DNA of 64,000 nucleotides from Gracilaria domingensis (taxonomy: Eukaryota > Rhodophyta > Florideophyceae > Gracilariales > Gracilariaceae): the NCBI GenBank assembly GCA_022539475.1, contig VCMS01000135.1, positions 80,788 to 144,787 on the forward strand, written 5' to 3'. The notes beneath the pieces were generated by a model. The model saw only the letters and a list, made by a program, of their open reading frames with translations, was not told the origin of the DNA and ran no database searches. Below, in pieces: positions 1 to 64,000 of the stretch. A program made the position numbers and the translations under genes. Each line of letters starts with the position of its first letter. Positions within the stretch are counted from its first letter, which is position 1.

Positions 1-1329
1 GATGCTAGTCACGTGAATATACCAAATAGTTGATCTGCTACAACCACCAATGGGCCCCAAGAGTTTTTTTCATACACGATTGGGCTGGGCGTATTATAGC
101 AGGGCGGCGCACACGACGCCATTGCTGATTCATGGTTTTGAGAAGTGGCAAGGGAATAAACAATGACAGTTGCAAGCGGGTTAATTACCTACTTATTCGG
201 CGTTTGTCACAATACAATAAAGAGAGGGAGAAATGAAAAAAAGAAATTTTATGTCGGCTAGCCGACACAAGGAGTGATTTTGACGTCCAACGGTTGCGAA
301 CAACGGTGGACGGGGCGGCGCTGAGGCCATGCGGATTCAGCGGGGAAGGTTTGTTGGATGCGGCCATGGCGAAAGCGGAATAGAGGGGCCAGGTGGTCTG
401 TAGCATTTTCCAAAGAAACGGAAAGCCGCAATTAGATTGCACAGATAAGATATGGAGTTCAGAAGGGCGGAGCGTGGGGCAAGCTATGTGTCGCGACGCG
501 AGATACAACACGGGTCGGCGTGGGCCATCGCACGGCAGGGACGGTGATTGGACACGGCCACAAATCGCATGGCGGGGGCGGGCGTGGGTGGGAAATCGCG
601 TTTGAATGCGCGGCGCAAGCGCGCGTAAGAGTGACGGGCGGAGCCGCATTTGCGCGCGGTTTTGAAAGCGAGCGGGCGGCGTGACGACAGAGACACGCGT
701 GGGGGGCACGCGCGACTGACGCTGCCATGGAGGCGGCGGCAAAGTCGGCGGCGGCGTCGGATGGCGCTTTTCACGCGCTTTATGGTGGAGTTACCTTTGC
801 TTTGGAGATAGCGGCTGTTTGTCTTGGGTGCAAATGCACGCGGGCAACAGTGCGGCGCGTGTGCGCGCGGCAAGTGTTGGGAGCGGCGAGCGAGCCGGCG
901 CGCGCGCGGCTGCGTTCACCTTTCCGTTTGCGCACATGTGCTCGCGCGCATGTGCAGCGCCCCGCAACCATCGCGTTGGTACGCACACCCCCGAGTTGAA
1001 CTCGTAACACCCCCCCCCCCCCCCCGCCTCGTCTTGCCGCTTGCCGCCCGCCACTGCCGGAGCCGGAGCCCGCCGTTCCCCGCGCCGTGCTCCCCCCCCC
1101 CCCCCCCCAGCACTGTTTCCTTGACCGTCCCCCCCCCACCCCCACCCCCACCCCCATCCTGCCCGTACTGCTTTGTTGTCCACCTTACTTGCATGCCCTC
1201 ACCGCTGCCCACAATTCCCCCCTCTTCCCCCTGCCCTCCTCAACCACCCCGCCGCCCCTTCGTCCCGTCTCTCCGTCGCCGCCGCCGCCGTCGCCGCCGC
1301 CGTCGCCGCCGCTGCCGCCCCTCGCCAGC
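1..1329. promoter_or_regulatory. CpG-rich upstream region of PHD-finger gene
   Basis: No convincing gene is visible. From about 450 on, the sequence is very CpG- and GC-rich, so long open frames occur on both strands by composition alone. Two long C runs (16 C at 1010-1025, 17 C at 1092-1108) and a run of CCG/GCC triplets at about 1275-1320 lie just before the start codon of the PHD-finger gene. I read this as its promoter and 5' leader. No TATA box stands out. Confidence 0.4.
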
Positions 1330-4300
1330 ATGCCGCGAGGCCGAAGCGCCCGTGCCACGCGCAACTCTAGACTTCCCCAAATCGTCGAAATGGACGGCAC
1401 CCTTCTCGAGGCGTACAACCACATGGACGACTTGCCCCGCCTCTCCGCCGAGCCCAAGAAGCGTCCGCGCCATGTCACCCGTGGCTCCATTGCCGCAGAG
1501 CGCAAGGCCGCCGCCGTTGCCGCCGCCACCCTCACCACCTTTGCGGCCACTCCGTCCCCGCGTGTCACGCGTCGAAATCGCGCCGCCGCCACCGCCGCCG
1601 CCGCTGCCATCGCCGCCGCCGCCGACCCAAAACGCAAGCAGGAGCGACTAGCCGAACAGCATCCAAAGCTAAGCTGCCGAGTGTGCCTTCGCTCCAACTC
1701 ATCGCTCAAGATCATCCGCTGTGCCGTGTGCAGGAAAGGAGTCCATACCTTCTGTCTCAACCCGCCCGTCATGGATCTACCTGCGTTTGGGTCGTGGAAG
1801 TGTTACAAGTGCAAGCGCAAGGCTGTCGCTCTGAAGAAGGAGAAACGTACCATACTGCGCGACGCCCTTGTCTCCTATCCCACTCTTTGTACTAACTCTT
1901 TCGTAGAGAAGATTATTCACACTGCAGCAGCCGTGGACGCAGCCGCCGTCGCACCCAAACTAATTTCACCTCTAACCACTAACCATGTTAACGCGTCTCA
2001 ACCAGAAACTGACCTACTTCCCAACGGTCGTACCAGGACGCATGCAGCAGCAGAAGCCACTGACCCTCACTCTCATGATCTTTCCAACCCGTCTGACTCC
2101 CAGCAACATGCTCAAGCCGTTCAAGCCGCTATCCCGTTCACGCGTGCTCGCCATTCCACTGATCAACTCTCTGCACTACCCGCACCCGTCACGGACACCA
2201 CAGTCGTTGTACGCGTACCAAAGGAGTTACACTTGGACCAAATCAATCCTTGTACACCTAAACTTCCTCAGCAATCATTAGCAGTTTCTCGATCTTCGCC
2301 GCGCCCACCTCAAGCAGAACGCCCATTTGAGCCGAACAAAAGTCGCATACTCCCGCCGCAAGACCATGCTGCTCCGCGCCCGATTTCGATCCATCAAGCA
2401 GGGATCGCCAAACCACCCACGGCGCGTCGCTCCCAGCTTCCAGCTGCTCCCAAAAAGCGGAAACTTCGTTCCCATGTAGAGAAGGACACCACAGCCCAAC
2501 CTTTGGCAAATGATGTTTCGCAGAGCAAGGAAAACCAATCTACGCCTCATTCGCAATCACCGAAGCGAACAGATCACCCCGTTATATCACATGTGGGTTC
2601 TTCCGCGGCTGCTGTGGTTGATAGAGCGCCCTCACAATCTCCGGCACGGAGGCGGTCTCATCTTGAGACAGCAAATATTACAAGTTCTGCTCCTTCACGT
2701 GTGCCGCAGATGGATTCTGAGGGGCTTGCGAATGAGGCACCGGGCTTACGACAACATCGCATGTCCCATCGACATAGAAGCAGTCTACCATTGCAGAAGA
2801 GATACAAGTATGACGTAGCCAGATCTATGGAATTCGCCGAGGAGTCTACAAGGAATCACGAGGAAGCAGATAGGATAATTCATTCGCCGGAGATTCAACG
2901 AGAGGTTGCGACGTCTTTTGGTGCAATCACCAGATCTTCTGCAATGACGACGCGACCGTTTAGTGAAGGCCCGAATAGATCTTCTAAGGTACCCGCAGCT
3001 TCGCCTTGGAACCGGGCCAGTGCCCCGCAGGTGCGACTGTACCTTTCAAACAACGCAGACAAGGGATTAGCTTCTCGTCCTCTTCTTCAGGCCTCACAGA
3101 CTGCTAGGGCGCCGGGAGCACGGGACCAGTCGCTTAGTCGAAGAAGGGAAGAGCCCTTCTCACAACCCGCATCATTTTCAGATGTAGACATGGGCATAAG
3201 CGGATCAAGAATACTAAGAGCTCAACAAGCATCGAAAGAAGCACAGGGATCTCAAGCGATTCAGCCCCAAATAGTTCAACCGAAGACTCAGCTTCACGTG
3301 AACGAACAGCAGTCCTTGAATCTGGGTAATGTGGGAATGGAACACAACCACGACTTCGATGCGCTTGGAGAAGAAGGTAAAAGTCCTTTATACGCGACGG
3401 GTCGTGGAGTTGACGATAGAGCCCACTTCGCGAAGCTAACGAATTCTGGATCGGCGCCTCCTACATGTTACAGAGGACTTATGAACTCGGAATCCACCCA
3501 TGTCCACCGGAGCACGGTTGTGGACCCATCTGCTCTGAACCTTGATTCTGACATGAGGTACAGGGGTGCCCTACCATCATCAGAAAACAATGTGGAAGAA
3601 GCTTTTTTCCTTAAGATGAACCCATATTTGCAGAGCGGGGTAAATTCCACGCTCATACCGGCTGCGACTCTGAATGTAGTGAGAACTAAGCAAACAAGGG
3701 GATCTAATCCAACTTTGGGACCCCAAGAGAATTTCATCGGTGCATCAAATCCGAGCTTTGTATATCCGCGAGGCATGGAGAGAGCATCAGGTCGAACGTT
3801 TACCAGGCATGATTCCGGTGAGTTTGCAAACGACAGTCGGGATGGAAGGTCCTGGGGTGAAGTGAACAGAAATGACGCAACCCATGCAGATCTTACTGGC
3901 AACGCACGCAAACACGTACATATGATACCTGGCGCGAATGCAAGCTCTAGGGACCGCAGAATGGACTCAAACCGTGGACTCGTAGAATCGGTTGTGCAAG
4001 CTAATTCCGATTCTCTTCCGGAGATCCCGGTGCGGTCGTCAGCGGGAGGTTCTTGCGATGAACAAGCGCCGATGATGATGAATTCGTCGAAAACGGCAGG
4101 AGAGAGAAATATTTCATCCAGACCTGAGGTCATGGCGTCAAGTTCAGCTGCAGCTGCGGGAAGCGTGAATCGAAATGACATTGAAAACTCTGAGACTCGA
4201 ACTGCGGGCGATCTTCCGCGTAAGAGCCCCGTGAAGCAGACTAATGCCGCATCGCTCAATGTCAAGGAATTACAATGGGAGGCCAAGAGAGAAGCATTGA

Positions 4301-6060
4301 TGGCTTTCGCACAAGGGCAGCGAAAGAATCAAACCGGAAACACCCAAACTGGTCCAAGAGCACAGCGACGAGATAGATCACAGTCAGTGCGACATGGTTC
4401 TCGCAACCGAAACGTGCCAGAAACGGAGCGCCATAGGATGGAAATCACGGCATTAGCCGCATCATCATCTAGGCTGCGCTATCCCAGTCACAATCCAAAG
4501 GAGGTTCCAACTGCAAACAAGGGTTCAATCAGCAATCTCCTCCAGTCGAGCTCAGAGCTTCCTGCCTCTGGAAGGATTGTCAACGCGAACTCCCAAATAA
4601 ATCGGGGCGCATTCAGTCAGTCTTTTGCAGGCCGGACGAATTACGGTCCTGCGAGCAGTTATGACCTACATCGATTGTCTGAAGATGGTCGAGATGTCGA
4701 TGTGCGTAAGCGTGGAGGCCATAAGCAGAAGGGTGTCCCCACCTCACAGCAACGAATTTATGACGATGGACCAGATAACGCATACCTTCCAGATTCTGCG
4801 TCCTTTAGAGGGGACGATGGCCGTGTATCAGCATCCAGAATGCCATTGCCGCAACAGAGTACTCAGATGAATACATCGTATCCACAAGAATCTCCGCCGA
4901 CTCAAATGTTTGACTCTCTCCAAGGGAATAGAAATGTCCATCAGAGACCGCAGGGAGTCGACGCATTTGGTTCAGGAGAGCTACGATTCGTTCAGAAACC
5001 AGAGGTAATGGCTTCGACTTCTCCTCGGGCCACGCATGGAAGTTCAGGGGGGTATGGTATGCCAAACACTGTCACTTCTAACAGCAGGCGCAATGGAACT
5101 GTTCAAGGTGTTGCTCTGAACTCGAGCGATCACCCCACGAACCGATCGCAGGGAAGATCAGGACAGAGGCTTCCATCAGCAAACAATCTATCCTTACCTC
5201 CAGCGGAGGAATGCGGTTCCAACAGATATCAAGGGTTCAACAATGTGCCCAATCACGCGCGACTGGCCCCGGTTTCTTTCCATTCCAATGGACTTCCATC
5301 AGGTTCTTCTCAGTCTGGAACACCGATGCCTGAACCAATGGAGATGCCACCATTTGGGCGACCTGGAGACCCTATTCGTTACCATGATTTGCCTCCGACA
5401 GCGTATGGAAGGGCTGGAAATCCGGTTCGCGTTCCTCCCGGTCGTGCTAGAGGAACTCAGGACGTGCAACGCAAGAACCGCGTCTATATGGGTAGAAGAG
5501 TTACCAACGTTGAGGACGTGCGCCAGAGTTTAGATCGACGCGAGGTGGCGCCAATTCGAGAACCGTTTCCGCAGAATGACTACATTGCGCCCTCGAATCA
5601 AGGGAATGAAGTGCGAGTGAAGGATTGTCAGAATGGGTTTATGAATGTGCGTCCATCAGAGGAGAGGAGAACTCTAGCAAACCCTCCTGGTTCAATGGCT
5701 CGTCCGCGAAGACTAACCACTCCGTATGTTCAACCTGAGACTAGAAGGGCTCAATTTGAGCAAGGGAAAGCTTTGGCTTTTGTGGGTACATCTCAAAATG
5801 GACAAGGATTGAATACAAGGCGCCTCAACGACATTGGTCTCCGTCCTGAAAGGCCGATGTTGGACGGGGCATCGGGCGCAACGCCGGCAACGAATTTCGA
5901 ATGTGCCGAACGCACCGGAGCTGCCCGTTGCCCCTTTGGACTACGCAGCAGAGGGCTATCACATGCGACGATCGAGAATACAAGGATCGAGTTCGCTTGG
6001 GAAGAACGAGTTTTTGGGGAACACGACAAACAGCACGCCGCGTTTGGGTGCTTTGCCTGA
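1330..6060 (+). CDS. Large PHD-finger protein, low-complexity C-terminal region
   Basis: Predicted nuclear chromatin-binding protein of about 1,576 residues. The ATG at 1330 is chosen because upstream in-frame sequence is proline and poly-C translation, while the protein after it (Arg-rich start, alanine runs) is coherent. One PHD zinc finger lies at about residues 116-165, with C-x2-C, two further Cys, a His-x2-Cys, and a final C-x2-C near Trp-Lys-Cys, which fits the C4HC3 pattern. PHD fingers generally read histone H3 tails; the ligand here is unknown. The remaining roughly 1,400 residues are Ser/Gln/Arg/Asn-rich and probably disordered, with no second domain seen. Near 5900-5930 the natural protein composition appears to move into another frame, which stays open to 6367, so the true C-terminus may differ from the one ending at 6060. 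No intron is evident. Confidence 0.75.
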   Translation: MPRGRSARATRNSRLPQIVEMDGTLLEAYNHMDDLPRLSAEPKKRPRHVTRGSIAAERKAAAVAAATLTTFAATPSPRVTRRNRAAATAAAAAIAAAADPKRKQERLAEQHPKLSCRVCLRSNSSLKIIRCAVCRKGVHTFCLNPPVMDLPAFGSWKCYKCKRKAVALKKEKRTILRDALVSYPTLCTNSFVEKIIHTAAAVDAAAVAPKLISPLTTNHVNASQPETDLLPNGRTRTHAAAEATDPHSHDLSNPSDSQQHAQAVQAAIPFTRARHSTDQLSALPAPVTDTTVVVRVPKELHLDQINPCTPKLPQQSLAVSRSSPRPPQAERPFEPNKSRILPPQDHAAPRPISIHQAGIAKPPTARRSQLPAAPKKRKLRSHVEKDTTAQPLANDVSQSKENQSTPHSQSPKRTDHPVISHVGSSAAAVVDRAPSQSPARRRSHLETANITSSAPSRVPQMDSEGLANEAPGLRQHRMSHRHRSSLPLQKRYKYDVARSMEFAEESTRNHEEADRIIHSPEIQREVATSFGAITRSSAMTTRPFSEGPNRSSKVPAASPWNRASAPQVRLYLSNNADKGLASRPLLQASQTARAPGARDQSLSRRREEPFSQPASFSDVDMGISGSRILRAQQASKEAQGSQAIQPQIVQPKTQLHVNEQQSLNLGNVGMEHNHDFDALGEEGKSPLYATGRGVDDRAHFAKLTNSGSAPPTCYRGLMNSESTHVHRSTVVDPSALNLDSDMRYRGALPSSENNVEEAFFLKMNPYLQSGVNSTLIPAATLNVVRTKQTRGSNPTLGPQENFIGASNPSFVYPRGMERASGRTFTRHDSGEFANDSRDGRSWGEVNRNDATHADLTGNARKHVHMIPGANASSRDRRMDSNRGLVESVVQANSDSLPEIPVRSSAGGSCDEQAPMMMNSSKTAGERNISSRPEVMASSSAAAAGSVNRNDIENSETRTAGDLPRKSPVKQTNAASLNVKELQWEAKREALMAFAQGQRKNQTGNTQTGPRAQRRDRSQSVRHGSRNRNVPETERHRMEITALAASSSRLRYPSHNPKEVPTANKGSISNLLQSSSELPASGRIVNANSQINRGAFSQSFAGRTNYGPASSYDLHRLSEDGRDVDVRKRGGHKQKGVPTSQQRIYDDGPDNAYLPDSASFRGDDGRVSASRMPLPQQSTQMNTSYPQESPPTQMFDSLQGNRNVHQRPQGVDAFGSGELRFVQKPEVMASTSPRATHGSSGGYGMPNTVTSNSRRNGTVQGVALNSSDHPTNRSQGRSGQRLPSANNLSLPPAEECGSNRYQGFNNVPNHARLAPVSFHSNGLPSGSSQSGTPMPEPMEMPPFGRPGDPIRYHDLPPTAYGRAGNPVRVPPGRARGTQDVQRKNRVYMGRRVTNVEDVRQSLDRREVAPIREPFPQNDYIAPSNQGNEVRVKDCQNGFMNVRPSEERRTLANPPGSMARPRRLTTPYVQPETRRAQFEQGKALAFVGTSQNGQGLNTRRLNDIGLRPERPMLDGASGATPATNFECAERTGAARCPFGLRSRGLSHATIENTRIEFAWEERVFGEHDKQHAAFGCFA

Positions 6061-6367
6061 CGCTGGAATGTCTTTAAGCAATCAGATAAGAGCTTTGGTG
6101 TCCCAGAACACTGGAAAAGCATCAAAAACTCCACAGCAGGTTGATGCTCTTCAAGTTGCTGACGCTCCGAAAAAGGCGACGCAGACGCCTTCGGATGACC
6201 AGTCTATACCGCAATCTGATTCAGTCAGGCAGACATCCACATCTGCAGCTCCAGTTATGGCTGCACCGCTTGTTTCAGAGCAACTCTCCAAAGACAGTGG
6301 CGTCGGGCTTTGTGTGACACAAGCAGATGCCGGGGCCGCCGCAAGCAATGTTGTAGAAGGAACATAG
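5905..6367 (+). pseudogene. Alternative-frame C-terminal segment of PHD-finger gene
   Basis: From about 5905 to the TAG at 6365-6367 a frame offset from the main PHD reading frame gives roughly 150 residues of Ser/Gln/Ala-rich sequence with the same flavour as the preceding protein. The main frame turns Cys- and Phe-rich here and stops at 6060. A single-base indel (real or from base calling) or ribosomal frameshifting would explain this. I see no GT-AG pair that would make an intron in the short overlap. It is inferred from composition only. Confidence 0.45.
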
Positions 6368-7596
6368 GGGCTTTTTCGATGTCCGCTTTTACCCAGTAAG
6401 TGATGACATCAGATGTGGACGATGAGTGCATAAGGGTCGCAGATGGATGACGAATGAAATTTATATGTTAAAACACTCGTGACCGGAACTCTTTTTTGTT
6501 CCAACCGGAATGCAAGCCGCGTCGGTGAACAAGGATTGTTCTGATGTATGGTCTCTGAACGTTTAACTTGGAAGCCAATCTGTAACATGCAGAATCTTCA
6601 TTTATCCCATCAGGAATAGAACAATTCGTGGTTCACATCCGCGATGTTATGAGGGTATCTAAATCCCCAGTTAGCTGAATGGAACTGCAGGCCAAAGGCT
6701 TGACCATACGCAAGTCTCGTATGTAGTGTGAGTTTCGCAGAGCGAGGGAAGCATATCTCAAGAATTGAGGAGAGGTTGGTACCAATAGCTCTTCAAAACC
6801 TTATCTTTTTTGGCAGTAAAACCTTCGCGTCCGTATTCCAAGCACACCTTCTTGAGATATTTGTTCGTGAGCCCTAGTCGTAAAAACAGTTCAGATGATT
6901 TCCGAGGCAAGGCAAAGAGATGCTAATACCTTCTTCGATGGAAGCCAGAGTGATGTAATCGGATGTCTTGTCGACAAGGGGCACCAAGGGAGATCGAGGT
7001 CTTTGTTGTGCAAGACGTGCCTTCGTCATCTCCTCCTTCCCGATGTGGACATTAATTAAATTCTTGGACATGTTCTGTAAGTTTTGTGTTCGTTTGACAC
7101 GTATCCATTAACGCCACCATCCTTTTGGGTTCCGCAACCAATGGGAGACGCGAAAGCTGCAGATGAATCATGATGATGAGATTGGGGTGATGACAGCCCT
7201 GATAATGCATGTCTTCGCATGGCTGTATCGCTCGAAATCCTGATATGGAAAGGATAATCTTGCAACGGGCGCAACGGAATCGAATGTTCCCGTGTGCTCG
7301 AGGTGAATGCCGAATCCCCTATATGTGCGCGAAGTCATTGCTGACGTCTGAGTAAACTTGTTACTTGCGAAGAGCCTACAGTTCGGATGAAGCACAACTT
7401 ATCACGCTGCAAGTAAAAAGCCCTGGATTTGGGTATTGTACTTAGTGGCTGTCAATGTCTGGGAGTCCGTGACTGGAGGTCCATGACTCACGCTTTATTT
7501 ATTGGACTCCCCACTCTCGGGTCTCAGGCCCTGGTTCAGACACTTTTTTTGTTTCCGCCTACGGTGTGCACGAAGTTTAAGAAAACGCAGATTTCC
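6368..7596. other. Intergenic region without supported gene
   Basis: This holds the 3' side of the PHD-finger gene and the upstream side of the coiled-coil gene. Several short open frames of 65-75 codons occur on the minus strand at 6874-7395, but they are in different frames, lack recognisable motifs and do not join. I see no RNA gene or repeat. Confidence 0.4.
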
Positions 7597-8700
7597 ATGA
7601 GCTCGTCTTGGTCTCCTGACACTTCGCAGTCATTGTCCTCGCCATCCCCGCGACCTCTCGACCTGGACGACACCCAAAGAAAGCTCTACCTTCATCATGA
7701 ACATGTGGTAAACGAGTACAACGGAAGTGATACACTTTATCGCGATGCCGTCTTGCTGGCAAAGGCATCCGCGCGAAGCGCAAAGCATGCCACCGAAACT
7801 GCCGATAGGCTGCGAAGAACTGAGAAGTCGGTGAAAGAGAATCTCGAGCAATTGAATAAGCAGCATATGCGAAAAGTTCTACTACCCCGCACCATGCGAG
7901 AGAAGATACACAAAGTGCAAATGGAGCTCGAAGGTGTTACTCAAGAGTTCACCGATGCCGAGCGAGTTGCAAACAGCGCTCAAAGGAAGGCATTAGCGGA
8001 TATGAAGTCATGCATACGTTTGAGAGAGGGTGCGCACAAATTACGCGAGTCCGAACGCACAAGACGCCAGATTCTAGATGGCCTGTTTGATGGATTGCAT
8101 ATTGGCTCGCCCGAAGAAAACAGAGTTGAATCCGAACGTGACGCTCTAGTGCTCGCGACAAATAGGAAGAAGGACTCGCTCACAGCTCAACGACAAGCTT
8201 ACCAACTGTTGGCATCGGCGCTCGTAGATGTAAAACAGGCGAAGAAAGAACTGTGGGACGCAAGGATTAAGAACACTGTGGACATGTTCAATGGAGGTGG
8301 AGTTGGTTTTGTAGCGGGCATGCAGAGCCGTATTCGGTTTAATGCTGCTAGTGAGAAGTCGAAGGAGGCGGCCACGAAGATCGGTCAAGTTGTGGCATTG
8401 AATCCGAAGCTGCCTGTGCGGAAGGTGCTGAAGAGCAAATCTAAGGAGAAGACGTCCCTCGGATTGGGCGAACTGTTTTTCGACGGGATAGTGACGGATA
8501 TGTTAGCGCGGATGGCCATCGACAAAGCTGAAGAGGCTATAGAACGTCTTGAAGAAGAATGTGAAGCTAGTATTACATTGCAAAAAGCTACAGTGGCTCA
8601 ACTGCGTGAGGAGTATGCAGCCAGCGCAGCAGAGCTCGAAGGGATATCCAAGGAGCTTGTCAGAATTCGTGTCGAATTGATACATGATGCTCTTTTATGA
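7597..8700 (+). CDS. Coiled-coil protein, function unknown
   Basis: Protein of 367 residues from the ATG at 7597. The same frame is open from 7429, but the 56 extra residues are hydrophobic and unlike the rest, while the 7597 start gives a Ser-rich leader followed by long charged helices. Heptad-like Leu/Ala/Glu/Lys spacing covers about residues 30-200 and again about 310-360. Between them is a Gly-rich patch (GGGVGF) and a segment reading Leu-Phe-Phe-Asp-Gly-Ile-Val-Thr-Asp-Met. I recall similar uncharacterised coiled-coil proteins in fungi and other eukaryotes with an FFDxIxTDM-like motif, but could not check this. No transmembrane segment is seen. It converges with the small gene at 8790-9002. 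Confidence 0.7.
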   Translation: MSSSWSPDTSQSLSSPSPRPLDLDDTQRKLYLHHEHVVNEYNGSDTLYRDAVLLAKASARSAKHATETADRLRRTEKSVKENLEQLNKQHMRKVLLPRTMREKIHKVQMELEGVTQEFTDAERVANSAQRKALADMKSCIRLREGAHKLRESERTRRQILDGLFDGLHIGSPEENRVESERDALVLATNRKKDSLTAQRQAYQLLASALVDVKQAKKELWDARIKNTVDMFNGGGVGFVAGMQSRIRFNAASEKSKEAATKIGQVVALNPKLPVRKVLKSKSKEKTSLGLGELFFDGIVTDMLARMAIDKAEEAIERLEEECEASITLQKATVAQLREEYAASAAELEGISKELVRIRVELIHDALL

Positions 8701-8789
8701 AGAATGTTTCGCCGGTAGTCCTAATATTTACTCCTTAATAGTTCAAGTACAGCTAACTTTCGTTTGTCGAGTACGAACGCAAATTGGGC

Positions 8790-9002
8790 TCATAACTTTT
8801 GCAGGCGATCGAGCAATCTTGTAAATGACCAAACAGCACTAAGCAATGTGAAGGTAGCCATGACGGCGTGTGTAGCACCCCCAGGTGCTAGAACAGCACT
8901 GTTACAAGCACTGGGTAAGGTTCCTTGTTCCTTGGTCATTCTCAAACGACGACGCTCAGGATTCCAGTAGCCTTTAAAGTAACGGTGTCTCTTCACATGC
9001 AT
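8790..9002 (-). CDS. Small predicted membrane protein, 70 residues
   Basis: A short frame starting at the ATG complementary to 9000-9002. The N-terminal half is basic and aromatic (RHRYFKGYWNPERRR) and the C-terminal half has one hydrophobic segment, about residues 46-65, preceded by a Gly-Gly turn. Basic head plus single span is the layout of small mitochondrial inner-membrane subunits such as those of respiratory complexes, but I cannot assign a family. The frame is open further upstream, but that part looks non-coding. It ends 89 bases from the end of the convergent coiled-coil gene. Existence as a gene is inferred from protein character only. Confidence 0.4.
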   Translation of the reverse strand: MHVKRHRYFKGYWNPERRRLRMTKEQGTLPSACNSAVLAPGGATHAVMATFTLLSAVWSFTRLLDRLQKL

Positions 9003-10093
9003 GGCAAAGCTCGTTCTGGGCGTTGAGCTCGACAACAAGATTGCCCAATCGTGTGGGTTCCACTGCAAGTAGGGCAAGATTGTTTGGAAAAGAATCGTGG
9101 TGAGTGGAGGAGCGCAGATTATATGAATGGTGTTGATAATGGGGTCTGGCGTTGACAGAGAAATGAGCAGCGGACAAGAAATTAAGAAACTGCTCTTAAC
9201 CTCAGAAGTTGAAGGTAAACATTGGCAAGGCGACAATGCAAGAGAATCTCTCTCCGAAGCAACTACTACCGAAGGTAGTTCACCAATACTACTGTCAGAC
9301 TCGCGAATGCCATTAATTCTTTGAAGAACGATCCAGACTCTTCACTGTGGAACGTAAAGTAATGAGACGACAGCTTGCAATGGTGCTACAAGCCGATGCT
9401 CTCTGCTTCACGGTCCTCAAGCGAAGTTCTGACAACAGACCAGATCTTCGCAACCACACTGTGCCACAGTCCACATGGTTGCGAAGAGACAGTGACTGTG
9501 GTATAAGGCTAAGGATAACCACAGGCGGCAGTCCCGCCGCAGCACGATACATGGAACTTACAGTGTACAACGGTAACTACTGGCCGCCCTTTTAATATCA
9601 TATGCTGAATACACAACTCTGTGCGCATTGCCTAGTCGGCAATGCCTCGAAGTACAAAGTTGCCTGCAATGCAATTACAGTACGTGACGCTATTTTCTGG
9701 AGAAAGTGCAATTTGATTAAAGTTCTCACAAAATTTCTATTTTGGAATTCTATTTTGAATTCTTTTATCTTGTTTTTGTGATCAAACCACGTGTACATGT
9801 GAACGTCTTGATCCAAACTACCCCTGGATGTTTTGCCCAAGGACGACGGTCAAACTTTGTTGTGCATTGTTCATCTTCACCAGCGGCATTGATGATCCAG
9901 GGTCAACCAGATTGTCAACGTGCTCCTGCTACATCTTCTCCTTGTTTCGTGGATGCACATTACGCCTGGAAATCTCAGCTTCTGCGATTCACTTTCTTGG
10001 ATGCGTTGTTTTTATCGTCAATGATTTGTTGAACATCGGGGAAAACGATATCGCTTTGATCACGCTCGCTCGTTCTCTGTCTCGCTCATCAAT
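9003..10093. other. Intergenic region, nothing recognised
   Basis: About 1.1 kb between the small minus-strand gene and dyskerin. Overlapping short frames exist on both strands but none shows domain character. It presumably holds the promoters of both neighbours; a CT-rich stretch precedes the dyskerin ATG at 10094. Confidence 0.35.
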
Positions 10094-11743
10094 ATGGGCA
10101 TGAATACAGAGAAGGACGATAACGACCCCGATCAGTTTGTTCTCAGGCCACTATCATCTGTACGTAAAGCTTTCCATTCTGATGTCTACCATCGAAGCTC
10201 ATCGCTATGCTAAACCAAGAGCCCATGATTCAATGTCTAACCTTTTTATATTCGTTTCCATGCTGACGAACAACATGCAACGCGACAGAAACCGGTGCTC
10301 GACACATCTAAATGGCCTTTACTGCTCAAGGATTATGACAAACTGAATGTCCGATCTTCCCACTTTACTCCAATCGCCGTTGGCAATTCGCCGCTCAAGA
10401 GACCCATACTGGAGTACATCCGCTACGGCGTGATTAACCTCGACAAACCTTCTAATCCATCATCACATGAGGTCGTTGCGTGGATCAAAAGAATACTCCG
10501 TGTTGACAAGACTGGCCACTCTGGCACCCTTGACCCGAAAGTCACAGGTAATCTAATTGTTTGCATTGATCGCGCAACTAGGCTGGTCAAGTCCCAACAG
10601 GGTGCTGGTAAGGAATATGTTGGTGTACTCAAGCTCCATGGTGACCTGGGAGAAAACCCAGTGTCAAAACTTCGAAGAGCTGTTGAGATGCTAACTGGTG
10701 CTTTGTTTCAGAGACCTCCACTCATTTCTGCAGTGAAGAGACAGCTTCGTATTCGAACTATTTATGAAGCGAAACTTCTCGAGTACGAAGAGAAGAAACG
10801 ACTAGCCGTTTTTTGGGTCAAATGTGAGGCGGGTACATATATTCGTACTCTCTGTGTGCATCTTGGCTACCTCTTAGGAGTGGGTGGTAGCATGCTTGAA
10901 CTGCGCCGCGTTCGCAGTGGCATCATGGGAGAGGAAGAAAACATGGTGACCATGCACGATGTCCTGGATGCCATGTGGGTTCACGACAATCAGAAGGATG
11001 AATCGTACTTAAGATCTGTCATTCAACCGCTAGAAGCGCTCCTGGTGAACTACAAACGTATCGTCGTAAAGGACACTGCAGTCAACGCCGTGTGCTACGG
11101 AGCGGTTCTTATGATTCCGGGTGTACTACGATTCGATGATGATATTGAAGTCAGAGAAGAAATTGTTCTTATTACCACGAAGGGCGAAGCTATCGCCATT
11201 GCTATTGCAGAAATGAACACAGCCGTCATTGCTACATGTGATCATGGCCGTGTTGCCCGTATCAAGCGTGTTATAATGGAGAGAGACACGTATCCTCGTG
11301 CATGGGGCCTTGGGCCCGTTGCGGGGAAGAAGAAAGGACTTATTCGAGAAGGTAAGCTTGATAAGTACGGAAAACCAAACGACAAAACTCCTGCTGATTG
11401 GCAGAAAACCTACAAGGAATTGAATGTTCCACGGAAAGAGGAACCACCTATACGGAATGATTCGGCGGTCCTACCAGAAAACGGAGAAGCTAAGGCTGAC
11501 AAAGGGGGCCCTGCATTGAAATCAGGAAATTCGGGTGATGAGGCCCCTGGTATGGAAGTTGAAGATGCTATCACCCCCGATACCAAAGGCGATAGAAAAA
11601 AGAAAAAGGACAAGAAGGATAAATCATCGAAGAAGAAGCGAAAGAGAGAAGAGGAACTAGACGCTTCAGATTCCGAGAAGAAAAAGAAAAAGAAGAAGAA
11701 GAAGAAGAAGGAGAAAGAGTTGCAATCGGCCATGGAAGACTAA
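10094..11743 (+). CDS. CBF5: Dyskerin / Cbf5 H/ACA RNP pseudouridine synthase
   Basis: Catalytic subunit of box H/ACA snoRNPs, which converts uridine to pseudouridine in rRNA and snRNA in the nucleolus. Two exons: 10094-10159 (22 codons) and 10289-11743, giving about 506 residues, close to the family's usual length. The first exon supplies the N-terminal acidic segment; the second opens with the family's [18 protein letters not shown] block. The TruB catalytic motif is plain, with the catalytic Asp at about residue 104 in [17 protein letters not shown]-binding domain follows at about residues 270-345. The tail is very Lys-rich (runs of up to 12 Lys), as in other dyskerins, and serves nuclear localisation. 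Splice sites are GT(ACGT) and (GACAG)AG. Confidence 0.95.
10160..10288 (+). other. Intron in dyskerin gene, 129 bp
   Basis: Phase-0 intron. The donor GTACGT follows a Ser codon at 10157-10159 and the acceptor ends CGACAG at 10288. Splicing joins an N-terminal exon to the conserved dyskerin body without changing frame, which the family alignment requires because the second exon has no ATG in a suitable position. Confidence 0.85.
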
Positions 11744-12077
11744 TCTGTACAGAACGCCAGATATGATGAGTGAAAGTAAAACACTTCTGACTCTTCGCCA
11801 TGCAGTATGGTGTACTGACACGAAAGAGCTTTGATTCTGCTGCTTTTGCTCATGGAAAGTCGATGGTGCAAAAAGAGGAAACAAATGGTTTGATATCTCA
11901 CTGCTTGGCTGCCTGAAGGAAGTATTAGAGATCGTCTTTATATTCACGTTATTGTCACGGAGAAGAGCGTGTACAGTCGTCACGCATCGCCGTAGCAGTG
12001 TAAACGGATGAAACCATACTTTTCTCTTCATGTCCGCGTCGACTTCTTTCCCTAAGAAAAGTTGTTCTGTAGCGTAA

Positions 12078-12114
<37 letters not shown>

Positions 12115-12231
12115 TTTTCTAACGTTTGTTTCAGCATCATTCTCTTTGTCGTATATCGTAATCGCGTTCAGGCAGAGAAGGACGGACTTTTATAAAAAAC
12201 GCTTCAGAGCGAAGTTCGTCGTTTCGGAGAA
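11744..12231. promoter_or_regulatory. Dyskerin-kinase intergenic region with CT microsatellite
   Basis: A roughly 28-base (TC)n run at 12081-12110 lies about 120 bases before the kinase start. Pyrimidine tracts like this are common in promoters or 5' leaders. No other feature is seen in this stretch. Confidence 0.45.
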
Positions 12232-14421
12232 ATGGAAGAGAAGTTTTCAATTCCCAACAACATGGTCGGATACCTTCGACGTCCTGCCAAAGCTGGAAAG
12301 TCCCTTGGGCTCAGGCGCAAGCGGTTTTATAAATTGGATGGTGGGATTTTCTCGAAGTACTCTCATGAGGTAAGTTTCTTCAATGTCTCCCTGTGAATGA
12401 ACTGAATTTAGGAGTATCAATGAGGTTCATTTCAGTCTCTAACCCATGTGCGTCGGATGTCGAAAAGAATTCTGAAGCTTCTTGGATCATTAACGTGCAG
12501 GGTGCTTCGATATTTAAGCTCAGCCCAACTCATTTCGCTATTGAACATACAAACCTGGACAAAGATGCCTCGAAGGACTTTGAGAACAATCGAATTATTC
12601 TGTACGCGAAAAACGAAATGGAGTGTAAATGCTGGGTTGAATGCCTCCGATATGCTTCCCAAAGAACGATACAAAACTTGTACGAAATTGGAGAGGTAAT
12701 TGGAGAGGGAGGTTTCGCCAAAGTTAGAATTGGTCGTTGTAGGAAAACTGGAGAATTGCGTGCAATAAAGACGATGGAAAAGGAAGAGGCACATGCTAAG
12801 TTGTATGGACGAGAAATTGCGATTATAAAGCGGGTTAATCATCCGAACATCGTTAAGACTTTTGACGTATTTGAGAATGAAAACGAGATTCACATTGTGA
12901 TGGAGTACATGGCAGGAGATGTTGTACGACGCTATTGAAGACGGTGTTACATTTGAGGAAGCGGATGTTGTACAGTTCATGAGAGAGATTATAGATGGAA
13001 TCATCTATCTCCACAACCTTGGCATCGTTCATCGAGACCTGAAACCGGAGAATATCTTATGCACCCATGATCAACCTCCTTTTCATGTTAAGATATCTGA
13101 CTTTGGTCTTTCTAGTATGTCAAATATTGCGGAAATGAAAGAGAGAAGGCTGCTCATGTCGACCATGATTGGAACGCCGGAATTCATTGCACCGGAGATC
13201 GCTAATCAGCAACCGTATACGGAAAAAGTCGATATCTGGGCGCTCGGAATGCTCTGTTACAATACCATTGCCCATAAACTTCCGTTAGATGAGAACAAAG
13301 ACATGATCCTTCAATTGAAAAAAGGTTTAATCTTGAGTTTCCCTGAAAAGGAGTGGGACGCTTTCGGGGAGTTATCTAAATCGTTTATGAGAGCTGTCCT
13401 TTGCCTTGATCCAGAGAAAAGGCTTTCCCCGTTTGGATGTCTTGTGCATCCATGGATGGATCTGAAGAATGAACCCCGAGGAGTACCAACTAAGGTCGGA
13501 GCACATGGACGGTTTTCTTCTTTGTTTATAACACCACAATTCACTGATCGTGATGTTGAAGGTGAATCCAATCCTCGCATGCGAGCAAGGAGGCGTTCAG
13601 TATTTGTCTCCGGTACATGGAATGCAAAAAGGCAGTGGATGGTTGCGTTTTCTGCTGTGGCCGCCTTCAATCGGTTTAACTGGCTCGTCCACCCTCGTTG
13701 CTCAAGGGAAGATTTGCACAAATATTCTCAATCTCACGGACCGAAGAAGAAGCACCATGAAAAGGTTCTGCCGCTGGAAATAGATTCGATGAAGCAGAAG
13801 ATATCAGGGATGAGTGACTTTTCCTTGTCAGATGAACCGAGTTCTTCAGCCACTATGATATCATCGCCTGCAAGTAATCGCTCGTCTGCGGGGAAGAAGA
13901 GAATGGGCGTACCTGCTGAGCCCGCTGATGGTCCAAGAAGCCTTTTTGGAAGTATGTTCAAGGGGCTGCAGAAAAACAAGGAAGGAAGTCGAGTTGACTC
14001 TGGGCGGATTTCTACATCTCGCAACCTTGAAGATGCGGATATACTAGAACCTTATTCTGCGCCGGCTGCGATGCTTGTGCGTAGAAACGATTCCTCTCGA
14101 AAGAAGAAAGTAGTCAATGCTCTGAGCAAGAAGGCTTCGAGTAAGCTGACCGCCCCGGTCAGAAAACTTTCCAAGAGACTAATGAAGCGGAGCGACTCCA
14201 AACGAGAAGCTGGTCTCTCACCATTGGCTGCAGGAGCATTGGATCTGGAAATCGGTTTAGCCAACCTCGGGATCACAGAAGTTGACGACGGGGACCTTCT
14301 GCGTTTGGAAGGAGGAGGAGCATCGACACGCACCGGCCCCTTGTCTCAGCAAGTTTCTCCAGAAAGTGGGGAAAGTGCTACTTCTCCATGCACTCCAACT
14401 CATGGGCGTTCATTGAAGTAA
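12232..14421 (+). CDS. PH-domain Ser/Thr protein kinase, CAMK-like
   Basis: Predicted lipid-responsive protein kinase. The ATG at 12232 opens a PH domain (GYLRRP, then RRKRFYKLDGGIFSKYS); an intron starts at GTAAGT 12370 and the PH domain resumes downstream, closing with the typical C-terminal helix Trp (CWVECLRYAS). The kinase domain follows with the Gly loop GEGGFAKV, VAIK-type Lys (AIKTMEK), HRDLKPENIL, DFGLS, GTPEFIAPEI and DIWALG, so all catalytic residues are present. The HRDLKPEN and APE forms point to the CAMK group, unlike the AGC kinases of the Akt type. The C-terminal 250 residues are Ser/Lys-rich. At about 12917 the frame shifts by one base inside the hinge region (after MEYMAG), so the gene as written is broken. 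My preferred acceptor is 12467, which keeps phase 0; a better-looking acceptor at 12435 would not. Confidence 0.8.
12370..12467 (+). other. Probable intron in PH-kinase gene
   Basis: The donor GTAAGT at 12370 is strong and falls between beta strands of the PH domain. Joining to 12468 (acceptor ...AAAAG) restores frame and gives a plausible PH loop. The pyrimidine-rich acceptor ending 12435 has the better consensus but puts the next exon in the wrong phase. The donor is therefore secure and the acceptor is not. Confidence 0.55.
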
Positions 14422-14953
14422 ACATCAATTCCTACTGAGCTACACAACGGGGTTACAGAGTCTTCGATTGCTTTAGTACGGAAGGACTAGTCCGGTTTTC
14501 TAGACATAGATTAGTTGCACGAAGATTCGGTGTCCCATAATTTCTCTCCTCGAGCGCTCGTGATACTTGACACCTAAACCGGCATACGAGACCAGAAGAA
14601 CAGTTCTCCGTATAAATGATAGTCTCTGGTTCTCCAGTTTTGGAAAGTCGGCAACCTTCTCCCACTCTTTTCGTCAGCTCCTGAAATGAAAAACGTTTCA
14701 GCGTACGGCCCAGGAACAGTAATCACGCTTGCTTCGTTCCGCTCAATAAGAGGATAGGAGGGCATCGGCAGCTGTCGCTTATCATGTGTCGAGAAAAGAA
14801 TGCTTCGACGGCTATCTTGCAACAACGCAACAAGATGGTAAGACTATACTGAAAGACATATCTTCACACCTCGAGTATCTAATTAAACCCTAACTCTTTA
14901 GGAGTGGAAATGGATTCGTATGCGACGATTCGATTTCCTAGATGCGTTGATTT
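14422..14953. other. Convergent intergenic region, kinase to plastid-type gene
   Basis: About 530 bases between two genes whose 3' ends face each other. Two overlapping minus-strand frames (14453-14665 and 14574-14825) have mixed composition and no motif. I do not call them genes. Confidence 0.35.
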
Positions 14954-15832
14954 CTATTGTACAAACCGGTTTGTTCTTCGCCTGTTCAGAAAGTCGCGGT
15001 ACTTCAGAAGCAAAGCATACTTTGCGTCTGGGGGACTAGGTGGATAAATGTAGTCTACAACAATGCGGTCCATACCATCAGGTTCCATTCTATCAGTGAC
15101 GCTGCTGACCCTATACCGCACAAGTCTTCTGCGTCCATACACGCTTGGGCCTTTCGAAAAACTCACAAACGCCGCTTCCGATGGCACGTCCACCACTCTG
15201 GCGTACTCACTTGTTACAAACGTGCCGTATCCTTGTGGAGCATCTACAAACGAACGTTTGGTCACCTTACATTCTCTGATACGTGTAGAACCCGGAGTTC
15301 GTCCCCACGCGATGCTGAGTACATTGGGATTACTTCGTTCCCAAGAGACATCGTCAGCTCCCAATTCTGCCCGAGCGTTGAATTGGCGATCTTCAATTAT
15401 ATGGCCTCGGTGCTCAATAAAATGAGCAGGAAAGTTATCACGCTGGCCTATCATTTCCCGTTGTGAATCGATTCCACGATGTGATAGTAAGGTGTGACCT
15501 GCGATTTCTTTAGAATCTGGTTGCACCTCCACAGCGTACAGCTCGCGTGTTACCAGCCATTCGCCGACAAAAAAGTCCGGATAGAAAACGTCTGGCATTC
15601 CGGCTCCGGGAATCTTTGAAGCTAGCGCAGAAAGTTCCGCTTGGATATCGCCTGTTTCCGTGAGTAGAAAAGGGATGATGAGAGGTACTGAATGAAGGAA
15701 AACTCTGCGATTAGTACGCATAGTCATTGATACCTTGCAAGTATCTGCTCGCAAACGCTGTTCTGTTCCCCTGCGGAACCTATTGTAGGAAAAGTTTGGA
15801 CAGAGTGATCTGCAGAATGCCATTGAGCCCAT
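14954..15832 (-). CDS. Plastid/thylakoid-lumen type protein (DUF6816-like)
   Basis: Protein of 292 residues, function unknown. The N-terminal 35 residues are Arg/Ser/Asn-rich like a plastid transit peptide; next comes a twin-arginine-like segment (TNRRVFL) and a hydrophobic stretch, the layout of a Tat-route thylakoid lumen signal. The mature part begins near a Lys-Ile-Pro-Gly-Ala-Gly turn, followed by DVFYPDFFVGEWLVTREL, which matches a cyanobacterial and plastid family I recall as DUF6816; the name is from memory. It ends in an Arg/Asn-rich tail. The first Met gives the longest form; the Met three codons later is equally possible. Its presence argues for a photosynthetic host. Confidence 0.75.
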   Translation of the reverse strand: MGSMAFCRSLCPNFSYNRFRRGTEQRLRADTCKVSMTMRTNRRVFLHSVPLIIPFLLTETGDIQAELSALASKIPGAGMPDVFYPDFFVGEWLVTRELYAVEVQPDSKEIAGHTLLSHRGIDSQREMIGQRDNFPAHFIEHRGHIIEDRQFNARAELGADDVSWERSNPNVLSIAWGRTPGSTRIRECKVTKRSFVDAPQGYGTFVTSEYARVVDVPSEAAFVSFSKGPSVYGRRRLVRYRVSSVTDRMEPDGMDRIVVDYIYPPSPPDAKYALLLKYRDFLNRRRTNRFVQ

Positions 15833-16694
15833 TGCAGTTGGAAGGAATTAGTCGCGTGATGCCCTAGCCCCACCAAGCCACTCTATACGCACAAGCTTTG
15901 GTCGTCAGCACTCGAAAAGCAGCCCTGATGAGAGCAAAGAATGCACATCGTTCAAGAATAACCAACTCGGATAGTAAAGAGTTATCCTTCAGCTACCTCA
16001 TAGCGGTGCTTTTCGAAGCCCTCTTCAGGACATTTAGGAGACAACCTGAGGGCGTCCCTACCGGTACGCCTAATTCCCAAAAATTTCTTGCAATTTGTAT
16101 GAAGGTGATTGGCCGTCTAATGCAACCGAGAAAGGCTGGGAGATGCGGGTTTGAACCCCCACAACGTGTAATGTAATTATGTAGCGCCGTACGTTTGAAG
16201 TAAGTGTTGAATTGAAGCAAAAATTTATTGGAACATATTTTAAAAATTGTAGTTTCAAATATATTTCAAAACATTATCTAGCAACGTTTGCCTTACTGCC
16301 TAATAGGGGTTTTTAAATAAGCATTCTTAGCGCAAGAGCTATACCCTTGAATGCAGACCGTTTGGAATTTTTGAAATAAGGAAAATTCCTTAGTTTCTGT
16401 ACACAATATTAATGCCAGGGCAATCATAGAGTACATGTCAGAACATAAACTCAGTCATGAAGGGCAAGAAGTTGATTCTTCCCCTTCTGCTCTTGGAGCA
16501 GATGTCGCAAACTGCGGCCCACACTCGCACTCTTGTGAACCAAGAAACGGCTCTCGGAGCCTCTCTCACAACCTCCTCCCAGAAGAGGCACTTTGCTGAC
16601 AGGGATGAAAGCGCTTTACACCGAACGACTCTAAAGCAACATATAGAGAGAAATCTGCGACCAAGTCCCTGATATAAATCTTTTTGATAAGACA
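15833..16694. other. Transition from gene island to repeats; nothing called
   Basis: AT-rich sequence, especially 16190-16430, without recognised genes. It may hold the left flank or terminal repeat of the PIF/Harbinger relic that starts near 16.7 kb, but I could not identify an inverted repeat. Confidence 0.3.
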
Positions 16695-17640
16695 GTGCAT
16701 ATCGAAAGACCAAAATTCAACGCCCTTCATCATATAATTCAAACAAAACTAGCGCAATCCATGGACGTCCGTAATGAATTTCTAAATCAAACTCGAATTG
16801 CGCGCCGTCGCCGTCTGACAAGACAGGAAATGCTTTTCTTCTTTCTGGATATCTTGGGAGGGTCAAACGAAAAACAATTGTGATATCAAAAAAACAACAT
16901 ACGTCTACAGTGTTTCGACAGGACCTGTGTGGAATTATGTTCGTTATGTCTTGTATGCTCTTTATCAGACTTTGGAAGAGCAAGAACCGAAGCTTATACG
17001 TTGGCGTGATGAAAACTGTAGGGAGAAAATGGAGGGTTTGATTATTGGCTTTCCGAAGTGCGTGTTTTTCGTGGATGGTAACAAGAACAAACGTTGGAGG
17101 TCAGGAAACAACTACGAACAAGAGCGTGCTTCTGATGGTGATACAAAAGCACATGTGTTCTCTGTTTTGGTCTTCTGCGATCTGTTTGGTCGCTTCATAC
17201 GTATCGAAATCTCCGATAAAAGAGCAGAGAGCGACCAAAACATGTACATTACTTCTGAAGTCTTTTAAGAGCCAAGTCTGTATCTGTCGTCGGGACAGCA
17301 CGGGATGGCCGACATGGGCTTTGCGGGAGAAGGTGATCTTGTTGTGCCGTACAAAAAGAACGAAAGCACCTCGTGGATGTACAGATGCGAGTACAACAAC
17401 TGTATACGGAAAAAGCGCATGGTGAACGAATGGGAGATAGGATACATCAACAACCGATTTCGTTTATTTCTGGGTAGGTGGCCGTTCGAGAAAGGCTTGT
17501 TTCCGATCGCCTACACTACCGCCGCAATGCTATGTAACTGGCAATTCGATAGAAGGGGGTATGCTTTGCAGCTTCGCAGTCGGTACGAGGGCCAACTAAC
17601 CGCACTCGAAAGAGCTGAAGATGATGGAAGCGACGTTTGG
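16695..17640 (+). pseudogene. PIF/Harbinger-type DDE transposase relic
   Basis: Pieces of a DDE_Tnp_4-type transposase. The segment around 16800-16880 has the helical Leu-Thr-Arg-Gln-Glu...Phe-Phe-Leu-Asp-Ile-Leu-Gly-Gly region that precedes the catalytic core; a different frame from 16927 carries GFPKCVFFVDGNKNKRW (first catalytic Asp) and the strand after it; the same frame after a TAA at 17266-17268 continues with the end of the core, including VNEWEIGYINNRFRLF, where the catalytic Glu is expected. A frame change near 16885 and the in-frame stop make it inactive. The end near 17640 is set where similarity to the family fades, although the frame stays open to 18240. No terminal inverted repeats found. 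Confidence 0.65.
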
Positions 17641-17767
17641 AACTCCCTGTGCTCGCGCGGAGCGTGGCTTGCTTCAAGTCCCTCGAAACGCTCGCCTGCG
17701 GCTGGCGAAGTTGCGCAATTTGCGATCGCGCTTCGCGAGCTGCGCCGTACCGCCTTTTTTGCAATAG

Positions 17768-18703
17768 TTATTCCTCGTTTTCCGATGCTTCCTGCTCGAC
17801 TGTGCCGGTGCAGGAGGAGGCAGATGCGGTGTACATCTGATCCGAGCCACAGTTCGCTGCACTCGACGGTACTTCAAAATTTTCCACAAGTTTCGGGTCC
17901 ATCGCCAACGAATCTGCAGGTAGCGGGAGTGGGAGAGGAGTATCAGGTTCAGCTGCCTGCAGGTTGTTGCTCCGAGCAAACAGGTCGACCAAAATACCGA
18001 ACTGCTCGCTTCGTCTGCGTTGGAGAGATGCGCTGGCGATTGCTGCGTTGGCGATCCGAGTTTGTGCTCGCAGATTCTGCAATTCCGCGGCTGTTCGACG
18101 CATTTCTCGTGCTATGCGGGCTTTTTCTCGACGTTTCTTGTTCTTTTCAAACCTGTCACGTCTTTCCCTCTCCCGCTTGGCCTTCTCTGCTCGAGATTCT
18201 TGCACTCTGGACAATACGCGCTCTGCTTTTTCATCTGTAGTTAGCACTCTTTTAGATATTTCATGCTTATATTCGAGTACCGCCTGATCTAAAATATGCT
18301 GAGCGTCGTTTTCCCTGTTTCGCGCTAAAGAGATGGGCGCGTCCTCGTTAAGGCCGTTTGTATGAGCCGAGATAACGACTCTTTTGACCATGTCCTTGAC
18401 AGAGTTAACAGTGTTCCGAACATTTTCTGGGGTGATCCACTTCATGTAATCGCGACGCCAGCACATACCATAGCTGCTATGCTCATGAACCAAAACACTG
18501 TCTGGAACATGACGAGATCTCGCGCTGTTTGCTACCCTTTCGCAAGTTTTCTCCAGAGTTATGAGTTTTTGGAGAGGAGCACCCTGCGCGATTAACGTGC
18601 GAAGGATCCACTCCTTTTCGATCTTGTTCATGACAAAACGTTGTGGCGTTCTGCGAATCACGAGACGCCAGTGTGACTTCGGGAATGGATCCAAGGCGGA
18701 CAT
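17768..18703 (-). CDS. Unknown 311-residue Arg/Lys-rich coiled protein
   Basis: Intact frame converging on the PIF/Harbinger relic. Residues about 20-110 are mixed helix; residues about 135-215 are a highly charged Arg/Glu/Lys helix; the end is acidic and Ser-rich. PIF/Harbinger elements normally carry a second gene (a Myb/SANT-like DNA-binding protein) facing the transposase, and position and charge would suit that role, but I cannot see the Trp pattern of a Myb domain. The upstream frame 18483-18914 (Ala-Pro-Ser repeats) may be a 5' part of the same gene through a frame change. Confidence 0.45.
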   Translation of the reverse strand: MSALDPFPKSHWRLVIRRTPQRFVMNKIEKEWILRTLIAQGAPLQKLITLEKTCERVANSARSRHVPDSVLVHEHSSYGMCWRRDYMKWITPENVRNTVNSVKDMVKRVVISAHTNGLNEDAPISLARNRENDAQHILDQAVLEYKHEISKRVLTTDEKAERVLSRVQESRAEKAKRERERRDRFEKNKKRREKARIAREMRRTAAELQNLRAQTRIANAAIASASLQRRRSEQFGILVDLFARSNNLQAAEPDTPLPLPLPADSLAMDPKLVENFEVPSSAANCGSDQMYTASASSCTGTVEQEASENEE

Positions 18704-18742
18704 CGCATGCCTTGTGCGCAGTGGGCGTCGTTGGCACTGCTC

Positions 18743-18797
18743 GTGATGGTGCGGATGGTGCGGATGGTGCGGATGGCGCGGATGGTGCTAGTGGTGC
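18743..18797. repeat. 9-bp minisatellite (GGATGGTGC)n
   Basis: About six tandem copies of a 9-base unit with a few substitutions. Read on the minus strand it encodes repeated Ala-Pro-Ser triplets at the N-terminal side of the unknown coiled-protein gene. The unit length is a multiple of three, so copy number can change without breaking the frame. Confidence 0.75.
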
Positions 18798-18914
18798 TTG
18801 AATGTCTTCCAGTGTTGGAAGGTGGGAAGTAGAAGACATCGTCGCACTCGAGCTGATTGGTTTGGTGAAGATCGATGAGCGCGGACAGGGCCATGCTCGA
18901 AATAAGCTAGACAT

Positions 18915-19545
18915 CTAAGAGGTCGGGTTTGGCTCGCTCTCTTATTTGACACGCTGTTTCAAAATAGCGCCATCTGTGTCGCCCTAATTAAACAAAGAAG
19001 GAGCAACTGCCTTATCTTGTTTCAAAAAGAATACCGTTTTCTCTTGATTAAAAAGGTCTAATCTGTAAGGCCACGTATGCTGTAGTTTGACGTGAAAGAT
19101 ATTCTCCTTCTTTCTTCGCCAGTTTTCGAGCACGAAATTCCGCTTCTTGCTTAGATTAGAATGTACATAACTTTATGAAATCACAAGAAAAAAGCGGCCT
19201 TCGGCCGCACGCGGCGCTTCTCGCCGCAACCGAATGGTTTACCTGTCACTGCAGCAAAAAACAGTACTAAAATCCAGCGAAATTGTGCGCTACTAGAATA
19301 ATCGGGTTTCTGAATACAGCGTTAAACTTTATTTTGATTGCTTCATCTTCGACGTACTCGATCTTGTCATCGATACAGCAATAAAACCCATGAACCTAAA
19401 CATCATCCAAATATAACACAATTTTATTCTTCTGTTTAGGAATTTCAATCACTGTATTCATGTGCCAAGATACAATGGATTATAAACTAAACATAGCAAA
19501 GATGTAAGCCAAATTGATGATGTACCTTACTGTGAACTCTTTTGG
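18915..19545. other. AT-rich spacer, nothing recognised
   Basis: No coding frame of note. A short palindromic patch (GCGGCCTTCGGCCGC) lies at about 19193-19207 and could form a small hairpin. The 81-bp satellite begins just after. Confidence 0.3.
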
Positions 19546-20385
19546 TGACATGTTAAAAATGACTGCACATACATAAGCACAATGTGAGCCATGTTTAAGA
19601 AGTGGCTCACTTTAGACCATTTCGTTGAATTTGCTTATTGTGACTGCGTAAACGTCAGCCTAATGTGAGCCATGATGGAGAAGGGGCTCACTGTAGACCA
19701 TTTTTTTCAACTTGCCTAGTATGATTGAGTATACGTAAGCAAGATGTGAACGACTGTGGAGACGGGGCTCACTGTACACCATTTCGTTGAATTTGCTGAG
19801 AGTAACAGCGCATACGTACGGACAATGTGAGACATGATCACGAAATGACTCACTGTGGACCACTAAGTTTAATTTGCTTAGTGTGATAGCATATACCTAA
19901 CCACAATGTAAGCCAGGTGAATGCAAATACTCACTGCAGACCATTATGTGGTATTCGTTTAGTGTAATGGGGTATAAGTAAGCACAATGAACCAAACTAA
20001 TGCTGTAACTCACTGCAGACCGTTGGGTTGAATTTGCTTGGCATGATGGCGTATTCGTAAGCACAATGTGAGCTATGTTGGAGAAGGGACTCACTGTATA
20101 CCATTTCGATGAATTTGCTTAGTGTAACGGCGTATAAGTAAGCAAAGCACCATGTGAGCCATGTTTAAGAATTGACTAACTGTAGACCATTCCGTTGAAT
20201 TTGCTTAGTGTGACTGCGTATACGTAAGCACAGAGTGAGCCATGTTGAAAAAGGGGGTCACTATAGACCATTTCGTTGAATTTGCTGAGTGTAACGGCGT
20301 ATACGTAAGGATAATGTGAGCCATGTTGAAGAAGTGACTCACTGTAGACCATTTCGTTCAATTTGCTTACGGTGACGTTTGCAGC
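19546..20385. repeat. 81-bp tandem satellite, about 10 copies
   Basis: The word GACCAT (or a one-base variant) recurs at 19615, 19696, 19777, 19858, 19939, 20018, 20099, 20185, 20266 and 20347. The spacing is 81 bases seven times, with 79, 81 and 86 at two internal steps. Each unit contains a CACTGTAGACCATTTCGTTG-like box and an AATGTGAGCCATG-like box. The units are about 75-90% alike, so the array is old. 81 is a multiple of three, and minus-strand frames (19660-19863, 20176-20361) therefore read as a 27-residue repeat. I regard those as by-products of the array and not genes. Confidence 0.85.
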
Positions 20386-20882
20386 TACAATATAGAATGA
20401 GCAAATTTTGATTTCAAAGTTATCCTGTATATGACGATTTCCTCTGAGGCCTTTCTGAACACACTGAAACGGTTGGATTACTTTAATTCTGCAAACGGTT
20501 GCTTCCAGTGTAGGTGGTGCACATTCTAGAGCCTAGCACATGATGAGGTATGTCGTGATAGCATCCTACGCGTTGGCCACTAGCCATATCAACCTTCTCG
20601 TGCCCTATAAGAAGAACACCGAGACCAAAAATCACTGGATCGATGCCCAGACCTCACCAACTCGCCTGTTCAGCAACTGAGCACTCCCTACGTCGGCCTC
20701 ACCACGTCGCCGTTCTGCCGCATCTCTGCTCCTTTTCCTTCTACCGACCCTTTACCTTCCCTTTCCTTTCCCTTCCTTTCCGCCCCTCACCGTCCCCCGC
20801 CGCCCTATCCTGAACAGCCTCCTTTCCGCCTCCTCTCCGTGCCGTCTCCTCTCCGTTCACATACGCTCCTTACTCGCTAAAG
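20386..20882. promoter_or_regulatory. Spacer and pyrimidine-rich leader of 161-residue ORF
   Basis: The last 190 bases before the next start codon are C/T-rich (CCTTTCCTTTCCC-like blocks at 20740-20860), typical of a promoter-proximal leader. Nothing else is recognised here. Confidence 0.4.
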
Positions 20883-21368
20883 ATGAAGAACAACAACAAT
20901 GTCGATGGCCCCCGCAATACGCTCGCGCTCGATACAGCGTACCCGTTCTACGGTCGTATTGAACTAGGGGGCCAGAGGATGTTGGTGTGGTTTCATGGCA
21001 TAACCGACGATCTCTACGAAGAGTACCGTCTCGCCTGGGCGTCATTCCACATCTGCTTTGGCTTCATGCAACTCCGTGGGCCGTTCCTAACCGAGGAGCT
21101 TGCGCTTGTCCTCCGAAAGCTGTTCATTGCCTTCGATAACGGCGTGGTGGCAGACCTACACGACGAGTTTCAACTCTACTTGCACGGTTGGATCATGGCT
21201 CAGTTTGGTCATCTGCGTCCGGAACGTGAAGAAACGTTCATGGATGAGATCGAAGCCGCTCTTGTGCACATCCAAGAATTTCCGGACGACACCGACTTCT
21301 CTGTCGAGTTTGAGCCTCGCTCCGATATGAGCCTCTTCCCGAATCCTCCTGGAGTGCATGAGCATTAA
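20883..21368 (+). CDS. Unknown 161-residue acidic protein
   Basis: Starts at ATG 20883 after a C/T-rich leader and ends TAA at 21366-21368. It is acidic, rich in Phe, Trp and Leu, with the look of a compact globular domain and no signal peptide or transmembrane segment. Its GC content and codon use are closer to the host genes than to the AT-rich neighbours. I do not recognise the family. It lies between the satellite and the Helitron, so it may be a host gene stranded among repeats, a gene from an element, or a captured gene. Confidence 0.5.
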   Translation: MKNNNNVDGPRNTLALDTAYPFYGRIELGGQRMLVWFHGITDDLYEEYRLAWASFHICFGFMQLRGPFLTEELALVLRKLFIAFDNGVVADLHDEFQLYLHGWIMAQFGHLRPEREETFMDEIEAALVHIQEFPDDTDFSVEFEPRSDMSLFPNPPGVHEH

Positions 21369-21877
21369 ATGTTTGGCATTACTTCTATAATCGTTGATCT
21401 ACTATAGTTAGTGATTTTAGAAGATATTTATTTGTTTCGCATTGTGTGGTTAGTATTCTGATCACAATGTGGGATCTTTTGTTTTATGATGGCTTCTTAT
21501 CTGCCATAGTAAACCAATTGCTTTGTTATTTTCTTTGCTTTTTCGTCTGATACAAATGGATGGAAGAGAAAACTGTGTAGTCTCTTTACTGTTTTGATGC
21601 GTTGTAAAAGTCCATGGCCTCTTGCGACATAAGATTTAGCATAGATTTAACCCTCGAATGCAGTACACTTGAATCTCGGATGTAGTACACTTGACTCTTA
21701 ATCCTGCGGAGTTGACTCCCTGTCATGAATCATAATCAAATACTTTCTCTTTCACACTCTCGATAGTGAGACATGGAGACGTCCTGACCAGAAGAAGTAT
21801 GAAGACAAGTTGTGTATGGAAAAAGAGGGTTCGCATGTAGTAACAGAACTTGTTTTACTCAACACACCTTTCTACTT
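21369..21877. other. AT-rich 3' flank of Helitron
   Basis: About 500 bases with no gene. The Helitron 3' end (CTRR preceded by a hairpin on the minus strand) should lie here, but I could not pick one out with confidence. Confidence 0.3.
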
Positions 21878-23721
21878 CTAGTTGTATCGTCTACTCTCGA
21901 CGAAATCTACAGCCTCAGGTAGACCTGGGTTCTTCACTCGTACTGGCATTTCATGAATTTCTGCTGTGCGAATAGGTGTATCATCTTCATTGTGGAGGAG
22001 AAGCACCTGTGTGTTTTTCCGAACTCTTGAAAGTCCCGCATATACTTGTCCTGGAGCAAAGAAATTTGCACGAAAATCGATTACCATCTTCCGTAATGTT
22101 TGGCCTTGACTCTTGTGAACAGTGGCAGCAAATGCTAGACGGATAGAAAACTGACGCCTTCTCACTTTGATTCCAATGTACTCAAATTTGAAATCAATTC
22201 GATGTAGCACGTGGTTCTGAGTCAATTGACGATCAGAATTCATTTCGGCAATTCTGACACATCGACGAGAGACACCAGTGACAACGAACATCTTTCCATG
22301 CACGAGATGTGGATGCAGAACATTTCGTACAACTATAACTGGAACTCCAACCTTTAGTAAGAGATTGTGGGGAGGCACTCCAGTAGTGGCTTAGTTGTAT
22401 GTCACCTCGGGGCCCAGGACTGTTTGGATGCGATCTCCATGGGGAGATCTCATTGGCTCCACTGTTGTCGCTGATGGAAGATGATACTTTCTTCCAGGAA
22501 ATATTCTCAATGCAGCCTGGTTATGTTCATCATCTAATTGATTGGTAAGTGCAACGATCAGAGGATCTAGACGAACTTCTTTCATATCTTGGGAATCAAT
22601 CAAATTCCAAGTCCTCTGTAGGCTCGTTGAATCTTTGAGGGAGACATGAGTGGTAGTGATACCATGGGTGACGACCGTCCCTTTCTGATATCAAGTAGAA
22701 GTCGTGCAAAACGAAGATCATTCTGCTGACGAACTTGTTCCGTGAGACGAAGTACCTCCGTATTTCGATCCCAGAGCTCGGAATCGTACCACGGGAGTTC
22801 ACGAAGAATATTGACAGGGATCCGTCTTGCATTCTCATTTTCATCTGTAATCGTTCTTGTCCTCGGAATGACTGGTAGTAACTGCATGTAGTCGCCAGCC
22901 AACACCATAATGAGCCCTCCAGAATCTTTCCTTGGCCGTCTTAGATCCTTCAAAATGGCATCAACGACTTCCAGGAGAAGCTTAGGGCACACGGAGGCCT
23001 CGTCAATGACCAGTAATACAATCTTGCGAAGAAGCTCTGCTCTTTGAGTTCGAGGTCCATACTTTGAAAGAGTTCTTCTCTCTCTACTTTGAGAATTCTT
23101 GTCGTCGTCAACTCCAGTTCCCAGCAGACTGTGAAAGGTTCTTCCCCCCGAGTAAAGAGCAGCTGCGATACCAGTTGTAGCAGTCATCTCCACCAGTAAT
23201 CCTTGAGATTCCACAATATCCCTCAATAGCGATAGGAGATAGGTTTTTCCTGTCCCGGCATGTCCTTGTACGAAAAAGACTTTCCCTGCTGTATCTGTTC
23301 GTTCTTCCTCGGATTGTCTCTTCTTCTCCATTACAGCTCTCATTATTTTGTCAAAGACACGCTTCTGTCCATCTTTTAAGTTTGAATATCTTTCCCTGAG
23401 TACATTTTGTGATCGAGATGGATGGGCCTGTCACTTTTGAATAGTCTCTATAGTTCTGTCTACCTCACTTTGCTTGATTCCTAATTGCTGAACTGTCTCG
23501 CTAAAATATGGATGGTCTCGGATAGGTCGTCCTCCATGGCGATCTGATATCTGTATGATTCTTCTCATCAACTCTTTTCTTCTCATTGAACTGCTTCTCT
23601 CCCGCATATCTGACATGAGCGGTACTATATGTCTCTCAATCCAATCCTGAGGATTTGCACCCTGTTGGTAACATGTAACAACCATCCTGCGCAGTTCGGA
23701 CGGCGTGGAGTAGTTTCTCAC
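21878..23721 (-). pseudogene. Helitron Pif1-like helicase region
   Basis: Superfamily 1B 5'-3' helicase domain. Walker A is GHAGTGKT, Walker B is LLVIDEAS, followed by AGDYMQLLPVI. The C-terminal lobe has the HKSQGQTL motif and YAGLSRV near its end. Breaks: TGA at 23431-23433, frame change near 22603, TAA at 22391-22393. All helicase motifs remain readable, so loss of function came from the stops and not from erosion of the domain. Confidence 0.85.
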
Positions 23722-23724
23722 TGC

Positions 23725-25533
23725 TTAGTTGAAAGCCGTTTCGTATTCATTCTCGTTAACTAGAATCCCCCTTGCAATAGCCGCATCTCTGTATGACGTA
23801 TGCGTTTCACCGTGAAACTTCTTTGCATCTTCAAAAGAACTAAAAGCGGCGTTCATAAGCAGAATTCTGAGAGCAAAGAGTTCTAGATTTCCTGGTGATA
23901 CAAATCTAATCCTTGCCACAGACGCACTTTCTTCATCTCTGTCGACTATGAATTTCGGGGGTCTTCCGGAATCAAGAGAGGCATCTCTCTCTGGAATAGA
24001 GCGAGGCAGCTTGTCATAAAGACGAACAGACTCGTAATATGATAGGTAATCCAGATTAGAATACTCAGAAGGTCGCTTGAAACATCTCTCCAACATTGAA
24101 GACTTCAAACTTCTTGGTAGACGAGTGTTCCGAACTAATACTTGCCTCTCTTCTGGCAGATGAACGTCAAGAGCTTGAACGCAGAGATCAATTCGAACGT
24201 GTCTGAACTCAAACAGATTCCAGGCAGCTTCAACCGCTCCAACCACACGTGATCTCATATAGGCCCTTATCTCGCTCTCAAGTTCTCTTTCTGAGCCTCT
24301 TTGATCAGTACTTCGAGACTCTCTTGATGTAATGAATACGTCATGTTCTTTTCCAGGTTTAAAAGCATATTTCATCAGATAGGCTACTGCTGTTCCACCT
24401 TGTGTACGCTCGACGTTTATATGGGCCTTGTACTTCCTTGTCAGATCTGGATTGTACGGAACAACTTTCAAATCTTCTTCTGTTCGTCTTCTGTAAGTGA
24501 CTCTGTTTGTCAAATCTTCAATGGTTGTCTCTGGGACCACATCCATATGGTCATACCCGAATCAACACTGACCGTTCCGAGTGCGTCCCCGACAATATGG
24601 TGAATGGCGGTGGATATTGAACCGCTTCACCAATGCTCGGAGCTCTTGATCTTCTTGAGATTGTCCTCGTGGAAGCTCTGCCTTTATAAGGCTGTCAATA
24701 ATTTCAGGATCGTCCATGGTTCCACCCTCTAACCATAGAAGGATGTGGTGATGGGGTGTGTTCCTTTCTTGAAACTCAAGTTTTGCAGCAATTCCGATAC
24801 ATTTCAGGCCGAAAATAGCTTCCGAATTTTTATGAAGATCAGTCATAATTGAGTTGGCATACTGATTGTAGACTCTGGCAACCAGATCAGGTCTGTCGAA
24901 AGGTCGTGAGCGGTTTCCTTGTGGAGAAAAAGCGCCAGTGTTATCATTGTCAAGTCCAAATCTCTTCATTTCCTCTCTCCACACGTTCATTGTAACCGTG
25001 ATGAAAAATGTCGGTGAGCCCATCCTGGCAACCATTGCTTGAACATCCAAACGCTTCTGTTTCCAGTAGGCAGGTGAGTTCTTGTGGTTTCCAGGAAGAT
25101 ACAACTTCCCGGGTGGACCAAGCTCATCTGTTCCACTGTGCGTTCCCTGCTGAAGTTCCCGTTCCTCTACCATTCTCATTTGCTCAGACTCAAGGTAGCG
25201 GAGCCGTAAGTCTTCGATATTAATATAGGTTCGTAGCAGTCACTTTTGAAGCAGAGTCCCCGAGTTTAGTAATATATTATCTGTGTACAACCTCCGTTTC
25301 GTATGTTCCGCCCAAGTCAGTCTGTCGACATCAGTAATATTAGATGATGATCTAGATCCTCTTGATCTTCCCGTTCCCTCGCCTCTGGCATCAATGTATG
25401 CTACCATATCGTAAGGTAAGTGAAGATCTCCATAAGGGTATAGTAATGGGAACGCTCCCATCTCAGCAGCCTTAGAGTCTGATTTCAGACGGCGATATTT
25501 GACAGTCCTTCTCCACAGGTTTCCAGTGGACAT
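23725..25533 (-). pseudogene. Helitron Rep (HUH endonuclease) region
   Basis: Rep endonuclease of the HUH class, which nicks DNA and becomes covalently joined to it through Tyr. The segment FPLLYPYGD near the start matches the family's 'LxFPxG' block. The HUH motif is visible as NTPHHHILLWLEGG, and the catalytic Tyr motif as AYLMKYAFK, with two Tyr four residues apart as expected for Y2 Helitron Reps. Two in-frame TGA codons (25240-25242 and 24562-24564) cut it; the reading frame is otherwise continuous. Confidence 0.85.
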
Positions 25534-25543
25534 GTAATCGGTT

Positions 25544-26767
25544 TCACGACCCGTTGACCAGCTGCGCTACTGGAGCATCAGAACGAAACAATCCCGTGGG
25601 ATCCACTATAAATGCTCTCATTGCCAGGGGACGACCTCTACAGTCCTCAGGTAGAGGTCCGCTTCCAGTATCGACTTCGATTCGACCTTCTCTTTCTCCT
25701 TGATAATTTCTAACGACAATACCTTGTGCAGCTGCGTCTGCGGAAATATCTACCCTAGCCGGAGCCGTATGTCTGGCTATATTCACTTGTCTGCTTTCTG
25801 ATGACAGGAAGAGGTTCCTATAGCGATCTCGAGCTATATCCGGTCTTGGCTGCAGAACTTCGTATAACCTTGGCACCAAGTACCTAATACTCGGGTTGGC
25901 AACTATGCGCCTCAAGAATGTACTGGAGTAATCTCTGGCGTTTAAACTAGGGGGACCTTCTGACCAGAGGTATGTGTGACGAACTTCTCGGCTCGGAACT
26001 GACAAAGACACGTTTCCTTGAACGCGAAGAAAAGAAGGCCCGCCACCTCTTACATATTTCATGTCCGTGAAGCTCACGACATTCGCAAACATTGTGTTCA
26101 TGTGTGTTGACACCGACTGAAAGGACCTTAAACTGTAGAGCCTCTCAACTCTAGTACTTGTATGAGATCGTTTAAACGTAATATCGAGGCTACTGCGAGA
26201 GCCTTTTGCACCACAGCATGTACCGTCCAATTCAGTCCCTAAAATAACTGCTCCGCAGAATTTGCACATTCGTATACGAAGAACCCATCCAAAGTCCTTC
26301 AGTGGGCATCCTGAAGATCGGTGTCCAGAGTTTCCACACTTTCCACAGCATGAAGGAAGCGAGTCCGGAATAAGTTGATGTTCAGGGTTCCTTGAGGAGC
26401 TTGCTCTACCAAGACGTATGTTTTCAGCATTTGCATCCCAAACATAATGGGTATGAGAATGAATACCTCTTCTCGGTATAGCAGCATTCCGCATGACAGT
26501 TTGGTCCGTATCTGAAGGAATACCAGTTGACGAAGAAGACATGTAAAGCTCCTCGGGATTGTGCGGTTCTAGCCGAACATCAACTCCTTCGACCATTTGT
26601 TCAGTATCAGGTTCACGAATCTCATTAACAACAGATGTGCGAGATCTTGTGCTAAGTCCTGCAGTACGCGACTGTCTCCTTGACGACCTTGCTTCTGATC
26701 GTGTACGACCGGCATTTGATCTAGGGCCTCCACGCCGAGATCGTGGTGTTTCCGGAGCCTCAGACAT
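25544..26767 (-). pseudogene. Helitron N-terminal zinc-finger region
   Basis: About 407 residues. The first 60 are Arg/Ser-rich. A zinc-knuckle-like motif (CGKCGNSGHRSSGC) sits at about residue 140 and a second Cys cluster (CKFCG, then CC) at about residue 170. The C-terminal half matches the conserved region before the Rep domain in plant-type Helitrons. The frame ends at 25544 and the protein resumes in another frame at about 25533, so one indel separates this part from Rep. Confidence 0.7.
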
Positions 26768-27371
26768 TGTAAGAAACGATTGCCCTCACAACGCTGCCGT
26801 AGGCAAGGCATCCGGAACGGAAACTTGAAGGGTTGAAGAGAGCTCAAACCGTCTGTCTGAAATGAGGGAGAAAAGGTTCTCTTAAGTGCTAAAGAACTGG
26901 AGGAATTGTAGCTAAACAACAGGAGTACCTTCCAGATGCTTTTGATACGTATCTAAACTATTCCAAAATTTATACGTAAGTTTTCAAATTAATATATACG
27001 TTGGAGCTCATCAGTTACATAATTCGTGATGATCGGTCTCTGTCCGAAGATTGTTATACTTCACCACCTCTCGAATCTAGACAAATCTTGTGTTTAGTGT
27101 TTTATTCTCATATGACAATTTTGTTGCATGTCACATGAGTTTTTGTGAGACGTTTACGTGCGGTTACTTTTCGTATTACATACCTGTAATGTTGTGCTAC
27201 AATTATATATACGTTTCTCAATTTATCGCAGTACATTGTCTGGTACAATTTAGTTTAAACTCCCCTTTATTGTAAATCGTTCTACTTAAGTTCAGCTAAG
27301 CCGTGATTCATCTTCGATACCGCTCTACTCAATCGCAAAAATTGAACCAACTACTCTAACCTATCGCAACA
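26768..27371. other. AT-rich 5' flank of Helitron and promoter of next ORF
   Basis: The Helitron 5' TC end is expected here but was not identified. The region 26930-27330 is AT-rich and likely holds the promoter of the 128-residue ORF. Confidence 0.3.
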
Positions 27372-27758
27372 ATGGCACACACTTCGAAAGAATATGATAT
27401 GCTTATTGAGGCATGTCGCGCAACCGCTTTTGCACGTCGTGATATATGCGCCGCACGCCTGTCCGATATAATGCAGAAACTTTCCGTCGTGCAAGCGGCT
27501 CTAAAACATGTTTCGAATTTAAATTTGGCCTCTCCTGTGTTTGGCGATATGATTTCCCGTGCTGCAAACTATCTGGATACGACTTATTTTGGTTTTTTGG
27601 ATTATGGCGTCATTGCATCTGGTACTTACACCGGTGCTAGGCGGCCATCTGCCTTACCTCCAGCCAAAGCGCCCCACGTTGACACGTTTCCCATGTGGGG
27701 CCCTTGCATTGACATGGAGGCCGAAGAATCGGACACGTGTTCGACGATTGATAAGTAA
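27372..27758 (+). CDS. Unknown 128-residue protein
   Basis: Starts at ATG 27372, in the context CAACAATGGC, which is close to a good eukaryotic initiation context. The first 75 residues look helical (Ala, Leu, Arg, regular spacing), the rest Pro-rich and then acidic. No family recognised. Codon use is balanced and the flanks are clearly more AT-rich, which supports a real gene. It sits between a Helitron and a solo LTR, so cargo of an element is possible. Confidence 0.45.
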   Translation: MAHTSKEYDMLIEACRATAFARRDICAARLSDIMQKLSVVQAALKHVSNLNLASPVFGDMISRAANYLDTTYFGFLDYGVIASGTYTGARRPSALPPAKAPHVDTFPMWGPCIDMEAEESDTCSTIDK

Positions 27759-28614
27759 TCAAACCGTTTCGCGCGAACGCCTGCAACCGCGGAAACGTTT
27801 GATTTTCATTGGCTGATTTTTAGCGCGAAATAAAATGGTATAGTTTACTTTATTTTGAAGGGGTTCTGTACCTCATACCCATCGCAATCCTTAGTGCTGG
27901 TAGATTGGTTCTCTAGAACCCTTTTTTCAGGCACCACAGAAGTGCAGCAAATCTTTCCAGTAAACATATTTCTTTTTCTAACCATTAATTTGTTTGTTTA
28001 TTTTCGAGCAAGAAAGTAACGATATATCTTCTCTAAAACAGTATATCTCGCACAAATAAGCATGCAAAATAAAAAAGCTATTGTTTGGCCTAACTTCTTA
28101 CTTCGTGGAAACGGTGTGTAGTCTAAAAAACTATTTCGTTGCAATTTTTGGCCTTAACATCATGTGTAGTAGAGAAGATATGACAACTTTAATTTAGTGA
28201 ATGCGGCGTACTTCTTGCGGTATCTTTCCTCGGAAAAAGGTACATCGTGCACTACATAGTGCATACTTTGGGCTAACACCAAGACTTGGTTGAAACACGA
28301 ACCGAACTACATAAATCGTGCAACGAAACTTTGTCAAGGCAACTAGTTCTACTGTAATAACACAAATATTTGAAAACGACATATTAACTAAAATGTTCGA
28401 ACTCGAGTCATATCATTAGTTTTTGCGGTCCGTCACCAATGCCCGCATCTCCCTGGATAGTTGTTAGGGGGTCTCTATCAAAGACCCAAAATCCTATTTA
28501 ACAGACGAAACGCAAACCCCTTGCAAAAATTGTAACCACTCGTATCAGACGAATGACCTTCAACATCCTTTTCTCCCAACAACCATCTGTTTCCTTGCAG
28601 TATCAAAGTTCTAC
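27759..28614. other. AT-rich region without features
   Basis: No open frame of note and no recognised element. It ends at the 5-bp target duplication of the first solo LTR. Confidence 0.35.
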
Positions 28615-29604
28615 ATGATTGTAGAGCAAAACCCTGCGATAAACGCTATGTGGAATCTCCACTAGGATGTCCGAGTCCTACTCCCTATGAGAGGTAGGCT
28701 CAGCGATAGAACCCTCTGTCCGTGCTCGAGTCGCGAGACAAGCCGGGTGTAAGACCGGAGACAGTGACTGGATATACCTACAGAGGTGAGATGCAAAGAA
28801 CGGTGTAGATCCAGAGGTGGGGTGTGATCCGGACCTGGAGAGATGGGGAAAAAGGGAACCGTGTCAACGGGGGAAAGCTCACGGTGCAACCCACCGGAGC
28901 GGAGCTACGGACCGTGCGAACCGGCGGGAACAGGTCCGATAGCGGAGCGACGCACAAACGCGTGCCAAAAATATATACCCAATACTGGGGCGGAAGCAAT
29001 ACCTGAACCAGGTGAACGGGTGACAACAACAGTCACGAAAGTAAACAACAAAATACAATGACAACAACAATGGACCGATACAACGGTAGATATAACAAAG
29101 ATTCCAGAGATGCAAGCTTCCTAAGTGACCCTGAGGGGTAGTAGGGCCGAAACCAATCGTGGTTACTCTCCGAGAGGAGTGGTAAACCTACGTAGGCAGC
29201 TGTCTACTATAGCCCGATCCTCAACAGGACGCGACTCAGTTGTACATTTACTTGGAGGCTCCAGGGTAAGATCACCCGAGCATATACTATTACTACTACG
29301 GTATCTACGATGCACACCTCCCGAGGGTCATACACGTGGGCGAACCACTGTCAGGGTGCAGGGTATTCCCCGACCGGCTTGGCGCAAATATCTAACTAGC
29401 CAGCTCCTCCACGTGGCCTACTATCACACTTACTAGGCACTTCCCATGCAGGGTCCACCTATTAAGGGTCCAACCAAACCATCCCAACAATAACCAAAAT
29501 TAAAGGGAGTTTTCATAACTTAGCCACGTCACCGGCCATCGGTACCATCTCATTATGAGAACCGTGATGCATCCGATAGCAGAAAGGCGTTGCTCCACAA
29601 TGAT
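28615..29604 (+). mobile_element. Solo LTR, copy A (980 bp) with target duplication ATGAT
   Basis: The LTR proper is 28620-29599. It starts TGTAGAGCAAAAC and ends GTTGCTCCACA, so the ends are TG...CA and inversely similar for about 11 bases. It is flanked by ATGAT on the left (28615-28619) and right (29600-29604). Length, ends and 5-bp duplication fit a Gypsy-class LTR retrotransposon that lost its interior by LTR-LTR recombination. It shares internal blocks with copies B and C, for example GGGTGTAAGACC and TACACGTGG. Confidence 0.85.
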
Positions 29605-30192
29605 CTCCCTCCAATACTTATGACGCAAATGCTTATGACCGCAACAGAATCATGTGTCAAACACTCCTTCACTTTCAACAAGACGGTTGTCTCGACCGAC
29701 ACATCTCGCGCTATACCACAACCGTTATTCTGACGTTAATTCAATTGCACGCAAAAACCAAAACAAGACGTTGCTCTTCTTGCGCACTGATAGACAACCA
29801 GACCTGGCGCCAAACAAAACTCACAATTCATCCTAACACACACATGACCACTGCCCGTAACTTCACAGTTCCAACGCAGAGGAAAAAACCTCCGCTAACT
29901 GGAACGCCTTCTTCACCGCACATCTCACAGCACAGTAGATTCGATTGTGTGCGTTGCAATGTCATGTTTAAAAACTTTGGTTTGTACTGCCTCTTTTCCA
30001 TTGCTCTCAAACAAAGAATAAAACATGAACAAGGACACATTAAGGACAAGGAACCTTTTAGATACAATCAAACGGCTCAACGAATGATGACGGAATCAAG
30101 TGCATAAATTAGCACCAACGCGAGCAGGGCCGATGCAGTGTTCACCATCAAACTGCATCCTGGGAGACGAATTTCGGTGCGACTGAAACTTT
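29605..30192. other. Spacer between two solo LTRs
   Basis: An open frame on + (29652-30107, 151 codons) crosses this region, rich in Thr, Gln, His and Cys, with no motif I recognise. I treat it as chance. The DNA is probably flank of the DDE_1 element whose 5' side continues after LTR copy B. Confidence 0.3.
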
Positions 30193-31200
30193 ACCACTGT
30201 GGTGCAAATCCAGAACGCGTAAAACACGCACAGGATGTCCGAAGTTCTGCCCCCTTGGGAATGGCAACTCGGTGGAAGAGCCTCTGTTGACACCGTGGAC
30301 CTGGGTGTCAGACCAATGGTGTGCTGAGGAAAGCCTACAGAAGTGAATGCAGAAACTTCAATACCAAAAGAATTGCCAGCCGAAGACGGTGTAGAAGCGA
30401 GGAATATCCGAAAAGAGGTGCGCTAGACACTCCGGGAGGAGGCGTAGCCCAAGAAACAAGGGAATTAAACCTGCAAAGAGAAAACGCGTGCCGTGCACAC
30501 GCAGGCAAAAGGCCCGACGTCGGGGAAAAAGAGCAAGAAGGAGCAAAGAAGGAACCCAATACTGAGGAGGAGATCTGTCCTGTAATCAGAAATTAATATA
30601 AATAGTTAAATAGGAGACGTCAATACCACACGGTATATACAGATTCCTTACGCGCCTCAAGGGGAGTACGCGTACTTATACCTCTTTAAGTGACCCTCCG
30701 GGCAGAGTTGTACACCGGCAACGGCAGTAGCGCCAAGAGCCCACACTCCAGATGAGTCTCAAGTGCCCTCTGATTCGAGTTTCAGTTCTCGAAGGAGAGG
30801 CTTGGTTACTTTAACATCAGGTGGTGCTCAGCCGCCCCTGCACTTCTAAGTACCCCAAGTGCAGAGCCGGTTGACTGATTACAATATTACACACCCGTAC
30901 GGCTGGTACACGTACGCAACCCCACTGTCAGAGTACTAAAATAAAGACAGACTAAAATATTTCCCAAAATACCCCACTTGTGCATTAGCCATCCTTTTCC
31001 ACGTGTCCACGCCCAGCCAGTAGCCTTGGCCCATGCACGCCCCTCTACGGGTGCTAATTATGATTAAATTAACCAACAGTTGAAGACTCCCATGGGGGAT
31101 GCACCTCATAACTTCAAGTGCAACGTGCACAGGCGCATCGCTCGTATATGAAGAGCTTCTTCGTCGAACACCCCTAGAATCGGGTTTGCTCCACAACCAC
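30193..31200 (+). mobile_element. Solo LTR, copy B (998 bp) with target duplication ACCAC
   Basis: The LTR proper is 30198-31195, from TGTGGTGCAAATC to GTTTGCTCCACA. It is flanked by ACCAC at 30193-30197 and 31196-31200. Its 3' end and internal blocks align with copy A, though more diverged. It inserted about 60 bases before the DDE_1 transposase frame, so removing it would rejoin that gene's 5' region. Confidence 0.85.
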
Positions 31201-31258
31201 CTACATCTTCTTTACATGAATCATTTCAGACGCCGCAGTTGCTCAAGTTCAGGAGAAG

Positions 31259-32909
31259 ATGAAAATGGCCTTGTTCGAGAGATTTGAGCACAACACAAGC
31301 TTTAAAGAGCTCCGGAACAAGTATAACGTTTCCGAATTTCGCCTCTCAAAGGCATGGAAAGCTTGGACGGTGCACTATCCCGAGTCACAGCCGCAGTATT
31401 ACACGGATATCTTCTTGCCGTATAGAGAGAATGGAGGTCCTACAGCACTCACCAAGGAAGAAGAAACAACTATTGTCCGCTCTGTAGAATATTTTGTGGC
31501 AAACAATACCCCGTTGATGAAAACTGGGATATGTGACCTTGTGCAGACGTATGTGAGCTCTCCAAACCCAGACCGTTGGCACAAAATTGGGTTCAAGGAC
31601 AACAGCCCGTCCCTTGGATGGCTTAACCGATTCGTTATCAGACATAATCTTCAGTTCATGCCTGTTTGTATAATGGAGAGCGACCGAGCAGCCCTCACAC
31701 CAGAGAAAATCGCAAGACACTTTGCGCTTTTGGAAAGCCTCATCGATCGGTACCACATCGTTGAACCTCGCCGCATATTTAATGTTGACGAGTCCGGAAG
31801 TTCGTTTTCCAAGATCTTAGGGCGCAGCTTGCGAAACGGAATTGGAAGCAGGAATTCGGTACTTATCTAGAAAAATGTTCGTGTCAAAGGTTTTTGCGAT
31901 CGTGTCACAGTTATGCTTGTAATATCGGCAGGCGGTCGAGCCTGGAAGCCTGTCATAGTCTTTTGGGGCAAACGGGGGTAATTATCGCTTTGTTTCTGGA
32001 ACGTTACAAACCCTCCATGACTTCCTACCTCCATGCTATCTCTATCAAAGAGAAATTCCAGGGGTTGATCCAGCAATCTTCTATGGTTGGGCCACGCAAT
32101 ATGTGGAAGAAACGGAGGAACGTCGTCGCAATGGAAAGCATCTTCTGATTATCTTGGATGGATATGCAGGACACGTGCAGTATAGAACGCTTCAGTTGCT
32201 AAAGGAGAATCGCGTCATTGTAGTGGCTGTGCCTTCCCATACAAGCCATATTTTGCAACCTCTTGATGTGAGTGTTTTCCGTTCGTACAAGTCCTACATC
32301 CAACGAGAGATTCATCGCGTGTCTGGGTATCGCTCTGTTTTAGATGTATTTGACATTGCAGAAGTCGTTACTGTGGCCTTATCAGAAGCATTGGTTTATC
32401 CAAAAATTCGCAGTGGATTTCGCCAGATCGGCAACTGGAACTATGAGAAGGGATATCCATGCGTGTCAGCTGTAAAACAGTCCGTGTTTCTTGAGAAGAA
32501 GGAAAATGAAGATGAACTTACATTGCTTGCGCTTGTAGACACTTTTCTTAAAAGCTCTCGTTCGTTGGTTAATGAGAGCGATGTGGACGAAACGGGGTTA
32601 GTGAAGGTGTCAACTGAGTACGGTCGTCATCTAACTGCTGAAAATGTGTTATTGGCTCTGATGAGAAGGACGACCGGTCCGCGTTGCTTCGAGGGCGCCG
32701 CAGATCTGCGCAGGCTCGCGGAGTTAGCGCCGCGTCGTGAAACTTTGTTTGCTTCTTTGAAGGCGAGTCGTTTAGAGCGACGACATATTGCTGCTGCTCG
32801 TGTTGCGCGTAATCGCGCTATTGAGGGTATGCTTGGTTTGCAAGGAATGGACACTGTTGTGGTTCAAGAGGATGAGCGCGCTAGCAGAACCGAGCAAGAC
32901 ATTGTGTGA
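31259..32909 (+). pseudogene. Pogo/CENP-B-like (DDE_1) transposase
   Basis: Tc1/mariner-superfamily transposase of the pogo/Jerky type. The N-terminal part has helix-turn-helix regions (Psq-like at about residues 8-35, CENP-B-like at about 65-140). The DDE_1 core shows the first Asp in FNVDESG, the second in IILDGYAGH and the third in LQPLDVSVF, giving a DDD triad. The C-terminal 150 residues are charged. A TAG at 31868-31870 and a one-base frame change near 31975 break it. All catalytic residues are readable, so the break is recent or due to sequencing. Terminal repeats were not found. Confidence 0.85.
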
Positions 32910-33598
32910 GATCAGTGATGTATTTGTGGAAACCGTGATGGTTGGAACACCGCACTTGAGTTTATTTGTTTTTTGCTTGTTTGTTTGACTTATGAGTGTT
33001 TGAGATATCTGGGTTTGTGACTGCGTTTGAAAGCACAATGTTGTGTTTGCATGTATGAAAGTGACTCAATTATTAGAGGCGATATTACATTCTTTGAAGA
33101 GCTGAGTGTTTTTGCTTCAAAGCGCAGTAACTTATGTTCAATTTGCTTCAAAGTTTTTTGAGTTGTGCGAGTTTCGGTATGTAGCCCCATGGTTTTTGAG
33201 CTGCGAAGAGAGGTTTGATGTAGGTCCATTATTTAGTATTGACGTCAGAAGCGCAACCCTATCATGTGTCCAAAACTCAAAACATTTGGGTAAGGACCCA
33301 AACTTCTTCCCAAACTCAAACGAGTTTAGACAGCAATTTGGGTCTCTGCATAAATTTCAAAACCACTCATGTCTCGCCAAGTTGTGCTGCTTCCTGATTC
33401 CGCAATTGGCACCACCTCCATACAGACACACTGGTGTGTTGCATATCTTGACAAACGCATTCCCTGCGCAATGTCCTCTCGTGACATTTACTTCCATCAA
33501 CACCACGTTCCAACATGGACACCACCAGAGGCCCTAATTTTACTCCAAATAAGGATCTCGCACTGACGCCGTCATAGATTTCTGCATTCCAATCCACT
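32910..33598. other. Spacer between DDE_1 and deleted PIF-type element
   Basis: An open + frame (33106-33537) is Phe/Cys-rich and has no coding character. A motif AAATTTGGGT-like occurs around 33285-33345 in several orientations and may be part of an element end, but no matching inverted copy was found on the far side. Confidence 0.3.
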
Positions 33599-34460
33599 AT
33601 GGAGCAAAACGCAGACACTTTTTGGAAAGCTGTGACAAAGGTTTACAAGAAACAGCCAGAATGCTTTTCTTCTTGCATTAATAGTAGTCCTAACTCACGG
33701 TGGGCTACCGTGTATTTTATGGTACAGAACTATTTCGTCACCAGAAAACTATACCGCGCAAAAATCTTCTCTGGCAGAATGAAATAAGATACAGTTAGAA
33801 ACTTAATAACCTTGTACCAGAACAACAACAAATTTAAGTACAAAATTGAGCTACAAACACATGGTTGCATTCGTTTTATTGCTCCCATACGACTCCTCTG
33901 AACTTGTTCAACTTTTTTCCGGACAAGTTGGAGAAAGCTCACAAAATGCAGTTGGGTACAAACCAAGTCCAAAACGAAATCAAAAAACGGAAAGCAAAAC
34001 ATTGTCGGACGAGCATCCAGCACAGATTTCGATGACTAGCTCATGTATTGCACGCCCAACAAGGGCAAAAAGGCGCAAGGCGGAAGAGCAAGCCGAACGC
34101 AACCTTTCCTAAGTAGCTAAAAATATAGATACCACGTCTGTGAGCATCTGTGACCCAGGCAAAAACAAAAAAATGGCAACCTCCATATCACTACATCCTA
34201 AACTTTTGCACTTCATGCGTTTATCGCCAACAGAGACAAACAGGAGATTGGAAGATTTGATGCAGAAGGCAGCGCTGTTGGGCGGATTCGAGGAGAGGGT
34301 GAGAGATGATGTTAACTTTAATCATCAAAGACCGGAATGCCTTTCTCTTCGAGTGGGAAACACTGTATCCTACAAATTGACAGATGGCGGCCAGAGCAGC
34401 ACCCCTGAACCGCAAGAAGAAGTCCATGGTGCCCCAAACGCGGAAAAAAAAGTCGTTTGA
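33599..34460 (+). pseudogene. SANT/NAM-like companion ORF of PIF-type element
   Basis: Three adjoining frames (33599-33787, 33846-34112, 34140-34460). The first begins with Asp-Thr-Phe-Trp-Lys-Ala-Val...Tyr and a later Arg-Trp, the pattern of the Myb/SANT-like proteins that many plant and algal elements encode next to a 'plant transposon protein'. The second ends in Ala-Lys-Arg-Arg-Lys-Ala-Glu-Glu-Gln, as that family does. It faces the transposase relic on the opposite strand, the usual two-gene arrangement. Broken by stops between pieces. Confidence 0.5.
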
Positions 34461-34649
34461 GTAGTCACGAATGGTGACGAAAGACTTTCAGACGTTGCCT
34501 CTGAACGAAACCGCTGAAAATTGAGATTCGAAGCTCTCCGCTAGTAGCGGGGTCTGGCTGCTCGGGCGTCTACGGCGACGCAGGCACCATAGGTGCTTTG
34601 TAATAAGGTGAACGCCGGTCGTGGACCACGATTAGAACCCCCGAAGTGC

Positions 34650-35481
34650 TTACAAGTGATTTGTCAGCGCTTGGTAAAGTTGTTGGTGTTGCTGTGAGTT
34701 GGTAACAAGATCAGACTGCTCTGTTAAAGAGATCAACCTTCCGAAGCCCGAATTGTTATCGTTCCCAGCGATGTGCTCCTCGTCGGTGATTTCCAGTGAT
34801 GCTTCATGGGAAAACTCCTCAACTATGCTCACAGGCTGGCCGTTTCCATCTGTTTCGCTTCGTAGTTCCCCGCCCACGTCCATTTCCACTAACATGTTGT
34901 GCAGGATTACACAAACCTGGCTGAAATCCAGCATCGTTGTACTGCTTTTCAATAGCACGAAGTTCATCCAATGTTGGTTCGCGCTTGAGGTATATAGGCC
35001 CAAACCTATTAAAGATATTCTGAAGTACCATTTGAAAATAGTACCGCTGGCTTTCTGAAGACATCTTTACCATGTCGTCCATTTGATCAAACGAAAGCCC
35101 GGTTGCTAACTTGCCTAGTGCGCCGAGAATCTTCTGGTATGATGAATGGCCTAGAAAACCACAACCATTTAATCGTTACTGCAATCGCGGTTCACAGTGT
35201 AGAAGTTCTTTGTGAAGTATCCAATCCAGCGCAAGAGGTATGCGAAATATTTGGCAAAAGCGAGTTGCTGGATACACAGGGTTCGTACACAGATAGTTCG
35301 AAAACCAATCGCAATGGCCTCGACGGACTGTTGCAGTCAATGGCCGACGCCCGAAGTATGGTGTGTGAGAACTAATTGCGATGGGCAGTACGGCTGTGAG
35401 AGCCGCCATACTGCGTGCGCCACCTTGCTCTTCGGTGTCACTGAATGTGATAAACTCGTCGTCAGCGGAGCGGTCGCTCAT
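34650..35481 (-). pseudogene. Internally deleted 'plant transposon protein' transposase (PF04827-like)
   Basis: The N-terminal part ends in FGPIYLKREPTLDE and then AGF, which in the family is followed by the Pro-Gly-Cys...Asp-Cys block and the DDE core. Here AGF is followed within about four codons, in another frame, by VCVILHNMLVEMD, which is the family's C-terminal block. The whole catalytic core is therefore missing, with the junction at about 34915-34935. This is a non-autonomous derivative that kept both ends of the gene. Confidence 0.65.
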
Positions 35482-37049
35482 TTTAGAAGGAGCGTGGGCA
35501 CAAGAATTGCTGCAAAAGAAGCAGAGGAGTGTGCATTATCTCCGCATACGGAAGTGTTCTGGCAACACGTCGGCGACACGTTTTGGTCATCCCAGCACTG
35601 ATAGGGGTGCGCACTGGCGTCTAAACCAAATTTTACACAAATGGGCCGTTTGGAACTTTGCTTTGAGTTTGTTGATAGAGATGCTCTTAGCAACCAGAAT
35701 TGGGCTAAAATTGTTCGTGTTGTTTTTCTTTGCGGTGCACTCTGTTTACTACAGATTGCGCTTATATACTCTGGAATTTTAGGATTCAACTATTTCTGTA
35801 AGTAAAGCATAAATACCATGCTAACCAATAAAATAAAAATGATAATGCATTATAACGTTTTTTCAATACGATTATTCTAAGTCGTACACGAACACAAACC
35901 TGTACGACTCTGCCCGGGCACCAAGCATAATGTAGCAAACAAATTAGAAGTAGACTTACTTTTGTCAAAATAAACAAAACCTTTAACAAAAACAAAGTTT
36001 ATTTTAACTTGACTAGCCTCTACTTGCTAGCTAGGTACTCACGACACTAGGTAGACAGAGCGTGGGAAGAGAGAAGCGAAAGGAAGGGTCTTGCGACTCC
36101 CCCCGCCCTCGTATAGAGAACGTAAACTAGCCTTAGACTAGTGCTAGCCAACATTTTTCATAAACTACATTTTTTGGCCAGCAAACTGCCACTATAACGC
36201 ATACTTCTCCATTTTCCGGTGCCGGCGCACCACAATGTTTCCAAAACGAGGGCCACAAACTGCCCCAATTATGAGGCGTTTGCCTCAACTACTCCCTCTT
36301 TAGAACGGTTGATCGTCCTCGAATAACATTCGATACCGTATACGGTGAGTACGTACTCAAACGGGATAGGAACATGACGTCAATTATGATCATATTCAAA
36401 TCCAATAAAAAAGTCTTTATCATTCTCCATGCGACAAAGATACTGTTGAACATCGGTTGCCTAAGTCTCAGTAGATGGAAGATGTCCAAAACGTCCGACA
36501 ATAAAGCGATAGATGTGGCCATACCACATTGACGATAAAGTAGAGTTCCTAAATTCAGACATTTGACCAAATCAACCAAAGACTTCAAGACATTTCCATC
36601 GGTTACGAGAGGTTCTCGTACCTGGTAGAATCTCAAGCATAAGTGAATAAAATTCCATAGAGTACGCTGGACGATGAGATTGTTCCTGTGCATCGGCGAC
36701 AGCCAAACTCCAAAAGTCTTACCGGCGACCATTTCGTTACGGTACTTGACCACGTTGGATAGACGTTGATAATCGGCTCGAATTCTCATGATTAACCGCT
36801 TCTTGATGTCAATGATTCGATGAATTGCGGATCGGTAGAGTTAATGAGTGTCTAACTATCCACCCATCGGCGTTCGGTTTCGTCGGTGTTCTTATAGTGG
36901 ACAAAATACTCCAGGCGACTATTCTTCACGAGGTGATCCAAAATCCTCGCGATTCTACTTTCTATTATCTTAACTATCTTTTCTATTTCTTTGTTGGTCT
37001 CTCGTTTGTTATCTTTTTTAACTTCTGCCACACCTTACTTGTTTTCATA
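35482..37049. other. Repeat-derived region without supported gene
   Basis: AT-rich. A minus-strand frame of 166 codons (36289-36789) has many Leu/Ile/Met but no motif. Because it lies downstream (on -) of a Gypsy integrase fragment, it may be the 3' part or LTR of that element. No LTR ends identified. Confidence 0.3.
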
Positions 37050-37210
37050 TTTCTTGAGTAGAAAAACATGGAATGTGGGGTGAATGTTCTTCCTTCAGAG
37101 AGATCCAACCCTTACGATCTTCCTTCAGCTATTACTTTCTTCACTTCGTATGGTCCAATATACTTCGTTGTAGTACAGTACGTTCGGTCGCTGGGAGATC
37201 TACCTGACCC
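37050..37210 (-). pseudogene. Gypsy integrase C-terminal fragment (GPY/F module)
   Basis: Minus-strand translation gives TTTKYIGPYEVKKVIAEG and, after a stop, a segment reading Leu-Asp-Leu-Ser-Glu-Gly-Arg-Thr-Phe...His-Val-Phe-Leu-Leu-Lys-Lys-Tyr-Glu. This is the GPY/F module and the following conserved 'FHVSLLKKY'-type strand at the end of Ty3/Gypsy integrases. It is a third Gypsy remnant, distinct from the + element just downstream. Confidence 0.65.
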
Positions 37211-37840
37211 AACGGTGACGTAACGCGCCTCTGAGCACGTGTATCTGCTGTACCACGTGGTACGTGCTGGCCCCCACAAAACAAGGACTAATTAGTTTAT
37301 TTTTGCTAATTTAGAAGTAATATTTATTAGGTAGTGTAGATATGTGGCCAGGGTGGTGCACCACAAATGCACCCCCCGGTGGCCCACGTGGCACTAGGCC
37401 CGTGAGAGCCGAAGTGGCGCTCGGGGGTTACTAAACCCCCGAGACGTCGATCTCCCACGTCAAATAGTAAAGTCAAGCACCATATGGCTAACTCTACAAC
37501 CTGCAGGTTTCTACAGTCGACCTGCTGGTTTAGCCAGAGTCCATTACGGTTATACTAGTCTTCTCGCGCCGTGTTCCCGATCTACCAACCAGGCACCGTT
37601 AGCTGGCCGACTATCTTGCGCCCCGAGTGGTCGGTGCTGCCACATACCTCTACGGTTTCCCTTCCCCAACTTCTAGGTCGAGCCGCTTGGTATGGTCCCT
37701 AGCCACGCGTCCATTCGAACTACTGTTTGGTTAGTACCCGTCGCAGTTATACCACATTTTTGTCTCCCGACCTAGAATTTGTGGATTGCCAAGTGGTTTA
37801 GGAAAGGGAGGATCTGAAAGTCGCGAGATACCCGAGAGGT
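37211..37840. other. Probable 5' flank or LTR of + strand Gypsy relic
   Basis: No coding sequence. It contains CACGTGG-like words that also occur in the solo LTRs (for example CCACGTGGTACGTG near 37253), but I could not fix LTR ends or a primer-binding site. Confidence 0.3.
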
Positions 37841-39850
37841 TTGGTTTCCGTTGCCGAAGCAATCCACTCCGACTCCAATTACCTAACAATCGAGAAACGG
37901 GGCGCGCGTCACCCAAAAAGGGGGCCGAGCACTCCACTAAGTGGTCACCTCGTACGGGGTTCAGTGTCCTATCCGTTGTTGGATAACCCGGAGGACTTGA
38001 TTCCGAAGGAAGGCTCACATAAGAGGAAAAAGGTAGACCGAGAGGCTGGGGGCCCCTCGACCATTCCCAGGGCTGAGCAGGTGGACGCAGGGCCTAGCGA
38101 TGCTGCGGCGGAGCCCGCTCCGGTAACAACCCCAGTGTTAGACCAAGTGGAGTTGTCAGTCAGCCCGGGACTGGACCTGAACGAAGTCACAAGAATGGTA
38201 GTTGATCGAAAGTCCCAGGAGATCATCGACAAGGTACCCGTGGTGGTGTTACAATACCTCGAGAACGAGGTACGCGGACATTTTGACCGATTGGTAATGC
38301 TGGCTTTGCAGCAGAATAGAGCTACTCTTCAGCCCGAGATGATGGCCCAGACCGCGCTCATGAAGCACGCGCCCCCTCCTCCCCGGCAGCATCTGCAGCT
38401 AAACCACATGGTAATCTCCATTCCAACCTTCCTACACCACCAATTGGTGAAGGATTTATCGACCGAATGGGGAAAAGGGCAGAGCCTCCGGGTATGGAGG
38501 GCCCGAGGTACGTGTACCTCCCCGAAACCACTGGTGTAGCTTCGTCAAGACCAGATGGTGGAGTCCCTGATAGAGATTCGTCGAGCTCAGAAGACAAGCG
38601 CCGACGTAAACCAAATGGTAAGAAGAAGAAGACAAAACGGGGAAGGAGAAAGAGGAGCCGGTCGGACTCGGACTCCTCGTCCTCGAACACCGATTCGGAT
38701 TCGTCAGGAGACGACGACCGTAAAGGTTCAAGTCGCAAGAGGAAGGACTCTCGCCTGAAGAAAGAAAAGAATTCTCGTAAGGGTAAAACCAAAAGGTATA
38801 ATGATTCGGACTCGACTTTCGACGAGTAGACTGACCTAGAGGTGCTTACACCGCTTAACGATTTATTCACCCAAGCGGTTGATTATCGTACCTATAGGTT
38901 GGAAAACAGACAGGCTGAGTATACCAGAGAGGTAGCTCAGAAGATAACGAAGCATCATAGAAAGCTTCGTTTCTAACTGGATGAGACTCGTTTTAGCGGG
39001 GACGACCCCATCGCGATCATTGATTTCCTTCAAAGGTTCAAGATCTCATGTGACCAGAATGGGTTCTCGGAGGCAGCGGCCATGTGGTTCTTTCAATTCT
39101 ACCAAACCGGTCAGCCTGGAGCTTTGCTCCACAGCCGTCTCCAAGGGACACTATGGTGGTGGACGAAGACCAGACGGGAATGTTGACAACGTACCCATAA
39201 GTGGTCAACTTTCTGCTAGAAACCTATGCAACCGATGAGGTGATTCAAGAAGCATACGCTGAGGTACTCGCGTACCGCCAGCGCGCGGGACAAACGGAAT
39301 TGGAGTTTGCTGGCTCCCTATGCCCTATAAGAAATTTTTTCAAAATTATGAACGTAACATGAAGGCGATCGGATGTTGTAGACCCTCATATTACATTCAT
39401 TAAGCCTTCCGCGCGACATCTATTTTGGCACAGTGCATATTAAATTATCAAAATTTTCAGTTTTGTGAATGTCTTATGAGGGCGTGCTGAAGTTGTTCTC
39501 ATTGCATAGTAGGCTGTTGTGACTGCGTTATGACACCTGCACTATCCTTTCCCACTCCTCTTACACTCAAAGCACATTCCGGTTTGGAACCTTAAATGAG
39601 GTCATAGGAGGCGATTTTAATCCTCCATTCCAACACATAGTGCGCCCCTATTTTTGAAAAACCATCCAATTTGCATCCACGCGTGATCCGCAAACCGCAA
39701 AAAATTTTCTTATAGGAATGGGCGCTAGCCTCTCGCTGTGGAAGTGTGTTCACCACCAAAAGGTTGAAGTGCATGTACGCCGACAATGTGGAGAAGTTTT
39801 TCCGGTCGCACATCCGTAACTACCTAGCTGTTAACCGTACGGTCGACTAA
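37841..39850 (+). pseudogene. Gypsy gag, interrupted by MITE
   Basis: The 5' part is Pro/Ala/Glu-rich, then a strongly charged Ser/Asp/Arg/Lys stretch (about 38560-38825). After a TAG the typical retrotransposon gag core follows: FSGDDPIAIIDFLQRF at about 38993-39040, then (another frame) YATDEVIQEAYAEV and the Leu-Glu-Phe-Ala-Gly segment at about 39295. The MITE interrupts here. Beyond it the core resumes with Cys-Gly-Ser-Val-Phe...Leu-Lys-Cys-Met-Tyr-Ala. It serves as the particle protein in an active element; this copy has several stops. Confidence 0.7.
39320..39720. mobile_element. MITE inserted in Gypsy gag, 395 bp
   Basis: Element 39323-39717. The left end CCCTATAAGAAATTTTTT and the right end, read inversely, TCCTATAAGAAAATTTTTT form about 18-base terminal inverted repeats. 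ATG occurs on both sides (39320-39322 and 39718-39720) as a possible 3-bp target duplication. The gag reading runs up to the left end and resumes just after the right end, which fixes the boundaries. It is AT-rich with no coding capacity. Confidence 0.7.
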
Positions 39851-40618
39851 AACGCACTAGCCCGCCATGCGCAGGGGCTACGCGATACGGTTCGGTCGTC
39901 TTCTCGGAAGGACTCCGTGCCGCTTGGCAAACCATCGAAGGACAAGGGGAAAACCAGGCGGTCAGTGTTCGACGTAGAAAAAGAGGAGACCAATACGGAT
40001 GAGGCATCCCCACAATACGCCTCTCACGGTCATCCTGTCCACTTGGGGGATGCACAGCCGACCGACGGCCCCATGGCACGGTAAAACCTCGTGGTCTAGC
40101 TCGTTATCCAGCGAGCCAAACTCGAGGCAAACCTCGGCTCCGCCATCACAGGTATCCGTCCTGGTCGGCCCGGTCCTCGCAGTTCTTTTCAACCAATATG
40201 GAGGGAACGGACAACCCCTACCGAACAGGGGCGCGGCACCTACCGGAGGTCGTTCCGCACCGCGCGAGTCGTTGCTCGCGATAAAGGACCCCACAAGCGT
40301 TAATCTCCTCTTTTGGTTCTGCTTGTCGCCCTACCACTTGACGACAGTGTGCCCAAGCGTGGCTCCGCAAAACAAGAATGCGCTCCTGACCGCTCACTAG
40401 CACAACCACCAGGGTATATTTGGACCCACGGCGCCTAGCGGAGGCGCTGGACTCCCGAATGCGCGCCTCGATGCCTGCACACCTCATTAGGTACACATCG
40501 TCACGGAGCAGGACCAAATGGATCCCGCCCCGCAGACGGAAAACGCCAAACAGTGGGAATAGAGGCCTTCTCCAACTAGCCGATCACGGAAGGCCTTCCA
40601 GAAGCAGGTGGTACAAGT

Positions 40619-40843
40619 ATGAACAATTACCCATTGGATACAGGGGAGGAGAGCCTCATGGATTGCACCGAACCGATATGCTTCCTCAAGCATAGCAACT
40701 ATAACGTAAACGTCACACTCGGGTTAACTTATTACGATTTGGTACCATGCGTTACTGTCCTGGACACCGGGGCAGGACCTAATCTGGTGAATGCCAAACT
40801 AATACCTAACAGAAAACGTAACAAGCTTCAGTGTGTACACTAG
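40619..40843 (+). pseudogene. Gypsy aspartic protease
   Basis: Retroviral-type aspartic protease fragment with the active-site Asp-Thr-Gly in VLDTGAGPNLVNAKLI. It normally cleaves the Gag-Pol polyprotein. The frame stops at 40843 and the following 370 bases hold several stops before the linker toward RT (41221-41550) opens again. Confidence 0.75.
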
Positions 40844-41569
40844 CTAACCCACTTGTAGATGCTAATAACAGACCCTTAACGGTTATTGGAACGCTTACCA
40901 TAATGGTGTTAATCGACACCATGAAGGTCCCAGTTCGTTTCAACGTCGTTAACCAGTTGGCAACAGACTGAATTTTGGGGACAATTTTCATACACCAGCA
41001 CGTTCGTGCGATCTACCCCCGCTCTAAGACGGTACTATTCCATAATGGTCCGTGCATTGCCATCATAGGCAACTAAAAACGGGCTCCACTCCCGCAAGCG
41101 GAGCCTAAATACCAACCGGTTCCGGAGAATACTATCTCCAATAAGGTTCGACTAGCACGGGCAGTGACCATACCACTGATCAACCAGGTGGTAGTGTAGG
41201 TAACTTGCAAACGACCTGGCTTGTTGTCCATTCAAAACCATTCCAGGTTAGCGAAAAGACATACGACCTTAATGGCAAACGGAATAGTCGATAACATTCC
41301 GACCAAATCGTTCCAGGTCTACATAAGCAACTTCAGCAACCACCCGGTCAAACTCCCAAGGCATAACGTAATCGGTCTGGCCCTACCAGCCTCACGTACG
41401 ATATTCACCATTACACCACAATGGTCCCACGAGGTCGTGAACTCTAAGGAGGAGGGAGGCAGTGTCAAATCGCCGCAAACAAACCATGAGTTGCAACCGC
41501 TAGCCGAGCGAGAAGACCAGAAATTGGAGCTAGACCCAGTTACCAGTTAGAAGGAGTTCAACATAGGAA

Positions 41570-42200
41570 TTGAACTTTGAGCTTAGAGCTGGGATCCTGG
41601 GACTCTTGGAGCAATTCAGTACCATGTGGTTGGGTACGTTGGGAGCCATTAAGGCCACCCAACACAGGATCGACCTCAAACCGGACTCCCGTCCCATCCA
41701 ACAACAGCCCTACCACGCGGGACAGAAGGCTCGTGAGGTACAGCTGGAGAAGATGGAGCGAATGCTCCGTGTGAGGGTGATAGAGCAGGCTAACTCGGAA
41801 TGGGCTACCCCTGTCGTGATATTCCAAAAACGAGGGGAGACCCGTATGAGGTTCTGTATCGACAACAGAAAACTGAACGCCGTAACAGTAAGGGACTCAT
41901 ACCCCATCCCAAGGATGGATGAATGCCTTGACTCGCTGGGAGATTCGAACATCTTGACCACCCTGGACGCGAACTGCGGTTATTGGCAGATCGAAATACC
42001 AGAAGGTGACCGGGACAAGACTGCGTTCACATGCCACGCAGGTCTGTACTGTTTCTTACGCATACCGTTCGGTTTACGAAACGCCCCAGCCATCTTTCAT
42101 AGATCACTGAACATTATACTGTCCAAGGTGTAGTAGACGACCGCACTGGTATATATAGATGATATATTCATCTATTCGAAATCCATTGAGGAGCACTTCG
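41570..42200 (+). pseudogene. Gypsy reverse transcriptase, truncated
   Basis: RT with the characteristic Gypsy blocks HRIDLKPDSRPI, PYHAGQKAREV, MRFCIDNRKLNAVT, YPIPRMDE, TTLDANCGYWQI and FGLRNAPAIF. Two stops (TAG TAG at 42131-42136) precede the intact active-site box VYIDDIFIYS. The frame runs to SIEEHF and stops being RT at 42200, exactly where LTR copy C starts. Confidence 0.85.
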
Positions 42201-43169
42201 TGTAGAGCAAAACCCCAGCGATGGGATCGTCTCTCAAGGCGTTCGAGTCCTTGCCCTCTAGACGAGGTGAATTCATTGATGAGCCCTCCGAACACGGATA
42301 GTGCGGGTGTAAGACCACCCGTGGTACGGGATATACCTACGGAGGTTGAGGGGTGAACGGGCCTGATCCAGGAATCCGGCAAAAAGTGACGGAATGGTCG
42401 GGAGGAAAGGTACTATAGAGCGGTGTAAGCCCTAGGTAAAAGGGAAAATAGAAGGGAAAACCAAAGGAGGAACCCTCGGTGGGGCGTGCGACAAGAGGCA
42501 ACAGACCGGGCGACGGGAGACGGGGGTTGTGTATTAAGCCCACGCGGCACAACTCTATACAGAGACGGAAACGCTACCAATTGTGGTGAAAGCAGTACAA
42601 CTGCACAGTAAAAGAAACAGAAAGTCCGAAGACACGGAATAAATAAGCCCGAAGGCAAGGCCACAATGGTCAGTATTGCCTGAGTGATCCCGAGGGATAA
42701 AGCTAGCTCGTACCGTACGTGGTGACTCTCCGGCTGGAGTTGTACACTTCGCGATGGCGAACTAGTTCAGAGTCGAACTCGGTTACCCTTTACTGAAGGA
42801 GGAGGTGACCGGGAGGTCACCTCTTATATCGTAACCGGTAAATTAGTTAAACTGAATTAAATAATCTAATGCACACCTGAGCAGGTCCATACACGTGGTG
42901 CACGTGACAACCCGCGGCAGCGGCCAGTAAAATATCCGACAATCATAACAAAACATGTGTGAACACACCCATTCCTACACACGCGTACACGCGACCAATA
43001 CTCATCTGCGCCACGTCATGGCCGACCTCTCAGGGTGCCATACATCAATACTGCCGAAAGCATCCCATCCGTGGGCCAATAATCATACCTTCCGAGTACC
43101 CGGAAACATCCTTACCAGGGTTTTATGAAATCCATCCCCGTTTATCGGGCCAGACCGTTTTGCTCTACA
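42201..43169 (+). mobile_element. LTR copy C (969 bp) at the broken RT
   Basis: Starts TGTAGAGCAAAAC and ends GTTTTGCTCTACA, perfect 13-base inverse ends. It shares blocks with copies A and B (GGGTGTAAGACC, GGATATACCTACGGAGG, ACTCTCCG...GGAGTTGTACA). Unlike A and B it has no target duplication: the left flank is CTTCG and the right flank TATGT. It could be an LTR left by recombination between two elements, or a 5' LTR serving the gag-like frame that begins 80 bases later. Matching flanks would be needed to call it a simple solo LTR. Confidence 0.75.
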
Positions 43170-43249
43170 TATGTCCCTCCTTCGCGCAGGAAACATCCGG
43201 TTTTCAAGCGAAGACTCATCAGCGAGCTCGCATATAAGCGTGGTCCATC

Positions 43250-45062
43250 ATGTACATATCCGAGATTCCGGTTCCTCGTAACAACGAGACACACGCGCAA
43301 GCTCACTCAACTTCTCTGCACTCAGAAGATTCAGTACTTGAAGTTTCTTCTGCGATCGACGATTCGATGAACCCTCACCAGGGCGACGAGCATCATTCTC
43401 AAGACGGGGTTCCGAACGTTTCGGGTCCCGCAACTCCTGCGACAGGGTATGTCGGCGGTTTCGCCTCCGCTCCTCTGCCTCAGAGTTAACATCACACGAC
43501 TACACCGAATCCGGTCGACGTTGTGGCGTGGAATTCCGCTCAGGCGGTGCCCTTGCTGGCGACTCCCGCTGGCTGGGTAGCCCGTGAATGGCTTCTGGTT
43601 CAAGATCTGGCTACCGAAGGAAGCTGGGCCTATTCCAGAGCACCCTGGTTTCACCCGACAACGGTTCGAAACAGTGCGTTGATGGATTTATACACCGAGA
43701 ACGGTATGCTGCCTGGCGGCCTACACCGAGATATTGGATTCCTGGGATTGTAGACACCGCGTGGTGGTCTTACCTCACGTGTTGTAACGGAAACGGCGCG
43801 GCCATGGATATGAAATGCTGGATGAAACGCGCGCGGGTATGGCGCGATTGGCATACTTTCGGAAGGACCGAGCCTCGTTTCCCAAGGGGATTCCCGAGTC
43901 ATACGGATTCGACCTTTCCCGGTTCCGAACTTACGGAGAGATCGAGTATGGCGCGAAACTCGCGGACTTCCACGCGGCGGAAAACTTCCCGGAGTCGATG
44001 CCGGTGGACATTCTCCTATTCAACAGGCCTCTCCTGCGAGCGGAGTTCCGATATCTACATCGCCCTTCGGGAGAGGGAAGCTTCTTCGACCGACTGCGAA
44101 ATGAACGCCAATGGCGATCCCGGTTCGGGTATCTGATTCCACATCAGAACATGGAGGTTGAACGTTTGCGTCCGGACGCACTAGCGGGTCGATTCGCTCC
44201 ACTCCCATCGTGGTGGGCTTACTATGAGGTACTACGCCGGTGTTTCCCGGAATTGCCTGCGTGCATCTCCTATGTGGGGTCACGCATGATTGGGAATCCG
44301 CACTCGGAGTACTGGATGCTCTTCATCGCCGAATGGGCCTCTCGCGTTGCCTCATTTATGCTATGGGAAGCATACGACCAGAATTGTGTTTTGTATTTGC
44401 CTCCGAGGTTACGGAATGTGATTAGATCACTGGACTTATACACCGCGCTCAGTTCGGACGAAAACATCAGCGAGGTAATCAGCCTTACCGATCTCATCGA
44501 TTCTATTGATTGTAGTACCGTTCCGGCGGAAAACGTCCCCAGGGGCACTCGTTCGCACTATGACCGTTCGCCAGGGCGAAGACATCCGGGTGCCGGTGAC
44601 TTCGTGTATTACGATCCCTGGGAGGGCGTGACCGTCCCGAAAGAGCGGGCTCTCGCCCTACGCGGCCTTCCTCGAATGGTTCCGAGCGATCACCCTATTG
44701 GGTTCATGTTTTCCGACAACTATTACTCCGTAGCAGAGGAGGAAGATCTAATGGTGGATGATACTGTGGAAGACCCGGCAACGGGAGGTCCGTCGGCGGC
44801 TTTCGCAGGAGTTCCGGTTGTCGGAGGGGCGGCTGCGCCAGTTGCTCCTATCGGTTGAGGCTTGGGCCCTTCGCAGGGGAATATCGACCCTCGCGTGATA
44901 GAGATGCGCAACCAACTCCTCGGACTTGGGGTGCCGGTTCCACCGGATATGTACGACCTGGGCCAGCTGTTGGCATTGGGCGCGCAGGCTTTCGCGAGTC
45001 AGCCTCCCCAAGCGGGGCCGTCCAACACTGGAGGTGCCGGTCCTTCGACAGGATGGCAGTGA
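43250..45062 (+). pseudogene. Unrecognised gag-like ORF after LTR copy C
   Basis: A coding region in pieces: 43250-43489 and 43523-43753 (one frame), about 43690-43830 (second frame), then 43815-44858 and, after an in-frame TGA, 44862-45062 (third frame). The largest piece is 347 residues, aromatic- and Arg-rich, globular, ending in an Ala/Pro/Gly/Val-rich tail. Its position, 80 bases after an LTR, suggests a retrotransposon gag, but I see no zinc knuckle and no pol follows on this strand. A captured gene is the alternative. Confidence 0.4.
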
Positions 45063-46505
45063 TCTCAACGATGGGTTCCCTCCATGATGGGCTGTGGTAG
45101 GCTCTGCGACTAACGCACTCCGCAATATCTAGCGGTACAACTTCTCCTTAGAATAAAATCGACTTCGATGTCACTTTCTTTGTAACCGGATTACGGTTCA
45201 ATGCTTTTGGCGCTCCATCGATCCAATACGATCCTCCATTATGCGTGTGGTTTCACGACATGTTCACACGGACCGTTAGACGGTAGTTTGCTTCTTTCCG
45301 ATAAATCGGCGTCCGTTAGACGGAATTCATCTTTCTTTTTTCGTCCCTTCAATACTTCCTTCCGTAGGAACAACCCAAACGTCTTGGTAATACCATCAAT
45401 AATTCTCCCACAAGTGGGCCCGTCGGTTCACCTCACGGCACAAAAGTACTTTCACACTACCTGGGCTGCGTCGAAGTTTGGAAGTAGCGGTAAGCGCTTG
45501 CGCCTGTAGTAGGCGAGGACCTTCGTCGAGGCAGATGTTCGATCGGCTCCAAAGTATCCTCCTGAGGTTAGTATCCGTACCAGCGGACTTGGTATTCAGT
45601 CTCTCCATCGGGGTTCACAACGTGAATCATGATGCGTCCGATAAAGAATTCCTGTGGGAACACTTCCCGTTCGCGGGCCTCCATGGCGTATGCGCCACTC
45701 CTGCTGACGCAGTTTCACCTGGAGGTTCTGTAGCTGCCTAAAATCACGCAGGTGAAGCTTTCCAATTGTTGGAGATGGGCTTACTTCCGCGGTTTTCCAC
45801 GCATTCAGCTACGGCGGCCGTAATGTAACTCGCGTCCTACGCGTCCTATCCTCGAGCTAGAGAGGTAGTTACAAAGCTCTCGAACAGACGAGTCCAACAG
45901 TATCACGTCATTTGGCGACAGTCGAGAGACCGACAAACGATAAAACGTCCGGTTGACGAATCTCCCGGCCTTCAAGAGGTAACGGTTTCGGTGAAGGAGA
46001 TGCGTACGGCACTCCCTTGGCAGGGCGGCCGTTTGTCCGGCCACGAGACTTGTGCCACGAGCTCTGATTGGCTCTACGCCACAGATTGGCGACCACGACA
46101 ATCGTGCGCGTGCCGTGCTCGGCCATCCGTTCGCGAAAAGTCGCCGAGCGTTCATTAGGGCTTTCGACGTTGTAACGTGCATCGCGTGGCACGCGCCTGG
46201 TGCTGTCAGGCACCGTGTCACGGAGATTTCAAGGATGCAGTGGCGATGGAATGCCAGGGCTCCTGGAGCCACTCCTCGCACAAAGTGGTGCACACTGTAG
46301 AGTGTCGGCTTCCACGAAATCGTTCAAAATCCCACAAGGGAATCCATAATGAGTGGTAATACTCAGGACAACTCGTTCACGAGGTTTCCCCTTTCAGGGT
46401 TGCAGCGCTATTCTCCCGCGTATGGCGGCTAGTCCGGATCAGCGGAAACTGTCTTCACAGTTAGACTGTGATTCTCAACGCGGTTGCACGACTTCGAGCG
46501 GTTAG
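45063..46505. other. Region between gag-like ORF and minus-strand Gypsy pol
   Basis: 1.4 kb with several short frames on both strands, none with recognisable domains. It should contain the 3' LTR of the minus-strand Gypsy element, but no TG...CA pair with target duplication was found. CG-rich blocks (46000-46250) produce open minus frames by composition. Confidence 0.3.
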
Positions 46506-46829
46506 CTATCCTATGATGTTTAGCTGCTTCTGCGGCGACGTTCCGCCCCCCTCGGGCACGTTCCGTGGTAACGTAGACCGATGCGGCGGAGTACTCACGG
46601 TTGGGGTGCGACAAGGCAACTGTACCACTAGATTCTCCCACGGAGCGACTGGGTTCTCAGTGTGGATCACATTTCCCGTGGTTGGGGAACCGGGCGACAC
46701 CGGAGCGTCAACGCCATTCGCAGCAGCTGCGGGATCCTCCACCTCCTTAGGTGGCGCCACGGGCTCCATCAGGAGATGCGATGGGGGCGTTACTCTTGTA
46801 AATACTCGTGCAGAATCGTTGGAATTCGT

Positions 46830-48083
46830 CTAAGTAGTAGGAAGTTCAGTCCTGTGGTCAGAAGTACCTACTATAGGTAGATCAATTAATCCTCGATCCG
46901 GGTGCGGAAGAATCGCCGGGCGCGACGGTAGTGTAGCGGCCATTGACGGTTCTGCCTCTTGTTGGGGATCCCCTGATTGGGCATTGGTTAAGGTGGGCCC
47001 GGTAGCGGCAGGTGGTGTCGGGGCGAGCACAACGCGGTCACGCGAGATTCGTTCATGACTTCCGTCAATTTCGTGTACGACAGTATCCGGAATGACGGAA
47101 ATGGCGCGATATGGTCCATCAGCGATGGGGGAGAGCTAATGTCTCTTTTCCTTGTCAGGGTTGTAATACTCCTTCCGAAGGAACACAAAGCTGTTGGGCT
47201 CTGCCACCACTGGTGTAGCGCGAAGTCGGCGATCGAAATTGCGCTTGTACGTAAGCTGTGCCTTATCCATGGACTCCCGGGTTACCGGTACCATCTTGGT
47301 TAACCAATTTTTCCAGGTGTCTTTGTACATCCGTGGTGACGGGAAAGACGCTAGCGTCGCTTGTGATTCGATTGCTACCGATGGCGGTATCCTCGAAAGA
47401 ACGAGTTCAAACGGCGAAAGCGTCGTTACCCGATGCACCTGGGTGTTCTACGCATACGTAATAGCATCGGTATACAAGTACCAATCCTTTGGGTGATCCG
47501 CAACATACGATCGTAATGCATTAAGCATTGTAAGATTAAATCGTTCTACCTGCCCATTACACTGGAGATGATAGGTTGTTGTAAACAAATTCTTGACATC
47601 CAAGATACGGCATACGTTCATAAAAAACTTTGACGCAAACTGCCATCCAATGTCTGGAAGCAGATTAACGGGTGGCCCGTAAGTGATGACCCAATGCGTC
47701 ACAAATGCTTGTGCAACTGCTGCTGCAGTGATCCGCTTCAACGGAACCCTTCGCATTAACTTCAAAAACCTGTCCGTGATAACCAGGAGATACCTGTGAC
47801 CGCGTGCGGTTAAAAATAATTCGCCGAGAATGTCGATAGCGACGAACTCCAAAGGAGACCGGGCTGGGAATAGCGTCATCGACTTCGAATTTCGTCGGAG
47901 TTTGACGTTGTTCTTGGCGCATTCCGTGCATGAACGGCGTACTGCGTAGCAGTCAAATGCCATAGCTGGCCAATAAAAGTCTCTTCGGAGAGTTAGAGAC
48001 AACTTCCTGCCACCAGGGTGTCCCCCAATCTTTGCATAGTGGGATATATGGAGAATCCTCCATTGTGGAGAGTGTGGAACCAC
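46830..48083 (-). pseudogene. Gypsy integrase (minus element)
   Basis: HHCC zinc domain (HYAKIGGHPGG ... CTECAKN), then the DDE core with Asp in VAIDILGEL, second Asp in NLLPDIGWQF and Glu in NGQVERFN. The frame breaks near 47440; 47136-47438 continues with the helix after the core, and after a TGA the GPYRAI module and a chromo-like tail follow to 46830. Integrase inserts the cDNA into host DNA. The tail beyond 46830 (to about 46506) is Pro/Ala/Thr-rich. Confidence 0.85.
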
Positions 48084-48095
48084 AATTTGAGGGCG

Positions 48096-50244
48096 TTACC
48101 CATCAATCCTAACAAGGAATCCCTGATCGTTGGTTAGAAAGGGTATCTTGAATCCCCCGTTGAGTCGGGTCCTTATCTGAGTACAGAAAAGATCCGCGTG
48201 TTGTTCACGTATTACCTCTTCAGCGGTAATGGGTTTAAATGAGCCAGGCGGTGGCTCGACCGTTTCTGCGGAGAGAATATCGTCACAGACGTCATCCGTA
48301 ATTTCGGAGTCTTCCTCCCAGTTTTCCACCAAGAAGCATGGTATGTCGTCGTCGTCGACAGGTTTTGCTTCACCAGACGTTCCTAAACGGGAAAACGCAT
48401 CAGCCTGCATACTCAGGATGCCCCGTTTGTACCGGACATCAAAATCAAATTCCGGTAGACGGAGACGCCAACGCATAAGGCGGCCGGCCCGAAGGCTCAG
48501 AAATCTCCATAAGCCAGCGGAGAGCCGAATGGTTGGTATGTACCTGAAAATTGGTTCCCATGAGATAGGGTCTTAAAGTAGACAGCGCCCAACCGACGGC
48601 GAGACATTCTTTCTCAGAGACTGAGTAATTACGCTCATGCACGTTCAATGAACGAGACCAGTATTCAACTGGACGTCGCTCGCCTTCCTTCGAGACTTGA
48701 AAAAATGCACACCCCACTTTGTGGTCACTGGAATCAGTATCAACTTCATATGAAAGCCCTGGAGTGGGCAACGCCAAAATCGGAGGAGACGTAACAGCGT
48801 CGATTAACGACGAAAAGGCGGATGCTTCCGCATCGCCGAATGGTTCCAGTTTAACTGGCTGTTCTTTACTGAGGAGAGAGTTGAGAGGAGCTGCAGTATC
48901 AGCGAAATTCGGGACGAACCGACGGTAGACATTACACAAACCGAGAAATGATCGGAGTTCCGTTTGAGGTGTCGGATTTTTCGCTTCCTTCAACGACTTC
49001 ACCTTTACCTCGTCGACCGGGAGTTTCCCTGGGCCGATAATGTGGCCCAGGTATTTCACCGAGTCGGTAAAGAATTCGCATTTCTTGAGCTTCAAGGTAG
49101 CACCTGCGTCACGCGGAACCTCCATCACTTCCCTCACATAGGACATATGTTCATCCATACTGTTGGAAAATACGACAATGTCCTCCAAGTACACAAAACA
49201 AGTCTTCCACTTGAATCTGTCCAACAGAATGTCAATCTCGGGCTGAAACGTAGCGGGAGAATTCGTTAGCCCGAAGGGCATCCGTTTGAAACGGTAGAGT
49301 CCATGATGGCATACAAACGCGGTCTTATCGCGATCTTCCTCTCGAATTGGAACCTGCCAGTAACCCCAATTGGCGTCAAGGGCGGTAAATACTCCGGCGC
49401 TTCCCAGTGAGTCGATGTATTCATCCATTCGTGGAATCGGATACACGTCTTTGACGGTAACGGTGTTGAGTCGCCCGTAATCGATGCAAAAACGCCAAGA
49501 TCCATCTGACTTTGGAAAAATTGCAACGGGCGATGCCCGTGATGACTGAGCTGGCTCAATTACGTCGGCACGTAGCATCTTCTCGACTTGAGACTTTTCT
49601 TCTTCCCGCGCTTTCGAGCCTGCGTGATACGGGTGTTGCGCCATAGGGCGAGTACCTGGGAGCAGATCAATACGGTGCTCCGTAATTCCAATTGTTCCAA
49701 GGGAACCGTCCGACATGGGAGTAAATTCTCTGAGCATGTCTCGCAACTTCTCGCGATGAGACGCTAGGACATGGTCTAGATTCAACTTCTCTAATTCCTC
49801 AACAGGACTCTTCTGTTCTGTGCCAGGAGGCAGCGCTGATTTAACCGGATTGAACCGTCGTCCGTGACCAGTACTAACTAAATTCACCTCTTCAGTAGCA
49901 ACTGCTTCCGGCACGGCGGAGTTTCTATTTCTGGAGGTATCCGACAAAACAGGGTTTCCAGGACGCACCTCCCCCTCCTTGGCTTCGGGCACACCGAGAA
50001 CCTCGGACGTTGAGATTCTCGTCTGTAAGAGCGCCTTCGGATGCGGCAGGACCGAACCCAGTACCTTGTGTTTGACTAGCCACTGAGTGATTTTGCCAAA
50101 GTTGGCAACCAGTACCTGGAAAGGTTGATCGGGCTCGATAGAAACAACACCATTAGCTAAAGCGAGCTGTTGCTGATCGTATAACGATGAGGACAGTTGA
50201 ACTAGTCGAATTCCATGTTGTTTGGAGACGCACTGCACCCACAC
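48096..50244 (-). pseudogene. Gypsy reverse transcriptase-RNase H with altered active sites
   Basis: Open frame 48445-50244 (599 residues), extended by 48096-48476. RT blocks are clear: EHRIDLLPGTRPM, WRFCIDYGRLNTVT, YPIPRMDEY, FTALDANWGYWQVP, FGLTNSPATFQ. The active site reads FVYLEDIVVFS, so the first Asp of the YxDD box is Glu. In RNase H the TDSSDHKVG and SEKECLAVGW blocks are present, but the His-Thr-Asp-His box reads HTNHSALRWL. Both changes would be expected to abolish or cripple activity. A frame change near 48470 leads into the connection domain (MQADAFSRL). Confidence 0.9.
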
Positions 50245-50250
50245 CTGGGA

Positions 50251-50849
50251 TTACGGCAAGATTGAAACCGATTTCGATATGCGAAGCTTTGTTGATTTCG
50301 GATCCACGTTTGGAACCTCCTGAGCCACAGATAATTGAACGCGATTCCGGATTGCGCGCCTCAACGGCTTCCGAACAATCAGAATGGTTGTACCGTCTTC
50401 CATTTCCATTTTTTTCGCCCTTGGGCGTATCGCTGTGACAAAGCGGTCGCAAAAATCAGAACCGAGTATAACCGGTGCAGCGAGTGAATCGCAGACACCA
50501 AATTCAAGTTTCACCACATAGGTGTCCAGTTTCACTGTGAGAGTTAAGTAACCAACCGTGCGCAACGGGTTGTTGTTCGCGTCTGCGATATGCAAGCCTG
50601 GACAATAGCGAACGAATTCCCGAAGTGCGGGGGCACTAACGAAGACGGAATGAGATTGGGCGCAGCGCCCGTGTCCAATACAGAGAGTTGACGAACCATA
50701 AACTGGTGTGATAAGCCGAGGTCGGCGTAAACCTTATAATTCCTCTTGGCCATCACAAGGACTCTATCCGGGCTACGGAAATTTCGGAACCGTACCCACG
50801 GACGACGGAGAATCGTTAAAAGCTCTGAGTTCACCTCAAATTGAGCCAT
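50251..50849 (-). pseudogene. Gypsy aspartic protease (minus element)
   Basis: VLDTGAAPNLIPS carries the Asp-Thr-Gly active site (frame 50544-50849). A second frame (50251-50595) continues with TLTVKLDTYVVKLEFGV and PVILGSDFCDRF, the usual end of the retropepsin fold (ILG-x-D). One frame change divides the two halves. Confidence 0.75.
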
Positions 50850-51131
50850 CTTCCTCGTAAGGATCTTCCTCTCAAGGAAAGTGACCTGGGAGCGAAGCGG
50901 AGGCGCCTCGGGCGTCTCCGACTTCGGCTCAGGAGACGCCTCTCCCGCAGGGGGAACTCCAAAGTTTAGGTTTTCTGGGCAGGGTTGGCCGGCGACGGCA
51001 AACTCTGCTCAGAGTGGGAAGCAGAATTCCCGGGTTCGGGGTTAGTCACAGTTACCTGTTCAGCCTGGTTCCGAGGTTGCTCAGTTCGAACGTTCTGTTC
51101 TGTAACAGGATTGCCAAACTTGGCCCTTTTG

Positions 51132-51512
51132 CTATTCATAGTTCTTACTCGGAACACGAGCATGGTCAGCTTGTGACAAGGACTCATACCACCCGATAAT
51201 TATCGGTAACTCCCGAGCGGGCAACATGCACACAGGTGCAATATGACCGCGTCGGTAACAAATATGACAGATGGTCGTCAGCGACTTACCGAAAGATCGA
51301 TTACCATCTGGCCGTCGTTGCGGTTGCGCACTCACCCATCCTGGGCGTGAGAAACGGCTGCCGTTGGTCGCGTAAGCGAGTGGAGTGGCCTGTACCCCTG
51401 TTCCTCCTATATAGAGTGCGGGGTCACCTTCCGAGGTCAGAGTCGACGACGACGGAATGTCAGAAGACCCGTACGAATCCGGAGCACTTCCAGCGAAGTG
51501 GACGTTATCCAC
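51132..51512 (-). pseudogene. Gypsy gag C-terminal part with zinc knuckle
   Basis: 126 residues, Ser/Arg/Gly-rich, with CHICYRRGHIAPVC near residue 85, a CX2CX4HX4C knuckle that binds nucleic acid in gag proteins. No gag core is found upstream; the DNA beyond 51512 is non-coding, so the element is truncated or rearranged at its 5' end. Confidence 0.65.
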
Positions 51513-51990
51513 GTCTGTGTTTCCGAGATGCTAGTTTACAGTCCAAAAATCGCAGAAAAAAAATGCTAGTATTTCATATGTTAAATTGCGATTAGTGGAA
51601 GTTTGAAGTGGAAGAAAAACTAGAGTAAACTCCAGATTCTGCAGTATGGTTTGAATGGAATACTAGGCTTGACTTTCAAACTACGAGCTATTTCTAAGAA
51701 ATATGAAAGTTGCTAGAATCTTAGAACTAACTTCCATTTCTGCTAGTTCACTAGTACTACCGGTCCATCGGTCCAAAAAAGCCATCGGTCCGAAAGCACG
51801 GTGGAAGTTCCATCCTAGCAGAAATGAATGTTATTGATGCAGTATTGCAGGTTCATGCAAGGTATAGCACCACATGAAAACAGGTCCAAACCGGTCATCG
51901 TACACATCTCCACCCTACTTCCCACCCCCGAAAATCCATTCTGACATCACTAAAGAAGCCCTGTATCATTTGGAAGACAATTACGCATCG
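51513..51990. other. Spacer with short repeated words
   Basis: AT-rich, no frame of note. The phrase CATCGGTCC occurs twice within 30 bases near 51763-51791, a small direct repeat. It presumably holds the boundary between the minus Gypsy element and the KDZ-type region. Confidence 0.3.
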
Positions 51991-53345
51991 AAACTCACCG
52001 AATAGATACCCTGAAAATGCTCTCGTTGCCCTCAATGTAGACATCCCCTTGGTTAGTTTTCTGTTGCCTAGTCTCTTCGTCCTTCCCAACATGGAAATAA
52101 ACACACTTACCTAAACATTCTTCGCCATCTTCATCTCCCCAACTCCCTCGAAAACATCTCAACTGCACAATTTCCAGCACCGCCACCGATCCATTGCCAT
52201 CCAACGCACCTGCACATGCACAAACACAAGCTAGTCAAATACTCCGTTAGATACTTTTCCATCTTCGACACTTTCCCAAATGCACACTTATCTACTTATC
52301 ATGTGTCCCTACCTCACCAATAGCCTCGAAAACACGAATCAAACTGTCCCGAAAATCCTGCACATACACATAAAACAGTAACCAGTTAGCATTCTTATCA
52401 GAACTCGAACAAAAAACATCTCGTACTTACCCCGACGCGTACCTTGCCATCCACACCGAACTCTGACGAACAAGAATTTGGAGTAATGGCAAAGAATGAT
52501 TACCTGGAAGGCCTCCGTTGAGGTAATCATTCTTTCCATGACCCCAAACTCTTGTTCGTCAGAGTTCAGGGTCATTAGCATGATTCCTCTAGAAACCCAA
52601 CCACCCAGCCACATCGTAACCATTCTCCCTTATCCACTTCACCTCAAAAAACACGTTACACATAGGAAACGAAGTAAACCACCGCCTTCCGCCCCATCCC
52701 CATTCCACTTCCAATTAAAGATCACCCACGCTATAACTCCATGAACCTATCGCGCTCATTCTCGCAAACAGCCCCCGCCGCGCAGTCATATATCCCGTTA
52801 GCTAACTCTTCGCTCTTCGAAACATTCTCAAATGAACACTCATCTACTTACCATGTGTCCCCTACCTCACCAATACCCTCGACATCACGCATCAAACTGT
52901 CCCAAAAGCCCTACGCATACGCATACAACATTATCCAGTTAGCATTCACATCAAAAGTCGAACAAAAAGCTTCTCAAACTTACCCATAGGCCCCCGCCCA
53001 AGACATTCACGCTAACCTGCTTCCAAATCTTCTCCGTGCGTCTCGCAAAATCACGTAACGTTCCGCAGTTAGACTTCGCAAACACCATCAGCATCAAAAG
53101 GTCTCACTTACGTTGAACCCATTCAGTACGCATCCCAAACATAAAAAACCTGAACTACTCCGGTTCCAATCCAAAGATTCCGCACGCTGCAGCTTCATGT
53201 ACCTGTCGCGCTCATTCTCGCACACAGCCGCCGCCGCGCAAAAACACTGGTCAGAGTCGCGCATATTCGCCATATCAAACATTTACGCCTCGACTTACCT
53301 GTTTCGCACGTTTCACATCCCAGGACAGGACTCTGAGAGGCAACG
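51990..53345 (-). other. Cluster of repeated mini-exons with GTAAGT donors
   Basis: On the minus strand, GTAAGT-like donors recur at short intervals (near 52110, 52425, 52848, 52976, 53108 and 53295). Segments are duplicated: the block at about 52270-52440 recurs at about 52810-52990 and partly at 53060-53115. Each of the two full blocks contains a 45-base candidate exon between an AG and a GTAGGG donor; they read AFWDSLMRDVEGIGE and DFRDSLIRVFEAIGE, clearly related. A second exon type (VCENERDRYMKLQRAE and VCENERDRFMEL) is also duplicated near 53210 and 52755. I read this as a multi-exon gene, or relic, grown by tandem duplication. The protein is unknown. Confidence 0.4.
52458..52567. repeat. 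Near-perfect 47-bp-arm hairpin
   Basis: The left arm 52458-52505 (starting GAACTCTGACGAACAAGA) and the right arm 52521-52567 are inverse copies with about four differences, separated by a 15-base loop. Transcribed, it would fold into a miRNA-precursor-like stem. It lies inside the mini-exon cluster, and on the minus strand one arm ends in a CAG|GTAATC donor-like site. Confidence 0.75.
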
Positions 53346-53352
53346 CCACTGA

Positions 53353-53738
53353 AGCTCACAGAAGAAGAACTTCAATCGCAGCCACACTGTACGTCAATCA
53401 TCGCCGGCCGCGTAATGCGCCATCCGCGAAAATTTTTGAAAGTTGTGTTCAGAAAAGTTCGAAATCCTCCCCACACTGAAACATGCAGGAAAGGTACGTA
53501 AACGATCACGTGCACGGTGGAGTTGGTGGCGTATAAACACACTTTATACTCTCCCCTGCAGGGTGCTCCAAGATTCTGCGCCGCACCATCACCACCGACC
53601 TCTCTCTGCAAGCAACTTCCCTCACTACTTTCATACCCTCTCACCCAGCCATGCACAACTGTTGTTTCCCCCGCTGCTCATTCCATACATAGTCCCTCGC
53701 CTTTCTCGCCCAGCATCAGAAGCGATGCAGACACAGGA
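53353..53738. promoter_or_regulatory. Divergent spacer before KDZ-like transposase
   Basis: Lies between the minus-strand exon cluster and the + transposase and probably holds both promoters. C/T-rich toward the transposase start. No other feature. Confidence 0.35.
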
Positions 53739-56700
53739 ATGACCCAAACCCGTTTCTCACCCCAACACCTCATCGAGGATCCCACTTCCCTCCCCGAACC
53801 AAGCGCCGCAGACTCAACAACACCGAACCCCCTTCCTTCCCCCCTCTAACCGCCCGTCCGATAACGTAGCACTCGCAGACGACGACCCTTATCTCCAGGA
53901 ACAGCTTGCTCTCTCCCTACGCTCATCCGACGCAGCACAGATACTCAGCCCGCATCACCAACTCGCCTCCCAGTCCCCTTCCACAGGCTCAGGTAACGCC
54001 TTCTCCCCCTCTCCACCCTCACAGAAAGACCACATCCATAACCTCGTCACCTACATATCCTCCATCGCCACAAAACTCGGAAAGCGTTCTGCTGACGAGC
54101 TCATCAACATTCTCAAGCAATCCACCTTTCCCTCTTCCCTCTTCCAGACCTCCATCACTTCCGCTGCCGAATGTCTGAAACTGCACTCCAAAATCTTCGA
54201 AGAAACAGTCAGCTCCATTGGGTTCACCTCAACCATCATCCATGACAAAAACCATAACTTCTCCGCCACCCTCTACCTCAGGGACCCCGTTCAGGTTCTC
54301 CTACAACAACTTCGTCTCGCATCCCACAGCAACTCCTTCTTTCATCCAGTCAAACAAGCTTCAAGAACAGGAACTACCGCAATCGCACACCCTATGGCTT
54401 CGGAACTCGGCCGCCATGTCGTCCCGACTATCAAGAGGCATATCATGCATTCTCCGGACCCCGACGTCATCTGGCACGATCCCAGTATCACCGGCACAGA
54501 CTCGTTCGTCGGCCTCGTTCAACTATATTCAGAAAAGTGTTCCACCTGTTTGAAAAGTTCTTCTGTTACGTCGTATTCTCTTCACATCACCCTCCTCAAT
54601 TTCAATGACTCCTTCCGCAGAAAGTGCATCACGCAGAACTACACACTCGTCGGATAAATACCCACATCCTTCACCTCTGACTCGTCCTCCACTGACACAG
54701 ATTCCTTGGAAGTCGCTCCCTCAACCCCCAGCGTGACCCGCATTGTGCGCATGCAGCTCGTCCAGGAGTCCCTAGAAACCATCCTCAAACCTCTGTATCA
54801 TATCGGTATGAAGGGTTTTTCCTTCCGCGACGCCAAAGGAGTCCTTCGTCAATGCCATCCAGTCATCTCCAACTATAGCGCTGACATCCCCGAAGCCAAG
54901 GACATTCTCGCAGTACTTCATGGCACAAAGCCAAGCAAACCCTGCCACCGGTGTCTCCTCCCTCGTTCACAACTCAACCTCTACCAATCTATTCTCACAG
55001 AGCGAACCCTCTCACACACTTTGCAAACCAGAAAAAGACATGATGACCTACTTCTCGAGGCAGATTCTGCTCTCCTCTCCCATAGACCACGGGTTGCAAG
55101 GAATCTCAAAGAAGAAGCTGCAGAACTTCTCCACTCCACCTCTCTCTCTCCATACAAGTCCTTTCTGGAATCTTACCCTCTTCTCAACATCTCTTCACTG
55201 GTCACTCCTTATTCAATCTTCTCCTTCGAGCCCCTTCACAACTTTCACCTTGGCATCTCTAAACTCATCAAACTCGCCACAATCGAACGCCTGAAGTCCG
55301 ATTCTCTTCACACTTCCGTGGGCTTCAATGGATCCTCCAGGTCGTTTCGGTCCATCAGAACATCTATTCTTACTCACGCCAACTCCATCCTAGCTGACAT
55401 CGAACGCTCGTTTCCGGCTCCAGGGCTTCATATTGATTTCTCGACATCTGAAAAGGGTAAGTCTCTCAACGGCTTCTTCACCACTGACGGAATCAGAGGC
55501 ATGCTAGAAGCAAAGGACTATCGCGCCCTCGACATGGTCTTCCCCTTCATCGGTGCATTCTTCGACCGTTGCTGCGGTGAAGTATCTCCCGCCCCAATAA
55601 CCACCATTTTCACCTCTTACGTCGATCTCGTCAATAACATTCTTCACTACCACACTGCCCTAGAATGGACTGATGATCGCTTACGCTCTTTGGAGACTCT
55701 CATCAAGAACTTCAAGACTCAAACTGTCTCAGTTTTGGGTCCATACCAGGCCTCCAACTTTCGTACTCTCAAATTCCATCTCCTGGATCACATCATTCCA
55801 GACATCCGTCGATACGGAGGCCTCCATTTCGGTGATGCAGGTGTGTACGACCACGCGCATCTCCTCTTCAAGAACCACTACCGCCGTACCTCTCGCAGAA
55901 GATCAACTGCGCATAAGGAAACAGTGGACTCAATCCAAGAGTCGCAGGATTTCTTACACTCCATCTCGGTAAGGAAACACTTCTCCATGTCTACCAACTC
56001 GGCCAGTCGTTTGTCGCGGCGGTGTCCCTCCATGGTTCGTGATGGTAGTTCATTCTCCCTCTTCGACATCATCACGGCCGACAAGTATCTACGGTCCCAT
56101 CCAAACGTCCCGTCATCTGCTCTCACAGATTTGTTCTCCAAAACTACATTGCAGTTCATCAACCAAATCTCTCGCGACGCTCTCTCTTCCTTCCGTACCC
56201 TAAGCTTAGAAACTCTTCAACCGTTGGACAACCCCCATGACATCAAAATCACCGTCGTTAACTCCGCTTACATTTTTCTGGATTCTGCCCCTCGCTGGAT
56301 GAATACGATCGTCACTTTCAATGCATTAGACTGCGAGAGCCGGATGTCTCTTTGTGTGAACGTATTTTTGCAACCACTTCTTTCGGCCCTTCCAAGTCCC
56401 CAAAATTCTCTACCGTCCTGGTTAATGGAACTCCTCCTCCCGGTTGTGACTTCCCGACCGCATGGGTATGCAAAGTCTTTGCCCTGGTTCGCTTTAGCAG
56501 ATGTAACCAAAGCAATTCCGATTCTGAATTTGCCTTTGTTCGCTTCTTCGAGGTAACGGAGCCGTTGGATAACATTGACGAATCCTTGAACTGCATTTCC
56601 GTCCGCTGGGCCACGGATGACGAGGAAGAACACACATTGCAAACCTCCAATTCTCTAAAACGGTCAACAACTGCATCTGTATCCCCATGGTTCGGTCTCG

Positions 56701-56915
56701 TCCCATTCTCTTCGATCAAAGGCTCGGTACACATCCTCCGACAAAACTATCCCGCACCCCCTTTTTCCCTCCATTGCACTGGAAGTTCCACCGATTCTAC
56801 ATTAACAGATTCTATCGCAATCCCCGAGCTCGTTTACACTACCATCCAATCACCAAACTTTCGTAACGTAAACCATAATGCATTAGTGACGTTCTATCCA
56901 ATTCTCCTCATGTAA
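53739..56915 (+). pseudogene. KDZ/Plavaka-like DNA transposase
   Basis: About 1,050 residues once frame breaks are ignored. Likely start: ATG near 53739, with a frame change near 53830. The region to 54657 holds SFVGLVQLYSEKCSTC and the helical blocks before it; TAA at 54655-54657 interrupts; 54706-56556 is a 616-residue frame with DIPEAKDILAVLHGTKPSKP then Cys-x2-Cys, YSIFSFEPLHNFHLGISKL, FRTLKFHLLDHIIPDIRRYGG and HAHLLFKNHYRRTSRR. These match, from memory, the blocks of fungal and algal Plavaka/KDZ transposases (ClvP motif; H...H...IxxxG; K.HYRxTxRR). A frame change near 56340 leads to the C-terminal part ending 56915. Element ends were not identified. Confidence 0.65.
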
Positions 56916-56956
56916 TCCTTCTTGCACAGACCTTTCCCTCACATCCCTCTCTGCAG

Positions 56957-59350
56957 TTATGTCGTAGAACATACGGTCTCCCCGACTGCAGCATCCAACA
57001 TAGCAATCCAGTACAGCTCCGAGCTTCTCAGAGATCTCTCCCATAAACACATCTTCTCGGACAGCAAGGTACATTTTCCTTTTCGACGGAATCCAGTAAG
57101 CCACAGTGCCCACCGGTCATCATTTCCATCCCGCGCATCTTCACCATTCGATGGGCCATTTCTGAACTCTGTTGGATAACTCTGCTGCATGCGGACCCTC
57201 ACGGTCTTCAGTATACTCTCAAGTGCCAGTGGTAGATATTTCCCGAACAAGTTGGAGAACAACACTTGTGTCTTACCACCTCTCCCTCGTTCAGACTCTG
57301 TCGCGCGAGCAACGGACGCTATCCAGGCATCAAGACGTGCCAGATGCATAATTGTTCCATCCACTGGATCCCTCTCTTCGGTATTCCTCGAACTTGTTTG
57401 TAAAACGTCGTAGCCCATGAACTCACGCAGCACCTCCAAGCTCAGGCTGAACCGAAAAAGCAAGTCACATGGTTCATCTTCGGTTGCATGATATGGGTTA
57501 AAGCCCGAGAAACATATATCTTCTACCTTCTGAGTTCTCCACGACGACAGAATCTCACATCCATTTGCATCTTTGGGTAGGAGTTTTTCACGTACCCTCT
57601 GGTTTGTATTTCATACTTGTTCTGCTCCCTTTCATCATTTTTTATCGGGGTCCTTACAAGCATGTCGTAACCTACTCCCATCAATAACTTCTCCTTCGCA
57701 TGGCGTTTTCGAACACCTATTGAATCACTTAAAGCCTGTTTCAACCTTCTGCGCAAACAAATGTCGTGCGTTAACTGTTTCACACAGTCATCTTCCATTT
57801 TCATTCCTCGGATAGATTCCCAACGTGGCTTCATTACCTCCGTCTCCACAATTTGCATCAACAAATGGTCGCCTCCACCACGTACGGATGGCGTGTACGC
57901 CCTCATCTCCATGGCAAGATCCATTGGGCACCGTGGCACTATCTCCTTCCCATCAACAACCAGCACACTGTCGTCTTTCTCAGGTCCAACTGTCTCACTT
58001 CGGTTGCCCCAGTTCCTTGCCGGTATACTCATCTCGAAGCATAGCTCTCTTGTCTCGTCTTTGGCGTGTTGAAGTATGGAGTCATAGACGGTCTTCGCAA
58101 CACCAACAAACTCGTCGTTCACGTCAATGTTGTACCGCTTCCTGCTCTTGTTACTGTCACGTTCTTTCCTTTTCCCTCCAAGTCTAAGAGCCTCTCTCAA
58201 AGAGTGTATGAGAACCGTTTGTTCTCTGACCTTAACCTCCGTTGCTCTATGTTCTTCTGAGCAAGTCGTACGCTCATTTTCAGACTTTGCTTGTCCTCTA
58301 TTGTACGATACAGATCTCCCTTCAGTTTCCCGATCTTTTCCAAAAGCTCGTATCGCGGAGTAAGGGATTCCTCTTCATCTTCTTCCATTGCACCATGCAG
58401 GGAAAAGCTCCGTGACAAAGCACCACGATCAACATCTTTATCGTTCCATACTTCTCTACGGACGTTTGCTATGACAGATTGCCGATCGTTCCCCACCCGT
58501 CTATTCCCATTTCCATGGTTCGTCCTTCTTCTGACCTGATTGAAGCTGTTTCTCTGTGACTCACCTGTGACTGGTGTGGTTGTATCTCGTCTTCGTCTTC
58601 GTCTTCCTTGTGTCTGGACCCAATATGAGGGACGGAATCATGCCTGCCTTCATGGGAGCCATATGCGTTGCATTTCCGGCGTCCACGTTATCGTTCGCCT
58701 CCACATTATCCTTGTCCTCGACGTCACTTGGGATATCTACTGCGTCCGTGGACTCCCGCTCCTTTCTTCCACTGCCTTTCTTGGCACGAGAGACACCCTC
58801 ATTCATTTTCTCGTTCCTCTTCACTCTTCTCGAATCATAACTGTTACGTTCTGTTCCGGCAGCGCTTCTGGGTATCTCCCTATCCCCAGGTTCGGCTCTA
58901 GGTTCGGCTCTCACGATGGCGTAATCCACGGTTTCCATCTCCGCATTGTCATCCGCAGTTCTCACCTTGTCGAAAAATCATCGATACGAGGACCTTCTGT
59001 TCCTCCACTGCCTCTTGTCCTCCTTACATTCTGACGTACAGCCGTTCTTCTCTTATTTCTTTCATCGCTTTGACATCTACATTTCCATCATCACTGACCC
59101 TTGGCTCTTCCATTGCAGCCATGTGGCGTGTAACAGGCCCACGCATTGCACTATCCTTGGCTTGAACGGTTTCACTTACTGTGCGTTCCGTAGTGCATGT
59201 GGAAGCTCCTGACCTCCTTCTCGGTTTTACTTCCGATACTGTAGATGAAGATTTTGGTTTGCGAAGTCCAGCACGAGGTGCTCGGCCTCGGCTACCTCTC
59301 CCATTAGTAACACTACTTCGTGAGACGACCGCGCTCCTACGTTTGGCCAC
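56957..59350 (-). pseudogene. Unknown charged protein, broken into several frames
   Basis: Minus-strand pieces in order: 59024-59350 (basic, Ser/Arg-rich), 58561-58965 (acidic/basic repeats), 58197-58496 (coiled-coil-like, Leu-Leu-Glu-Lys-Ile-Gly-Lys-Leu), 57523-58200 (225 residues) and 56957-57463 (168 residues). They adjoin almost without gaps, so one protein of about 780 residues with frame breaks is likely. The N-terminal third is low complexity; the C-terminal half looks globular (Cys-Phe-Glu-Met...Trp-Gly). No family recognised. It ends 42 bases from the KDZ-like transposase, tail to tail, so it could be the element's second gene. Confidence 0.45.
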
Positions 59351-59890
59351 CCCAGTATCCCAGCGCTCCGGCGGTACCGATCCTTTCGCGGTTTACCACC
59401 TGCATGCTCCGCACGTTGAGGGGCCATCCGAGATCCTTCGGCCTTCGTGCGCGGTAGTATTACGGAACAGATATAGAAACGTGAACGATACTGAAGGTAT
59501 ATGATTGAGAGTGATATGTGAGGGTCACGTACTCGGTGTGCAGGACTGATATGTGAAGGGGAGGGGAATTTAACCTCGTACTGCATATATGGAGAAAAGC
59601 ATTCTGCAGCATTTGTGGCGGATCGGCATTCAATTTTTGGACCTTTCCCGGGTCCATATTCCGGACTTGGTCCGATTTCCCGGATGTTGCGCCCTGCATA
59701 TACAAGTACGGCACTTTCAACGATCTTTCATACCACTATATGCATCAATATGTTACACAGTACAGCTTGAGTGTACATATGAGTAGTATTTCTGCAATCA
59801 TAGCACAAGTGTTCAATGCAATTTACTTCAACAAAAAGCTTTTCTCACTACATTGAGCCCATACGAAGTTCAAGGACATTGTCTGAGAAC

Positions 59891-60480
59891 CTAGGTTAAC
59901 CTTTCCCAAGGATATGTGGGTCCATAGTCAACGTAAATTTTGTCGTGCTCCTTAATTTCCCTTGAGGCCGTGACTACGAGGAGTCTGTAGTTCTCCAAAA
60001 GCCCCAAAGTTGTAGCCTGATACTCTGTGGGCTGGCGAATGAATACATTTGGTTTGCGTGCCATGTTAGAATCCATTTCTTCCAATTCCTTGTCCTCATC
60101 ACCTTCACGATATGACGCGTCATTGATATAGCCCGCTACACAGAAGGAGCAGGAACTATCCAGGCATGACCAGCGTTGACTTCAGTATCATAATGCGGGA
60201 GAGTGTTGTACATTTGCCCCTTCACCCTCACTTGCATGCAATACTTCCTGAACCGAGATGCAGTGGCCCCCAGCATTCCGTCTCCATACGTCAAATGTGT
60301 GGTATTGCGTCGGCTTAGATCATGATACACCAAGGTCCCATAAAAGTATCCAATAACCTCCCCTTCGGAAAACGCCCTACTCGTAAATACTCCATTTCCA
60401 CTTGCTGCATGTTTGATATTCGACTTCTTCACATAGAGCCATAGCGATGTCGCCTCGACAGAGAGTAAAGTGTGACTGTC
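59891..60480 (-). other. SET-like domain at C-terminus of fusion
   Basis: Begins GNGVFTSRAFSEGEVIGYFYGTLVY, the SET-N 'GxGvfa...GevIgeY.G' block. About 190 bases later, in a shifted frame, GYINDASY takes the place of the family's 'NHSCxPN' neighbourhood (many SET proteins of this subgroup have YINDA), and NVFIRQ follows. The last block TASREIKEHDKIYVDYGPTY corresponds to 'I..GEEL..DYG..Y', which ends the SET fold. The canonical NHxC motif is not seen, so lysine methylation is an inference. Confidence 0.6.
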
Positions 60481-60849
60481 CAACGTAGTCATCTTCCCTT
60501 GTAAGGCAAGTGGCCACTCATGGAACGGTTTCTCTTTGTACGTAGTGATAAGACCAGGTTCATTCCAATAGGTGGATAGGTACGACATGATATGGAATGG
60601 GAAAGATTGGTACGATGGGAATCCCTTGGGTGCATTCCATATAGTCGAAGTCTTTCGTTTCCGTTCAGGAAATTTGGCATCCACCACATAAGACGCTTGA
60701 ACTACCTCATTCGTAACCGGTTCTTTCATCTTCAATTCATTGCGCCACACCTTTCTTGCGTAATGCACAATAGCATTGTGCTTGGCATGAGAGAAACACT
60801 GCTCATCTTGCTCACATCCAATGAAACGCCGAGGCCCCTCAATATCCAT

Positions 60850-61600
60850 ACATGCCAGCGCGCACGAGAACGTCCCGGAGTAGAGATCAACCACAACATC
60901 CCCGGGATTCGAGAACCTCGCTATCAGCTCCATCAGTAGCTGCCTCGACTTTTGTTCTGGACGAGCCTTCGCGGTTCGAATTCTTCTACCACTCTTCACT
61001 CTCCATCGGAGACTCTCCCCAGGCGTAAGATTTGGAACCTGGTCAATGATAGAATAGTGCCCAGGATAGCGAGCTGAAACGTAGTTGAAGTTCTGATAGT
61101 TCACCATTACCTTCTGTTCCGCGTACGGGTTTCCATTCCTCACGCCATGCACGGCGTACTCCGTCGCCCCAAACAGGCGAGTAGTATTACGCGCAGGGTT
61201 CTTCAAGGGGTTCGAACGAGAACGAATGAAGTTCATGGGGTCGAATCCACTAAGAATGATGCGGTTTTCTTTCCGCTTGCGTCCTCCGACTTGTGCTCTC
61301 GCAAAATCTCTTCCCAGTCTCCAAACTGGTCGATACTGCAGAACAAAACGAAATGTCCTCCTGGTCGAAGCATGGATGCCATGATGTCCGCAGTATTGTC
61401 CATATCATCGTCAGCCAATTCGTCGTACTCGCTGTCGCGGATGCCATATGGTGGGTCTGTGAGCACGAACTGAACGTTGCCTTCCAAAGATGTATCCGAT
61501 GGGAAGATAGTACCATGGGCCTCCACCAGTTCGTCATATCCGACACAATGCATTGAGAATTGCTTCTCCATGCTTCTCGCACCACATCTAGAGCATTTAA
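60850..61600 (-). other. Permuted DNA methyltransferase domain within fusion
   Basis: Upstream of motif IV is FDDTRTLNALDVVREAW, after it LRPGGHFVLFCSIDQFGDW (the strand-helix region after motif IV), then a target-recognition-like segment, PEQKSRQLLMELI (motif X region) and the motif I glycine loop with Tyr-Ser-Gly-Thr replacing the common Phe-x-Gly-Ser/Thr-Gly. These features follow the beta-class order closely. Frame changes lie at about 61600, 61575 and 61235. Confidence 0.7.
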
Positions 61601-63049
61601 CGTGCGCGTGTCATCAAAGTCATGAGGGGGGAGAACCCCATCTGGAACGTTATCTTTCGCCCCAACAGAGGCACCAGGTGTATCACCTTCTTCATTGTCG
61701 CTATCGAGGATGACGATGACATCGGAGTTAACTGAGCTTTTCCCTGCGGCGTTCCTCTTGGAGGAGCTCGGAATCTGTATCGAGTCCTCAACCTTAACCG
61801 TGACGGTATTACTTCCTCCATCCTGCCCTGAAGGAGCGGCCCTAGGGATAAGTCGAGATGGTTGGAGTTATGTACAGACATCGCTTGACGAATAGGAGAC
61901 ACGTACTCTTCGGAGAATACATTGAAACGGGGTGGTACTCGTGCGGGGCGGCCAGGTCTGAAGCTTTCCAACAAATTCCATCTTGACGTTGGGGACATTT
62001 TGTATAGGAAGCCATTCAACACAATCTTGCTGAAATCTGCCAAGAATTCCTTTGCCAACTCCCGTAAGTTGGCGTCGATAGTATCCGGAAGAGTATGAAC
62101 CCAAGAAACGGTGTCGTTCACATCCAACGTGGGTTTCAGTTCTTCCCCAACGTATGAAAAGCTGACTCCGGACTGTACCCAACAGAGCGGGATTCAATGA
62201 CATGGAACCCAAGCGACTTCTTTTCTACAAGCAGGTATGGCAGCAACATCTGCTCACCATCAAAAAGCCTAAGGTTGAGGCAAAGAAATCCCATCCCTTA
62301 CAAATCGTTTGCACTGCATGTGCCATCCGTCTCCCGTGCGTCTCATTCGAAGCTATGTAGCCGTCGACGAACTGCACAGCTCTATGGGTTCCCTTCCCGG
62401 TCCTTCCTCTCTTCGCCGCTGGGAGATTTCTCTCCGAAGTTATATGCTTCACGAAAGAGAGATAGAGTAACTGCTGAAAACGAGTGGGAGGCCCAATCCT
62501 GAACGTAGTTCTCTTCGTCTGCTTACTGCCTGGACCATGTCGTTTGAAAAGGTCATTCCAGAAAGCCCGTTCTATGAACGAGTTACCGTTGTCGACATCC
62601 TTTTCAAGACTCAGGTAAACAAATCTCTCACGCGCCGATCAGAATTCTCGTCGTCTAGATCAGTGATACGCGTATATTTGTAGACCCTGCTCAGAAAACG
62701 CACGTCCAGACAGATCTTCGTGAGTTCTTTTGCGGAGTAGTTTTGGAAAGGACCCTTGACCGCAGTGGTGATGAACTCTCGTGCACATGCCAGGTGTTCA
62801 CGGTTTGATACAGCGTATTCCACAACTTCCGTGTACCCAACTTCACGCGATTACCAGTACCACTTCTTGAAGCGGCATACGCATCTCGCAACTCAATGAA
62901 CAACCCCCAACATTTCAAGAAACGCGTTGCCATGCTGGCTGAATCGAACGACGCGCTAGAGGATGCCTAGAGGATACCGTGCCGTGGTTCTCATCGGCCA
63001 GCACACTCTGCTTAACAGTCCGAGGAGCGTCATTTCCGGTGGACGCCAT

Positions 63050-63325
63050 GTAAGAACTGAGAATCGGAAAGGACGCGAAGTAAACGAGTATTGTGAAACG
63101 GTAGAAGTTTCGGAGATGTTTAAATGGGTGGGAAGCGTCGGAAACGTCGGGAAGCGTCGGAAACAATGGTGGAGAGCGCGGTTGCGACGGATTACCGAGA
63201 ACTGAGCGGGTAATGAAATAGAGAGACGAGAGTGGGATCTAAACACATCAAACCGGTGGGGCACCTCAGTATGTGCAGTGCATTATATGTCTAGTATGTA
63301 AAACCAACGTAGAAAACACTGGTTC
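63050..63325. promoter_or_regulatory. Upstream region of methylase-SET gene
   Basis: About 280 bases between the fusion's start codon and the foldback element. GGAAGCGTCGGAAACGTC-type direct repeats occur at 63131-63163 (GGAAGCGTCGGAAAC twice). Presumed promoter. Confidence 0.35.
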
Positions 63326-63960
63326 GTACATCTTTGAACATCGCCCGAGCGCCGTGTGGGAACCGCGGTTCGCCGAGTTCATAGCCGAGATCATAGCTAT
63401 GATCTCGGCTATGAACTCGGCGAACCGCGGTTCCGGCACGGCGCATCTGACGAAACGCCACGTGTATACCGCCGAAAGGACCCCCCCTGAGGACCCCCCT
63501 GGAGGACCCCTTGCTGGCGTTTATGTGGGCAGTGACGTCGAATAAACGGGAGAGCGATGGACACGCGGATGAACTTCGGACAATTGTGTAGCAAGCGTGA
63601 AGACGGAGGGGAAGGGCTTGAGGAGGAGAGACGATGCGGTGGGAGCGGAGCAGCGCACGGAGGGCGGCGGCCATCGACGGGGCGTCACTTATTCACTGCC
63701 CACATAAACGCCAGCAACACCACCAGGTAGTGGTGCGTGTGGGTGAGAACAGGTGCTTTGGTGCGCATTGTGTAGTAGAAGTGGTCTCCAGGGGTCCTCA
63801 GGGGGGGTCCTTTCGGCGGTATACACGTGGCGTTTCGTCAGATGCGCCGTGCCGGAACCGCGGTTCGCCGAGTTCATAGCCGAGATCATAGCTATGATCT
63901 CGGCTAATGACTCCGGCGACCGCGGTTCCACACGGCGGCTCGGGCGATGTTCAAGATGAT
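63326..63960. mobile_element. Foldback element with nested 76-bp palindromes
   Basis: The left arm (about 63328-63535) and right arm (about 63690-63957) are inverse copies of about 200 bases. Outer ends share GAACATCGCCCGAGC; inner ends share GCTGGCGTTTATGTGGGCAG. Each arm contains a 76-base palindrome: 63359-63434 is perfect (centre ATAG|CTAT, ends GGAACC...GGTTCC); 63854-63929 has a few changes. The right arm carries about 75 extra bases near 63715-63790. The centre (63540-63690) is GA-rich and non-coding. This is the structure of a foldback transposon or a large MITE. Confidence 0.8.
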
Positions 63961-64000
63961 GAAAGGCGAGGACAGTGGTGTCAACCAGGACGGAATCAGA

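Follow-up and report, generated by a model that had tools for sequence, protein, structure and literature searches.

The closest described systems are transposons that carry a modifying enzyme of their own. Plavaka and other DNA transposons of fungi bear TET/JBP genes (Kojima, 2025; PMC12730594), and in the available portion of that source the proposed targets of the enzyme are the silencing marks on the element. The element described here resembles the fungal ones in combining a Plavaka-type transposase with a co-carried DNA-modification enzyme. It differs from them in that the enzyme is an amino-methylase fused to a SET domain rather than a 5mC oxidase, in that no C5-methylase was found in the host, and in its termini. 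Retrotransposons of dinoflagellates and charophytes likewise encode a DNA methyltransferase (PMC5890265), but these are retrotransposons with C5-methylases, and the term "SET domain" is absent from the main text of that paper as available. In Phytophthora, the DNA transposons HarbingerS and MuDR carry SET genes (as cited in PMC12730594), but the transposases there belong to other superfamilies and no DNA methylase is mentioned in the accessible part of the source. For the giant Plavaka repeats of Amoebidium, the excerpted text of PMC11244446 reports tyrosine recombinases and not a methylase-SET gene. Bdelloid N4CMT also couples a bacterial beta-type amino-methylase with a chromatin domain, and its eukaryotic host lacks C5-methylases; unlike the present protein, N4CMT is described in the sections available as a host gene with a chromodomain reader instead of SET and with 4mC as product (PMC8885841).

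The methylase half is similar to the beta-class N6-adenine methylases CcrM, MboIIA and M.BceJIV in fold (that of the relative P0012) and in motif order, but these are prokaryotic and have neither a SET domain nor a large N-terminal region. Eukaryotic adenine methylases were reportedly reviewed by Iyer and colleagues in 2016. TET/JBP oxidases, C5-methylases and SET genes on transposons are already in print, separately, as far as the available texts extend; what would be new here is the pairing of methylase and SET in a transposon carrying its own epigenetic enzyme. Among the literature matches listed, which mostly exclude subscription papers, a methylase-SET fusion on a DNA transposon was not reported, and no paper naming PF01555 and PF00856 together was found in literature of the same coverage. 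If the assignment is true, a mobile element may write DNA and chromatin marks by itself, and the presence of both domains in one transposon protein would directly couple DNA and protein marking. The system would also test whether mobile elements can own the chromatin around them, and, with no C5-methylase recovered from the host genome, it would provide a clean test of 6mA or 4mC as a real eukaryotic mark.

The methylase-SET gene and its intact copies

The stretch of DNA analyzed (the window, 64,000 nucleotides) corresponds to C135:80788-144787 of a 77.9-Mb genome, and its last base is also the last of the contig. The gene and its parts are located as follows.

59891..63049, minus strand: methylase-SET fusion gene, 1055 aa from the ATG in the intact copy C12, frame-broken in the window
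61563..63049, minus strand: N-terminal region and linker, from alignment A1, mostly helical in the model of the relative P0001
60751..61562, minus strand: beta-class amino-methyltransferase domain, with DPPY near 61446-61457, RPEQK, and the SAM motif D.YSGTF
59921..60438, minus strand: SET domain (PF00856, 2e-6 in L005), with GNG.F, GEVIGYF, YINDASY, and DYGPTYPW

The original prediction was of a permuted, bacterial-type N6/N4 methylase followed by SET blocks in a single coding region. Its coordinates agreed with an ATG at 63049 and a stop at 59891-59893 on the minus strand, and all of the motifs that it named were present. The frame in the window is broken, the intact C12 protein being recovered by tblastn as seven pieces in shifting frames. 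In 3177 aligned bases, the window gene had nine single-base deletions relative to the C12 gene and differed from it at 18 substituted positions. A longer alignment of 10.7 kb contained 101 mismatches, with one-base gaps numbering 22 in the window and 4 in C12, and just 6 of the 22 were sited in homopolymers of 3 or more. The broken frame may reflect either decay of this copy or assembly error.

At least 109 matches to the gene were found in the same genome, with 99 of 744 candidates scored. The fusion was sought in intact form and was found as single open frames of 1118 aa in C12 and 1121 aa in C157. L005, comprising 958 aa of the C12 frame, scored above the Pfam cut-offs for both N6_N4_Mtase and SET. 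The two halves are one polypeptide, with the methylase preceding SET as had been predicted.

Assignment of the methylase half

The methylase half was assigned to the beta-class amino-methyltransferases (PF01555) from its profile, the position of DPPY before the SAM motif, and a CcrM-like fold. L005 residues 431-662 matched N6_N4_Mtase at 54.9 bits against a cut-off of 26.7 (1.5e-14), and the family profile A1 matched solved beta-class DNA methylases at 2.7e-12. DPP was kept in 39 of 39 readable alignment rows. The SAM motif reads G-T-F, the canonical form being G-S-G. Structure prediction, which had been suggested as a check, gave for the relative P0012 a fold whose best matches were CcrM, MboIIA and M.BceJIV, and the PDB fold matches listed were all methylases, over model residues 97-381. 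In L004 the methylase alone scored in Pfam, since that frame is cut before the SET end. The MT-A70 family (PF05063) was absent from the Pfam matches of the methylase-SET protein at E values up to 1, and the N-terminal region and linker matched no known family in Pfam. The DPP(Y/F/W) motif together with the nearest folds suggests, though not decisively, that adenine is the target base.

Assignment of the SET half

A SET score at background had been named as a result that would count against the fusion; in the intact copy, L005 residues 790-949 matched PF00856 at 28.6 bits against a cut-off of 22.4 (2e-6). Among the relatives, P0012 and P0017 were over this cut-off and P0001 was under it (20.5 bits). 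The A1 profile matched the solved SET enzymes KMT2C (2.2e-5), EZH2 (6.3e-5) and KMT5A (1.2e-4), the best of which, KMT2C, we take to be an H3K4 enzyme. The SET call is based on these profiles because the SET stretch of L005, used by itself in a single-sequence PDB search, gave nothing significant (best match SETD8, E 0.14).

The SET asparagine was kept in 35 of 38 rows and was followed by aspartate in 31 of 38, giving N-D and not the N-H of NHS, while the final tyrosine was present in 33 of 36 readable rows. The family as a whole therefore departs from the complete NHS motif plus C-terminal tyrosine of a canonical SET lysine methyltransferase. Six relatives (P0028, P0029, P0030, P0032, P0038 and P0040) combined a strong methylase match with a weak or partial SET match. 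From this and the N-D motif, it is conceivable that in certain lineages the SET half serves for binding.

The transposon

The following features lie around the gene within the same repeat.

51512..51525, plus strand: left terminal inverted repeat (TIR), CGTCTGTGTTTCCG in the window, pattern match C135:132299
53538..56860, plus strand: Plavaka transposase gene, approximate bounds from the intact 1110-aa C12 frame, interrupted in the window
56888..59570, minus strand: ORF2, approximate bounds from C12 frames of 356 and 556 aa, broken in the window
63334..63954, no strand: two imperfect palindromes of 94-96 bp, mutually inverted, at 63349-63444 and 63844-63937
C12 78034-81529 and on; L105:43-4020, plus strand; L109:919-4896, minus strand: ORF5, in the element's right half, past the window

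The transposase belongs to Plavaka (PF18759). This profile matched window positions 54658-56553 at 3.8e-14 and the C12 transposase at 6.1e-24 (85.3 bits against a cut-off of 26.3); in the genome-wide Plavaka search the window gene was matched at C135:135283-136047 (window 54496-55260), with 1 internal stop.

The ends of 11 copies carried a 15-bp TIR, CGTCTGTGTTTCCGG at one end and its complement at the other. The 14-base TIR pattern had 75 exact matches genome-wide, whereas its reversed control had 2, and the 11 end pairs were chosen from the 75 as facing each other 13-24 kb apart. The element in C12 extends from 65379 to 85355 (19,977 bp, with 15-bp TIRs); the window carries the left 12.5 kb of the element, its right end lying past the contig end. 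Plavaka transposons have TIRs and a target-site duplication of 2-3 bp. Here a 2-bp flank duplication was observed in five of the 11 pairs (TT, TA, TA, AT and AA) and was absent in six, among which C12 and C233 have an identical right flank. The C61 pair, also one of the six, was probably mispaired, as the subterminal sequence is identical at both ends. The fungal sub-lineages PlavakaA and PlavakaB have the termini TGT..ACA or CATCA..TGATG in the part of PMC12730594 available; these were not matched by the ends of the present element, CGTCTGTG..CACAGACG.

Likeness between copies over window 51.5-64 kb indicated a repeat unit spanning the transposase, ORF2, the methylase-SET gene and the two palindromes. 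The C233 copy matched window 51511-64000 at 98.2%, and C12 and C61 were 99.6% identical over 11.9 kb, a near-identity that reflects recent spread of the element. ORF2 was partly collinear in the diverged copies C157 and C324, and neither its window pieces nor the 556-aa C12 piece had a Pfam match over cut-off. The arms of the palindromes (63334-63497 and 63791-63954) are 91% complementary, and in C12 this stretch lies between the methylase-SET gene and the divergent ORF5, with GATC present twice in each palindrome counterpart.

The transposon-rich setting that had been predicted was thus made specific, the gene lying inside a TIR-bounded element with a Plavaka transposase. Whether the gene was transposon cargo or a captured host gene had been left undecided. 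The TIRs, the transposase and the pairing described below show that a Plavaka-type DNA transposon carries it as cargo.

A second repeat group and its pairing with Plavaka

Searching the genome with a SET profile yielded 311 candidates and 150 scored matches. Eight of these, at E values of 2.2e-11 or lower, were taken as host-type genes, and the remaining 142 were weaker, with a repeat-like uniform score. One of the 142, L115 (C171:16900-20300), encodes an intact 1055-aa methylase-SET protein having 40% identity to C12 in the common core. From this one copy read, we infer that the other 141 are also methylase-SET genes, and this second group is probably more numerous than the first.

In a Plavaka search of the genome, 123 of 672 candidates were scored. 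A Plavaka match was located within 8 kb of 23 of the 142 second-group SET matches, L115 among them, in every case downstream and on the opposite strand (convergent), and the distance was 4459-4496 bp in 21 of the 23. For the first group, 20 of the first 47 of the 109 matches had Plavaka within 8 kb, 19 being convergent and one upstream, and for the host-type SET genes the count was 0 of 8. Low pairing fractions are expected, since most of the Plavaka candidates were unscored. The diverged methylase-SET repeat of the second group therefore adjoins a Plavaka transposase in the same orientation as the first.

Relatives, descent and selection

Two protein searches yielded 39 database relatives (P0001-P0017 and P0019-P0040), from which a short bacterial-type methylase (P0041) and a relative of ORF5 (P0018) were left out. 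Both Pfam domains were listed for 18 of the 39 in the precomputed Pfam column. With a SET profile built from nine relatives, SET was detected in 38 of the 39, including 29 of the 30 outside the build; it was only partial in P0037, P0038 and P0040, and P0039 stops within the methylase. Thus, 38 of 39 relatives have both domains, in part or in full. No case of the two halves encoded by separate genes, which would have argued against the prediction, occurred among these 39 proteins of similar length, a search range in which short separate genes could be missed.

In a tree of 40 sequences, with P0037 and P0039 left out as short, C12 and C157 grouped with P0001, and L115 grouped with P0002. The fusion is therefore deduced to predate the split of the two groups within one genome. 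NG86 dN/dS values between C12 and C157 were 0.095 for the whole gene, 0.12 for SET and 0.11-0.18 for three transposase pieces; these are approximate because dS was saturated (NG86 1.3-4.4 where defined, and undefined for the methylase segment) and YN00 gave no estimates for many segments. The methylase-SET gene is under purifying selection.

Three sources for the fusion were considered and rejected. A prokaryotic origin was not supported, as all 47 distantly related prokaryote loci matched the methylase part only (query residues 88-433), and the SET part begins near query residue 484, beyond this range. When viral contigs were scanned with A1, the 1 locus matched was L033, an unrelated methylase of phage type (residues 21-347) without SET. 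One relative, P0017, has an extra N-terminal ParB/Srx-like stretch (residues 1-140, with RDGAHR), and a phage ParB-methylase was considered as its source; the 11 phage records, however, matched only the methylase part of P0017 (residues 633-893), and records H2 and H3 have their own short methylase genes.

ORF5

ORF5 is divergent from the methylase-SET gene and is broken in C12 but forms one 1326-aa frame in L105 and L109. It had 31% identity to its one database relative, P0018, with LHTDF and GRGD..HAG conserved. The HxD...H pattern at its C terminus is presumably like that of 2-oxoglutarate Fe(II) dioxygenases, whose site reads HxD...H...R in a double-stranded beta-helix, and its DG.HR motif, which is common to ORF5, P0018 and the N terminus of P0017, is one that we take to be like ParB/Srx proteins. 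The ORF5 and P0017 motifs were aligned in register by hhalign with a probability of 6% and an E value of 0.0057 in a single comparison. Nothing significant was found for ORF5 in Pfam, PHROGs, NCBIfam or the PDB, and no ParB match was obtained in Pfam for ORF5, P0017 or P0018. The C-terminal piece of ORF5 had no match in Pfam, nor did P0018, and in the PDB this piece had none at E values up to 10. ORF5 gave no TET/JBP match, the one Pfam match being unrelated and under cut-off. The likeness to ParB/Srx proteins and to dioxygenases is accordingly treated as a lead rather than an established result. In bacteria, fusions of a ParB domain with an adenine methylase are described in the portion of PMC5512222 available.

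The host genome

The C5 DNA methylase profile (PF00145) had no match in the 77.9-Mb genome, while it matched 10 of 14 control genomes. The host is likely to lack a C5-methylase, although this is short of proof because the controls were prokaryotes and introns could hide such a gene. The MT-A70 profile gave 0 matches in the host genome and none in the control genomes either. Red algae are described as without zf-4CXXC_R1 proteins in the accessible text of PMC10538959. The genome contained 14 phycobilisome-linker matches, all over cut-off, some of them on large contigs (such as C25, 814 kb), which supports a red algal host.

Proposed role of the methylase-SET protein

The methylase-SET protein is probably the transposon's own DNA- and chromatin-marking enzyme, with a self-protective or self-regulatory function. 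In the specific form preferred here, which is given about an even chance of being correct, the gene is a structural gene of the Plavaka element whose product marks DNA and a chromatin protein in favor of expression or transposition of the element. By analogy, the methylase half would carry out N6 adenine methylation of DNA and the SET half would methylate a lysine on a chromatin protein, with the element's own copies as the likeliest site of both. The outcome would be a chromatin state owned by the element and favoring its expression or transposition, while ORF5, from its HxD...H C terminus, could oxidise or remove the marks. Bearing on a permissive role is the finding that the best SET profile match was KMT2C. 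A permissive or protective role is favored because C5-methylation seems absent in the host, because eukaryotic 6mA accompanies permissive, H3K4me3-marked chromatin (PMC12695648, from the text available), and because evasion of silencing is the role proposed for TET/JBP enzymes on fungal transposons (PMC12730594, likewise). A more elaborate version, in which adenine methylation and an H3K4-like mark are placed on the same nucleosomes and edited by an ORF5 oxygenase, giving permissive chromatin in an alga without cytosine methylation, is put forward tentatively and is rather unlikely in its entirety.

The marks could instead be repressive: placed on the DNA and histones of new copies, they would hold copy number down and so let both host and element survive. 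This would parallel bdelloid N4CMT, which marks transposons for silencing. The copies are numerous, however, and some are nearly identical, so any restraint must be weak, and selection would seldom be expected to maintain self-restraint in a parasite. This reading was deemed unlikely.

The protein could also act as a switch for transposition, methylated terminal or internal sites altering the binding of transposase and the SET half methylating the transposase or another element protein and not histones. Dam methylation alters transposase binding for IS10. A switch would be consistent with the near-constant distance between the methylase-SET gene and the transposase in both groups and with the paired GATC sites of the C12 palindromes between divergent genes. 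The GATC link is nevertheless an observation on sequence, and no finding connects the SET domain with the transposase; this possibility was likewise considered unlikely.

That the gene is a passenger, a host or viral fusion gene carried along without doing anything for the element, was judged to be very improbable. Gene pick-up by transposons does occur, the SET half is weak in some relatives, and free-standing fused genes may exist among the 39 database relatives. Against this, dN/dS is near 0.1 across diverged copies, and the pairing with Plavaka is found in two groups whose read members are only 40% identical in the core. Finally, an artefact in which two adjoining pseudogenes were read as one gene, as the several frame breaks of the window copy might suggest, is refuted by the single open frames of C12 and C157 and by the fused relatives in the database, and was given practically no credence.

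Other features of the window

No Rfam matches were obtained in the window. Fragments of other mobile elements were observed at 22600-25239 on the minus strand (Helitron type, with PIF1-like helicase and Helitron_like_N), at 31959-32909 on the plus strand (DDE_1 transposase) and at 48445-50250 on the minus strand (retroelement reverse transcriptase and RNase H). A DUF6816 protein was matched at 14954-15847 on the minus strand with an E value of 7.3e-39.
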